Shown: positions 1 to 64,000 of the stretch, piece after piece
Layout of the letters: every line of letters begins with the position of its first letter
Numbering within the stretch: the first letter of the stretch is position 1
The notes under the pieces: model-generated
The model's input: the letters and a program-made list of their open reading frames with translations, nothing else
Databases searched by the model: none
Told to the model about the DNA's origin: nothing
Position numbers and translations under genes: made by a program
Source: Anisus vortex
Taxonomy: Eukaryota > Mollusca > Gastropoda > Planorbidae
Direction: 5' to 3'
NCBI GenBank assembly: GCA_949126835.1
Contig: OX421497.1
Span: forward strand, 9,234,920-9,298,919
DNA length: 64,000 bases

Positions 1-3000
1 TCAATCTTTCTCAACTTGTTTCTGGCAGGACTTGCGGAATTTCCGGCGGAGCTATTGGCATTTTTTACAATAGACAAGTAATCTCATTGTGACGTTGTTA
101 ATATATTTGTCCTATTCCTCCTATCTTGCACTATTTGTCTCATTCCCAAATCTAACACTATTAGCATGGTGATCTAGTCTATGAGTCTAGTTTATGAGTC
201 TAATGAAGGATACCAAATACTGCGAGCAGGCCCGGTGCTACAAATTTTGACGGTGCGTGAAATTTGTATGTTGCTACCTTTTTTATGTGAAATTTCATTT
301 TCTGCTAGCGTCCCACTTATGGGACACTTCGTAAAAAAATTCCTATTAAATACTTATATACATAATAAAAACAAAAATTAGTATTTTGCATTGTACGACA
401 GTCAGACCTTAACTATAACTTTGGTATGCGAACACATATTTCCTTTTAATAAGATTTACATGACCCTGACTTGTAAAAACTGATGAAAAAAAAAAGTAAG
501 TACGCATTTATGGAATATGATAACATTTTTATATAAAACTACATGAAGTGTGTAATTTCATCATTTATCTATCAATTATAACAAATGAAATCATAAAAAA
601 ATAAAATTGACTCTGTTTTATCAGGGGTCAAACAAGTGTCCCATACTAGGCTATTGCCATGGGGGGCATTTATAATAATAATGATAGCAATAATAATTTA
701 ATTAAAGGTGTCCTAAAAGTTCATGGGGGATAATTAACTTTATAGTACAATTTATAAGGGGCAGCTAACATAAAAATACAGCTACATCACATTGCTATAG
801 CCTACTTAGCGACTATAGGTAAATCCGGCCCTGTATATTTATATAATCTCACTTCTTCTTCTATTAGCCAGTCTGCAGAGCTGTTTGCTCTCTTGCAGTC
901 AGTGCCAGACAAACATATTTACATGTCTTTTTCAGTTGTCCAATATTGATATATAGTGTGTTGGTAAAGGTAGGTTGAGGGGGTTAGGGAGCAGAGTGTA
1001 TCTGAGGTCGGTTAGCTCAGGGCATTCAAACAGGTAGTGGACTACAGTTTCTTGTGGGCAAGGGCAAAGTCTGCAGTTAGGTGGGTGAGTTGGGTTTATT
1101 CTATTTAGGTGTGAGTTGAGTGCTATATGTCCTGTTCTCAACCGGAATATAGTGCATTATTCTTTGCGGGGGAGGAACTTTATGTTGTCATGTTTGTTGG
1201 GCTGGTTCATTTCTCTGTACATTTTTCTTCCAGTTGTTCCCTGAGCCCATTGATTTTGCCATTCCTCCTTAAAGTTGATTTTTAGCATGTTGCACACTGT
1301 GTTTTAGCTACGGTAACAGGTCTTTCAAATTGGTCCATGCTAGCTCCCTTTCTAGCCAGTCTGTCAGCTTTTTCATTTCCTGGTATGTCAATATGTCCTG
1401 GGATCCATAGTAGATTTATGTTGATGTTGAATGTGCTTATTAGGTAGTCCAGAGTGTGTTCTAATAGGGTGATTTCTTTCAAACTTGGTGAGGTTTCACT
1501 TGCTACTGTTTGAAGTGCTGATTGAGAGTCGGTGAAGATGACTATATCTGCTGGGGCAAGATGTTTCTTGTTATATTATTGTTCTACTGTCTCAAGGGCA
1601 ATAATCATGGCATCTACTTCTGCTTGAAAGTTTGTGCAATAGTTCCCACATGGTGCACTTATCTCTAGGCATTTTTTATCAGGGAAGATCAGGTAAGCGC
1701 CTAGTCCAGCATTTATTGCTGAGCCATCTGTATAGATGTGGATGGCTGTATCTGTATAGCTTTCGATGGTTTCTAGTGCACCTACTTTAAGTTCTAGCGG
1801 GTTAGATGTTTTGGTTAGGCTTTTGTTGTTCAAAGATGTTTTAATTCTTGGTTGCCTTTGTCTTCCACCGGGGGGTAAATGCGAATGTCTTGTAATTGGT
1901 TCTCGGTTTTGGGGGAGGTGGTGTTTTTGTTGTAGTTCGTCTGCTATTGGCAATAGGGACTTTAGTTTCTTTTTTTAGGCTGTTCTGTTGCGTTCAATAA
2001 GTATTTTGTTTGGGTGGTCGTTCTCCAGTCTTTTGTACCTTTCGACTGCTTCTAAAGCTGGTCTGTCTCGTCTTAGTTGCAGTGATCACTACATAATAAT
2101 ATATAAAATATTAATAAAATATTTCCGCTTCATGCGATTTTTGCGCCTTAGCACGAAAAAGAAACTGTAGTCATAAGTCTGTAACTCTGTAGCTCCTATA
2201 TACATATCGAATTATTCTATATCAATTTTAATTCTGTTATTATTCTAGTATTATTAGTAAAAAACTATTACAGTACTGAGCAGAATTTAGAAAAAACAAC
2301 ACAATATAAACAAATAACCATAACATTTGAAAGATTGAAACTGAATGAACTTTCTCCTAAGATTTTTCAGACTAAAATGTGAAAATAAACAAAAGCAGCG
2401 GGACATTTTGCCGCCTTCCCGAGCCTTAGTCGCTTAGCGCCTGGGTGGTGGTCACACATTGTACCCGCCTTCCGCCGGCCCTCACTGCGAGCTACAATTA
2501 GGCATTAATTAGGAATAATTGGATTGTTGACCCCACATTCCCTTATTTTGAATTGAATGTATATTGAATATTCCACATTACCTAAATGAGGCACAGTGGC
2601 CAAACGGAAGCATGTTCGACGGGTATACCGAAGGTGAACCCTGGTAGAGGCTAGAATTTGTTCCCAGTACTGAAGGTTGTCCCTGAGTCTACGCAGCTCT
2701 GAAGGATACCTGACTTTAGATGCGGCAAAGTAAAGGCAGCTGGGCATTGTACTGGCCACACAATCCCTTAGTATGCCATGGGCCACAGAAACTGTTGAAC
2801 GCTGCTTCAATTTAGTCCGACAGGATACTTTACTTTTTACTTACTTTACATCACCTAAAATACGTTGAAAGCATGTAATATTCATTTACTTAGGGAATCA
2901 GCCTTTACCATTCTTGAGTCCTAAAATGACTTAAGGACAGTGCATGCTAGACACCATCTCAGATTCATGCTTGCTTTGTTCCCCAATTGAGATGTATTTC

Positions 3001-6000
3001 TTAGAGCCATTAGTTAAGCAGTAGCTAGCCAAGCATATTATGCAGGTAAGGGTTGATGAAGTCATCTTAGTTCCAACCAAATTTCCAATAAATAGCTTCT
3101 CAAAAAACATTGGCGAAACGCTGCATCACTTGGGCTATGACGACTGAAAAGAACATATTCATTTAATTTCACTACCAAGTTATAAATAGCTCATACATAT
3201 ATACATATAAATATAAATTGATTGTGCAATTTTCATTGAAACAGGTTGGGGAGGAAAGTGGTACTCTGTGGTATGATGTTCACTGGTGGCATCGGATGCA
3301 TTGGCTGTGTCCTCTCTATTATATTTGTACCAGAAGGTAAGATGGTGTCATTTGAAATACTCTTGCCCCTTGCAGTGTTGCCAATTATACTTTTTTGTAA
3401 ATCTTTGAGTTGGCGAGGAGATATTTATTGCACTGGCATCCCATCTTTAACTCAGATCTTAACCCTTACGGTCCCGGGCGCGTATATAGCGGGACTGAAG
3501 GTATGCATGGGAAAGTAGGTCGGTACGGGAAGGGTTAAGTGACTCCCAATAATTGATAAACATTTCAAAGTATTATCATTATGTCTATGAATATTTGTGC
3601 TATCATTTTAATATCTCAACACACTACAAGTCAAGTATCTTGCTAGAGTATTAAGTAAAAATTAAGATTTTAAAAGACATTATAAATGGCATGTTTTGTA
3701 TAGACCTATATTATATCTTTAAATGTTTGAATCTTTGAATATAGCCCCATCAGCAAAATGTTAAAGGAAACCCCAAAAAATCAGTTGACAATAGGAAGCT
3801 CTATTCTTTACTGGCTTTTTTTTCCTCATTAAAATTATATTTTGTTTTCCATAACATATATATAGGGCCTGCTTTTATACAAAATGCACATGTTACTTTT
3901 AAAAAAATAGGTACAGTTAATACATTTTATGTTTATTACTAAACATAAAAGACCAAAGTTCTTATTGTGTCCCCTCAGAGTAATCTGGGTCAAGGTCAAT
4001 AGGAAATGATGGAAATGCTTTTCGGACTTTATAAAAAAAATTTGATCAACATTTATTACATTTTTTGTTGTGTCGAAAATTGTAATGGGTTGTTAAACCT
4101 GAGTACCCTGTTGTTTGTTTCTTGCTTGGGTCTGTAGTATATCTGACATTAGTTGGGTAAACTAAATGTAACAACAGAAATTGGTGAATACTACATCACT
4201 AGCCTCATGGATTAACATCTTGTGACAGGAATACTATATGGCTCTTTTTACTTTGCATTATATCTTCATACACCGTTAGACAGCTGCTGTCTGGAATATA
4301 TATACATATTTATATATTTATATATATAATTATATATATTTATATATATAAATATTTGTTTGTTTTTTCTTTAACAAACGGGACATAAGCCTATATTAAT
4401 TATTAATAAATAATAAAACAGTGTTGTTATATTATTTTTTTAAATTAGAGACATTAATTATTTTTTAGTAAATTCAAAAATTTGTCAATTTTGCTCGAAA
4501 TTTTGCTAGAAAATATTAGAACTAAAACTCTATATTTTATTATAAGAAAGATTCAAATTTGTTCACTGCATTTATTCAATATTCAGTGTTCTTGCTCTCT
4601 GTCCACAAACTGCAAATAAAAATGGAAAATGTTTTAAGGTGATATTACTTATTTATTTTTTTTAGATATAATTTGTTTTCTTTGCTCATCAGATAAGCAA
4701 TGGCTTACTACTGTTCTAGCCATGATCGGTAAATTTGGCGCCACGGGAGCTATTGGCACCATGTACATGTACACCTCAGAGTTGTTCCCTACCGTCATAA
4801 GACATACAGCATTAGGAGTCAGCACTAGTTGGGGCAGGGTTGGAGCCATTTTGGCTCCCTTTGTGGCAGCGGAGGTAAGTATCTTTTTAACATTTTACCC
4901 TTTTTCTACTGTATGGCTTAAAGTTTCAAAATCTCTTTTCATGTTTGAAATTATTTTTTGCTACAAAAATTTCTTTAAAAAAATATAATTTGAATTTTTT
5001 AAAAATGTTTTCCAAAAGTTGTACTGACCACACAAGCTTTCTAATGTCTAAAAATTTGGTCTGCACTATTTAATAAGCTTCATGATGCTTGTGATTATAT
5101 TTTATAAAATTCATCATATTAAAGAAAGTAATTTTGTGTGCAAATTTCACTGAACCTTTAAACATTAACCTATATATTAACTTGTCTAAAACTGTCATTG
5201 ACTTTTATTTCTTGATTTACTAGGGTGCCAAGACAACAGGGAGTCTAGGACGCAGCCTTCCCCTACTGGTTTTTGGTTGTCTCATCCTGTTTGCCGGGGC
5301 TCTCATGTACTTCTTGCCTGAGACACTAAACAGGAAGTTGCCAGAGACGGTGAACGACACAAAGGAGTTCACAAGGTCGGAGTCTCTTCTCACAATCACC
5401 TTGAACATGTCAAAGATCTATACAAAAGTCTCTTCCCACAATCACCTTGAACATGTCAAAGATCTTTACAAAAGTCTCTTCTCACAATCACCTTGAACAT
5501 GTCAAAGATCTATAGAAAAGTCTCTTCTCACAATCACCTTGAACATGTCAAAGATCTATACAAAAGTCTCTTCTCACAATCACCTTGAACATGTCAAAGA
5601 TCTATACAAAAGTCTCTTCCCACAATCACCTTGAACATGTCAAAGATCTATACAAAAGTCTCTTCCCACAATCACCTTGAACATGTCAAAGATCTATACA
5701 AAAGTCTCTTCTCACAATCACCTTGAACATGTCAAAGATCTATACAAAAGTCTCTTCTCACAATCACCTTGAACATGTCAAAGATCTATACAAAAGTCTC
5801 TTCCCACAATCACCTTGAACATGTCAAAGATCTATACAAAAGTCTCTTCCCACAATCACCTTGAACATGTCAAAGATCTATACAAAAGTCTCTTCTCACA
5901 ATCACCTTGAACATGTCAAAGATCTATACAAAAGTCTCTTCCCACAATCACCTTGAACATGTCAAAGATCTATACAAAAGTCTCTTCTCACAATCACCTT

Positions 6001-6461
6001 GAACATGTCAAAGATCTATACAAAAGTCTCTTCTCACAATCACCTTGAACATGTCAAAGATCTATACAAAAGTCTCTTCTCACAATCACCTTGAACATGT
6101 CAAAGATCTATACAAAAGTCTCTTCTCACAATCACCTTGAACATGTCAAAGATCTATACAAAAGTCTCTTCCCACAATCACCTTGAACATGTCAAAGATC
6201 TATACAAAAGATTTTGTAACTACTAAAAAGATCCGAGCTAATTTAATATATAATACTGAAAATTTTTGTTTTATGTTTTAGTGTCATGGTATAAAAGTAA
6301 CTAAAAACTTAGAAATTGTTATTGCTTAATCCAAAAGCTACATGTATTTATAAATGAGTGTGCTTATACATTGACCTATATATTTCAGGCTGCCTATTAA
6401 AACACAAGTAACAGAGAATGATTGTGAAAGAAAACTGACAGAAGATGTGACAGACTGCTAG
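1..6461 (+). CDS. SLC22 (OCTN/organic cation-carnitine transporter-like), 3' part of gene, 5 exons
   Basis: Exons 1-77 (continues left), 3245-3336, 4693-4874, 5224-5375 and 6389-6461 (stop TAG) join in one frame of 191 codons; each internal border has GT/AG and the split codons match (AA|G, GA-A-G|AT, AG|G). The protein shows a TM7-like LNLFLAGLAEFPAELLAFF, the loop DKLGRK, GKFGATGAIGTMYMYTSELFPT-type TM9-10 sequence (compare the GKFG...YTAELYPT of OCTN proteins), a TM11 segment, and TM12 followed by FLPETLNRKLPETVND, the SLC22 C-terminal signature. Family role: 12-TM plasma-membrane carriers of organic cations, carnitine or anions; the substrate cannot be read here. The first six or so helices lie left of the window. 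The donor of the last intron (AAG|GTCGGA) is weak; read through, the frame stops at 5496 inside the minisatellite. The spliced end LPIKTQVTENDCERK...DC is preferred because it keeps phase and looks like a normal hydrophilic tail. Confidence 0.85.
932..2090 (-). mobile_element. Decayed non-LTR retrotransposon 3' end: RNase H domain and zinc-knuckle tail
   Basis: Read on the minus strand from about 2085: a stretch with RRDRPALEAVERYKRLE, then RNase H motifs IYTDGSA (first Asp), NFQAEVDAMIIALE (Glu), IFTDSQSAL (Asp) and WIPGHIDIPGNEKADRLA (His/Asp region), then NCRLCPCPQETVVHYLFECP, the C-terminal CxxC...H...C tail of I/Jockey-type elements with an RNase H. A TAA at 1576-1578 interrupts the RNase H frame and the tail is in a different frame, so it is dead. 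The reverse transcriptase part is missing. It lies antisense inside an SLC22 intron. Confidence 0.85.
2586..2848 (+). mobile_element. tRNA-derived SINE, copy A
   Basis: Diverged member of the SINE family seen at least eight times in the window. The head is tRNA-like (cggaagcatgttcg...accgaaggt), followed by the family body (ccctgagtctacgcagctct, cacacaatcccttagtatgcc) and the tail gacaggatactttactttt. Confidence 0.75.
3337..4692 (+). other. SLC22 intron, AT-rich, nothing else recognised
   Basis: Bounded by gtaaga at 3337 and catcag at 4692. It contains an AT microsatellite around 4298-4352. I see no coding or mobile sequence. Confidence 0.6.
5381..6211 (+). repeat. 46-bp minisatellite, about 18 copies, in the last SLC22 intron
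   Basis: The unit starts at cacaatcaccttgaacatgt and recurs at 5391, 5437, 5483 and so on to 6173, at exact 46-bp spacing ((6173-5391)/46 = 17). Units differ mainly by tcttctcac versus tcttcccac and one ctttac versus ctatac. It begins five bases after the proposed splice donor and ends about 180 bp before the acceptor. Since 46 is not a multiple of 3, copy-number change would shift any read-through frame. Confidence 0.95.
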
Positions 6462-8065
6462 AAGTAATCTTTCATTAACTCAGCATTGAAGTAGAATCCT
6501 TAAGTAATTAATGCAGGCATAGAAAATGATACAAAAGAAGCAATCTTTCTTTAATTCTGTCAGCATTTCTATTACATTATTTTGTAAATTGTTTTTTTTT
6601 TTTATTAATGATCTCCTAAATGATGATCTCACAAAGTGACTGAATGACTAAATCTTGAATGTCTTTATTTTGTGTCAAACATTTTTGTAGAATGTTTCTT
6701 CCAAGAATGCAAGTTTATAAATGATTTCACAACCATGGTTGTTTATTATGCACAACTTAGTCATGTATTTTTTTATTTAGCACAGCTATTTTCTTAAACT
6801 GATGTGTATTCCTGATATATTTTGTTTTCTGTAATTTTAATATTGATTTTGTTATTTTTTATTTTTTTTTACTTTTGTTTATTGTCAACCTTTACATTTA
6901 GGATAAATCAAGTTTAAAACTTTCAAGCTGTTTAGTTCTTCTGTTATATGACTTCAATGTTAAATGTCTTAACTTAATTTGTAAACATTTTCAATCTTAA
7001 ACCTTCAAACTGCCTAAGATAAAAATATTTTTATTTAACCCATGGTTCAGAAATAGGAAAATGTCTTCTGTTGGTAAAGCTAGTAAAACCTAAGCAGAAT
7101 TCTATTTTTATAAGCATATATACATTTACAACTTAAAAACCTGTGTATTTATTTATTGCTAATGACTTGGCTAAATTTCATTTCATGTTAATAATAATTA
7201 CTCAACAAGTAATTGTTTATATTTTTAAATATATGCTCAGGCTGCTAAAGTAAAGTGTTGTACTTTTATCTTTTTGATTTTTTTTTTACATAAACAACTA
7301 AGTTTACTTGTCCAAATGTAATGTTGACAAAACTTTTGTCCATAATACTAATACTAAATTTCTATTTTAGCAATGTATAAATGCTTAGTCCACATTTTGT
7401 ATTTAATTTAATATCAGCAAACCATTTTTGTTGTACTATTTTGTTGCTGTTAAGCTTATATTTTAAATAATGTATTTGTTGTTAAAGTTGCTTTGTATCC
7501 TCTGGGTATAATATCTATGGATACATACATGTCAATGTCCAGTTTTAATGTCCAGTATAGTCTTACAGTACATGTGTAAAGCATTAATGCTCGCAGACAA
7601 TCTTGTCCTGAATTTTGTGTGACTAATGTTCAGAAGTATGTGATGGGGTTTAATGTTAAGTTTTATTGCTCAAATTTAAGGCCTTTTGCAGCAGCATTTA
7701 TTTATATATATATATATATATAATAGAATATCAAATGCATTCTACCTATTTTATTAGCAATATTGATACATTATTTTTTTTTTAAGGCAAGAGTAATCTA
7801 CATGCTCTTGTCTTATTATTATTTATTGAGATCTGAATGGCGATTTGGGTGGTCTCACTTTTTTTAGAGAGATTGTGTAGCCAGCCCAATGTACAGCTAC
7901 AGGAAATGAGACAGAGTCTCTGGGACTGAGAAAAAACAGGCCCAACTTGATATTACCTTAAATTTGAAGCTATATATACTTTATTATGAATCTAAATAGT
8001 GAAGGATGAAAATGAAGTTTAAGAGAAGTATTTATGGTTCATTTAGGCCTCTTCCAGTGTTAAGC
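6462..8065 (+). other. Probable 3' UTR / downstream flank of SLC22
   Basis: AT-rich sequence after the proposed stop at 6461, without further coding signal. It contains a TA microsatellite near 7702-7722 and a possible degenerate SINE scrap near 7870-7930 (agattgtgtagccagcccaa). The transcript end cannot be fixed; an aataaa occurs at about 8067 at the edge of a SINE. Confidence 0.4.
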
Positions 8066-8316
8066 TAATAAAGTAAATTACCCTTTGGACCAAATTGATC
8101 ATAGGGCAGGTAAAGCAGCGTTCACCTTTTTCTGTGGCCCCAGCATACTAGGTGATTGTGTGGCCAACACAATGCACAGCTGCCTTTACTTTACCCCAAC
8201 TAAGATCAGATACCCATCAGAGCTGGGTAGACTTGGGGATACCCTCCAGACCCGGGAAAAAATCCTAGCCTTCACCAGGATTCGAACTCAGGACCTTCGG
8301 TACGTCATAAGCTAAT
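8066..8316 (-). mobile_element. tRNA-derived SINE, copy B (inverted)
   Basis: Reverse orientation: tail complement ctttggaccaaattgatcat, body ggtgattgtgtggccaacac and tcagagctgggtagacttgg, ending in the tRNA-like B-box complement accaggattcgaactcagga. Confidence 0.85.
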
Positions 8317-8984
8317 AATTAAACTTAATTAGCTTGAAAATATGAAAGATTGAAAACATTTTTTACCATAAGACATTTTAAACAAAATGTAGCTGCAATT
8401 TTCTTGCAATTTCACATTTGCTCAATTTAAGAATTTTTTTATAGCTTTTTTGTTTTGTCTGTGAAATATAAAAAAAGAACAGGCTGGGCATTGTATTGGC
8501 CACAATACCTCTGCTTTATTTTTTACGATGGCCTTCAAAAAATGGAGATTTTGCCTTACTGAATTCTTTGACCTAAAATTTCAAAACAATGTAACTGAAT
8601 GTAACTCCAGTCTGATTTCAGCCAATACAATTGATTAATTTTTTAGTTGAGTTGTACGTGTTAGAGAAATTTAATCAATTCATCACATTACGAATTCTTA
8701 CAAAGACAACACAAATGTACAATTCTATTTGACGTATGACACTTGCATACAAAATAAAGGCTCCAAGACCAGTTAACAGAACATTTAATTTATAATAATT
8801 GGATTGACATTGAAGAAATCCAAAATACATTTTATGCCTTTTTCAGTATTCAAAACCATAGACTATTTCCATGACTAAGATGTACTGCCAATGCTCTCAA
8901 TCTCTAGAATGTAATGTAAATCTATGACCTTATAAATCTACCAAAAAATCAATCTCTGTATATCTCATAATAATAATACCCAGT
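8317..8984. other. AT-rich, no gene seen
   Basis: No coding, RNA or clear mobile sequence. A short SINE-like scrap (gggcattgtattggccacaa) lies near 8485-8505. Confidence 0.4.
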
Positions 8985-9078
8985 TGTGTTATCTTCTACA
9001 TTATATTATCTTCTATAAAGAAGGTTATTGCGTCCTATGCTCATCCGTGGTCCGAGTCTAGTCTTGCATTTTGAGTTG
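8985..9078 (-). mobile_element. Non-LTR retrotransposon 3' end, inverted fragment
   Basis: Reverse complement of the tail found at 9430-9540, 32480-32570 and 49990-50095: gcaagactagactcggacca, then ggatgagc-taggacgcaata, then ttctttatagaag. Confidence 0.75.
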
Positions 9079-9236
9079 CACATACATCAATTAACAAAGT
9101 TTTCACTCCACTCTTATAATCTTGTAAATTTACAGATATTCTCTATAGAAAGAAGATTATATTATTTCCTTTGTCCAAACATTGTTTAGGGCAACAGGGC
9201 TTCAAGGGATAGATAGCATCAGGGGATTGACAGCAT

Positions 9237-9540
9237 CTAAACATTAAACTCTAATTTAGAAATACAACCCAATAACAGCCTGTTGCAAAGCTCAGATAAA
9301 CATAAAGACAAAAACACTTTCCTTATCTCTTATGTGAGAACAAATGCATATAAGTGCTTATTCTTCCCGAGTGGCATTTGGGCATGGAATGGGTTGCCTG
9401 AACAAACCAGGAAAACCAGTAACTTAACATTTAAAACATTAATAAAAATGCAAGACTAGAATCGGACCACGGATAAGCGTAGGACGCAATAATATTTTTT
9501 TATAGAAAGAGCGTCTGTAATGTATAAGATAAGAGTTTGA
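9237..9540 (+). mobile_element. Non-LTR retrotransposon 3' end fragment
   Basis: Homologous to 32268-32572 and 49800-50100. It encodes a degraded reverse-transcriptase C-terminus (characteristic ...SFFPSG-I-AWNGLPEQTRK...), then the tail gcaagactagaatcggacca, ggacgcaataat and a gataaga run. It lies some 160 bp from an inverted copy of the same tail. Confidence 0.8.
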
Positions 9541-11334
9541 ATTATAATCTTCATCTTCAATTTGACAGTCTAGACTACAAACCTCTGTCCACCTGGCCTT
9601 GGTGCTCAGTATTTTGTAGGCCTACTATTCTAAAGTTAACGATTTAAGTAGTTTTCCCTCATTGAACACAAGCGCTCACCAAAGTCAGCCTATAAACCCA
9701 ACTCTTTTTGCAACAGTATGTTCTTAAAGAACATTTTTGCACAAGTAAAAATTCTGAAAACATGTCAATTGAGAGAAAGCTAATCGTTTGGCTTTGATTG
9801 ATTGATTTGTCATCAACTGTTTTTAGATTTTTTTGAATACGGTAACCAAATATAAATGTCTGATGTTTTAGTTAAATTGTATGTTTTAGCAATTCACATT
9901 ATTAAAAAAAATGCTATTTATCATTATTTTTATTTTAATTCATGCAAAAATACATATCAGATGTTTCATTCTTTCTGACTGTCTGTCTTAAATGTCTGTC
10001 TAATCTTCAACTGTGTTATATTTCTTTTTTTTCTCTCTTTCTCTTTCTCACTCTCTCTTTCTCATTACATATATTATATTATATATAATACTTACATTTG
10101 AAAATACATTGAGATTTTATATTAACTTATATTTAAAATATTTGCTCTCACACACACACAAATTTGAAAGATTATTGTAGTTTTATATATTTTGATTCTG
10201 ATGTGATATTATCTACAATGTACACAACACCAAACAGGTGATGGTTTTGTACATATCTATATTTATTATATTTATGCTTTAATGACTTTGGATCCAAAAT
10301 GTTTTTATAAAGTTTTAATGGACAATAGTATAATTCCTATGTGGAGAGATGTATTTTCTTTTTAAAACAAAGAACTCGGGTTTCTCTTTTTTTTTCCATG
10401 TATATTTCTTTATTTTGTACCTTTTTTAATTTGTTTTTCTTTTGTGTTGTTACCTCTCGCTGACTAGTGTGGGCAGTTTATCTCAATGACTTTATGATAT
10501 TCTTGTATAATCCTCGCCCAAATTTCATCCAAGCAATTTAGAAACGATGTCAGCAGGAATAATTAACATAATTTTTAATTCAACATAACACATATATAAC
10601 ATCGAAGCTCAATGCAAGTTCAATTATAACAGGATTTAAGAAAAACACAAGAAGCAACCTAACAGTCTCTCAATGCAACACTCTACTCTCTACAAAAAAC
10701 TACACACCACACGGTTAGAAAACTCCATGTGATCGCTCATGCCAAATGGACAAGGGTCACAAAAAAGACTGACCACCTATTACAAGGAAAGGTAATTACA
10801 ACTACAGAAAAAAACAAGGGAGTTAATTAATTCTGTCCTCATACATCAAAATGTGTAATTTGTTTTTGTTAAAGTGTTTTCTTTTAGATACAAAAAAGAA
10901 TATAAACTATATTATTTTTGGTTGTAATAAGAATTGCATAAATTTTTTTTACCACAAAAACAATAAAATATTAACTTTTTAAATTTGAAAGCTAAAATAT
11001 TGGTTACTATATTTTGCAAGCAATATCTAACTAATCTCAATATTTTATGTAAGGACAAATTGAAAATGATTCTAAGTGACAACCCTTACTCACACACACA
11101 CTTATTAAATAATGAAACACTCTTGACAGATACAGTTTAAAAAAGCATTTTAAAAATTTAATACAAAAGCATTAACAAATGATAGGCCTAAAAGCAATTT
11201 GAGTAATTTTCTGACTAACATCTTAAACAAATGAAATATGTACATCATAATACAAGAACAAAACCTATAGTACAGAAAATGAATTATAATATAATGATGT
11301 TTTTATAATTAGATTTGAAATGAATGATAAATGA

Positions 11335-11620
11335 TAGGGTCTGTATAAAACTAGATATAGCTTAAGCATAATTTATATAGGCCTACAATATCAAGACTAG
11401 GGTCTATATAAAACCAGATATAGACTAAGCATGAATTATACGATACCTGTGCTAGGTTCTATATAAAACTAGATATACTACCGCATAAGAATATATTATA
11501 CGATAGGCCTATTAGGGCTAGGTTCCATATAAAACCATATATAGCCTAAGCATGTATTATACGATATCAGAGCTAGTGTCTGTGTAAAACTAGATATAGG
11601 GCCTAAGCATAGGCCTACTA
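11335..11620 (+). repeat. Diverged ~60-bp minisatellite downstream of TLR-1
   Basis: About five imperfect copies of a unit containing ggtctatataaaactagata, tagcctaagcat and tatacgatatc. The paralogous site at 31285-31870 is longer. Confidence 0.75.
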
Positions 11621-11909
11621 TGAATTGAAGTAATCGCGGTGAAAGGAGAGGCCCGGTTTCCCTATTCACGTCATTTTTTTTTCTAAAAGCGGAGATTAAT
11701 TAATTTTAGAAATTAAAGGCTAAGCATGTAGGCTACTAGAGACATTTGATATAGTACTAACTGGTACATCTTTGTTAGCATTCAAGTTACAGCATAATAT
11801 AGGCCTTCTTATATACATTTAGCTTGTATTTAAGTATTACTTTATGGACATTTTATACCCTACAGTGCACTATTTCTCATCTAATTGCCACCACAGTGTC
11901 GCACACTAC

Positions 11910-11970
11910 CTTGCCTGAACAAACCAGGAAAACCAGAAACTGAACATAATTTAAAAATGCCTACAAGAGT
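11910..11970 (+). mobile_element. Retrotransposon 3'-end remnant shared by both A blocks
   Basis: ttgcctgaacaaaccaggaa followed by aaccagaaactgaacat matches the element at 32268-32572. Most of the element is deleted here; the sequence rejoins the paralogue at gagtttagaaaaaaa. Confidence 0.6.
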
Positions 11971-12129
11971 TTAGAAAAAAACATCTGCCGCTTAGGCCTA
12001 AATTAGTATTATAGAACACAATGAGTTAATATATCATGTGCCATAAAAGAAAAAAGCCGACATGATAGCTGCCTGGTGAATTGAGCAAAATTATAACCTA
12101 ATAAAATGGCCTGGTCTGTGTAGTGTAGG

Positions 12130-12371
12130 CTATTCCCTTAAATCAGAACACAGCTTTGTCCAGAAACGGTCCATGGCATTTGTATTGTCCAGATCCTGTG
12201 GCAGCTGCATGTATGTATTGTTTTGTATGTGATACAACAGTTCCCTGTCCACCGCTTCTTTTGGAAGCTGCTCCACCAGCAGGAAAATTATCACCGAGCG
12301 ACCAGTGTGGACGCTTTCCATGTTGGCCATCTGAAGATCAAACGACACCAGGTGCTTTTCACTAGATGTGG
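12130..12371 (-). pseudogene. Array unit 1: probable original 3' terminus of TLR-1
   Basis: It differs from the inner units by ending ...FWTKLCSDLRE-stop with DNTNAMD, exactly as in TLR-2, whereas inner units end SDLMG with DDTNAMD. The flank beyond it (ataacctaataaaatggcct and gtgtagtgtaggctattccc) also matches the TLR-2 flank. It is therefore the old gene end displaced about 6.2 kb by array growth. It carries the one-base deletion upstream (atcaaacgacacc), so it is not an open continuation of the TIR domain. Confidence 0.75.
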
Positions 12372-15300
12372 ACTCACGACTAACCTTATGAGATTTTTAC
12401 AACTACATTGGACGGCCTGGTGAATTGAGCAAAATTATAGCCTAATAAAAGGGCCGGGTCTGTGTAGTGTAGGTTATCCCATTAAATCAGAGCAAAGCTT
12501 TGTCCAGAAAAGATCCATGGCATTTGTATCGTCCAGATCCTGTGGCAGCTGCATGTATGTATTGTTTTGTATGTGATACAGCAGTTCCCTGTCCACCGCT
12601 TCTTTTGGAAGCTGCTCCACCAGCAGGAAGATTATCACAGAGCGACCAGTGTGGACGCTTTCCATGTTGGCCATCTGGAGATCAAACGACACCAGGTGCT
12701 TTTTACTAGATGTGGACTCACGACTAACCTTATGAGATTTTTACAACTACATTGGACGGCCTGGTGAATTGAGCAAAATTATAGCCTAATAAAAGGGCCG
12801 GGTCTGTGTAGTATAGGTTATCCCATTAAATCAGAGCAAAGCTTTGTCCAGAAAAGATCCATGGCATTTGTATCGTCCAGATCCTGTGGCAGCTGCATGT
12901 ATGTATTGTTTTGTATGTGATACAGCAGTTCCCTGTCCACCGCTTCTTTTGGAAGCTGCTCCACCAGCAGGAAGATTATCACAGAGCGACCAGTGTGGAC
13001 GCTTTCCATTTTGGCCATCTGGAGCTCAAACGACACCAGGTGCTTTTCACTAGATGTGGACTCACGACTAACCTTATGAGATTTTTACAACTACATTGGA
13101 CGGCCTGGTGAATTGAGCAAAATTATAGCCTAATAAAAGGGCCGGGTCTGTGTAGTGTAGGTTATCCCATTAAATCAGAGCAAAGCTTTGTCCAGAAAAG
13201 ATCCATGGCATTTGTATCGTCCAGATCCTGTGGCAGCTGCATGTATGTATTGTTTTGTATGTGATACAGCAGTTCCCTGTCCACCGCTTCTTTTGGAAGC
13301 TGCTCCACCAGCAGGAAGATTATCACAGAGCGACCAGTGTGGACGCTTTCCATTTTGGCCATCTGGAGCTCAAACGACACCAGGTGCTTTTCACTAGATG
13401 TGGACTCACGACTAACCTTATGAGATTTTTACAACTACATTGGACGCCTGGTGAATTGAGCAAAATTATAGCCTAATAAAAGGGCCGGGTCTGTGTAGTG
13501 TAGGTTATCCCATTAAATCAGAGCAAAGCTTTGTCCAGAAAAGATCCATGGCATTTGTATCGTCCAGATCCTGTGGCAGCTGCATGTATGTATTGTTTTG
13601 TATGTGATACAGCAGTTCCCTGTCCACCGCTTCTTTTGGAAGCTGCTCCACCAGCAGGAAGATTATCACAGAGCGACCAGTGTGGACGCTTTCCATTTTG
13701 GCCATCTGGAGCTCAAACGACACCAGGTGCTTTTCACTAGATGTGGACTCACGACTAACCTTATGAGATTTTTACAACTACATTGGACGGCCTGGTGAAT
13801 TGAGCAAAATTATAGCCTAATAAAAGGGCCAGGTCTGTGTAGTGTAGGTTATCCCATTAAATCAGAGCAAAGCTTTGTCCAGAAAAGATCCATGGCATTT
13901 GTATCGTCCAGATCCTGTGGCAGCTGCATGTATGTATTGTTTTGTATGTGATACAACAGTTCCCTGTCCACCGCTTCTTTTGGAAGCTGCTCCACCAGCA
14001 GGAAAATTATCACCGAGCGACCAGTGTGGACGCTTTCCATGTTGGCCATCTGGAGATCAAACGACACCAGGTGCTTTTCACTAGATGTGGACTCACGACT
14101 AACCTTATGAGATTTTTACAACTACATTGGACGGCCTGGTGAATTGAGCAAAATTATAGCCTAATAAAAGGGCCGGGTCTGTGTAGTGTAGGTTATCCCA
14201 TTAAATCAGAGCAAAGCTTTGTCCAGAAAAGATCCATGGCATTTGTATCGTCCAGATCCTGTGGCAGCTGCATGTATGTATTGTTTTGTATGTGATACAG
14301 CAGTTCCCTGTCCACCGCTTCTTTTGGAAGCTGCTCCACCAGCAGGAAGATTATCACAGAGCGACCAGTGTGGACGCTTTCCATGTTGGCCAACTGGAGA
14401 TCAAACGACACCAGGTGCTTTTTACTAGATGTGGACTCACGACTAACCTTATGAGATTTTTACAACTACATTGGACGGCCTGGTGAATTGAGCAAAATTA
14501 TAGCCTAATAAAAGGGCCGGGTCTGTGTAGTATAGGTTATCCCATTAAATCCGAGCAAAGCTTTGTCCAGAAAAGATCCATGGCATTTGTATCGTCCAGA
14601 TCCTGTGGCAGCTGCATGTATGTATTGTTTTGTATGTGATACAGCAGTTCCCTGTCCACCGCTTCTTTTGGAAGCTGCTCCACCAGCAGGAAGATTATCA
14701 CAGAGCGACCAGTGTGGACGCTTTCCATTTTGGCCATCTGGAGCTCAAACGACACCAGGTGCTTTTCACTAGATGTGGACTCACGACTAACCTTATGAGA
14801 TTTTTACAACTACATTGGACGGCCTGGTGAATTGAGCAAAATTATAGCCTAATAAAAGGGCCGGGTCTGTGTAGTGTAGGTTATCCCATTAAATCAGAGC
14901 AAAGCTTTGTCCAGAAAAGATCCATGGCATTTGTATCGTCCAGATCCTGTGGCAGCTGCATGTATGTATTGTTTTGTATGTGATACAGCAGTTCCCTGTC
15001 CACCGCTTCTTTTGGAAGCTGCTCCACCAGCAGGAAGATTATCACAGAGCGACCAGTGTGGACGCTTTCCATTTTGGCCATCTGGAGCTCAAACGACACC
15101 AGGTGCTTTTCACTAGATGTGGACTCACGACTAACCTTATGAGATTTTTACAACTACATTGGACGGCCTGGTGAATTGAGCAAAATTATAGCCTAATAAA
15201 AGGGCCGGGTCTGTGTAGTGTAGGTTATCCCATTAAATCAGAGCAAAGCTTTGTCCAGAAAAGATCCATGGCATTTGTATCGTCCAGATCCTGTGGCAGC

Positions 15301-15568
15301 TGCATGTATGTATTGTTTTGTATGTGATACAGCAGTTCCCTGTCCACCGCTTCTTTTGGAAGCTGCTCCACCAGCAGGAAGATTATCACAGAGCGACCAG
15401 TGTGGACGCTTTCCATTTTGGCCATCTGGAGCTCAAACGACACCAGGTGCTTTTCACTAGATGTGGACTCACGACTAACCTTATGAGATTTTTACAACTA
15501 CATTGGACGGCCTGGTGAATTGAGCAAAATTATAGCCTAATAAAAGGGCCAGGTCTGTGTAGTGTAGG

Positions 15569-15817
15569 TTATCCCATTAAATCAGAGCAAAGCTTTGTCC
15601 AGAAAAGATCCATGGCATTTGTATCGTCCAGATCCTGTGGCAGCTGCATGTATGTATTGTTTTGTATGTGATACAGCAGTTCCCTGTCCACCGCTTCTTT
15701 TGGAAGCTGCTCCGCCAGCAGGAAGATCATCACCGAGCGACCGGTGTGGACGCTTTCCATGTTGGCCATCTGGAGCTCAAAGCGACACCAGGTGCTTTTC
15801 ACTAGATGTGGACTCAC
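15569..15817 (-). pseudogene. Array unit 11: TIR tail with the intact reading frame
   Basis: Unlike 16 of the other array units and TLR-1 itself, this unit has caaagcgacacc, so it reads SPHLVKSTWCRFELQMANME through VMIFLLAEQLPKEAVDRELL to FWTKLCSDLMG-stop in one frame. Its variants (gccagcaggaagatcatcac, cgaccggtg) match TLR-2 and the TLR-1 gene unit. It has no promoter or start that I can identify, so it is a gene fragment. Confidence 0.8.
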
Positions 15818-17289
15818 GACTAACCTTATGAGATTTTTACAACTACATTGGACGGCCTGGTGAATTGAGCAAAATTATAGCCTAATAAAAGGGCCGGGTC
15901 TGTGTAGTGTAGGTTATCCCATTAAATCAGAGCAAAGCTTTGTCCAGAAAAGATCCATGGCATTTGTATCGTCCAGATCCTGTGGCAGCTGCATGTATGT
16001 ATTGTTTTGTATGTGATACAGCAGTTCCCTGTCTACCGCTTCTTTTGGAAGCTGCTCCACCAGCAGGAAGATTATCACAGAGCGACCAGTGTGGACGCTT
16101 TCCATGTTGGCCATCTGGAGATCAAACGACACCAGGTGCTTTTTACTAGATGTGGACTCACGACTAACCTTATGAGATTTTTACAACTACATTGGACGGC
16201 CTGGTGAATTGAGCAAAATTATAGCCTAATAAAAGGGCCGGGTCTGTGTAGTATAGGTTATCCCATTAAATCAGAGCAAAGCTTTGTCCAGAAAAGATCC
16301 ATGGCATTTGTATCGTCCAGATCCTGTGGCAGCTGCATGTATGTATTGTTTTGTATGTGATACAGCAGTTCCCTGTCCACCGCTTCTTTTGGAAGCTGCT
16401 CCACCAGCAGGAAGATTATCACAGAGCGACCAGTGTGGACGCTTTCCATTTTGGCCATCTGGAGCTCAAACGACACCAGGTGCTTTTCACTAGATGTGGA
16501 CTCACGACTAACCTTATGAGATTTTTACAACTACATTGGACGGCCTGGTGAATTGAGCAAAATTATAGCCTAATAAAAGGGCCGGGTCTGTGTAGTGTAG
16601 GTTATCCCATTAAATCAGAGCAAAGCTTTGTCCAGAAAAGATCCATGGCATTTGTATCGTCCAGATCCTGTGGCAGCTGCATGTATGTATTGTTTTGTAT
16701 GTGATACAGCAGTTCCCTGTCCACCGCTTCTTTTGGAAGCTGCTCCACCAGCAGGAAGATTATCACAGAGCGACCAGTGTGGACGCTTTCCATTTTGGCC
16801 ATCTGGAGCTCAAACGACACCAGGTGCTTTTCACTAGATGTGGACTCACGACTAACCTTATGAGATTTTTACAACTACATTGGACGGCCTGGTGAATTGA
16901 GCAAAATTATAGCCTAATAAAAGGGCCGGGTCTGTGTAGTGTAGGTTATCCCATTAAATCAGAGCAAAGCTTTGTCCAGAAAAGATCCATGGCATTTGTA
17001 TCGTCCAGATCCTGTGGCAGCTGCATGTATGTATTGTTTTGTATGTGATACAGCAGTTCCCTGTCCACCGCTTCTTTTGGAAGCTGCTCCACCAGCAGGA
17101 AGATTATCACAGAGCGACCAGTGTGGACGCTTTCCATTTTGGCCATCTGGAGCTCAAACGACACCAGGTGCTTTTCACTAGATGTGGACTCACGACTAAC
17201 CTTATGAGATTTTTACAACTACATTGGACGGCCTGGTGAATTGAGCAAAATTATAGCCTAATAAAAGGGCCAGGTCTGTGTAGTGTAGG

Positions 17290-17538
17290 TTATCCCATTA
17301 AATCAGAGCAAAGCTTTGTCCAGAAAAGATCCATGGCATTTGTATCGTCCAGATCCTGTGGCAGCTGCATGTATGTATTGTTTTGTATGTGATACAGCAG
17401 TTCCCTGTCCACCGCTTCTTTTGGAAGCTGCTCCGCCAGCAGGAAGATCATCACCGAGCGACCGGTGTGGACGCTTTCCATGTTGGCCATCTGGAGCTCA
17501 AAGCGACACCAGGTGCTTTTCACTAGATGTGGACTCAC
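17290..17538 (-). pseudogene. Array unit 16: second TIR tail with the intact reading frame
   Basis: Same class as unit 11, five units away. It has caaagcgacacc, VMIFLLAE and the upstream gggccaggtctg variant. It marks the same position in the next higher-order repeat. Confidence 0.8.
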
Positions 17539-18483
17539 GACTAACCTTATGAGATTTTTACAACTACATTGGACGGCCTGGTGAATTGAGCAAAATTATA
17601 GCCTAATAAAAGGGCCGGGTCTGTGTAGTGTAGGTTATCCCATTAAATCAGAGCAAAGCTTTGTCCAGAAAAGATCCATGGCATTTGTATCGTCCAGATC
17701 CTGTGGCAGCTGCATGTATGTATTGTTTTGTATGTGATACAGCAGTTCCCTGTCCACCGCTTCTTTTGGAAGCTGCTCCACCAGCAGGAAGATTATCACA
17801 GAGCGACCAGTGTGGACGCTTTCCATTTTGGCCATCTGGAGCTCAAACGACACCAGGTGCTTTTCACTAGATGTGGACTCACGACTAACCTTATGAGATT
17901 TTTACAACTACATTGGACGGCCTGGTGAATTGAGCAAAATTATAGCCTAATAAAAGGGCCGGGTCTGTGTAGTGTAGGTTATCCCATTAAATCAGAGCAA
18001 AGCTTTGTCCAGAAAAGATCCATGGCATTTGTATCGTCCAGATCCTGTGGCAGCTGCATGTATGTATTGTTTTGTATGTGATACAGCAGTTCCCTGTCCA
18101 CCGCTTCTTTTGGAAGCTGCTCCACCAGCAGGAAGATTATCACAGAGCGACCAGTGTGGACGCTTTCCATTTTGGCCATCTGGAGCTCAAACGACACCAG
18201 GTGCTTTTCACTAGATGTGGACTCACGACTAACCTTATGAGATTTTTACAACTACATTGGACGGCCTGGTGAATTGAGCAAAATTATAGCCTAATAAAAG
18301 GGCCAGGTCTGTGTAGTGTAGGTTATCCCATTAAATCAGAGCAAAGCTTTGTCCAGAAAAGATCCATGGCATTTGTATCGTCCAGATCCTGTGGCAGCTG
18401 CATGTATGTATTGTTTTGTATGTGATACAGCAGTTCCCTGTCCACCGCTTCTTTTGGAAGCTGCTCCGCCAGCAGGAAGATCA

Positions 18484-20880
18484 TCACCGAGCGACCGGTG
18501 TGGACGCTTTCCATGTTGGCCATCTGGAGCTCAAACGACACCAGGTGCTTTTCACTAGATGTGGACTCACGAATATGAGCGTCTTACGACTGGATTGTAC
18601 GGCGTTGACAATGTTGGTGGTGATGAACTCCCCTGCTTTGAAGTACAACGTATGTATGTGCACCTTCAGGCCCCGAGATTTAAGTTCCGGTGTCAACGTG
18701 TCGTGGACGAAAATTTCGTCTTCGTCGGCGAACGACAGAAAATCGTCAAACTCGAACTCTTCGTTCAAGTCCTTACTGCGGTTGTTGGATTTGCAATACA
18801 GGTAAGCTGTGTAGTAAAGATACCTCAATTTCCAGCGGAGTTTGTACAGAACTGAAATTGCAATCCCACACATGACCAGAAAAGTAACTGCAATGACTGA
18901 TGTAAAGAGAGCCACATTGGGAATACACTGATGATTCAAATTGCGAAGCAAAGCTTCAAAGTCGTGAAAATACTTTTCAGAAATATCTTCGTAGACGCAT
19001 TTGTATCTGTCAAGGTTAACAAACTGTATGTAATTTAAAGCATTTGTCAACCATGAAATAAAATCTAGATTAGCACAGTAGCAATGTATGGGATTTTCCG
19101 AAAAGTCGATAGTTAAATTGTGATTGGCTGCAATAGAATCAAATACTTCTCTTACTGGACGCACAATTAAAGAAAGCACGGTTAGACTTAGATTTACAAA
19201 CTTAAGGTTGCGCAAATTGCTGATATTTACTGTAAAATAATACATGCCGTTTCTTTGCATATATAGACTTTCTAAACTATCGAGTCCTTCGAAAACGTTC
19301 CAACTCAATGTCAGAATATTGGTAAAACTAAGGTCCAGAACTTTCAAATTCTTGAGTTTTCTAAATATCGGCTTATACATACTGACGTTCCGTATGACAC
19401 TACTGCCCAACGAATTAGTGCTCAAATTTAGAAACTCCAGAGAAGTGAAATTGTCAAAAAATGTGTGCTCGATATGAGTGATGTAACAGTCCACTAAACT
19501 AAGATTTTTCAGTTTAGTTAGCCCTGTAAACGGACCTTTAAGTGACTGAATTTTATTGCCATTTAAAATCAATGTTTCCAGCGTATTGTTTGGGTTTACT
19601 TTAAACTCGCTTAAAGCGTAAGCAAGTCCAACAGTATCCATAGAAACATATTTGAGTTTAGGAGGTAGATTCAAGACAACAGCTTCCCAAGATGGATACG
19701 AATAGTCTGGGTTATGATGATCGCGTAAACTGTTTTCTAAACGCGGATACTCTTTGGGTAAATTGTAGCTTTCTACTTCACCATTTAAGATTAGAGTTTC
19801 CAAATTTAACATTGCTGAAAAATTCTTTAGGTAATAACCGAAAGTAAACCTATTATCAGAAAGGTCCAAATATGTCAGGTTTTGTGGGAGTAAGGCGAAG
19901 ACATCTGGTTCAATCATTGCCAGTCCATTGCTAGATGCAACTATGTGTGTCAGACTTCGTGGTAGGCTCCGTGCAAAATCATTAGTGACTTTAGCACATG
20001 GATTGTAGGGACTCATTATATTGTCGATAATTAAATGTGTCAAATTTTCGGAATCCATGTTCTTTAATGCTGGTGCCAAAAAATGGAAAAAGATAAATTC
20101 GTCGTTACTAAGGTCTAGTATAAGTAAGCTTTTTAATGGTATGAATGTTGAACTGTTAATTAAAGAGCCGTTGATGAAGCAAAATCTCATTTGTAACACG
20201 TGAAGTTGGGAAATATTGTTGAATGTGTCAGCATAAAGACTCTCAATCTCACAGTAACCCTCTCGTCCACCAATAATGCTCAGATTCCGTAACGACGTCA
20301 TGCTAATAAAACCTTCGCCGAAACGTTTATCTTTTAAACCATCCATCTGTAGAGTTGTCAGATTTTTCAAGTCAGACAAAGCCCTATCAGGATAAGATAG
20401 TTCAGAATCATTCACTATGGGATTATTTTTGTTTATCTTAAGAATTTGTAATGATCTCAGATCTCTGAACACTCCGTCTGGAAATGTAACATTGTTCATG
20501 ACCAATCTATTTCCATGCAGGTCTAAGTAAATAAGTCTCTCCAAACCTTTAAAACAGTCTTTAAGAAAACGTTCAATGAAATTGTTTCGTAAATAAAGTT
20601 CCTCAAGTTGTGTATATATTGTCAGGTTTGTATTGATTTCTGTTATACAATTATTGGACAAATCCAATATGGTTACATTCAAAGGAAACGTGCCTGGGAT
20701 AGCTTTAAGTGACATATAAGTGCAGTTGACTTTAGTGCCGGATATCTCACAATCTATTCTTTCAATGGGTCTGAAGTAATTTGAAGTGTTGTTATCATCC
20801 ATACACTCTTTAGCATTGGAGTAGAATCCTTGCACAATGCTGGCATAGAAAAGTATAGAAAAGGTTTTGCCTAATGTCAT
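18484..20880 (-). CDS. TLR: Toll-like receptor 1 of the cluster, TIR domain truncated by frameshift (probable pseudogene)
   Basis: 798-codon ORF; the ATG at 20880 directly follows attgcag, so a 5' UTR intron is likely. It has a signal peptide (about 1-20), about 20 LRRs with LxxLxLxxN motifs, a C-terminal cysteine cluster HCYC...C...C, a TM segment at about 657-680 (VALFTSVIAVTFLVMCGIAI) and a TIR from about 710. The first TIR half is present (DDFLSFADEDE, FKAGEFITTNI), but after KSTWCR one base is missing (caaacgacacc versus caaagcgacacc in TLR-2). The product ends with 16 out-of-frame residues, losing the second TIR half and the FW box 3. Two more changes hit conserved spots: box 1 FDVF is FDDF, and LDFKAG is LYFKAG. 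LRRs, TM and the rest are open and close to TLR-2, so inactivation is recent, or the product is a signalling-dead receptor. The TIR-tail array follows directly downstream. Confidence 0.9.
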   Translation of the reverse strand: MTLGKTFSILFYASIVQGFYSNAKECMDDNNTSNYFRPIERIDCEISGTKVNCTYMSLKAIPGTFPLNVTILDLSNNCITEINTNLTIYTQLEELYLRNNFIERFLKDCFKGLERLIYLDLHGNRLVMNNVTFPDGVFRDLRSLQILKINKNNPIVNDSELSYPDRALSDLKNLTTLQMDGLKDKRFGEGFISMTSLRNLSIIGGREGYCEIESLYADTFNNISQLHVLQMRFCFINGSLINSSTFIPLKSLLILDLSNDEFIFFHFLAPALKNMDSENLTHLIIDNIMSPYNPCAKVTNDFARSLPRSLTHIVASSNGLAMIEPDVFALLPQNLTYLDLSDNRFTFGYYLKNFSAMLNLETLILNGEVESYNLPKEYPRLENSLRDHHNPDYSYPSWEAVVLNLPPKLKYVSMDTVGLAYALSEFKVNPNNTLETLILNGNKIQSLKGPFTGLTKLKNLSLVDCYITHIEHTFFDNFTSLEFLNLSTNSLGSSVIRNVSMYKPIFRKLKNLKVLDLSFTNILTLSWNVFEGLDSLESLYMQRNGMYYFTVNISNLRNLKFVNLSLTVLSLIVRPVREVFDSIAANHNLTIDFSENPIHCYCANLDFISWLTNALNYIQFVNLDRYKCVYEDISEKYFHDFEALLRNLNHQCIPNVALFTSVIAVTFLVMCGIAISVLYKLRWKLRYLYYTAYLYCKSNNRSKDLNEEFEFDDFLSFADEDEIFVHDTLTPELKSRGLKVHIHTLYFKAGEFITTNIVNAVQSSRKTLIFVSPHLVKSTWCRLSSRWPTWKASTPVAR

Positions 20881-20954
20881 CTGCAATTATAGATAAATAC
20901 AAAACAATTAATTAGAGTTTTATAATGGAGTTAAAACTGTGTAATTATTACGTT

Positions 20955-22397
20955 ACTACTGGTTATGCCCGTCAAAACGACGGATAAACGAATGACTACA
21001 ATGTGTTTTGTTATGAGAGAAAGCAAAAAGACTATTACAATACAAACTGGAATGAGAACGTTCTTTTCGGTATTAAGTTTTTGTTCTTTTTCATTGCTTC
21101 TGGTTGCCCTGACCCTGGCATATGTATAAGAATTGTTGCTGTCAAACTTCTGGTACTCCTGTACCCATGGGCCTCAAAGAATGGCGTAGTGTGTAAACCG
21201 CCGAATACATCGGCGGGCGTACGCATGGGGACAGCCCCCGCAGCGGGTCCGAGATCCATTTCACTGCCGAGAGGCCATTGGGTCTCGGTGGAGAGGAAGC
21301 AATGTTCGCTGCAATCCCGTCTCGAGAACCACCCGGTGCCTGGATGTCTGTATCTATAGTATAGGATTTGTGTTACCGGATGACATTGCAGTTATACGGG
21401 TGAGCCACCACGATAATGATCTTTATGGGAACCGCAGTGATCGATCGCTGGCCTGCGGAAACCTTAACATATTTTTGCTTTTTTTTGCTGATCTAAAAGA
21501 TCACGAGGCTCAGAATGTCTACTTGCGTGGCTGTGTATCTGTTAAATCTGACAACGATATTCGCTAAAGGCCCAGAAAACAGGATGCTAAAATACGTAGC
21601 AGATTTTCTTATTCTGTTACATGTAAAGACAAAACCATTTCTCTATGTCAGGCAGAATTTATTACTATTACTATTTATGTTTCCTTTTCTATTGTGTTCT
21701 TTGATTTTTTCCTTGAATTTTTTCTTTTCTTATACTGCAACAGAAGACTAATCAATTACAATTTCAAAGATTTTAATATTTGTGCATTAAAAATGCTTTA
21801 AAAAAAGTGTTTTTTGTTTCTTTTTAGATTTCGGTTCTAAAAGTACCCAAGTCAAAACCAAAAGTAGTCAATATCTCTAAAAAGAAATTTTTTTAAAAGC
21901 CCCAAAACTGTATGGTTTAGATATCATTCCATTGTAGATGTATCTCAGCAATCAAAAATAAAATAAAATATTTTACCCGATTTCAGGACCACTTTGAATT
22001 TTCAAACTCAATTTTCTCAAAACGGACATTTTGTGACTTGGGCACTTTTCGAACTCGACCCTTCAATTAGACATTACGTCATACGCTAGTATTTTTTTGT
22101 AAATTACACAATTCAAACTCTCCAAGCAAAATTGCGGTGCGTAACTTTTAAAAAAGGTCCCGCCACATAAAAACAACAAAAGCAGAATTGGGAAAACCTG
22201 ATAACACCATCGCGTTCAACATAGTAGGCCTAAATAAACGGAAATGGCCATTTTTTATGTAGACCTACGGGTTATATTTATTTGCATAGATAGATATAAC
22301 ATTTTGGATTTTTTAAAATCAACACATTTATGATTATAAGTCATAAAATTCGCTTTTGGATATATATATATATATATATAAACAAACAAACAAACTC
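20955..22397. mobile_element. ~1.44-kb insertion upstream of TLR-1, identity unknown
   Basis: The TLR-1 and TLR-2 upstream flanks match to gtaattattacgtt (20954 / about 35580) and resume at tactattataagcac (22398 / about 35592). The inserted part contains a GC-rich island (about 21105-21475: ccgccgaatacatcggcggg, gggtctcggtggagaggaag) and the inverted-repeat element at 21831-22060. I recognise no protein in it. It is probably one or more mobile elements, but I cannot name the family. Confidence 0.55.
21831..22060. mobile_element. MITE-like element with ~25-bp imperfect terminal inverted repeats
   Basis: Left end ggttctaaaagtacccaagt; right end (reverse complement) gagttcgaaaagtgcccaag. The arms face each other 230 bp apart. 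There is no coding capacity. Confidence 0.55.
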
Positions 22398-22608
22398 ACG
22401 GTACTATTATAAGCACACTCACTTAAACACTCACACACACAATCATTACAGTTTCTTAAGTAAATGTTTACATATTTAATAGAAATCTTAGGCCTAACTA
22501 GTATCATTTTCGTTTTAAATACTATGAACATTTTTTTTCAATAAAGACAACTTTATGATATGTTAGCCGTATATCAAAAGATATTTTAAAAAGTGGTTAA
22601 TAGGAAGT

Positions 22609-22853
22609 TATGGGGCACGGCACTCAAACGGCAGAGTGTTCGGCTGGCGTACCGAAGGTTCTAGGTTACAATCCTGGTAAAGGCTAGGGTCACCTCCCTG
22701 GAACTGGATTGGGGGGGGGGGGGTGTCATTGAGTCTACCCAGCTCTGATGGGTACCTGACATTAGTTGGGGTAAAAATGTTGGCATCCACACAATCCCTT
22801 AGTATGCTGCTGCTTCATTGGCCCTATTTGGTCCGACGGTGTACTTCAATGTA
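22609..22853 (+). mobile_element. tRNA-derived SINE, copy C
   Basis: Head gtgttcggctggcgtaccga, body tctacccagctctgatgggt, tail ttggtccgacggtgtacttc. It is orthologous by position to the SINE at 35968 in block A copy 2, so it predates the duplication. An internal run of about 14 G is unique to this copy. Confidence 0.85.
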
Positions 22854-23264
22854 CACAGTATGACTATAACAGACTTTAGTTTGTAACTAGTTCTGGTAAA
22901 ATAATAAATCCCTACTGTTTGACCTGCAGGCGGAGCTCTGTCAACCTTGCTTGTTTTATGAGGTTGGGTGACGGTTGGATGAAAATGTACATTATTCCTA
23001 CCGATATGATAATTGGACTAAGGACATGGATCTGACACGTTACAAGAAGACGAGCAGAAAGTTGGCACAGCAGTGACTAAAAGATAGCCACCCCCTCCTT
23101 TCCTTACGCACTTCTCTCAGTCGTCAAAGCTGTCGGACCAATCGAAACCTTTCATATGGAACTGACAGGCCAATAGTTCAATAGAATAGCTCCTGTTTAA
23201 CAAAGGTGAATGAACAGCGTCGCAGCGCTTTAAATGAGTTTATAAAGACACCCATAAAATAAAT

Positions 23265-26200
23265 CATAGGTTCTCAACGGGAGCGTTATCGCCCCCTAGG
23301 AGGCGGTGAGGAGGCTTTGGGGGGGGGTGACGATGCCGGGGGCGATAAGGGGCGGTGGAGGGCAAATGGGCGGTACAAGCCTTCTTGAAATAATGTTAAC
23401 AGATTCAGTCTTTAAATTAAAAAAAAAATTAAATGCACTTAATAATTATAACATAATTATAATTGGTGAGTCAATAGCAGAACAGTAATTGTGTAATTGT
23501 GACGTATATAGCTCAGAACAGAAGCAGTTGGAAAAGTACCCTACACCCCGGTACTAATGCTGCCAGAGGGCAACATTCGCCTTATCATGGAGGCTGAAAG
23601 AGCAGAGAATAATTAAAAAAAAGGCTGCCCCTTCCCAACTCCAACGGTCCCTCTTTTAAGTGCCAGAGATGCGACAGTTTTTCTCTCAAAGCTAGGTCTC
23701 CACAACACAAATTACAGTATGACAATACTTTTTTTTTTACAGATAAATAATGTCTGCACCAAAGTAGAAATGTAGACAATATAATGTTGAATTATTGAAA
23801 TATGGCTTTATTCAATCACCTACAAATAACACATTACCAATGTGCCTCATATGGCAAAAAGTTTTGTCCAATGATGATATGAGAACTTCCAGACTAGAAG
23901 ATCACTTGAAATAGACTTATGCCGATAAAAAAGACAAGAGTTTTTCATATTTTCAATCACTGAAACATAATTTCTTGAAACAGCCCACTTTGGCTAGGTA
24001 TATTTTCATCTGGATCCAAACAAGACATCGATGGGTTATGTGCATCTTATAACATTTCTTTGTTAATTGCTAAATGTGGAAAACCATACACTATTGGTAA
24101 AGAGTTCATTCTACCTGCTGTTAGTGAAGTCTTCCATACAGTACTACACAAGCCATTGTCCAATATCATCAAGAAAATACCATTGGGTGATTATCTCACA
24201 ACATGTAAATTTTCATTACAACTGGATGAGTTCACTCTACCAGACTTTATTGTTAGCTATGTTCAATTTATTAGAGAAGAGAAAATTTGGCTGTGAATGT
24301 TATTCGCTAAAAAGTTAATAACTGACACGAAAGGCGAATATGTTTTTCTTGTACTAGAAGACTTTTTTTTAAGAATAAGAAATTCCACTGAAAAATATTA
24401 TATCTTTTGCTACTGATAGTGCACCTGAGAAGGTGGGGCGCTATCGTGGATTTATTTCCTATTTAAAGAAGGCTGTGCCAGATGCATTGGCTGTCCATTG
24501 TCTAATTCACAACCAACATTAGTGATGGATTGCCTAACTTTTAAAGCAGTTTCGCATTTTATATTTTAATTCTTATTGCGCGCAATTTTAAAATAATTCA
24601 ATTTTAACAAATTAATCATATAATAAATTAATTTAAAAAGTTAAAATACAAGAAAAGTTATAATTTTTTTCCCCACATTGAAAAAGGCGCCGTACCGGTG
24701 CGTACCGTCACAAAAAAGCACTGGTTGCCAAAAATCTCAGCGATTTTCTGCACCAGTCTCTTCAATATGTAATAACTGTGGTTAACATAATCAGAAGCAA
24801 TGCATTCAACGAGAGAGTGTTTAAACGACTGTGTATTGAGAATGACGAAGACTATAATCGTTTGCTACTGCACACAGGTACGCTGGTTATCAAAAGGTGC
24901 CTGTTTAAATAGATTTGATGAGGTCTTTGATTCAGTTTTGGAGTTTCTATAAAGCAAAGACAATTCTCTGAGAGAAATTCTTTAAAAAAAAAAAAAAAAA
25001 CGACGTCGCATATTTAACGGATTTATTCAAAAAGTTCAATGAAATGAACATTCAATTGCAGGGAGATGACCTCAATTTTATCAAAACAAAAAGTGTCATT
25101 TCGGCATTTTTGTCGAAACTTCAAATGTACAAACGAACTTTGAACGTGGAGAATTTTTTCAGTTTCCCAATGTTGTATCTGTAGAAAAAACTGAAGAAGA
25201 CACTCTCATTTATTGCAATCAACTTGAAGCACTTAATGGCGACTTTCATGGTCGATTTCAAGACATTATTAAAGACAGCGTGAAAAGTTTTTTTCTCAAA
25301 GGGACGAGATTTGTAATAGCCTCATAGGGAAGTGACGTTTGAGAAAGGAAATAAATAAACAAAACTCGACAATCTAAATCTATATTAAAGCATTTTGTTA
25401 AAAAAAAAAAACCTGGAAAAGATTCAAAACACGTGCCAATTTTCCTTTCTTTCACTTTTCTATGTTGCCGGAAATTAAACAACTGAAATAGCTACGAGAT
25501 TTTTTTTTTCTATAAAACAAAAACGCACAAATATTGAACTAATTACTTGAAAGTTATGTTTGATATTTGTATAAATGATTTTATTAACATTCAGATATTA
25601 AATACACTATCTACTATCAAAATAAATTGTTAACTCAATTTTGATAAAGAGCTGTTTTTTTGGTCTTTAACATGAAAATCCCTGAGTGGGTTTTAAATCC
25701 CTTTTCTAATAGTGAAGAATTACAATCAGGCCTACCTTTACAATTGATTGAGAGGAATTGATTGAATTAACAGCCAATGATGAAATAAAAATATTGAAAT
25801 GTGTAAGAAAGAGCTATCACAACTTTTTGCTGCAAAAAGTAATATTAGCAGTTTCTCCAGGACTGTGGGCTTTAACAAATCCTTTTTTAAATTGTGTTTC
25901 CATCTTCCTATTTAGTAGAGCGAGGTTTTAATGCTGACTGTTACCACTTTGTTGTCAAAACAAAGAAGCAAGTTGCAAGTAGTGAATCGTGGAGACTTGA
26001 GGCTTTTGCTAACCGAAATAGAACCTAACATTGACAACCTGCTGTCAACACACCAGGCGCAAGCTTCACACTAATACTGAGTTTAAAAACCTCTTGTGTA
26101 TAGGATATGTGTATTATTACGTTTAAAAAAATGAAAACCATTCAAATAAACTCTACTTAACAATTGACTTTAAATGCATGCCACCATACATAACTTTTTT

Positions 26201-26286
26201 GCTAAAACATTTACTACGGGGGAGGGGCAGTGAGCGAATAAAAATTGTAAAAGGGGCTGTGAGCCGAAAAAGGTTGAGAACCTATA
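23265..26286 (+). mobile_element. hAT transposon (ZBED5/Buster-like), decayed, 8-bp target duplication
   Basis: Terminal inverted repeats cataggttctcaac / gttgagaacctata. Flanking 8-mers aaataaat (23257-23264) and aaagagat (26287-26294) each differ by one base from aaatagat, the uninterrupted site at 36559-36566 in the paralogous block. Degenerate plus-strand transposase: SLLIAKCGKPYTIGKEFILP and FSLQLDEFTLPDF near 24050-24250, AVPDALAVHCLIH near 24470, and a C-terminal region with IPEWVLNPFS and EIEPNIDNLLSTHQA near 25690-26070. Many stops and shifts; an internal TTAA element adds to the damage. It inserted after the A blocks separated. Confidence 0.9.
25273..25666 (-). mobile_element. TTAA-flanked MITE (piggyBac-like), nested in the hAT element
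   Basis: Flanked by TTAA at 25269-25272 and 25667-25670. Ends agacagcgtg... and ...ttggtct. It is the inverted relative of 29705-30156 (shared gtgacg...gagaa, ccggcaa/ttgccgg, and the loop on attcagata). Removing it with one TTAA rejoins the hAT frame as QDII-N-MKIPEWV. Confidence 0.8.
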
Positions 26287-26622
26287 AAAGAGATGATCTT
26301 TATTAAGGATTGTATGCTCACACTTTCACACTATCATTTAACAATGAAAATAATGTGTCAAAAGGAAAATCAAATTACCTTGTGTATTTTATTCAATAGT
26401 CGTTGTTGCAGACAAAGTTATCAAACCATTTGTGAATCTGCAATGACTTATAGCCTAATAAAACTACATCTTTCCGTGAAGAAATGCGTTATTAAAATAA
26501 ACTAGACTAATAACTGTTATCTATGAAAAATGCAACTGTGTTATTTACTTCCTTGTTCTTCCGTTATCATTTTGGAAAATCTAACCTTAGGTGTATTTCC
26601 TGTCCCATAAACACTAGACCTT

Positions 26623-27205
26623 AAAGCAACGTGTCATCTGCAAAAAATTTACGAGATATACAATGTTTCTTGATAATTTTGCCAAGCTGACTTGTGTACA
26701 CGGAGAATAGGACGGACCCTAAAACTGAATCCTGCGGTACCCCACAGATAAGAAAGTTTCTTGTGAAGAGGCCAGATTTACTATAACTCGCTGAGTCCTG
26801 TCGGCCAGGTAGGAACCATACTAGCGAAGAGCAGTCTCAATGATACCAACCTCATACTGATGTCGTGACAGGAGTATTGCATGGTCAATCACATCAAAAG
26901 CAGCGCTAAGATCTAGTAGGACTATGAGTGTGAGATCATCATGGTCCGCAATACAAAGAACATCATTCATGGAACGAAGTAGTGCTGTCTCACAGCTGTG
27001 TCCAAGTCGATACGCTGACTGAAACTTGAAACTTATCTAGTAGGTTATTATTGTTTAGATGCCGGACAAATTGATTTGACACAACTTTCTCCAGAAAATT
27101 CTTACAATCGCTTGGGTCCAGACAATTTTTCTTTAAAAGAGGCTTAATCACCGTAGCCTTGAAGTGGCGTGGGACCGTGGCAGACAGCAAATTATTAAAT
27201 CAAGT
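26623..27205 (-). mobile_element. Reverse transcriptase fragment of a CR1/L2-type LINE
   Basis: Minus strand from 27205: NNLLSATVPRHFKATVIKPL, KNCLDPSDCKNF, LEKVVSNQFVRHLN, then in shifted frames the RT core with D-LSAAFDVIDHA, GVPQDSVLGSVLF and FADDTLL (catalytic FADD, near 26630). Frameshifts and a gap after SDCKNF show it is inactive. It interrupts the right edge of block A copy 1. Confidence 0.85.
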
Positions 27206-27384
27206 AGCTGTGACAACTACAAGTATCCTACCTTAACATGTGTCTCATATTCTCAATTTACTATTTCGATTTTCACATTCAAATTAATCCATATTAAAAT
27301 GATTCATGACAAGTTAATTTAATTACTTCTCTAGGAGTTCCTTTCAACCAAATTAATCATCAGTGAGAGTCACTTTTCCCATTT

Positions 27385-28165
27385 TACACATCCTTGTAAT
27401 ATTATTTGCACCATCAATACTGAAGCGGAGGAACCATTACATTAATTCAAACTAAGAACTACGTACTTGATTAAATTATTTTTGCAATAGACCTGTAAGG
27501 CTGTGATTAAAATGATTACACTTTAATGGTAAATGGTAACACTTATGACTGTTTTACAAAATTGTCCACAGACCTTTAAAAAGAGTTTTGATTTTTCAAA
27601 CCTATGTAATACAAATAAATCGTCTAGATATGACTAGTGTTAGAACAAACAAGTGGGAGAAGCGTAGGGCCCAGAAAAGATTTCGTCATTTTGTCGTCCT
27701 GGAGGAGTTAAATTTACCACTGCAAGGAGGAAAATATAACATGCCTTAATTTATCTAAAAAGATCCGATCATTCCAAATGAAATTTAGCTTTTGCAAAAA
27801 CAAATTTGATGAAAATGAAATGCATATGCTGTCTTCTTCAGGCCCAACGAAGAGGGCGTGTGTTTGTGTGTGTGTGTGTGTAGTTATTGCGCTGCGCCGG
27901 GGCCCATAAGAGTTTATCTTTGTAATATTATTTGTAAGATCAATGCTGAAGTTTAAGAAAAGTTACATTAATTTAAATTAAAAACTGTACTTGATTAAAG
28001 TTTGTGAATAGGCTTGTACGTTGTGAATGATATGATTACATTCTAATGGTAATTCTTATGGCAGATACATAAAATGGTCCACATACCTTTTAAAAGATTC
28101 CTAATTTCTATAAACATATGTAATGCAAATAAATCATCTAGATTTGACTAGTGTCGAAAAGTGGG
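27385..28165. repeat. Diverged direct duplication (~250 bp, 530 bp apart)
   Basis: 27385-27645 and 27915-28165 align along their length: cttgtaatattatttg / tttgtaatattatttg, tacttgattaaa, atgattaca-t-taatggtaa, caaataaatcgtctagata / caaataaatcatctagatt, gactagtgt. A gt run lies between them. No coding signal; the rest of 27230-28920 is unremarkable AT-rich DNA. Confidence 0.7.
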
Positions 28166-28929
28166 ATCGAACCGGTACTTTTTTTTTCTCGTGCGGCTCC
28201 AGGTCTACTTTATCTGCTTTCTTTGAAAAACATGACAAAATGATTACGATGATAAATTCTGTGAAATAACACTTTCACATGCTTGCAGCCGAAATTTCAT
28301 GATACTTTCCAAATCTACCTGACACTACATATCTATGTAGGCCTACTTGCCAGAAGCTCATTCACATTCAAAGTTTAAGATATTCCTGAGAAAGCGCAGT
28401 TCATTTAGCGTATTAACAACGATGCATAGATAACTGATTTCTCTATAATACCAGGTACAAAATATGAATCAAATGTTTGCAGTCATAAACTATTTTGACT
28501 GAGCTGGTGTTGCGCCATTTTCTTCCATTTCCAACAAAATATCTTAGTAAACATGCTTTTCCACCTTGTTGGTTATCAAGTCTAAACACAGTAGACTTGT
28601 TGTTGAAGGTGAACTGCTTAGTTTGTGCTCTTGCAAAGACTGTCCCAAGAATTTTTGAACCGATGAGAAATACGCAATGTCAACCATCACAATAGCTGAC
28701 GTTCGTGTTGTAATTAGAAATATATGCCTAAGCTTAGACCTATACAGACATCTTGCAATATTTAATTACATTTGTTTTTATGTCTTCTTTTTTTTTTAAA
28801 GATTAATCACTATGCTTTAATTAGGTTCAATTTGTAACAATATAAATACATCCTGCATATTAGATATTTACATTACAATTCATAACAGTCGCAAAATGCA
28901 GTAATAAACTAGAAACGAAATTATTAATT

Positions 28930-29016
28930 TTTTTTATGGGGGGGGGGGGGGGGGGTCGCCAAAGCATGATAAACTGTAAAAAGGGGTCGCGGCCTAAAAA
29001 AGTTTGGGAACCACTG
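28930..29016. mobile_element. hAT-like MITE, right end only
   Basis: Ends aagtttgggaaccactg, the common hAT right terminus, after a G run and aaaaggggtcgcggcc. I could not place its left end. It abuts the left edge of block A copy 2. Confidence 0.4.
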
Positions 29017-29704
29017 GTCTAGAGTACTAACATGTGTCCACCTGGCCATGGTTACTCAGTATTCTGTACTATTCTAAAGTTAATGTTTTAAGTAGTTTTC
29101 CCTCTTTGGATACAAACCAGCCTATAAATTTAACTCTGTTGCAACAGTATATGTTGTTAAAGAATATTTTTTTTTGCACAAGTAAAAATGCTGAAAACAC
29201 GTCAATTGTTAAATTAAAAAAAAGAAAAAGCTAATTACTTGATTTTAATTGATTGATTTGTCATCAATTGTTTTTAGATCTTTTTGAAGAAGGTATATAT
29301 ATATATATATATATATAATATAAAGTCCGTATTTGTATTTGTAGGTAAACCGATCCCCATTGGTCAATTTGAAAACACATCAAAGGTTTAAGCTCCGGAA
29401 AGAGATGTCCAAATTGGCATGATTATTTAATGGCTTGCCCGATAATAGTAGTATATCAAGCCAAACTGAATTGAATGCATTTAATTTACAAAGTTATTAC
29501 AAGAAAACTTAAAAAACAATATTAATTTATTCTACGATATTATTGATGAATATTATTCAGGAATGTTTGTTTTAGACACGAAATAGGCCTAGATATGTCA
29601 GTGACACAAAACTGACGTGTTAACTGCCAAGCGAGCGATCTGGGTTCGATTCCCCACTGATTGCTCTATTTGTTTTTCAACTTTTTCTTTTAAATTGCTA
29701 TTAA

Positions 29705-30156
29705 AAGGCCAAGTGAAGAGCTTTTTTATAAAAATTGAGTTAACATTTGATTTTGATAGTAAATAGTGTATTCAGTATCTGAATGTTAATAAACATAATT
29801 AATTCAAAATATCAAAGATAAATTTTAAGTAACTAGTTCAATATTTGCACTTAAATGTGTGTGTTTTTCGGAGGAAAACTACAAATCTCGTAGCCATTTG
29901 ATTTGATTTTATTTCCGGCAATATAGGAAAGTGACGTAAGAGAAGGGATTCCGACTAGGAAAAATGAATATTGTCACGTGTTTTGAATCTATTGCCACAT
30001 GTTTTGAATCTTTTCCCGGTTCTTATTTTTAACAAAATGGTTAAATATAGATTTATAGCGTCTAGTTTTATTTATTTATTTCCCTTCTCAAACGTCACAG
30101 CCTTATAAGGCTATTTTAAATCTCGTTCCTTTGAGAAAAACCTCTTCACTTGGTCT
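29705..30156 (+). mobile_element. TTAA-flanked MITE (piggyBac-like)
   Basis: Terminal inverted repeats aaggccaagtgaagag / ctcttcacttggtct, with TTAA at 29701-29704 and 30157-30160. 452 bp, non-coding, and related in inverse orientation to 25273-25666. The TTAA target is the piggyBac hallmark; assignment to that superfamily is an inference. Confidence 0.8.
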
Positions 30157-31284
30157 TTAATGTCACTTTTTATTAAAGATTGTAAGGATTTTAGGACTTA
30201 AAACTTGGCTATAAAGTTTTCAGTAAATAAAATCTAATAATTATATTTTTAAAATTATTACTTCTAAACAATATCTTTTTGTTCATTGTAGTTTATGAAA
30301 TGTTTATCTGTAGTTAATACAGGCCTATTTTATTTTTCATGAATATTTTTTTGTTTTGTAAATTTATTGTTTGTTTTTCTTTTGTGTTGCTACCTCTCGC
30401 TGTCTAGTGTGGGCAGTTTATCTCAATGACTTTATGATACTCTTGAATAATCCTCGCCCAACTATCATCCAAGCAATTTAGAAACGATGTCAGCAGGAAT
30501 AATTAACATAATTTTTAATTCAACATAACACATATATAACATCGAAGCTCAATGCAATTTCATATATAACAGGGTTTAAGAAAAACACAAGAAGCAGCCT
30601 AACAGTCTCTAAATACAACACTCTACTCTCTACGAAAAACTACAAACTACATGGTCAGAAAACGCCCGCTGATCGCTCATGCCAAATGGACAAGGGTCAC
30701 CAAAAGACTGTGACCACCTGTTACAAGGAAAGGTAATCACAACTACAGAAAAAAAAACAAGAGAGTTAATTAATTCTATCCTCATACATCACAATGTGTA
30801 ATTTGTTTTTGTTAAAGTGTTTTCTTTTAGATACAAAAAAAAAATATAGACTATTATTTTTGGTTGTAATAAGAATTGTATACATTTTTTGTTTCCACAA
30901 ACAATAACATATTTACTTTTAAAATTTTAAAGCTTAAATATTGGTTACTATATTTTACAAACAATATCTAACTAATCTAGATATGTTATCTGTAAGGACA
31001 AATTGAAAATGACTAAATTACAACCCTTACACACACACACTTATTAAATACTGAAACACTCTTGACAGATACAGTTAAAAAAAGCATTAACAATTTTTTA
31101 ATACAAAAGCATTAACAAATTAAATGGATACAAGCAATTTGAGTAATTTTCTGACTAGCATCTTAAACAAATGAAAAATGTACATCATAATACAATCATA
31201 ATACAAGACCAAAACATATAGTACAGAAATTGAATTATTATAATATAATGATGTTTTTATAATTAGATTTGAAATGAATGATAA

Positions 31285-31870
31285 ATGATAGGGTCTATAT
31301 AAAACTAGATATAGCCTAAGCATAATTTATATACGATATCAAGGCAAGGGTCTATAGTCTTTATAAAGCCAGATATATAGCCTAAGCATATATTATACGA
31401 TATCAGTGCTAGGGCCTGTATAAAACTAGATATAGCCTAAACATAAAGGCAATTATACGTTATCAGGGCTAGATTCAATAAAAAAAAACAGATATAGCCA
31501 AACCATATATTATACGATATAATGGCTATGGTCCATATAAAACCATATATGGCCTAAGCATATATATATAATATAGGGCTAGGGTCCATATAAAACCATA
31601 TATGGCCTAAGCATATATATATAATATAGGGCTAGGGTCCATATAAAACCATATATGGCCTAAGCATATATATATAATATAGGGCTAGGGTCCATATAAA
31701 ACCATATATGGCCTAAGCATATATATATAATATAGGGCTAGGGTCCATATAAAACCATATATGGCCTAAGCATATATATATAATATCAGTGCTAGGGTCT
31801 ATATTAAAACCATATATGGCCTAAGCATATATTCTACGATATCAAGGCTAGGTTCTGTGTAAAACTAAAT
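31285..31870 (+). repeat. Minisatellite downstream of TLR-2 with a homogeneous 53-bp core
   Basis: Diverged ~60-bp units at the edges and about five near-identical 53-bp units in the centre (ccatataaaaccatatatgg followed by cctaagcatatatatataat; starts at 31533, 31586, 31639 and on). The paralogous site in copy 1 has only the diverged units. Confidence 0.9.
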
Positions 31871-32267
31871 ATAAACATAGGCCTACTATGAATTGATGTA
31901 ATCACGGTGAAGAGAGAGGTATATCATATTCACCTCATAAGCGGGAGATTCATTTTTAAAGAAATTAAAATTAAAGGCTACTAGAGACATTTATATAGCA
32001 CTAACAGGTACATTTTTGTTAGCATTCAAGTTACAACATAATATAGGGATTCTTATATACATTTAGTTTGTATTTAAATATTACTTTATGGGCATTTTAT
32101 ACCCTACAGTGCACCATTGCTCCCTCTCCAGTGCCCCACCCTACCTTTGGCTTAACCACTGGTAGGATGTTGTATATAATATTAATCTGTGAAATGAGCT
32201 GAACAACATTGTAAGAAACATGCGGTATTGAGATGATTTGCCTACAAGATAGTACAATAGTTCTTCA

Positions 32268-32572
32268 TTAAACTCTAATTCAGAAATTGGGCCTATAACC
32301 CAATAACAGCCTGTTGCAAAGCTCAGATAAACATATAGACAAAAACACTTTCCTTATCCCTTATGCGAGAACAAATGCATATAAGTGCACTTTCTTCCCG
32401 AGGACAATCGGGCATGGAATGGGTTGCCTGTACAAACCAGGAAGACCAGTAACTTAACATCATTTAAAACATTAATAAAGATGCAAAACTAGACTCGGAC
32501 AACGGATGAGCGAAGGACGCAATAATTTTCTTTATAGAAGGAGCGTCTTTAATATATAGGATAAGATACACA
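32268..32572 (+). mobile_element. Non-LTR retrotransposon 3' end fragment
   Basis: gttgcaaagctcagataaac, gagaacaaatgcatataagt, ggcatggaatgggttgcctg, then gcaaaactagactcggacaa and the ggataagata tail. Same family as 9237-9540 and 49800-50100. Shared remnants in both A blocks suggest it predates the duplication. Confidence 0.8.
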
Positions 32573-32938
32573 AGATCGGTGCTGCCTCTTAAAAAAATAA
32601 GCCATTCGATCAGTTTACTAATTCTATCTATGAAGATAGATGTGGACGGTTCATTTTATAACGCTTAGACTCTGCTCAACAGCACACTTTTACAGTCTGT
32701 GAGATGAGTAAGGTGATTCAGGTTTTAATGCCAAAAATAATGCAAAGGAAAATAATTATAAATGAAATACGATACATGAGTTTAGAAAAAAATAGATCTG
32801 AAACTTAGGCCTATAAATCAGTCTAATAGAACACAATTAGTTAATATGTCATGTACCATAAAAGAAAAAGCCGGCATGAAAGCTGCCTGGTAAATTGAGC
32901 AAAATTATAACCTAATAAAATGACCTGGTCTGTGTAGT

Positions 32939-35506
32939 CTATTCCCTTAAATCAGAACACAGCTTTGTCCAGAAAAGGTCCATGGCATTTGTATTGTCCA
33001 GATCCTGTGGCAGCTGCATGTATGTATTGTTTTTTATGTGATACAACAACTCTCTGTCCACCGCTTCTTTTGGAAGCTGCTCCGCCAGCAGGAAGATCAT
33101 CACCGAGCGACCGGTGTGGACGCTTTCCATGTTGGCCATCTGGAGCTCAAAGCGACACCATGTGCTTTTCACTAGATGTGGACTCACGAAAATAAGCGTC
33201 TTACGACTGGATTGGACGGCGTTGACAATGTTGGTGGTGATGAACTCTCCTGCTTTGAAGTCCAACGTATGTATGTGAACCTTCAGGCCCCGAGATTTAA
33301 GTTCCGGTGTCAACGTGTCGTGGACGAAAATTTCGTCTTCGTCGGCGAACGACAGAAAAACGTCAAACTCGAACTCTTCGTTCAAGTCCTTACTGCGTTT
33401 GTTAGATTTGCAATACAGGTAAGCTGTGTAGTAAAGATACCTTAATTTCCAGCGGAGTTTGTACAGAACTGAAATTGCAATCCCACACATGACGAGAAAA
33501 GTAACTGCAATAACTGATGTAAAGAGAGCCACATTGGGAATACACTGACGATTTAAATCGCGAAGCAAAGCGTCGAAGTCGTGAAAATACTTTTCAGAAA
33601 TGTCTTCGTAGACGCATTTGTACCTGTCAAGTCTAACAAATTGTATGTAATTTAAAGCATTTGTCAACCATGAAATAAAATCTAGATTAGCACAGTAGCA
33701 ATGTATGGGATTCTCCGAAAAGTCGATAGTTAAATTGTTATTTGCTGCAATAGAATCAAATACTTCTCTTACTGAAGGCACAAATAAAGCCAGCTCAGTT
33801 AGACTTAGATTTACAAACTTAAGGTTTCGCAAATTGCTGATATTTACAGTAAAATAATACATGCCGTTTCTTTGCATATATAGACTTTCTAAACTATCAA
33901 GTCCTTCAAACACGTTCCAACTAATTGTCAGAATATTGGTAAAACTAAGGTCCAGAACTTTCAAATTCTTGAGATTCCTAAATATCGGCTTATAATTACT
34001 GACTTTCCGTATGACACTACTGCCCAACGAATTAGTGCTTAAATTCAAAAACTCTAGAGAAGTAAAATTGTCAAAAAATGTGTGCTCGATATGAGTGATG
34101 TAACAGTCCACTAAACTAAGATTTTTCAGTTTAGTTAGCCCTGTAAACGGACCTTTAAGTGACTGAATTTTATTGCCATTTAAAATCAATGTTTCCAGCG
34201 TATTGTTTGGGTTTACGTTAAACTCGCTTAAAGCGTAATAAAGTCCAGCGGTATCCATAGAAACATATTTGAGTTTAGGAGGTAGATTCAAGACAACAGC
34301 TTCCCAAGATGAATACAAATAGTCTGGGTTATAGAAGTTAAAGGGATCGCGTAAACTGTTTTCTAAACGCGGATACCATTTGGGTAAATTGTAGCTTTCT
34401 ACTTCACCATTTAAGATTAGAGTTTCCAAATTTAACATTGCTGAAAAATTCTTTAGGTAATAACCGAAAGTAAACCTATTGTCAGAAAGGTCCAAATATG
34501 TCAGGTTTTGTGGGAGTAAGCCGAAGACCTCTGGTTCAATCATTGCCAGTCCATTGCTAGATGCAACTATGTGTGTCAGACTTCGTGGTAGACTCCGTGC
34601 AAAATCATTAGTGACTTTTGCACATGGTGTATAGGGACTCATTATATTGTGTATAATTAAATGTGTCAAATTTTTGGAATCCATGTTCTTTAATGCTGGT
34701 GCCAAAAAATGGAAAAAGATAAATTCGTCGTTACTAAGATCTAGTTTACGTAAGCTTTTTAATGGTGTGAATGTTGAATTGTGAATTAAAGAGCCGTTGA
34801 TAAAGCAGAAATTGATTTGTAACACGTGAAGTTGTGATATATTGTTGAATGTGTCAGCATAAAGACTCTCAATCTGACAGTAACCTTCTCGTCCACCAAT
34901 AATGATCAGATTTTGTAACGACGTCATGTTACTAAACCCTTCACCGAAACGTTTATCTTTTAAACCATCCATATGTAGAGTTGTCAGATTTTTCAAGTAA
35001 GACAAAGCCCTATCAGGATAAGATAGTTCAGAATCATTCACTATGGGATTATTTTTGTTTATCTTAAGAATTTGTAATGACCTCAGATCTCTGAACACTC
35101 CGTCTGGAAATGTAATATTGTTCATTGCTAATCTATTTCCTTGCAAGTCTAAACGAATAAGTCTCTCCAGACCTTTAAAACAGTTTTTAAGAAAACGTTC
35201 AATGAAATTGTTTCGTAAATAAAGTTTTTCAAGTTGTGTATATATTGTCAGGTTTGTATTGATTTCTGTTATACAATTATTGGACAAATCCAATATGGTT
35301 ACATTCAAAGGAAACGTGTCTGGGATAGCTTTAAGTGACATATAAGTGCAGTTGACTTTAGTGCCGGATATCTCACAAGCTACTCTTTCCGTGTGTCTGA
35401 AGTAATTTGAAGTGCCGTTATCATCCAAACACTCATGAGCAATGGAGTAGACTCCTTGCACAATGCAGGAATAGAAAATTATACAAAAGGTTTTGCCTAA
35501 GGTCAT
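32939..35506 (-). CDS. TLR: Toll-like receptor 2 of the cluster, intact
   Basis: 855 residues from the ATG at 35506, which follows attgcag (5' UTR intron likely), to TAG at 32939. Signal peptide about 1-20; N-terminal cap with two Cys; about 20 LRRs (NVTILDLSNNCITEI, NLTYLDLSDNRFTF and others); single cysteine cluster NPIHCYC...YKC...RQC; TM about 659-682 (VALFTSVIAVTFLVMCGIAI); basic stop-transfer KLRWKLRYLYY; TIR about 712-855 with box 1 FDVFLSFADEDE, BB-loop LDFKAGEFITTNI and box 3 FWTKL. Length and the single cysteine cluster fit sccTLRs. In vertebrate and insect relatives the TIR recruits MyD88-type adaptors; the ligand is unknown here. The BB-loop has Ala where Pro is usual. It is the closest paralogue of TLR-1 and the only intact gene of block A. 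Confidence 0.97.
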   Translation of the reverse strand: MTLGKTFCIIFYSCIVQGVYSIAHECLDDNGTSNYFRHTERVACEISGTKVNCTYMSLKAIPDTFPLNVTILDLSNNCITEINTNLTIYTQLEKLYLRNNFIERFLKNCFKGLERLIRLDLQGNRLAMNNITFPDGVFRDLRSLQILKINKNNPIVNDSELSYPDRALSYLKNLTTLHMDGLKDKRFGEGFSNMTSLQNLIIIGGREGYCQIESLYADTFNNISQLHVLQINFCFINGSLIHNSTFTPLKSLRKLDLSNDEFIFFHFLAPALKNMDSKNLTHLIIHNIMSPYTPCAKVTNDFARSLPRSLTHIVASSNGLAMIEPEVFGLLPQNLTYLDLSDNRFTFGYYLKNFSAMLNLETLILNGEVESYNLPKWYPRLENSLRDPFNFYNPDYLYSSWEAVVLNLPPKLKYVSMDTAGLYYALSEFNVNPNNTLETLILNGNKIQSLKGPFTGLTKLKNLSLVDCYITHIEHTFFDNFTSLEFLNLSTNSLGSSVIRKVSNYKPIFRNLKNLKVLDLSFTNILTISWNVFEGLDSLESLYMQRNGMYYFTVNISNLRNLKFVNLSLTELALFVPSVREVFDSIAANNNLTIDFSENPIHCYCANLDFISWLTNALNYIQFVRLDRYKCVYEDISEKYFHDFDALLRDLNRQCIPNVALFTSVIAVTFLVMCGIAISVLYKLRWKLRYLYYTAYLYCKSNKRSKDLNEEFEFDVFLSFADEDEIFVHDTLTPELKSRGLKVHIHTLDFKAGEFITTNIVNAVQSSRKTLIFVSPHLVKSTWCRFELQMANMESVHTGRSVMIFLLAEQLPKEAVDRELLYHIKNNTYMQLPQDLDNTNAMDLFWTKLCSDLRE

Positions 35507-35631
35507 CTGCAATTATAGATAAATACAAAACAATTAATAAGAGTTTTAAAATGGTATTAAAAATTGTATAATAATTACGTTCTATTTTAGATACTATTAT
35601 AAGCACAGACAAATATTATACTCATAAACAT

Positions 35632-35820
35632 AATCATATCAGTTTCTAAAGTAAATGATTATCATTAGCTTAGCTCTGCGTGTTAATTTACTTCAATCAT
35701 ATCAGTTTCTAAAGTAAATGATTATCATTAGCTTAGCTCTGCGTGTTAATTTACTTCAATCATATCAGTTTCTAAAGTAAACGATTATCATTAGCTTAGC
35801 TCTGCGTGTTAATTTACTTA
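35632..35820 (+). repeat. 63-bp tandem repeat, three copies
   Basis: Units start at 35632, 35695 and 35758 (aatcatatcagtttctaaag ... tctgcgtgttaatttactt) and are nearly identical. They lie about 130 bp upstream of the TLR-2 start. The matching site upstream of TLR-1 (near 22440) has a single diverged copy. Confidence 0.9.
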
Positions 35821-35967
35821 TATGCTTGCATTAAAAGGAATCTTAGGCCTAACTAGTAGGCTATCCTTTTTAATAATCGTTTTTGCTATAAATATTTTTT
35901 TCAATAATGACAACTTTATGATACGTATATCAAAGGATATTTTTTAAAAGGAGTTAATATGAAGTAA

Positions 35968-36216
35968 TGAGGCACGGCGCTCAAGCGACAGAGCGTTCGG
36001 CTGGCGTACCGAAGGTTCTGGGTTATAATCCTGGTGAAGGCTAGGACCACCTCCCTGGAACTGAAGGGTGTCATTGAGTCTACCCAGCTCTAATGGGTAC
36101 CTGACATTAGTTGGGGTAAAAGTAAAGGCGGTTGGCATCCACACAGTCTCCTAGTATGCTGCTGCTTCACCGGCTCTAAGATCAATTTCTGTCTGACGGG
36201 GGTACTCCAATGTACA
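35968..36216 (+). mobile_element. tRNA-derived SINE, copy D
   Basis: Head gagcgttcggctggcgtacc, gaaggttctgggttataatc, body gtctacccagctctaatggg, tail gtctgacgggggtactcc. Positional counterpart of copy C. Confidence 0.9.
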
Positions 36217-37257
36217 CAGTAAGGGTATAACTGGCTTTGATTTGTTGCTAATCCTGGTAAATCAATATAATGTTTGATCTGATGGTTGAAAGGTTATCGT
36301 GGATGTGCGCGTCCGTGAAAACACCTAAGTTAGCATGCTTCGGTTGTTAAGATAAATATGCCACAGAAATCACTGAAAGAGAGCCTACCTCCCCTCCGCC
36401 CCCCCCCCCTTTTTCCCTTACACACTTCTCCCAGTGGGATCAATCGAAACCTTTGATAAGGAACTCACAGGCAAAGAGTTCGTGATAATAGCTCATGTTT
36501 GAACAAGATGAATGAACAGGGTGGCAGCGCTTTAAATGGACGCATAAAGACACCCATAAAATAGATGATCTTTATTAAGGATTGTATGCTCAGACTTTCA
36601 CACAATCATTTAACATAAATATTATTTTGAGTCAAAAGGAAAATCAAATTACCTTGTGTATTTTATTCAAAAGTCGTTAAAATTGTTGCTGGAAAAAAAT
36701 CATGAAACCATTTGAAAATTTGCAGTGAGTTATAACCTAATAAAACTACATCTTTCCGTGAAGAAATGCGTTCTTAAAATAAACTAGACTAATAACAGTT
36801 AGTTATCTATGAAAATTGCAACTGTTTTATTTACTTCCTTGTTCTTCTGTAAAAATTTTGGAAAATCTATTCTTACGTGTAGGCCCTATTTCCTGTCCGA
36901 TAAACACTAGGCCTTCAGTTATTATTAGCTTAACATGTTTCTTTGTTTAGTGTGTTGCGCACCTTTTCGTGTCTAATGTAATGAATAATTTTTTTTATAG
37001 AATTTCTATTCATTGGGCTTACAAGTTCTTTTGTCAACGCTTCAACGGAGTGAATTGTGAAAATTCAATGAGTTTTAAACAGCAGTTGGACAAAAAGGCC
37101 GACTTGTAATTTCACTAGCAAAATGCCCTTCCTTGCCTCTAGGAAAATCACTTCTGAAAATGAATTTTAGTTAACGGAAGTTATGCCAGTGGCGGATCCA
37201 GTTTTTCAAATAGTTTGGGTGCAAATAGTATAAGGTAAAGGGGAATAGATCTATTGT

Positions 37258-37575
37258 AAATTCGGTGTAACGACAATTGGTCTACGAACTTTTTGTCTAC
37301 GGCATTATGTCTAAAGAAAGTAGGTCTACAGAACAGACGTCTACTACGACAGCTCGTATAACGATATTTCGTTTAACGACACTTCGACTAGAGCGACAGT
37401 TCGTCTACCGATAATTCGTCTACCGCGACAGTTTGTCTCCCAGACTATTCGTCTATAGCGACATTTCGTCTACCAGAAAAATCGTTTACCGCGACAGTTC
37501 GTCTACAGGACAATTCAATTCGTCTACCTTGACAGTATACGTTCGTCGTAAAGATAGTTCGTCTACAGCGACAGT
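37258..37575 (+). repeat. Degenerate ~17-bp repeat tract (cgtctaccgcgacagtt-like)
   Basis: At least a dozen variants such as cgtctaccgcgacagtt, cgtctatagcgacattt, cgtctaccgataattcgt and cgtctacagcgacagtt follow each other. No coding frame is consistent with them. The flank 36931-37257 holds no gene that I recognise, apart from a hAT-end-like cagtggcggatccag at about 37191. Confidence 0.7.
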
Positions 37576-38368
37576 TGTGTGTCAACACCACACAATAAGT
37601 CAGAAACAATACCAAACAACACTGAAAACTAACACAATTTCCACCCAAACCCTGATTACGCGGATTTACCCTACCACGACAATACATATAAGAGACACAC
37701 GTCACATAGAAGTTCAAGACATTGTACAATATATATTACTACAGGTAGTAAGGTAATAGTTCCCACGATAGTTTATGACCCGGACAGACTCTGACACGCA
37801 CTCTTTAAAGTACCGTAAATCTTAGACAGCCAGTGTATTCTTAATGTGAACTTATCAGCGGTTTACACACTTCGCAAGTACTTGAGGACCATGGGTGCAG
37901 AAGTGATCTTCCCGTACCAGCACCACCCAGAAGGGTTTTCATCTACTCACTGTCAGCGACACTGGTTAGATACCATGTCTAGTTGGTTGAACAATCGTGT
38001 GGGCCGCTACTTATCCCCAAAATGCTTGATGACTGATATAAATTATTAAACTTTTTTTTATATACCTCAGCTGATATTGTACAGCTTGTGTTTATAGGGG
38101 GTTTAAGGTTTTGTCTCTCTATTATCTCATTAGCCAAATAATCAATTGATAAACTCATGTATGTTAGGTATTGGCAGTACTTTTATGTTATTTTTTGTTG
38201 TCTTGTATAATATGCTTCATGCATTTTATTTATACTCAATACATTTACATCTATTCCTATAACAACTTAGTATTCTTTTGTCCTTAAAGTGTAATTGTAT
38301 AGGACCTATCATTAGTATCTATTCAATTATTATTAAATTATAGCAGTTTTTGAAACAACATGTCATAC
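37576..38368. other. No gene recognised
   Basis: Includes a short open stretch (ATG at about 37890 to 38049, GAEVIFPYQHHPEGF...) with no recognisable family, initiation context or splice structure; I do not call it a gene. Confidence 0.4.
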
Positions 38369-38691
38369 TAGGGGTCGACAAGCTATGGAACGCGTGCCAG
38401 ACTCGGCACGCAGAGCGATTTTCAATGGCACGCGGAAGACCCACAAAAAAAGGTGATTCAAGCCTCTTTACAAGAAATTGAGTGCTACAGAACGATGACT
38501 TTTCAGCTGTGGACACTCTGAAGATGACTTTTAAGCTGTGGACACTCTGAAGATGACTTTTAAGCTGTGGACACTCTGAAGATGACTTTTAAGCTGTGGA
38601 CACTCTGAAGATGACTTTTAAGCTGTGGACACTCTGAATGAATGATAAATTCTTCTTTGGCACACTACTATCAAAAGGTTATCGACCCCTG
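38369..38691. mobile_element. hAT-like MITE with an internal 29-bp tandem repeat
   Basis: Ends taggggtcgacaa / ttatcgacccctg; interior cgcgtgccagactcggcacg and ggcacactactatcaaaagg. Five 29-bp units gatgacttttaagctgtgga... start at 38494, 38523, 38552, 38581 and 38610. A relative without the repeat lies at 49175-49371. Confidence 0.75.
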
Positions 38692-39676
38692 CTTTAGACC
38701 ACATATATAAATACTTAATGTAATATAAAATATATTAACAATACATTAATCGGTATAGGTAGAACGGCGCCGCTAGAGTCTGAAGCTCACTTTCTTTTTG
38801 TAGTCATTTATTTGTAAGTATTCGAAGATTACACTGAAAGATAAATTATAATCACATTTTGGTATGAGCTCATTTTGAGTTTATGACCCATGTGTTATCT
38901 GTCATATTATTATGTCTCTCGACATTGTGAACAAGTCTCGTGTCCTTAAACGTTCAAGTCACCAAGTAACACGCATATTAAGACAAAAACCCTTATACAC
39001 ACAGACACACACACGCTCACACATACACACCTCTAAATGCTAGTCTGGCGAAAGATAAAAAAAACAATCTAATTAACATTTTAAGATCAAGGAAGTAATT
39101 AAAACCAGAAACTAATTCTATAATTTGATCATTATTCCTAATAGAGCTTTCTGATCAAAAGAAGGATATTTCTTTTGCAAAAAAAAATAAAAATATTTAT
39201 TTTGTAATTCAGGGCTTTTTACTTTCAAAATAATTTGAAAACTAAATTTTTAAGGTAAGTATTATCTCATGCGAAATTACATTTATTTCGAGATCGAAAC
39301 ATATATTTGGCTAACATTAGAGCCTATGTTAACTTTAAAACTCGATGAATCAAATCAGAATTTTGTGTGTTTAAACCATATGTGACTGACAAAAAAAGAA
39401 CAACAAAAAAAAAAGAAAAAAAGAAAAAAAAAAACAGAATTCAACTGAATATCTTTAATTATGCTCTCATAGATTTTCAATTAAAATAATTTGGATATAC
39501 AAAAAATTGAAGCATTAAGTCAGCAGTTAGCTGGCGTAGCCTATGTAGCTGCGAGCCAGACTGAAGAGGTAACAGAGACATAGGAGTCATAAACTAATAC
39601 AGCCGGACGATTACACAAATGATGGGAATTTTTTTTTTTTTTTTTTTTTTTTTAAAGTTCATCTCATATTTATGAA
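38692..39676. other. AT-rich spacer, no gene seen
   Basis: Contains a short CA-rich patch near 38996-39030, an A-rich purine run near 39400-39435 and a T run at about 39630-39652. Confidence 0.4.
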
Positions 39677-39955
39677 ATTATGGAGCCACGGTGGTCGAGC
39701 GACAGTGCGTTCGACTGGCGTACCGAAAACCTGGGTGCGAATCCTGGTGAAGGCTAGGATTTGTTCAAAGATCTGAAGGGTGTCCCTGAGTCTACCCAAC
39801 TCTGATGGGTACCTGACTTTAGTTGGGGTAAAGTAAAGGCGGCTGGCCATTGTGTTGGCCACACAATCCCCTTGTACGCCGTGACCACAGAAACTGCTAA
39901 ACGCTGCTTCACAGGGCCAATTTCGGTCCGACGGGATACTTTATTTTTTATGAAC
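39677..39955 (+). mobile_element. tRNA-derived SINE, copy E (best-preserved)
   Basis: tRNA-like head gtggtcgagcgacagtgcgt with B-box ggtgcgaatcctggtg; body ccctgagtctacccaactct, tggccacacaatccccttgt, cagaaactgctaaacgctgc; tail ggtccgacgggatactttat. Confidence 0.92.
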
Positions 39956-40061
39956 GCCAGATAAAGGGCCATGTATTGCTCTCGACACTTCTCTTGTAGT
40001 TGTCTTAGTGAAAAGATCATATCGAATCTAATCATCGATAGTGGACCATTCTGCTCAGAAA

Positions 40062-40135
40062 CTGGTAACCACTGCTTCACATGCCCTCTAGATCAGTTTG
40101 GCTCGACGGGATACTTTACTTTACTCATATCAAAT
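40062..40135 (+). mobile_element. tRNA-derived SINE, tail fragment
   Basis: accactgcttcacatgccct, then ggctcgacgggatactttac matches only the 3' part of the family. Confidence 0.6.
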
Positions 40136-40969
40136 TGTTATTAATTTAATGAACAAGATATAATTAAACACAAGTCGACAACGGGCTGTTCTAGGAGTCA
40201 AAGTAGTATGGTTTTATGAAAAAGTGAGCCATTATAAATCGAGGCGCATGCAACTATTGCCCCTCCAGCAGTTGCTTTCCCACCCCTTTAAGAAAAAAGA
40301 AATATAATTATCTGCGAGTCCTGCAATAAGTCGGAAAGTCTGTGACTAAATGAGGCGGTCGAAATTTCTATCAAAATTAATAGTTGCTGTTTTTTCGGAA
40401 TTTCATGGGTTAACGGGTTATCAACTTCCTAAGAATTGGAGAATGGGCAATAGGACAACTCATACGAACCACTCTTATATACCACAGGCTATAAGAAAAG
40501 TTTAGTTTAGAACCTTGGCAAAAAAAACAAAACAAAGATGTATTGTTTTGTTTAGACCTAAAACGTAAAAAAAAGTAAAACAAAGATGGCACGCAAGTTG
40601 CTTATTTATTCTTCTTTCACATTTATGCGGACACCACGGGTCAAAAAGAAACGTTTCCATGTAGGTCTGCTTTAAAAAGTACATTTTTGGGGGTAGATTT
40701 AAAAAAGAAAATGAGCCGAAACCTATTTGTTAATAAATGTGTTAAATGTAACATGAAAACAATAATGCATGCATTTATTGAAAAATGTATCTGCCCACTT
40801 ATTAAGTTTTCATTTTTGAGTGTATGACTAATTGACCTTCTCGACTACATATTAAAAGATGACTAACTATTGCTATGTTGTTGACAGGAAAAACTGTTCA
40901 ATAGAAGTGACCCACGAGGAAGTATACACTTTAAAAAAAATCACAGCTTTTAGAAGTTTTATTCACACA

Positions 40970-42357
40970 ACAATATATACTCACGCATGCAAACACACAC
41001 ACTTACACACTGACACACACACTTACACAAACACACTTACACATACACACTGACACACACACTTACACACACACTTACACACACACACTTACACACACAC
41101 TTACACAATGACACACACACTTACACATTGACACACACACTTACACACAAACTTACAAACACACTTACACACACACTTACACACTGACACATACACTTAC
41201 ACACACACTGACACACACACTTACACAAACTTTTACACACTGACAAACACACTTACACACACACTTACACATACACACTTACATGCACGCACTTACAAAC
41301 ACACTTACACACTGACACACACACTTACACACACACTGACACACACACTTGCACATACACACACACTTACACTTACACACTGACACACACACTTACACAC
41401 ACATTTACACACACACTTACACACACACTTACACACTGACACACACACTTACACACTGACACACACACTAACACACATACCTACACACCCATTTACAAAC
41501 TGACACACACACACACTAACACACTGAAACACACTTACACACACATTTACACACACACTTACACACACACACTAACACACTGACAAACACTTACACACAC
41601 GTTAAACACACACTTACACACTTACACACTGACACACACACTTACACAATAAAAACATACACAAACCTACAAACACACACTTAAAAACTGACACCCACAC
41701 TTACACACAAACTGACACACACTGACACACACATTTACATACTGACACACACAAATTTACACACTGACACACACACTTACACATACCTACACACAATTAC
41801 ACTTACAAACTGGCACACACACACTTACACACTGACACAACCACACACATTTACAAATTGACACACTTACACACAAACCTACACACACACACTTACACAC
41901 ACACTTACACACACACTGACACACTGACACACACTCACACTTACACACACTTACACAGACACACTTACACACTCACTCACACATACAACACACTTACACT
42001 CACACACAAAACACAATTACACACACACGACTTACACACATATACAACACACTTACACACACACAACACATTTACACACACATATTAACACAAACACACA
42101 CTTACACACACACACACTTACACACACACACTTACACACACACTTACGCACACCCACTAACACACACACACTTACACACACACACACTTGCACACACCCT
42201 CACATACACACACACAAACACACTCACACACAACACACTTACACACACACTTACACACACCCTTACACACGCACACACTAACACACTCACACACAACGTA
42301 CTTACACACACTTACACAAACACACTTACACACACATAACACACTTACACACACAAA
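40970..42357. repeat. CA-rich microsatellite tract, ~1.4 kb
   Basis: Imperfect mixture of (ca)n, cacttaca and cactgacaca words without an obvious larger constant period. Open frames across it on both strands are composition artefacts. It sits between the divergent TLR-2 and TLR-3 genes. Confidence 0.95.
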
Positions 42358-43732
42358 ATAACTGTCCAAAGTTCAATAATGGGCCTAAAAAAATTAACTC
42401 ATCATTCTAAAAATAGTATTTTGTACTTTTTTCTTCTAAAATTCAATGAGACATTCTAAAACCATTAAGGAAGAATATAAAAACTCCAGCTGTCTATTTT
42501 TTTTTTTGTAGGCCTCATATTATAATACTAGTGGTTATAGTTACAGTATACATTAGTAATTCTTATGGTGTGGATGATACTGATAACATAAAGTACTTGA
42601 GCTTTGAGATACACGTTGTATATTTCAGATGAAAATTTTATTCACATAAATGATATAGTACGTAGACGAAACTCAGGGTACACAAATATTAAGTTTCCAC
42701 AAATTACCAAAGTACTATAATAATCTTCATTAAAACATTGATTCGATAAATCTTGCATACAGTTATTATCACTCGAGCACTTTATCCAGCTACTTATAAA
42801 TATCTTATTCATCTCTTTAATTACTATAAGTCCATACTTTTAGAATTGAATAAAACACGACATATTAGTTCAGTAGAACTTATTAGAAAATCAACCTTTC
42901 ATCTCGAACGTCTCTGATGTGTAGTCAATAGTATTCTAATTTGAATTGTTGAATTTATTTCTTTGTTTGCTAGTTGCTAGTATTGAATAGGAGTAGAAAA
43001 AAAAAGTATAATGTTCAGTTTCTATGAATTATGAATTCTGTGGCATTCACTGAAGGTATAAACACACTTTGGAAGTATATTCAGGTGTTAAATGGTTAAA
43101 ATAAAATGACACTATGCAATTTACTAGTAATTGTTTTATTTTACCCAGTGAAAAAGATTGTGCTGATGGCATACAATTATATTAATATTACTGAGATAAT
43201 ACTCTTTACAATGCAAATGTATGCAAGTAGGTTATAGCCTATAAGCCTAGACCTTAAGTACTAAATAAAACGCATCTTTAGCTATACTGGTCTACAAGCT
43301 TATATGCCTACCTACATTACCCTACCTACCCTAGACAGGCTTTCACACATTTACGATTCTTTCCATACTGTAATTTGCGTACAATAAGACTACCCAAAAA
43401 ATGCCGCCTTTAAACTTACGCTACGTTTCGGCAATACAAAATCGGTCCAAAAGTTCAAAAGAAAAGGAAGGGGGGTCTTAAAAACCTAAAATATTTGTCG
43501 ATTTCAATTTCAGTTAAATAAAGATTACACCTACGAAAGTTTTCTAAATGTGCCTACGGTATCTTTACCCATTGCTATTGTTTTCTATGCTCACATAAAT
43601 AAATTAGCTGTTAACATTATGCCTTAATTGATCACTTTGTGAGTCCATAATAGATTATATTTATTTCATGAAAGATTTAGTTCTGTAAATAATAATAATT
43701 ATTGCATAAATATTTCGGCATTATCATAGTAA
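42358..43732. other. Upstream region of TLR-3, nothing recognised
   Basis: AT-rich. It must contain or border the TLR-3 5' UTR exon if the proposed leader intron is real, but I cannot identify that exon or a promoter. Confidence 0.35.
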
Positions 43733-43850
43733 CTTAACATCATTTAAAACACAAATACATATGCAAGACTAGATTCTGACCACAGATGAACGTAGGATGC
43801 AATAATCTCCTTTATAGAAGGAACGTCTGTAAAGTATAAGATGGGATAGT
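43733..43850 (+). mobile_element. Non-LTR retrotransposon 3' tail fragment
   Basis: acttaacatcatttaaaaca, gcaagactagattctgacca, ggatgcaataatctccttta and gaaggaacgtctgtaaagta match the 3' tail of the family. It ends about 65 bp before the TLR-3 start. Confidence 0.75.
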
Positions 43851-43913
43851 TTAAAAATTCATAAATTTAAGCATATACAACAAAACTTCAAATGATATTT
43901 ATTATATTTGCAG

Positions 43914-46469
43914 ATGACTTTAGGCAATATTTGTTGGATGATTGTCTTTGCCTGCGTCGTACAAGAATACAAAGTTAACTCTCAAGAGTGGGTTGATGCC
44001 AAATGCGACAACAATTCATTGTACAACGAAAAAAAAAGAAAAGATTGTGTGATATCCGGCACTAAAGTCAACTGCACTTATATGTCTCTTAAAGCCATCC
44101 CAGGCACGTTTCCTTTGAATGTAACCATATTGGATTTGTCCAATAATTGTATAACAGAAATCAATACAAACCTGACAATATATACACAGCTTGGGGAACT
44201 TTATTTACGAAACAATTTCATTGAACGTTTTCTAAAAGACTGTTTTAAAGGTTTGGAGAGACTCATTCATTTAGACTTGCAAGGAAATAGATTGGTCATG
44301 AACAATGTTACATTTCAAGACGGAGTGTTCAGAGATCTGAGATCATTACAAATTCTTAAGATAAACAAAAATAATCCCATAGTGAATGATACTGAACTAT
44401 CTTATCCGGATAGGGCTTTGTCTGACTTGAAAAATCTGACAACTCTACATATGGATGGTTTAAAAGATAAACGTTTCGGTGAAGGGTTTAGTAACATGAC
44501 GTCGTTACAAAATCTGATCATTTTTGGTGGACGAGAGGGTTACTGTCAGATTGCGAGTCTTCATGCTGACACATTCAACAATATTTCACAACTTCACGTG
44601 TTACAAATCAGATTCTGCTTCATCAACGGCTCTTTAATTGACAATTCAACATTCATACCATTAAAAAGCTTACGTATGCTAGATCTTAGTAACGACGAAT
44701 TTATCTTTTTCCATTTTTTGGCACCAGCATTAAAGAACATGGATTCCGAAAATTTGACACATTTAATTATACACAATATAATGAGTCCCTACAATCCGTG
44801 TGGTAAAGTCACTAATGATTTTGCACGGAGTCTACCACAAAGTCTGACACACATTGTTGCATCTGGCAATGGACTGGCAATGATTGAACCAGATGTCTTC
44901 GGCTTACTCCCACAAAACCTGACATATTTGGACCTTTCTGATAATAGGTTTACTTTCGGTTATTACCTAAAGAATTTTTCAGCAATGTTAAATTTGGAAA
45001 CTCTAATCCTAGATGGTGCAGTAGGAAGCTACAATTTACCCAAATGGTATCCACCATTAGAAGACAGTTTCTTTGACCCTAACATTCGACGTTATTCGTA
45101 TCCAGCATGGGAATTTGTTGTGTTAAAACTACCACCTAAGTTGAAGACTGTCTCTATGGATACTGCCGGACTTACTTATGATTTGAGTGAATTTCACATA
45201 GACCCAAACAATACGCTTGAAACACTGATTTTAAATAATAATAAAATACAGTCACTTAAAGGACCAATTACTGGTCTTACTAAGTTGAAAAACCTAAGTT
45301 TAGTAGACTGTCATATTAATTGCATTGAAACAAATTTTTTTGACAATTTCACTTCTCTAAAATTTCTGAATTTGAGCACAAATTCTTTTGGCAGTAGTGT
45401 CTTACGGAAAGATGCTAAGCCGATATTTAAGAACCTGAGAAATTTAAACGAGTTGGATCTAAGTTTCATAGGTATTTTGACGATTGATTTTAATGTTTTT
45501 GAAGGTCTCGATAGTTTGCAGGCACTTCACTTGCAAAGAAATGGCATGTGGTACTTTACAGTAAATATCAGCCATACGAAAAACTTAAAATTTGTTAATT
45601 TTAGCCAAAATGATCTTTCCTCGCTTTATCCGTCTGTAACTAATGAATTTGTTTCCATCGCAGAAAGTCACAACCTAAGTATTGACTTTTCAGAAAATCC
45701 CATACATTGCTACTGTTCTAACTTAGATTTCATTAAATGGCTAACACATTCTCATAACTCCATAAATTTTGTAAACCTAGAGAGATATAAATGCGTTTAC
45801 GAAGACAGTTCTGGGAAATATTTTCACGAGTTTGTCCAGTTAAACTATAACTTAGATCGTCAATGCATTGTTGATGTAGCTTTGTTGTGTAGTGTTACAT
45901 CTATAACTATTTTGATTGCATGTGCAATAGCCATTTCGATTATCTACAAATTCCGTTGGAAATTAAAATATTTGTACTACTCAGCATATCTCTATCTTAA
46001 GACAAAAAAATCTAACCAAGACAGCGCTGATCTATTTGAATTTGACGTCTTTCTTTCGTTTGCCAACGAAGACGAAACTTTCGTCCACAAGATGTTGGCG
46101 CCTGAGCTTAAATTTCGAGGCCTGAAGGTGCATATTCACACGGTGGATTTTATAGCTGGACAGTTCATCACCACCAACATTGTCAACGCCGTCCAATCCA
46201 GTCGTAAGACGCTCATAGTCGTGAGTCGGCATCTTCTGAAAAGTACCTGGTGTCGCTTTGAGCTTCAGATGGCCAACATGGAAAGCGTCCACACTGGTCG
46301 CTCGGTAATGATCTTCCTGCTGGTGGAACAGCTTCCAAAAGAAGATATGGACAGGGAGTTGTTGTATCACGTACAGAACAATACCTACATGCAGCTGCCA
46401 CAGGATCTGGATGATGCAAGTGCCATGGGTCTTTTCTGGACAAAGCTTTGCTCTGATTTAGTTGAGTAA
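43914..46469 (+). CDS. TLR: Toll-like receptor 3 of the cluster, intact, mosaic
   Basis: 851 residues; the ATG at 43914 follows tatttgcag (likely splice acceptor); stop TAA at 46467. Signal peptide, about 20 LRRs, cysteine cluster NPIHCYC...YKC...RQC, TM about 655-678 (VALLCSVTSITILIACAIAI), TIR about 708-851 with FDVFLSFANEDE, VDFIAGQFITTNI (no BB-loop Pro) and FWTKL. Residues 1-42 and about 385-851 resemble TLR-4 (KTKKS linker, IVVSRHLLKSTW, PKEDMDRELL), while residues about 43-380 are almost identical to TLR-1/2 (KVNCTYMSLKAIPGTFPLN, SYPDRALSDLKNL, CFINGSLI). Family role: pattern-recognition receptor signalling through its TIR; ligand unknown. A hAT MITE lies 50 bp past the stop. Confidence 0.97.
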   Translation: MTLGNICWMIVFACVVQEYKVNSQEWVDAKCDNNSLYNEKKRKDCVISGTKVNCTYMSLKAIPGTFPLNVTILDLSNNCITEINTNLTIYTQLGELYLRNNFIERFLKDCFKGLERLIHLDLQGNRLVMNNVTFQDGVFRDLRSLQILKINKNNPIVNDTELSYPDRALSDLKNLTTLHMDGLKDKRFGEGFSNMTSLQNLIIFGGREGYCQIASLHADTFNNISQLHVLQIRFCFINGSLIDNSTFIPLKSLRMLDLSNDEFIFFHFLAPALKNMDSENLTHLIIHNIMSPYNPCGKVTNDFARSLPQSLTHIVASGNGLAMIEPDVFGLLPQNLTYLDLSDNRFTFGYYLKNFSAMLNLETLILDGAVGSYNLPKWYPPLEDSFFDPNIRRYSYPAWEFVVLKLPPKLKTVSMDTAGLTYDLSEFHIDPNNTLETLILNNNKIQSLKGPITGLTKLKNLSLVDCHINCIETNFFDNFTSLKFLNLSTNSFGSSVLRKDAKPIFKNLRNLNELDLSFIGILTIDFNVFEGLDSLQALHLQRNGMWYFTVNISHTKNLKFVNFSQNDLSSLYPSVTNEFVSIAESHNLSIDFSENPIHCYCSNLDFIKWLTHSHNSINFVNLERYKCVYEDSSGKYFHEFVQLNYNLDRQCIVDVALLCSVTSITILIACAIAISIIYKFRWKLKYLYYSAYLYLKTKKSNQDSADLFEFDVFLSFANEDETFVHKMLAPELKFRGLKVHIHTVDFIAGQFITTNIVNAVQSSRKTLIVVSRHLLKSTWCRFELQMANMESVHTGRSVMIFLLVEQLPKEDMDRELLYHVQNNTYMQLPQDLDDASAMGLFWTKLCSDLVE

Positions 46470-46519
46470 TACAATATAACAAAGATCTATGTTTAATGTG
46501 TTCCTCACAGAGTCTAGAG

Positions 46520-46866
46520 CAGGGGACGAGAACCGTTGTGTCTTAGAGAGCCATGTATACCACATATTTTGAAAAGTAATTCTGTGAGAGCCATACATTA
46601 TGTTTAAAACTAAAAATTCAAGTAAATGTGTGCGATTTGTGTTATTTCAACACTAAAACTACAATAATTATGTCTCTGAATTCTTATGATGCTGAGCTGC
46701 AGTAGACTTTAGCTCATTTGTAGAATGAAATATTGATATGCAATTAATATTTAGATAAAAAATTATAAAAAAAACATTTTTTAATAATGGAACATTTGTT
46801 TGCGAGCCAGATGCAGCCATCAAAAGAGACACATCTGACTCGAGACCCATGGGTTCCCGACCCCTG
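46520..46866. mobile_element. hAT-like MITE with perfect 8-bp target duplication, just after TLR-3
   Basis: Ends caggggacgagaacc / ggttcccgacccctg. Flanking direct repeats gtctagag at 46512-46519 and 46867-46874 are identical. 347 bp, non-coding; right part gcgagccagatgcagccatc, acacatctgactcgag. The intact duplication suggests a recent insertion in the presumed TLR-3 3' UTR. Confidence 0.92.
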
Positions 46867-46874
46867 GTCTAGAG

Positions 46875-47859
46875 TCTAGTAATTTTAAGGCTTTGACTTT
46901 TTTACAATTAAGATTCAATCCTTTTTTGTATGGATTTTAAAATATCCATTTTAATAATGCTTGTTTCAATTGGTCATTTTTGTGATCACCTTAGAATTAG
47001 GGTGAATAATCAGCGATTTTATATATTTAGTCTAAACCGCAGAAGAGCCACCAGTGGTTTGGGATCAATAAACTAGACTTTCATTTAGCCTGGCAAATAA
47101 GATAGTCACTATTAGAGTGAGAGACTGTATGTGTTTTATACACATCTAAAAATTTCTCCATTCGTGCCTATACTTTATTTGATGTTCTCACTTTTGTGTG
47201 CCTAATATTTTACATAATTTATATAATCGTTCTATTAATATCATTTAACATGTTTAATTCATGCTACATTCAGCTACAGTATACACACGCTATTGACAAG
47301 TCTTAACGATTATGCATGCATAAAAGGTCGCAGAGAAAAACATTTCCGGTATTATTCGATCATTTGATTTGAAACTTGTTTGTGTGCTGCGTTACCGGGT
47401 GTACGAAAATTTGACTGGGATTAAAAATTGTTTCATTTCCAAAAGATGTTCCCAAAAAAAACGATGTATGTGAAAGTCAGAAGAGAAAAATCAACTTTTT
47501 ATAATATGAAACTTATTGCTTAATGCAAAAGCATTTTCGTTATTTGTTTTTATGAATCTACGCATTTCTTTTTTTAATAACCAAGAAACGCAACTCTTGA
47601 CTAATTTATTTTTTAAACAAAGCTAAATTTAACCTAACGCGATTAACACTTTGAGTAGATCTATTAATTATCGCCTACTCACTTTTGATGTTAAAAACGA
47701 ATGCCTCGAAACTAATCTTGTATCCTTTGCATATTTTTAAAAGACTAGAACTGGCCTTCGATGTTGAAATTAATTGTCAATCACCAGCAAAAGCATGCTT
47801 TTTAGTTTACTAATTTAAAAATAGAACCGGAAGTTCGTGATCTCTTCCATTTGAAAAGG
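46875..47859. other. AT-rich, no gene seen
   Basis: No coding, RNA or repeat signal that I can support. Confidence 0.4.
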
Positions 47860-48490
47860 TCACGCCTTATTAAGACTTTCAATTCGTGAGGGTTACGTTC
47901 TTTACCTCCCCGCAAGATGGCGCTGACTGAAGCGAAGCTTGAGATTGTGCTATTCACAATCTTTTTGTTTACATTATACAATTGCATACTTCCGGCAAGA
48001 TGGCGCTTAGTGAAGTGACGCTTGAGATTGTTCTATTCGTGCTACTATGTAAGTTTCTACCAAATGTATTGGTTTTCTTTTTATCTGCTTCTGAAAACCA
48101 CCTAGCTGTTTGCTCGGTCATCAGGTTTTGTTTTACTGAAAATATTGGACCTGTACTAACAATGCAATACAGCAGATCTGAACTTTTACAACTTCGATCC
48201 CAAGCGTACCATAATAAAATCATAATACATGAGATCCATGGTCGAGCTGCACACATCAGAGAAAAGAGGACTGCTTTCGGACGGAATATATCTGTAGCTC
48301 GGGGTGCCAAGCGTGAAAAGAGAAACATTAGCACCTCTGTGGTGGAGTGACCTTCCGAATGTGGTTATCATTTTTTAAACAAAGTTGGAAACACGCTTTT
48401 TCGATTTGTTTTATTAACATGTGGTGACTGTAAAGCGCATTCGAAGACTTTATTATGAATGGCGCTATATAAATATGTAATTTGTCATTT
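47860..48490 (+). mobile_element. LINE-like chimera: possible ORF start joined to a LINE-type 3' tail
   Basis: A 117-codon frame runs from the ATG at 48000 (MALSEVTLEIVLFVLLCKFL) to the stop at 48350 and contains YSRSELLQLRSQAYH, a motif style seen near the start of some LINE proteins. After the stop, gtaaagcgcattcgaagact and atggcgctatataaatatgt resemble the 3' end of CR1/L2-type LINEs. The 5' part is duplicated: gcaagatggcgctgactgaa (about 47921) and ggcaagatggcgcttagtga (about 47995). No reverse transcriptase lies between. A small host gene cannot be excluded. Confidence 0.45.
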
Positions 48491-49174
48491 GAATAACGAA
48501 AACCGCGAATATTGGATGCAGTTTTAAAACGCCAATGTATGAGATTATATACGGTACTAAATGCTTCCCAAACACTTTCTAAACACACTCTTACTCATTA
48601 ATACAGTAATAATGTATATTTCATGCAGTTGTGTCTTTCACTAATATATTAATGATAATGTAAATAAATTTTCATTTTGTACTGCACTAATACTTTAATT
48701 TAATAAAAAAGAAACGTAAGTACAGGAGGACAGTAACACCACATAGCATAGTGACCCATACTGTATCACTGTATCGTAAAGTAATTTTCGTACCGTATAC
48801 CGGGCATAGGATGCGATAGGGTTAAGAGTCAAACCCAGGAATATGCGGGGCCGCGAATGGGGAAACGCGAATAGGTGAGGGTATACTGTATCTGCATTTC
48901 CCCTTCGTGTATCAAGGCCATTCGGCATGCGTCATACCCCCCCCCCCCCAAGAGATGTCTTTGTTGAACCCTTGTACATCCCTGAACCACGCCTCCTCAC
49001 GAAAACTAGCTTATCCAAGTTACTCATTTCACTTTCCCTGTATAAATTATAAATAATCTCAGATGTCTTTGACGCGAAATCTTCCCCTCCCCCCAGCTTT
49101 CCATCCAAGAGTTTCACTCAGTGTGATGTAATATCCCCTCTCTCACCTCTCTATCGATCAGAATGTACTGTAGT
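48491..49174. other. No gene recognised
   Basis: AT-rich with a run of C near 48940-48950. No supported feature. Confidence 0.35.
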
Positions 49175-49371
49175 ACAACCTACGGCACGCGTGCCAGACT
49201 TGACACGCAGAGCAATTTTCAATGGCACGCGGAAGACTACCAAAAAAAAGGCAATTTAAGTACGTCTACAAAAAGTTGACTGTTAAAGCAGGATGACCTT
49301 TAGGCTTTTCGCACGCTTAATGAATTAGAAATCCTATTTTGGCACACTGTTATCAAAAGGTTGCCGACCTA
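49175..49371. mobile_element. hAT-like MITE, second copy (without the 29-bp repeat)
   Basis: cggcacgcgtgccagacttg, caatggcacgcggaagacta and ggcacactgttatcaaaagg match 38369-38691. The left end is truncated (acaaccta); the right end is ggttgccgacct. Confidence 0.7.
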
Positions 49372-49799
49372 CCTATTTTGCCCTCTCCCACCTGTTTCAC
49401 TCATCCTCCCTCCCCGTTCTAACTGCATGTGTAGTGTGGGCTGGAAAATATATCACAGGAATGCACGCTTGGCCATCTGAGAGTTACGGTCGCGTTTCTA
49501 TGGGCTCTGGCAATGTCAACAAGAGCCCAGATGCCATTAGATTAAGCAGTTATTAGATGATAAATGATAGACATAGAGCTCAACGCGTGATAAAATCTGC
49601 ACAACAGCACACTTGTTAACATTGTGCTATTTGCAATAATTGTTGGGATATACACATTGCAAGGAGCACTTATTTAAATTGTCGCATTTCAATCGTTCGA
49701 CACACCACAAAACGAAGTCGGGGGAGGGGGAGGGCAAACACAAGTTTGACCCTAACAATGTGCATGAGTAGCTAATCAGAAGCTTACCTCATTACAACA

Positions 49800-50100
49800 T
49801 TATGCCGGTCTACAACAGGTGGCCCTCCTTAGATCTGTTGCAAAGCTCAGATAAACATAAAGACAAAAACACCTTCCTTGTCCCTTATGCGAGAACAAAT
49901 GCATATAAGTACTCTTTCTTCCCGAGTGGCATTCGGGCATGGAATGGGTTGCCTGAACAAACCAGGAAAACCAATAACCTAACATCATTTAAAACATTAA
50001 TAAAAATGCAAGACTAGACTCGGACCACGGATGAGCGTAGGACGCAATAATCTTTATAGAAGGAGCGTAGGTAATGTATAAGATAAGATAAGATAAGATC
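49800..50100 (+). mobile_element. Non-LTR retrotransposon 3' end with RT C-terminus
   Basis: The best-preserved member of the family. The open frame reads DLLQSSDKHKDKNTFLVPYA, then SFFPSGIRAWNGLPEQ and LTSFKTLIKMQD-stop (50017), the C-terminal tail of a non-LTR reverse transcriptase. Then come gactcggaccacggatgagc, gtaggacgcaataatcttta and a gataagataagata tail ending at 50100. Confidence 0.85.
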
Positions 50101-50159
50101 AAGTTATCAAATTAATATGAGGGTGGTCTGCGTTATGACCTTTATCAGTACATCATGAC

Positions 50160-51480
50160 AATTAATTTTGATATTTAGACTACTATTTTTAAAAAAGTAC
50201 ATTTTTATGTGAAATTGTTTCGCATTCTAACAAAATTTCGTTTGCGGAAAATAAGGTTGATAACGGAATGGCTTAATCAACAGATAAATTTCACTTTGTA
50301 ATAGATACAATTCGTTAGGCCAGACAGTGTCTTGAAATGACCGGGAAAGCATCTTTTTAATCATACTGTTTTCTATAATTAATGTTAAAATTCTTGGGCT
50401 AGTTTTCGATTTTATGTTTGAATTAAACAACTCCCAGCGGACACCATTTTAAAACTAGATGATTTAATTCATATTTCCTGTAAGATTAAAGTCTTTAAAA
50501 GTTTCATAAACATCATAGCTCAATGCACATAATGTCACAAGCTAGATCTTTGAAGTTCCATCGAAGGATGGTACCAGACTAGTGGGGACTATTAGTCCGA
50601 AAAACGATCATGACTTGTGGCTATTAACTGTAATTTTAAAACAGGCGCTCCAAAATCAATACATATATTTAATTATATATTATCAAACAATTAAAAAGAG
50701 TTAAAAGCGTTTATTATTTCTAATGTACATATAATACATGAGATCTATTACTTATTTTGTGCATATTGTTTAGTGTGCGTAGCATTTGATAATAGTTTTT
50801 TTTTTTTTAATTGTATTTGTGATTGCTTCGCTAGTTCATATGGAGTTGTTTATTCACATTTGCTTTTATTTTCACATTTGTGGATCCGAATGATGTAATA
50901 ATACCAATATTGTTTCTCGTAATCTCCACCTCTTTTTAGTACGCGTTGTTTTTTTTTTTCATTTGTAAAGCTTCGGGAAAATCCGTTATTGTACTTTCTG
51001 CACCAAAATCTAAGCTTATATAACGCACACGTAAGGGTTGTTGTTGATTTTTTGCTTGGCTACAGGGATGCTACTTATTATTAATATATTTGAAGTGGAA
51101 TTTTATTATTTTATATGAGTTCAAGCATTAAATTCTTCTTTGAACATTCATCTAGTGGTTTGAGTTTACTGCTTCATAGTGAACAGGATTCTAGACAAAA
51201 AACTGATCATTTGTAACAAAATACTCTATCATCAAAGATTTGACCTGCAAAACTACTTTATTGCTTATAGAAAAAATATGAACTGCAAATGAATGGGGGT
51301 CGCCATGGACAGCTATGCTTACAATCCCGTTGATTTTACTATTTCGGGCTTTACTTTTGACGAAATGTCGACGATGCTTGTTGCATCTGTCATAACCTTT
51401 ACGATTGGCAAAAAGGAGGTAAAAAAAGAGAATCAGTAAAAAGGGCAGGATCTGATGGAAATATTTCAATATTTCATTTT
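50160..51480. repeat. Block B duplication, copy 1: 3' flank of TLR-3
   Basis: Aligns in direct orientation with about 58600-60520 downstream of TLR-4: aaaacaggcgctccaaaa (50640 / 58990), tcatgacttgtgg (50608 / 58965), gaactgcaaatgaatggggg / gaactgcacatgaatgcagg (51280 / 60488). No gene inside. Confidence 0.75.
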
Positions 51481-51664
51481 TTATATTTAACTATCCATTT
51501 ATTAAAACATTCAGGTGAAAGCTTGCTATTATACAAACATTATAAAAATAATAAAATTATAAAAGAGCTGACAAGGGTAGGCCTAACATAAATTATAGTT
51601 ACATCACTAAGCCTAGAAACTTTACAGGAAATAAGGACAAAGAACAAAGTAGTAATAACACATA

Positions 51665-51830
51665 TCATTAAATTATACCTTAGAAATATAACACAATAAC
51701 AATATATTACAATGCTCATAAAGACATTAGGATGAAAAGAATTATTTTATTCCATATGCAAAAACTAAAGCACATAAGTTTTATTTTTTAAATGCTGCTG
51801 GTCTACAGAATAATTTTACAGTAAATTTAG
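51665..51830 (+). mobile_element. Very diverged retrotransposon 3'-end relic
   Basis: taccttagaaatataacaca, caatgctcataaagacatta, aaagcacataagtttt and ctgctggtctacagaat follow the order of 9245-9420. The rest of 51481-52279 holds nothing that I recognise. Confidence 0.4.
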
Positions 51831-52279
51831 TTACTTAAATATTTTAACGATTTTATTTAGGAGACATTGAAAGAGACTGAAAATAAAAGCAAAATAATGT
51901 CATTTCTTTTTACTTCCTATCTCTTTTCTCTATAGTAGAAATGAACAAGGAACAAGTGATGTTAAATAATGTAACCAGTGCTTTCAAACCTGATGTCTTT
52001 ACAATAATTGACTCTCGATTAAGGGACCAAAAAAAAATTATACTCACACACACCAACGAAAAACAAAAAGAAATTGACAAAAAAAGAAAGGGCCAAATCA
52101 GCAAATAAAATAATGATTAAATCAATAGAATTTTTATTTGAAGGAAGTGATTGAGACCAAGAACTAAATTTTCACTTCGAGGTTTATTTCTGATTAAGTT
52201 TTCTGCTTGTGCTGATCATTAAAATCAACTACAATCGTTGAAAAAAAAGGACCCTTTTACCTTCTAAAAGATTGCGAGA

Positions 52280-52490
52280 CTAAGTTTGTAAGGTAATATA
52301 GTTAAAGCTAAGTTTTTAAGGTAAGATAGTTAGTTAAAGCTAACTTTGTATGGTAAGACAGTTAGGCCCAAAGCTAATTTTGTAAGGTAAGATAGTTAAA
52401 GATAAGTTTTTAAGGTAAGATAGTTAGTTAAAAAGCTGATTTTGTAAGGTAAGATAGTTAAAGCTAAGTTTGCAAGGTAAAATAATCTAG
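52280..52490 (+). repeat. Variable 28-34-bp tandem repeat, about 7 copies
   Basis: Units of the form ctaagtttgtaaggtaagat followed by agttaaag or agttagttaaag. Non-coding. 52491-52976 holds nothing else recognised. Confidence 0.85.
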
Positions 52491-52984
52491 TTAATCCCTT
52501 TGCCAACATGTGTTATCGTTTTATTTATGTAAATGTAAAAAGCTAGTTTCAAAGATGAAATTATGTAATTAAACTTTAGGGGCTGACCGTGCACAGACGT
52601 CAATTAACACTTTACTTTTTATAACCAGCTTGTGCCGTGTCAAACATTTTCTTTTAAATGGGTGACGGGGGCAGTTGCACAATTTCTAAAACCTTTCAGG
52701 GTGTTGTTTTCCCCACTCCCCCATAATGGCACATTTCGCCCTTCTTTCCCCGCGAGCTTGTGCATAAGCAGTATAGATAATGTTAGACGTATCAGTGCTG
52801 GAAATTGATGGCAAAATCTCACACCGGTCTGTGGATAGATGCATAGGTGCAGTAGCTATTTGCTAATAAAACGAAAACAATGTAAGAAAAACACAATCAA
52901 TATTTTAAATGCCCCTATATTTAGTCGAGTAAAATACGACTTAAACTTGACGATGAATACTGGGACATTTTTATAGCTATCGCA

Positions 52985-55105
52985 CAGTGGCGTACCGTTT
53001 GGGGGAGCTGCGGGGGTGCGGACTGCACCGGATGACACCCTCTCAGCGGGGTGACACCCGAATGAAAAAAATATTGTAAAAACGGATAATTTTACAGAGT
53101 ATTACGCACTGCTGGTCTAGTCCGATAACAGAACGGATGGCAGATCATAATTAGATAAATTAAAATGATTAGCAGCACCGTGTGTCTGAGTGTGTCATCA
53201 CCTTACAGCATGCAGTCTGGTGCTTATTTGAATGAGACTGCTAGACTACTATATCAATACTCTTAATATCCAAATGCTGAAAGAGCACGACCTAATGAAA
53301 TACAAGATAAGTACACGTAGGCCTACAATGAAAGCATCTGTATCTTATCTTTCACCGAAAATTCAAACTGATTTTATAAATGTACTGGCCAACCATGCAA
53401 AGAAAAATCTTGTTATGGATATAAAGGCCACACAGTATTTTGGAATTATGTTTTGGAATTATGTTTGACAGCAAACCTGATATATCACACACTGACCAAA
53501 TGTTTGAAGTAATCAGATATGTAAAAAAAATCCACAGTGGGAAGGTTGAAGAGAGAGAAATGTTTCTTGGATTTTTCCTCTAAGGGGGAAAAAAGCTGAC
53601 GACCGCAGTTCTGACATTCTTAAAAATCTAAAAAGTGACGGACTTGATATAATGATGTGCAGAGCTCAAGGTTACGACAATGCAGCCACAATGTTTGGAA
53701 TCCATGGAGGTGTTCAAGCCATTTAGAAAAGAAAGTACAAGAAAGTTATTTTTAATGGATGTGTGGGCCATTCCTTTAAATGGTGTAGTCAACACTCTTT
53801 TGCCGAAAATGCTTCATGTATAACATTTTTTGGTACCCTTGAGAGAATGTTTTCCTTCTTTGCTGCTTCCACTCATCGATGGGATGTTTTAATTAAACAC
53901 ACTTGGGGGTCGTTGAAAAGGTTATCTACAACACGTAGGAGCGCTCAGCATGCTGCTGGTAAACCAGTGAAAGATAAGTTTGATGAATGTATTACGGCGA
54001 TTGAAGCTTTATGTGATCCTCATGAAAATTTGGACAAGAGGTACAGCACAAGGACTTTTACATGCTGTCTGTGAATTCACGTTTATCTTCTACCTTAACC
54101 TTTGGGCTGATATACTCGAAGAAGTTAATCTTACACAGCCTTACCTGCAGACTAAGGGCTTCTTAACTCGTGATAAAGTGGTGACCAAGCTAGACGACTT
54201 AAGATTGGTTTTACACGAAAAGCGAAGTCAATTATTGGAGTATGCTTTTTAACAAGCACTTATAAAATCAGACCAACATGGCATTTTGGTAGAGAGGAGA
54301 TTAAGATTCAAGAAGAGAATGGCAGGGGAAAAATTAAGAGCTGCTGAAATTGCTATGCGAGAAGAAAGAAGTATGGAGATGCTAGAGTGTATGGATCGCT
54401 TTCATTCTGAACTCCAGATCAGATCAATATCAATAAAGGAAGTTGCTGATCTTTTTGAGGCTGTTCAGCCGAAGATTTTACTGTCAGCTATTGAAGAAGA
54501 GTTATTGGTGTCCGTTCCCAAATTAACCTCTTTCTACGATGAGCTATCCGAAGATGCGCTCTTAAAAGAAATACCACGGCTTAGACGACACCTAAAAGCA
54601 GCTGATTATTGACCTAAAAAAAGCCCTGGACTGGTCAGTATTAGATATTTTAAAATGTATAGATAAATGATACTTCATAGAATCTCTTCCAGCACTCTCG
54701 CTAGGCCTTCAATTATTTTTAACGGAATGTGTGTCTGTGGCTTCATGTGAACGGAGCTTTTTTTTAAAAAAAAAAAATTAAAACTAAATGCTATTTACGC
54801 TCCGCCATGGGACAATCAAGACGTTCTGATCTGGCTATGTTATCGATTGAAAGGGATACTGTGAATGATATAGATTTTGATGAGGTGATTGACACGTTTG
54901 CAGTTTTGAAAAGAGAATTTAAATAAAGCACTTTTAATGTAAAAATAACTAACCGTACGGTTGTTTCAGTTGTTTATTGCTTTTACTTTCTGTAGGCTTG
55001 TTTTAAGGAGATGAAAACTATGGTGAAAGTCGTGGGCGAGGAGGGGTGGGGGGTGACACCCAAAGTTTACCGCACCGGGTGACACCAGCCTTCGGTACGC
55101 CACTG
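52985..55105 (+). mobile_element. hAT transposon (ZMYM/TTF-type transposase), decayed, complete ends
   Basis: Perfect 13-bp terminal inverted repeats cagtggcgtaccg / cggtacgccactg; 8-bp target duplication ctatcgca (52977-52984) / ctatcgcg (55106-55113). Subterminal ggtgacaccc repeats at both ends. Plus-strand transposase pieces in several frames: FFGIMF-type start near 53430, PDISHTDQMFEVIRYV (53475), HSFAENASCITFFGTLER (53790), ADILEEVNLTQPYLQTKGF (54105), and the C-terminal dimerisation region ECVSVASCERSFF (54728) and LAMLSIERDTVNDIDFDEVI with stop at 54926. Frameshifts make it inactive. It lies between TLR-3 and TLR-4. Confidence 0.93.
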
Positions 55106-55113
55106 CTATCGCG

Positions 55114-55751
55114 TATTGAGAATCGGAACAAATACTGCATGTCTAATAACTCCCCAGAATATGTTATTTTAGGAAGTAATAAAGTTTCATCATAATATTT
55201 CTGCGTCTTGCTGCTTGCAGATTTAACTTCAGTTCAGTAGACAGTTTGATGTAAGAATATATAGGCTAGACTTTGTGTTCTGTATGTAAAGTATTAAGAC
55301 TATTGACACAAGACTTTTTATTTACTTAAAGGAAACATTCAACAACAATTTTTGAACGCGTTTCATATGTTCGATGGTAGGCCTATTTATTCTGTATCAT
55401 ATCAACCCAAAAGGAATACTTCCACATTTATTGTTATATAAAATGCAAATGAGTTGGGTATTGATGTTAGCGTTTACAGTGAGCAAATAATGTATAACAA
55501 TAAAAAAATTGTTTGACGTCAACATGCGTCCATAGGAATTTATAAATGATATTTTTTATAGTGAAATAAACAAAGATTTATATTTTCTTTAGTGTTCATA
55601 TCTAGTTTTGAATTCACGCAAAAATATTTTCTTTTCTTTTTTAAATCACCGAAAAATAAGGACATCATAATAATAATACCTGATTTTATATTTATGCATA
55701 AATATTATACTTTTTTCTTATTAAAAAAAACAAAAACAATTGTCATTGCAG
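55114..55751. other. Upstream region of TLR-4, nothing recognised
   Basis: AT-rich. It ends in ttgtcattgcag, the probable acceptor of a 5' UTR intron. No promoter or leader exon identified. Confidence 0.4.
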
Positions 55752-58310
55752 ATGACCTTAATCCATATTTGCTGTATAATTGTATTCGCCTATATCAGGC
55801 ACAATTTCTACTGCAATGCTCATGAGTGTTTCGACGCTAAAAGCACAACCGGTACTAAATCTTTGAACGGAAAAAGTAGACAAGATTGTGAGATATCCGG
55901 TACAAACGTCAACTGCTCTGATATGTCACTTAAGGCCATTCCAGGCAACTTTCCGTTGAATGTAACCATACTGGATTTGTCCAATAATTGTATAATAGAA
56001 ATCAATACAAACCTGACAATTTATACACAACTTCAGGAGCTTTATCTACGGAATAATTTAATTATAAGATTTATAGAAAACTGTTTCAAAGGTTTGGAAA
56101 GTCTTGTACACTTAGATCTGCAAGGGAATAGATTGGCCATGAACAATGTTACATTTCCAGACGGAGTGTTTAAAGATTTGAAATCATTACAAATTCTTAA
56201 GTTGAACAAAAATAATCCCAAAAAGAATGATTCTGAGCTAACGTATCCTGACAGTGCTTTGTCTGACTTGAAAAATTTGACAACTCTACATATAGATGGT
56301 TTAAAAGATAAACGTTTTGGTGAAGGCTTTAATAAAATGATATCATTACGAAATCTCATTATTATTGGTATACGAAATGGTTACTGCCGGATAGAAAGTC
56401 TTCATAATGACACATTCAACCATCTTTCTCAACTTCAAGTGTTACAAATAAACTACTGCTTTATCAATGGCTCTTTAATGAACAAATTTACATTCAGACC
56501 CTTACGACATTTGCGAACACTAGACCTTAGTAATGATGATTTTATATTTTTCCATAATCTGGCACCAGCTTTAAAGGAAATGGACTCTGAGAATCTAACA
56601 CATTTAATCATTCACAGTATAATGAGTCCATACACTCCGTGTGCTAAAGTAACTAATGAATTTGCAAAAAGTTTACCACGAAGTCTGACATATATAGTTG
56701 CATCTAGCAATGGATTGGCAAAAATTGGCACTTTGGTCTTTGACTTACTTCCACAAAACCTGACATATTTAGACCTATCAGACAATAGATTAACGATTGG
56801 CTATTACCTTAAAAATATTTCCGCAATGTCAAATCTGGAAACACTCATCTTAAATGGTGAAGTAGGAAGTCACAATTTACCCAAATATTTTCCACGTTTA
56901 GAAGACATTGTCAGCGAAAAGTACATCCCAGACTATCCCAACCTATCTTGGGAACCCTTCTTTTTAAAACTACCTCCTCAACTGAAGACCGTCTCTATGG
57001 ATACTGCTGGACTTAGCTATTATTTGAGTGAATTCCACGTTGATCCAAACAACTCGCTGGAAACACTCATTTTAAATAACAATAAAATTCAGTCGCTTAA
57101 AGGACCTATTACCGGCCTAACTAAATTGAAGAACTTAAGTTTAGCTGACTGTCATATTAATCATATAGATCACACATTTTTCGACAATTTTACATCTCTG
57201 GAATTTCTTAACTTGAGCACCAACTCATTTGGAAGTAGTGTTTTACGCAGGGGCAGTGATCCGAGGTTTAAGAATCTCAAAAATTTAAAAGAGCTTGACC
57301 TTAGCTTTATAAGTATTCTGAACATAGGAGAGAATGCTTTGGAAGGACTAGTTAGTTTACAAAAACTTCACTTGCAGAGAAACGGAATGTACAACTTCAC
57401 GGTCAATATCAGCCACACAAGCGATTTGATGTTTGTTAATTTTAGTCAAAATGATCTTTCCTTGCTGGTTTCGTCAGTGACGATTGGCTTTGATGCTATC
57501 GCAGAAAATCACAATTTGACTATAGACTTTTCAGAGAATCGCATACATTGTTATTGTTCAAATTTACATTTCATTCAATGGTTAACAAATCCCAACAAAT
57601 ACATACATTTTGTAAATCTGGAAAGATATAAATGTTCCTACGAAGACAGACCTTGGAACTATTTTGACGAGTTCCTGACCCTACACCAGCATTTTGATCG
57701 TGAATGCAATGTTAATGTTACTTTATTTTTCACGGTTACATCTGTAACTATTTTATTCGTATGCGTAGTTGTTATTTTCATGTTGTATAAGTTTCGTTGG
57801 AAACTAAAATATTTGTACTACTCAGCATATCTCTACCTTAAGACAAAAAAGACTCTTCAAGGCCGCGCTGACATGTTCGAGTTTGACGTCTTTGTCTCGT
57901 TCTCCAACGAAGACGAAACTTTCGTCCACGAAACGTTAACACCCGAACTTAAATCTCGAGGCTTGAAGGTGCATATCCACACGGCGGACTTCAAAGCCGG
58001 AGAGTTCATCACCACCAACATTGTCAACGCTGTCCAATCCAGTCGTAAGACGCTCATAGTCGTGAGTCGACATCTTCTGAATAGCACCTGGTGTCGCTTT
58101 GAGCTCCAGATGGCCAACATGGAAAGCGTCCACACTGGTCGCTCGGTGATGATCTTCCTGCTGGTGGAACAGCTACCAAAAGAAGACATGGACAGGGAGT
58201 TGTTGTATCACGTACAGAACAATACCTACATGCAGCTGCCACAAGATCTGGACGATGCAAGAGCCATGGATATTTTCTGGACAAAGCTTTATTCTGATTT
58301 AATTGAGTAA
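55752..58310 (+). CDS. TLR: Toll-like receptor 4 of the cluster, intact
   Basis: 852 residues from the ATG at 55752 (after attgcag) to TAA at 58308. Signal peptide about 1-24 (TLIHICCIIVFAYIRHNFYC), about 20 LRRs (NVTILDLSNNCIIEI, NLTYLDLSDNRLTI, SLETLILNNNKIQSL), cysteine cluster NRIHCYC...YKC...REC, TM about 656-679 (VTLFFTVTSVTILFVCVVVI), KFRWKLKYLYY stop-transfer, TIR about 709-852 with FDVFVSFSNEDE, ADFKAGEFITTNI and FWTKL. It is the most diverged of the four in the LRRs, yet its TIR 3' half is nearly identical to the others. Number meaning: fourth in this cluster, not vertebrate TLR4. Ligand unknown; sccTLR architecture. Confidence 0.97.
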   Translation: MTLIHICCIIVFAYIRHNFYCNAHECFDAKSTTGTKSLNGKSRQDCEISGTNVNCSDMSLKAIPGNFPLNVTILDLSNNCIIEINTNLTIYTQLQELYLRNNLIIRFIENCFKGLESLVHLDLQGNRLAMNNVTFPDGVFKDLKSLQILKLNKNNPKKNDSELTYPDSALSDLKNLTTLHIDGLKDKRFGEGFNKMISLRNLIIIGIRNGYCRIESLHNDTFNHLSQLQVLQINYCFINGSLMNKFTFRPLRHLRTLDLSNDDFIFFHNLAPALKEMDSENLTHLIIHSIMSPYTPCAKVTNEFAKSLPRSLTYIVASSNGLAKIGTLVFDLLPQNLTYLDLSDNRLTIGYYLKNISAMSNLETLILNGEVGSHNLPKYFPRLEDIVSEKYIPDYPNLSWEPFFLKLPPQLKTVSMDTAGLSYYLSEFHVDPNNSLETLILNNNKIQSLKGPITGLTKLKNLSLADCHINHIDHTFFDNFTSLEFLNLSTNSFGSSVLRRGSDPRFKNLKNLKELDLSFISILNIGENALEGLVSLQKLHLQRNGMYNFTVNISHTSDLMFVNFSQNDLSLLVSSVTIGFDAIAENHNLTIDFSENRIHCYCSNLHFIQWLTNPNKYIHFVNLERYKCSYEDRPWNYFDEFLTLHQHFDRECNVNVTLFFTVTSVTILFVCVVVIFMLYKFRWKLKYLYYSAYLYLKTKKTLQGRADMFEFDVFVSFSNEDETFVHETLTPELKSRGLKVHIHTADFKAGEFITTNIVNAVQSSRKTLIVVSRHLLNSTWCRFELQMANMESVHTGRSVMIFLLVEQLPKEDMDRELLYHVQNNTYMQLPQDLDDARAMDIFWTKLYSDLIE

Positions 58311-58503
58311 TTGAGAAATACAATTTAACATAAATGTCTGTAAAACATGTGTGCCTTAGAGAGTTCAGTTCTTTTTATTTTAAAGATTTTGACTTCCTTA
58401 ATATTTTCATTTGAACTTGTTTATATTCCGCAGTCCAACTAAATTACTAATTTTCTAAAGTTTTTGCGGAAAATAAGAACAACCAAATCAACATATTATA
58501 GGG

Positions 58504-58504
<1 letters not shown>

Positions 58505-58557
<53 letters not shown>
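58505..58557. repeat. (TA)n microsatellite
   Basis: Uninterrupted ta dinucleotides, about 25 repeats. Confidence 0.95.
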
Positions 58558-58559
<2 letters not shown>

Positions 58560-59044
58560 CTTACATTATATACATATATAGGCCTATACATACATACATA
58601 TAGGCCTATATTTCATAAAAAACCTTTCGTAAGGTCAGGCAATATCTTGAAATGTCCTTTGCAAAACATCAAGAAATGACCGGGGAAAAAATACATTTTG
58701 CGATAGGCCTAATGTTATCTATAATAACATTTAAAATAGACATACTTAGATTTGTTTGCGACTTAGTGTTTGAATAAAATAAATATCAGCGGAAACCATT
58801 TAAAAAGCAGATCGATAAATACATATTTTCTGTAATACTAAAGTTAATAAAAGAATCATAACCTACAAACAGCATAATTCCATGCACCTGTCACAAGTTA
58901 GATTCGATCTATCGCAAGATTGTAACAGACTAGTGTGGATTGATAGTAAAAAAAATGATGATGACTTGTGACAATTAAATGTAATTTTAAAACAGGCGCT
59001 CCAAAAGCAATATATCATCAAACAATTAAAAACAGTTAAAGGAT

Positions 59045-59216
59045 TTTATTATTTCTAATGTACATATAGGCCTAATACATGTAATATTTTATTTCTAATG
59101 TACATATAATACATGTAATATTTTATTTCTAATGTACATATAATACATGTAATATTTTATTTCTAATGTACATATAATACATGTAATATTTTATTTCTAA
59201 TGTACATATAATACAC
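59045..59216 (+). repeat. 34-bp tandem repeat, about 5 copies
   Basis: Unit tttctaatgtacatataata...; starts at 59052, 59092 (with a 6-bp insertion), 59126, 59160 and 59194. The paralogous flank of TLR-3 has one copy (about 50716-50742). Confidence 0.9.
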
Positions 59217-59300
59217 GATGACGCAGCCATAGGACAAGATGGCGTCTGTTGGGACAGTCACATTATATTAACGTATTCTGAGTAAGGTAAAGGTTTACGT

Positions 59301-59535
59301 TGGATCACATTGATTCATAGGACCGGTGAAGCAGCGTTAACCGGCTTCTGTGGCCACGGCATACTAGGAGATTGTGTGGCCAGCGTAATGCCCAGCAGCC
59401 TTTCCATACTCACCTAAAGTCAAGTAGGGACACCTGAGCTGGGAAGACTCAATGACACCTTTCAGACCCGGGTAAAAATTCAAGCCTTCACCAAGATTCG
59501 ATCCCAGTATCGTCGGTACGCCAGCCGTACCCTTG
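59301..59535 (-). mobile_element. tRNA-derived SINE, copy G (inverted)
   Basis: gaccggtgaagcagcgttaa, agattgtgtggccagcgtaa, gagctgggaagactcaatga and the B-box complement ccaagattcgatcccagta. Confidence 0.88.
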
Positions 59536-60518
59536 ACGTACTCAATATTACCGTCTGGCTGGGATGGTGGACATCTGTCAAAACTGCGGCCACACCAGGA
59601 GAAGTCAAAGAATATACCGAAAATCCAATAAATCCAATACCGAACTTTGAGGTCAATGGACAAATAAGGAATATTACAGAATTAAGAAACAAAATAAATG
59701 ACCAACATTCGTTATTTACGCAAGTTAGCATGATAAGTAAGACTGTGTTCCTATTTTAAGGTTAATGTTGTCAGAGCGAATGTTTCGATTAATCAGACCA
59801 GAAAAGATTCTTACGAATAGGTCAGAACAAACTAACTGCGTAATAAACATAATATATTTTTAAAAAAAGTGAACACCAACACGTCGAGAAACACTTTAAG
59901 CTAACTAAGTGACTCAATGAACTTTCCTCTGAAATACAAGATGGGATGACATCTCCAACTTGGAATCGAGGATAATATGACTTCGTTAGCTATCATTGTC
60001 AAAGTACGAATTCATGAAATGTTAAGTGTAGCACACACACACACACTGGGAAAATATATGATTTTGTGTACATTCAAAGATTGAATTCTGTAAAACTTAT
60101 TCTAAACAACCAAACAGAAAAACGGGGAGGGGTGGGGAATTTAAGTGGATTTAGTTTAAAATGGAACATCCGCATTAAATCATTGATGGTTAATTAAATT
60201 AGGATTTGTAACAAAAATATGTCACTTTTTGTATTGGTTTGGCTCGTGTAAACCCAGAAGATTTTAGTGAAAATTTAAACGAAGCAATAATTTGAAAGAA
60301 TGCCGCCATAAACAAGGAAAATGGGCTGTCAGGTATTAGATTGTATAGCTTATAAGCTTACATGTTGAATGGAAACAAACAAGCTAAATCGAGTTTATTT
60401 TATGAGTCTCTTGAAAAATCAGAAGCGATTAGTTTATCATACGTTTCCTCTTTCATCAAAAATATCTTAAAGTTTATAGAACAGGAATGAACTGCACATG
60501 AATGCAGGGTCGCGATGA

Positions 60519-60802
60519 ACAGTAAGTAAAGTACCCTTCGGACCAAACTGATCATAGGGCTGATGAAACAGCGTTCACCAGTTTCTGCGGCCACGGCATA
60601 CTAGGGGATGTGTGGCCAGCACAATGCCTAAGCCGCCTTTACTCACCCCAACTAATGTCAGGTACCAATCAGAGCTGGGTAGACTCATGGACACCCTCAA
60701 GTCCCGGGAAAAAAAAATTCCTAGCCCTCATCAGGATTCCAACGCAGAACCTATGAATTGCCGGTGGAACGCGTTGCTCGCTCGACCACCCTGCCGCTCA
60801 TA
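60519..60802 (-). mobile_element. tRNA-derived SINE, copy H (inverted)
   Basis: accaaactgatcatagggct, ttctgcggccacggcatact, tcagagctgggtagactcat, ending at the tRNA-like head gctcgctcgaccaccctgcc. Confidence 0.9.
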
Positions 60803-60837
60803 GGCTTAATTCCGACGAATCTACTGTTGTTGATTTT

Positions 60838-60838
60838 T

Positions 60839-60880
<42 letters not shown>
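60838..60880. repeat. Poly-T tract
   Basis: About 38 T with a single C near its start. It may be the tail remnant of an inserted retroelement. Confidence 0.8.
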
Positions 60881-60883
<3 letters not shown>

Positions 60884-61494
60884 TTTCTTTATTGACGAAG
60901 GAGAGACGATGCAGAAGTTGTTTCCAGTTGTTTGCCAGAAGGTAGACTGCCAGTGACAAACTATGTTAACTCTAAAAGTACACTATAGGCCTACTATCTA
61001 GTCATCGTAACGTTAGCCATTAGACAAGTGGTTATTAGTAGGCTCCACCAGGGGCGAAGCCAGAAATATTTTCAGGGTTGGCTGAACGTTCGCGTTACAA
61101 ACATTTTATTTAACAAAATTTTTCGCGAATTTAGTAGGCTAGATATTAAAAAGAGATCCTTATACAGTTACGCTATTAAGAAAAATCAGGGTGGGTTCAC
61201 ATGTAAATTGTCATTTATTAATAGGAGGGGGGAAACATTATAGGCCTAAGTGTGTGGGTGGTGGGGGAAACATTGAAACGCTTTATTTTAAAATTGGAAA
61301 TTAAAGTATATTTAACAAATCAGCTACTTGAAAAAATATTTTCCTACGGTGAGTTTAGTTCCTATACAAATCTCTCACGCCTTGGACGGCAACCCTTTCC
61401 ACTCCCCTTACCCCCCCCCCCCCCCACTCTGACTACCGGTAGGCCTACGTTATAATACTAATTATAATAGGATACTGAATTCGTCCGTTGGCGC

Positions 61495-61524
61495 AAGACC
61501 ACCGTAAGTACTTACGGTGGTCTT
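61495..61524. other. Perfect 30-bp palindrome
   Basis: aagaccaccgtaagt and its exact complement acttacggtggtctt adjoin without a loop, four bases before SINE copy I. Upstream, 60881-61494 holds no recognised gene (a hAT-end-like caggggcgaagccag lies near 61049). Confidence 0.9.
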
Positions 61525-61527
61525 TGT

Positions 61528-61832
61528 TGGGGCAACGTAGTCGAGCGGCAGCGCGTTTGGCTAGCGTACCGGTACCTCGAAAGTCCTCGGTTCCAATCCT
61601 TGTGAAAGCCGCTATTTGTTCCCGGGTTTGCATGGTGTCCCTAAGTCTATCTCTGATGAGTAGGCTACCTACTGATTTAGATGGGGGTTGTGCATTGTAC
61701 TGTCAACACAATTCCCAAGGAGATTTTGGTCACGTAATCTGGTTAACGCTGGCAGCGTTACGCTGCTTCACGGCCCTGTAAGCTTAATGGATCAATTTGG
61801 TCTGACCGTGACGGGATACTTTTTTTTTTTTA
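61528..61832 (+). mobile_element. tRNA-derived SINE, copy I
   Basis: Head gtcgagcggcagcgcgtttg gctagcgtacc with B-box ggttccaatccttgtg; body gtgtccctaagtctatctct; tail gaccgtgacgggatactttt. Confidence 0.85.
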
Positions 61833-64000
61833 CTCGTCCGTTGTTAATAATATAAGCTTTTTTAGAAGAATGAAGTTAGCTTTGATGATGTAGAAAAATT
61901 AGGAGTTCCATATATTCTTAAGTTGGATGAAGGCGGCTCTTGCTTTACCGATCCTTGCCACCCTGCTGGTCGATGAAACTGCCCAGGTAGATAAAGGACT
62001 GTAGGCCTACTTCTTGCAGTAGGCCTAATAGCCTCTTTATGGCAAAAGAAATATATCTGAAAATTATTATGTCAATGTTTACTGATTGTGCTTCGTGGGG
62101 TGGAATACCTTCGTGGATTTATTTATTTTGTGTTTCAGATTTATGTGCCAGGTGCATTTGCTGTTCCTTGACTGCTTCATCGACAACATTTAGTTGCTAA
62201 AATTCTCAATGACATGATCGTCGGCATCACTTTATAGAAGGAGCGTCTGTAATAGGCCTGGCCTATATAAGATAAGATAGCTCAGTGATCACCTTTTTGT
62301 TTTGGCAAATGGACTAGCCTATAAATACTATAATTTTAGTTCCGCTTCCTGTACCGCTGCACCATTAGAAGTTAGAAGAATTGTGTTTTAAGCATATTAT
62401 ATGACATATGATATAGACCTACGATGCCAGGGTTCAAGACTAACTTATCAAAATAGCGATGTGAATGTAAGGTACTGGTTAGTACTAAAACCATACTAAG
62501 TTAGTAATTAGTAAGTGAAAAAAGCTTAGCAAACTAATTTTTTAGTTTTAGGCCTAGACTAGGACTAGGACTAGGGGCCTAGCCTAGCCTTTCTTTGGAT
62601 TTTTTTAGGGCATTATCATTAGGCATTAGGCTATTAAATTATTAAATGATTATGACAGATATCATTGGTGACATTTAATTAGTTAATTAGTAAAATAGGG
62701 TAATACTTTGGTTTAGCTGCCTCACGAAAAGTAGGGTTCTAAAAAATTCCAACTGAAATTTTTTTCACGTGGAGCTATTGATGAGTGTCTTAGGAAGAGC
62801 GGCAGTTAACCCTTCCTTATACTTATAGACTTAGACTGCAGTTTTTTTTGGTAATTTTAACTAGTTCAGGAGTGGTATATTGTAGGCCTACTATATTTAC
62901 TTGAACTACAGAACTTGTAGGCCTACATATTTTTCATTTGCTTATGGCAGGTTTCACAATAAGAATTTCAGGAGTTCCCATTTTTTACGTTTTTTTTTTA
63001 AAAAATAATGTTAAGCTATAGTATAGTATTATATGTCATTTTAAAGCCTAAAAGCCCAGAAATACAAATATGACACTTATAAAGTCAGCTGATATTTCAA
63101 TATTTTATAATTAATAATTTAAAAATCGGGAAATTCCCTCTATCAAAAAGTTCCTGGGGCTACAAAATGAGTTAGACTAAACATCATCAAACTAGCATTA
63201 AAACACACAATATTGTTGAAATTGATACTTTTATGACAAATAAACTCACAAAACGTAAATATATCAGTGTTTGTGTTGTGTTTTATTATTATTTTTACAA
63301 TAAAACGTGATTTCGCACTCGGGCATCATAAAGTCTAGAACTACCGAAGTCGCCGCCATTTTGAAAAAAACGTGGCTTTATTGGACGTAAACAAAGCGTG
63401 TGTGTTAAAAGCGAAAAAAAGGATTTTTAACGTTTAAACCACAATAGTTTGCGTAAATTTAGTTTAAAACTATAAATAATAGTATTTTGTTGCCGTAGAT
63501 AGTACACAAATAGTCCGAAATCGGAAAATAAATGTGTAAATAGTGTTTTAGAAAATACTTTTTCGACATCGATCGAACGTTCCAAAAAGCGAACGTTTTT
63601 CACCGATAGAGTTAAAAAATAAAAAAATAAAAAAATCCTCTTTTTGCGAACTCAAAAAGTGCATCAAATGTAATTTTTAAGCTATCCGATCGGATTTACA
63701 TTCTATAATTCGCACGTGTGCATTTAAATTGACCGTAATCTGGAATCTTGTTTTGACAGGGAACGTTATCATTGCTAGTCCGAAGCCTTTTTTGTACCAA
63801 ACGATTTTCATTTATTTACTAATAAAATGAATTCTTCGGCTAAATATTTAAAACAAATTTTGTTTTTATGAAAAGAATTAAATTTTTGGTTAAAATTAAA
63901 AGAGTTTTACGAAATTACATAGATAAATCTTTTTTTAGATCTAGTTTTAGACTTAGTCTCGGCGGCGGAAAAAATTCACCAATAGGCCGTAAAAATTAGG
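61833..64000. other. AT-rich, no gene recognised
   Basis: A retrotransposon-tail scrap (tttatagaaggagcgtctgt with gataagatag) lies at 62220-62282, and a ggactaggactagg repeat near 62560. gccgccattttg at about 63351-63362 is the complement of a YY1-like caaaatggcggc box and could mark a promoter reading leftward, but no coding sequence follows it in the window. Confidence 0.4.

Follow-up and report, generated by a model that had tools for sequence, protein, structure and literature searches.

A tandem array within the 3′ end of an Anisus vortex TLR gene as a candidate gene-derived satellite

Within a 64,000-nucleotide window of Anisus vortex contig OX421497.1 (the window, throughout, is this whole stretch of DNA), the 3′ end of a TLR gene is occupied by 18 full copies of a 344-bp unit, each carrying the TIR 3′ end and 3′ UTR of a TLR. 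On balance, we consider it somewhat probable that this array is a nascent satellite of genic origin, situated in the 3′ end of the gene and shaped by unequal crossing-over together with gene conversion. With respect to the host gene, the array is probably responsible for a recent truncation of the encoded TIR domain.

Results

The interval 12071–18572 was recovered as a single TRF array (period 344, 18.9 copies, 98% matches, score 12587), which establishes that the tandem array of TLR TIR 3′ ends proposed in the first-pass annotation is real. Nineteen unit starts run from 12072 to 18265 at a spacing of 343–345 bp, and the units lie head to tail on the minus strand, which is the TIR-coding sense. 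The 18 full units (12072..18264, minus strand) are followed by a nineteenth, u19 (18265..18571, minus strand), that merges into gene 1 and supplies its present 3′ end, comprising the last TIR codons and the 3′ UTR. A single junction type is found at all 18 unit–unit joins (17 identical, one short by 1 base), in which the unit end CCAGG meets TIR codons and the two overlap by 2 bp (GC). The coding part, initially put at ~85 codons, is 94 codons plus a stop in the two units whose frame is open. The array does adjoin a TLR gene, as had been described, but it does not simply follow that gene; rather, it is located inside the gene 1 3′ end, with TIR codons on one side and on the other the original 3′ flank (11962..12071, minus strand), a homologue of the gene 2 flank (84% across ~110 bp). 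The block, described as larger than any gene of the window, measures 6.5 kb and so exceeds each of the four ORFs found at a threshold of at least 120 aa, which encode 798–855 aa.

The window contains no N. When the units were compared with the rest of the window (E up to 1e-8, at least 80 bp), matches were found only at the homologous 3′ ends of TLR ORFs. A ribozyme-bearing satellite was rejected, there being no Rfam match over 11900–18700 at E up to 1, and a transposon carrying the array is not favored because both array flanks match the gene 2 locus.

All four ORFs contain Pfam LRR and TIR matches. In gene 1 (18484..20880, minus strand, 798 aa), a frameshift near 18536 truncates the TIR domain, and the TIR match ends at residue 782 of 798. 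Gene 2 (32939..35506, minus strand, 855 aa) is an intact sister gene lacking the array, and the paralogous genes 3 (43914..46469, plus strand, 851 aa) and 4 (55752..58310, plus strand, 852 aa) lack it as well. The six best relatives are Biomphalaria and Bulinus proteins (52–61% identity). A tblastn search of the window with gene 2 as query (E up to 0.01, setting aside matches wholly inside 12000–18600) returned no TLR fragments beyond the four genes. Synonymous divergence between genes 1 and 2 is 0.12, and upstream of the frameshift gene 1 shows a dN/dS of 0.34 against gene 2; polarized codon changes number 22 synonymous and 26 nonsynonymous in gene 1 and 18 and 19, respectively, in gene 2. 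Gene 1 was thus probably under constraint until recently, and its product would now be a receptor with a shortened TIR. On the coding strand, no AATAAA or ATTAAA occurs from the u19 frame stop to 11162, a distance of ~7.2 kb, as compared with ~0.2 kb after gene 2.

The TLR genes also bear marks of exchange among themselves. Synonymous difference between genes 1/2 and gene 3 is 0.06–0.15 in codons 46–350 and 0.41–0.83 in codons 351–735, such that paralogues are abnormally similar over a bounded segment, as in gene conversion of the TLR1/6 kind. Synonymous difference is likewise low among genes 2–4 in codons 765–857, a region in which gene 1 offers only 15–16 synonymous sites before the cut.

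Internally, the array is organized in higher-order repeats, each made up of five units in the order A-B-C-C-D. Copy 1 (u02–u06, 12416..14134, minus strand) has the variant order A-B-C-C-D′, copies 2 (u07–u11, 14135..15855, minus strand) and 3 (u12–u16, 15856..17576, minus strand) are A-B-C-C-D, and a partial copy 4 (17577..18571, minus strand) consists of C-C-D, where D is the 3′ end of gene 1 itself. Mean differences between units (u02–u19, columns 1–309) are 1.77 at lag 5, 2.50 at lag 10 and 3.33 at lag 15, against 3.4–5.0 at the other lags up to 16. A period of 5 was the best among periods 1–9 (u02–u19), and the observed 5/10/15 mean was reached in 7 of 5000 shuffles of unit order, a period noticed before it was tested. 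The eight C units (u04, u05, u09, u10, u14, u15, u17 and u18) show zero differences over columns 1–309, and private variants are present in u04, u07, u08 and u12. Whole higher-order copies differ at 3, 9 and 10 positions per 1721 (99.4–99.8% identity), the lowest value being that for copies 2 and 3. These differences are few relative to the synonymous divergence of genes 1 and 2, and amplification would therefore be far younger than the gene duplication. Judged by their sequence, the near-identical five-unit blocks display the behavior of a young satellite.

The deletion that truncates the TIR is a 1-bp event common to 16 of the 18 units and gene 1, and it is absent from genes 2–4 and from u11 and u16. 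In those 16 units the frameshift is followed by double stops. The remaining two, u11 (15569..15853, minus strand) and u16 (17290..17574, minus strand), are identical over columns 1–309 and encode an open TIR end; apart from the deletion, u16 and u19 are also without any difference over these columns. Seven sites separate u11/u16 from u06, six of which lie in columns 88–156 and have the gene 2 state in u11/u16; at the seventh, column 194, u06 has the gene state and u11/u16 the array state. The D′ unit (u06) lacks the gene-type tract and resembles u01, so that the order of the exchanges is not unique. This open, gene-2-like tract points to exchange with gene-type sequence, and exchange between units and gene-type sequence, suggested at the outset along with the identity of the units as TLR TIR 3′ ends, is visible both here and in the 3′ end of gene 1, whose last codons and 3′ UTR are array-type. 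The disabling deletion itself most likely moved from the array into gene 1, a direction that rests on one base and that a polishing error in u19 could mimic. Among annotated proteins of similar length from other genomes, one candidate for a short TIR-end protein like the open units was found, and none at E 0.001.

Gene 2 represents the empty site, in that it has no array while matching the gene 1 body, u01 and the gene 1 flank. At each end of the array, gene-type and array-type sequence are joined in a chimera: columns 19–50 and 127–156 of u19 are gene-type and those from column 190 array-type, while the edge unit u01 (12072..12415, minus strand) is array-type through column 191 and from 245 on carries 11 differences from the common units (10 gene-2-type, 1 private) before the original 3′ flank. 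In a founder test using 191 of 204 columns, those at which genes 3 and 4 agree, all 7 informative sites paired the gene 1 ends with gene 2 against the array, and none supported either other pairing (bootstrap 99). This result weighs against the adjacent gene 1 as the "parent" named in the first-pass annotation. Recent gene 1–gene 2 conversion could, judging from the distances, produce a spurious "older founder" tree, because the array–gene 2 distance (13 of 204 tree columns) is ordinary, near the average gene 1–gene 2 divergence (129 of ~2343), while gene 2 lies at a low distance from the gene 1 ends, with 2 of 204 columns differing (P=0.009 or 0.0008 depending on background, for columns chosen after looking). 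Against such conversion, genes 1 and 2 show 4 synonymous differences at 15 sites just upstream, in codons 765–781. In u01, 3 of 150 positions differ from gene 2 over columns 207–360, compared with 13 of 110 in the flank next to it (p=0.0014). Over their first 36 columns the units resemble neither gene 1 nor the other genes: identity to gene 2 is 21 of 30, with a 6-bp insertion besides. Nothing of this array-type sequence is present in the corresponding columns of gene 1.

Discussion

We propose that the founder, a TIR 3′ end of ~344 bp, came from a TLR lineage akin to today's genes 1 and 2 but separate from them, and that it may already have carried the 1-bp deletion before amplification. A single duplication by microhomology end joining would have followed, either in situ or by way of a small circle of DNA; for a circle, a candidate route of entry into gene 1 is a homologous crossover in TIR codons. 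Unequal crossing-over would then have amplified the units, a process from which a five-unit higher-order structure is expected in a satellite, and gene conversion would have supplied the D units with gene-type sequence and, most probably, gene 1 with the array's disabling deletion. The array would have no dedicated function and would act on its host gene by damaging the 3′ end and making it longer.

The chimeric ends and the 7 informative sites weaken descent from today's gene 1, which is kept as a rival because conversion between genes 1 and 2 could mislead. Under this reading, which we regard as possible though unlikely, the units arose in place from gene 1's own array-type 3′ end, and gene 2 afterwards converted the edges (the 5′ part of u19 and the 3′ part of u01) to its own type. 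The ordinary array–gene 2 distance, the closer than expected gene 1 ends and gene 2, the similarity of the u01 3′ part to gene 2 relative to its flank, and the conversion signals elsewhere in the TLR cluster all fit such an origin; nonetheless, it requires separate conversions at both edges and leaves gene 1 without any trace of the type seen in the first 36 columns of the units. An assembly artifact, whether fewer true copies or variants spread among copies by polishing, would accommodate the near identity of higher-order copies 2 and 3, but we consider it improbable given the private variants, the ordered A-B-C-C-D types, the distinct chimeras at the two edges and the lack of N.

With respect to function, TIR is the signaling domain and not the recognition domain. 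A dedicated donor array that diversifies or repairs the TLR by gene conversion, a role that had been raised as a hypothesis, could draw on the exchange tracts described above and on the somatic diversification by gene conversion reported for snail FREPs (PMC3313920). Such a role is nevertheless very unlikely, because most units would break the recipient and because the unit spans the end of the signaling domain and not the LRR ectodomain. Sixteen of 18 units carry the frameshift and double stops, so donation would inactivate the recipient, and the eight C units, without differences over columns 1–309, have no diversity on offer; genes 2–4 have no such array, and the five-unit structure fits unequal crossing-over of a satellite. 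The array-type 3′ end of gene 1, with the common deletion, is a single germ-line, inactivating pattern in one assembly. Equally doubtful is a selected function in which the array provides an extended, repetitive 3′ UTR or a receptor with a truncated TIR that may be inhibitory: the distant canonical poly(A) signal and the conservation of gene 1 upstream of the frameshift are compatible with it, but poly(A) signals may be non-canonical, the recency of the deletion points to decay and not to long-term use, and Rfam gave no match at E up to 1 over 11900–18700. Least probable of all, in our estimation, is a conversion-driven on/off switch in which short tracts from the 16 broken and 2 open TIR ends adjoining the gene switch the receptor from a signaling to a TIR-truncated form and back, whether inside one animal or from animal to animal, in a manner resembling phase variation.

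Returning to the nascent satellite that we favor, several steps of satellite birth would be preserved at one locus, namely a single junction type, an empty-site sister gene, chimeric edges, five-unit amplification and exchange with the gene. This suggests a concrete route by which repeat expansion can inactivate an innate immune receptor and could yield differences among individuals, and it is testable in snails. In Biomphalaria, resistance to schistosomes changed when one TLR was knocked down (work described in PMC10903818). No earlier report of a TIR-end array was found in the literature searched, which covered titles and abstract starts, most subscription papers being outside its scope.

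Four known systems come closest to this array. Small eccDNA, or microDNA, is described as forming by microhomology end joining (PMC11879418), a model that a unit below 400 bp with short junction microhomology (2-bp GC) would fit; here, in contrast, no circle was observed, and an ordinary tandem duplication gives the same junction. The FREPs, in which conversion proceeds from few germ-line sources, are similarly a gastropod immune gene family with gene conversion, but they are fibrinogen-related proteins and not TLRs, whereas the present repeat is a mostly broken signaling-domain end known from the germ line. In mammals, the neighboring paralogues TLR1 and TLR6 have been homogenized by gene conversion across a C-terminal segment that takes in the greater part of the TIR (PMC2077338). 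That example shares with ours TLR paralogue conversion involving the TIR region, yet there whole genes convert each other, and here a fragment array participates and the gene carries the array's disabling deletion. Finally, satellite DNA with higher-order repeats, for example primate alpha satellite, is discussed in terms of unequal crossing-over, gene conversion and circle reinsertion (PMC5615363). Homogenized head-to-tail monomers (18 units, 98% matches) and a multi-monomer higher-order unit (period 5) are found at the gene 1 locus as well; unlike alpha satellite, the array comprises 18 units at one known site, its monomer is the end of a protein-coding gene, and the host gene itself serves as the last monomer.

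An array within the 3′ end of a TLR gene

The ORF list places four TLR genes in the window: gene 1 (18484–20880) and gene 2 (32939–35506) on the minus strand, and gene 3 (43914–46469) and gene 4 (55752–58310) on the plus strand. All four gave LRR and TIR matches in Pfam, with the TIR match of gene 1 stopping at residue 782 of 798. When the gene 2 protein was searched (7984 candidates scored, 481 proteins found), the top six relatives among the best 120 were Biomphalaria and Bulinus proteins with 52–61% identity, which makes a freshwater gastropod of pulmonate-like type the probable source of the window. In the conserved stretch at the TIR start, the gene 1 ORF (18484–20880) alone reads FDDF, the other three reading FDVF.

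A tandem array with a 344-bp unit separates gene 1 from its downstream flank; it comprises 18 full units (u01–u18; 12072–18264), and the end of gene 1 itself constitutes a nineteenth copy (u19; 18265–18571). Each unit holds a TIR 3′ end plus 3′ UTR, the coding part of the two open units comprising 94 codons and a stop, and 17 of 18 unit–unit junctions are identical, the remaining one lacking a single base. Gene 2, the array-free sister of gene 1, represents the empty site. In a self-comparison of the window, its coding region aligned with that of gene 1 and its 3′ flank with the one adjoining u01 on the left, no repeat intervening between the two. When units were aligned with the 3′ ends of the genes, the array ends proved chimeric on both sides, combining gene-type and array-type sequence. 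Specifically, u19 is gene-type at alignment columns 19–50 and 127–156, array-type from column 190, and carries the array's deletion at column 88. Unit u01 is array-type up to and including column 191, the state at column 194 being common to the genes and u06, and from column 245 it shows 11 sites unlike the common units, of which 10 are gene-2-type and one (264) is private. Gene 1 is therefore interrupted by the array inside the TIR codons, and what now forms its final codons and 3′ UTR is array-type.

Separate from this array, the window contains a 46-bp minisatellite (5381–6210; 18 copies, 98%), tandem repeats of 53/159 bp downstream of gene 2 (31373–31852) that have a diverged counterpart after gene 1 (11326–11611), and a degenerate AC-rich repeat tract of 1.36 kb between genes 2 and 3 (40993–42355). 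A dispersed repeat family whose members reach about 230 bp (2636–2809, 8071–8307, 35958–36138, 39671–39921, 59300–59524 and 60524–60752) occurs in both orientations, its copies 76–86% alike. A second, of up to 300 bp (9242–9534, 32266–32577, 49835–50100 and 43728–43842; 82–91% alike), also lies close to the 3′ flanking sequence of gene 1 and of gene 2.

Higher-order structure

Typing u02–u19 by variable sites yields the order A-B-C-C-D three times in full, followed by C-C-D; in the first block the D position is taken by a variant, D′ (u06). Compared at lag 5, these units differ by 1.77 on average, rising to 2.50 at lag 10 and 3.33 at lag 15; the remaining lags from 1 to 16 give 3.4–5.0, and the single pair at lag 17 gives 7. 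When the units were shuffled 5000 times, 7 orders reached the real average across lags 5, 10 and 15, for a period already spotted before testing. This pattern is presumably the outcome of unequal exchange in a five-unit register, and a review (PMC5615363) presents higher-order repeats as neighbouring monomers that are amplified and homogenized together. Per 1721 positions, the five-unit copies differ at 10 (first versus second), 9 (first versus third) and 3 (second versus third) sites, whereas the synonymous divergence of genes 1 and 2 is 0.12; amplification is therefore far younger than the gene duplication.

Origin of the repeated segment

With respect to the founder of the array, the gene-1-type ends (columns 51–160 of u19 and 207–301 of u01; 204 gap-free columns) differ from gene 2 at 2 of 204 sites, and each of the two differs from u05 at 13 of 204. 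Genes 3 and 4 share the same state in 191 of these columns, and the count covers those, leaving aside the remaining 13: seven sites unite gene 1 with gene 2, no site favours a different grouping, and the bootstrap value is 99. The first 36 columns of the units are unlike every gene (identity 21/30 to gene 2, 24/30 to gene 3 and 23/30 to gene 4) and also carry a 6-bp insertion. Taken together, this site grouping and these distinct columns favour a founder from another TLR lineage.

A serious rival is an origin of the array in place, with the grouping of genes 1 and 2 possibly imitated by conversion between them. In regions picked after inspection, the 2/204 distance is indeed below what the rest of the genes predicts (P = 0.009 at the TM+TIR rate, 0.0008 at the whole-CDS rate), and the gene-2-like part of u01 loses its high similarity at the unit end, differing at 3 of 150 sites where the flank beyond differs at 13 of 110 (p = 0.0014). 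However, codons 765–781, just upstream, show no comparable excess likeness, with 4 of 15 synonymous sites differing between genes 1 and 2.

Exchange with the array and apparent loss of gene 1

Gene 1 (near 18536) shares the 1-bp deletion at column 88 with 16 of the 18 units; genes 2–4, u11 and u16 do not have it. In deleted units the reading frame meets two adjacent stops. Compared with u06, u11 and u16 have gene 2's state at columns 88, 94, 127, 142, 145 and 156; at column 194 they are array-like and u06 matches the genes. Since gene 2 is unlike genes 3 and 4 at columns 127 and 156, this tract is gene-1/2-type and not merely ancestral. Over columns 1–309, the deletion is the sole difference between u16 and u19. 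In the simplest order of events, gene-type sequence would have moved into a D unit, and the deletion would then have passed from the array into gene 1. Alternatively, the exchanges may have run in another order, the same deletion may have arisen twice independently, or the deletion in gene 1 may be a polishing error.

The part of gene 1 before the frameshift is no less constrained than gene 2, with a dN/dS of 0.34 between the two and polarised synonymous/nonsynonymous codon changes of 22/26 in gene 1 and 18/19 in gene 2. The loss of gene 1 thus appears recent. On the coding strand, no AATAAA or ATTAAA was found from the end of the u19 frame to 11162, about 7.2 kb; in gene 2, an ATTAAA lies about 0.2 kb past the stop. 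If canonical signals are required, the gene 1 transcript would extend through the array.

Functional readings and conversion among paralogues

The first-pass annotation had raised the idea that the array acts as a gene-conversion donor. This role is poorly supported by unit anatomy, as most units would break the recipient, the eight C units are identical over columns 1–309, and the repeated piece comes from the signalling domain. Gene conversion is reported for snail FREPs in PMC3313920, a precedent that keeps the donor idea worth testing. An on/off switch that toggles the TLR by drawing on both broken and open units is very improbable, its positive support being limited to one germ-line pattern.

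Paralogues were compared pairwise by synonymous differences in codon segments and in nucleotide windows for all pairs. In codons 46–350, genes 1, 2 and 3 are nearly equidistant (0.06–0.15), making this outer part of the receptor a candidate gene-conversion segment. The nearly equal stretch is a bounded portion of the LRR ectodomain, at about 19831–20745 in gene 1 and 44049–44963 in gene 3. Gene 3 is distant from genes 1 and 2 in codons 351–735 (0.41–0.83), as is gene 4 from genes 2 and 3 across the whole LRR part (0.31–0.73). For pairs 2–3, 2–4 and 3–4, values fall to 0.16–0.36 in the unit-covered codons 765–857, versus 0.35–0.83 in codons 451–764, and the drop starts upstream of the unit segment, in codons 736–764. 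From these segment-wise differences, gene conversion among paralogues of the cluster is likely, with the repeated segment lying within the homogenised end. A comparable conversion region, taking in most of the TIR domain, is described for mammalian TLR1/TLR6 in PMC2077338.
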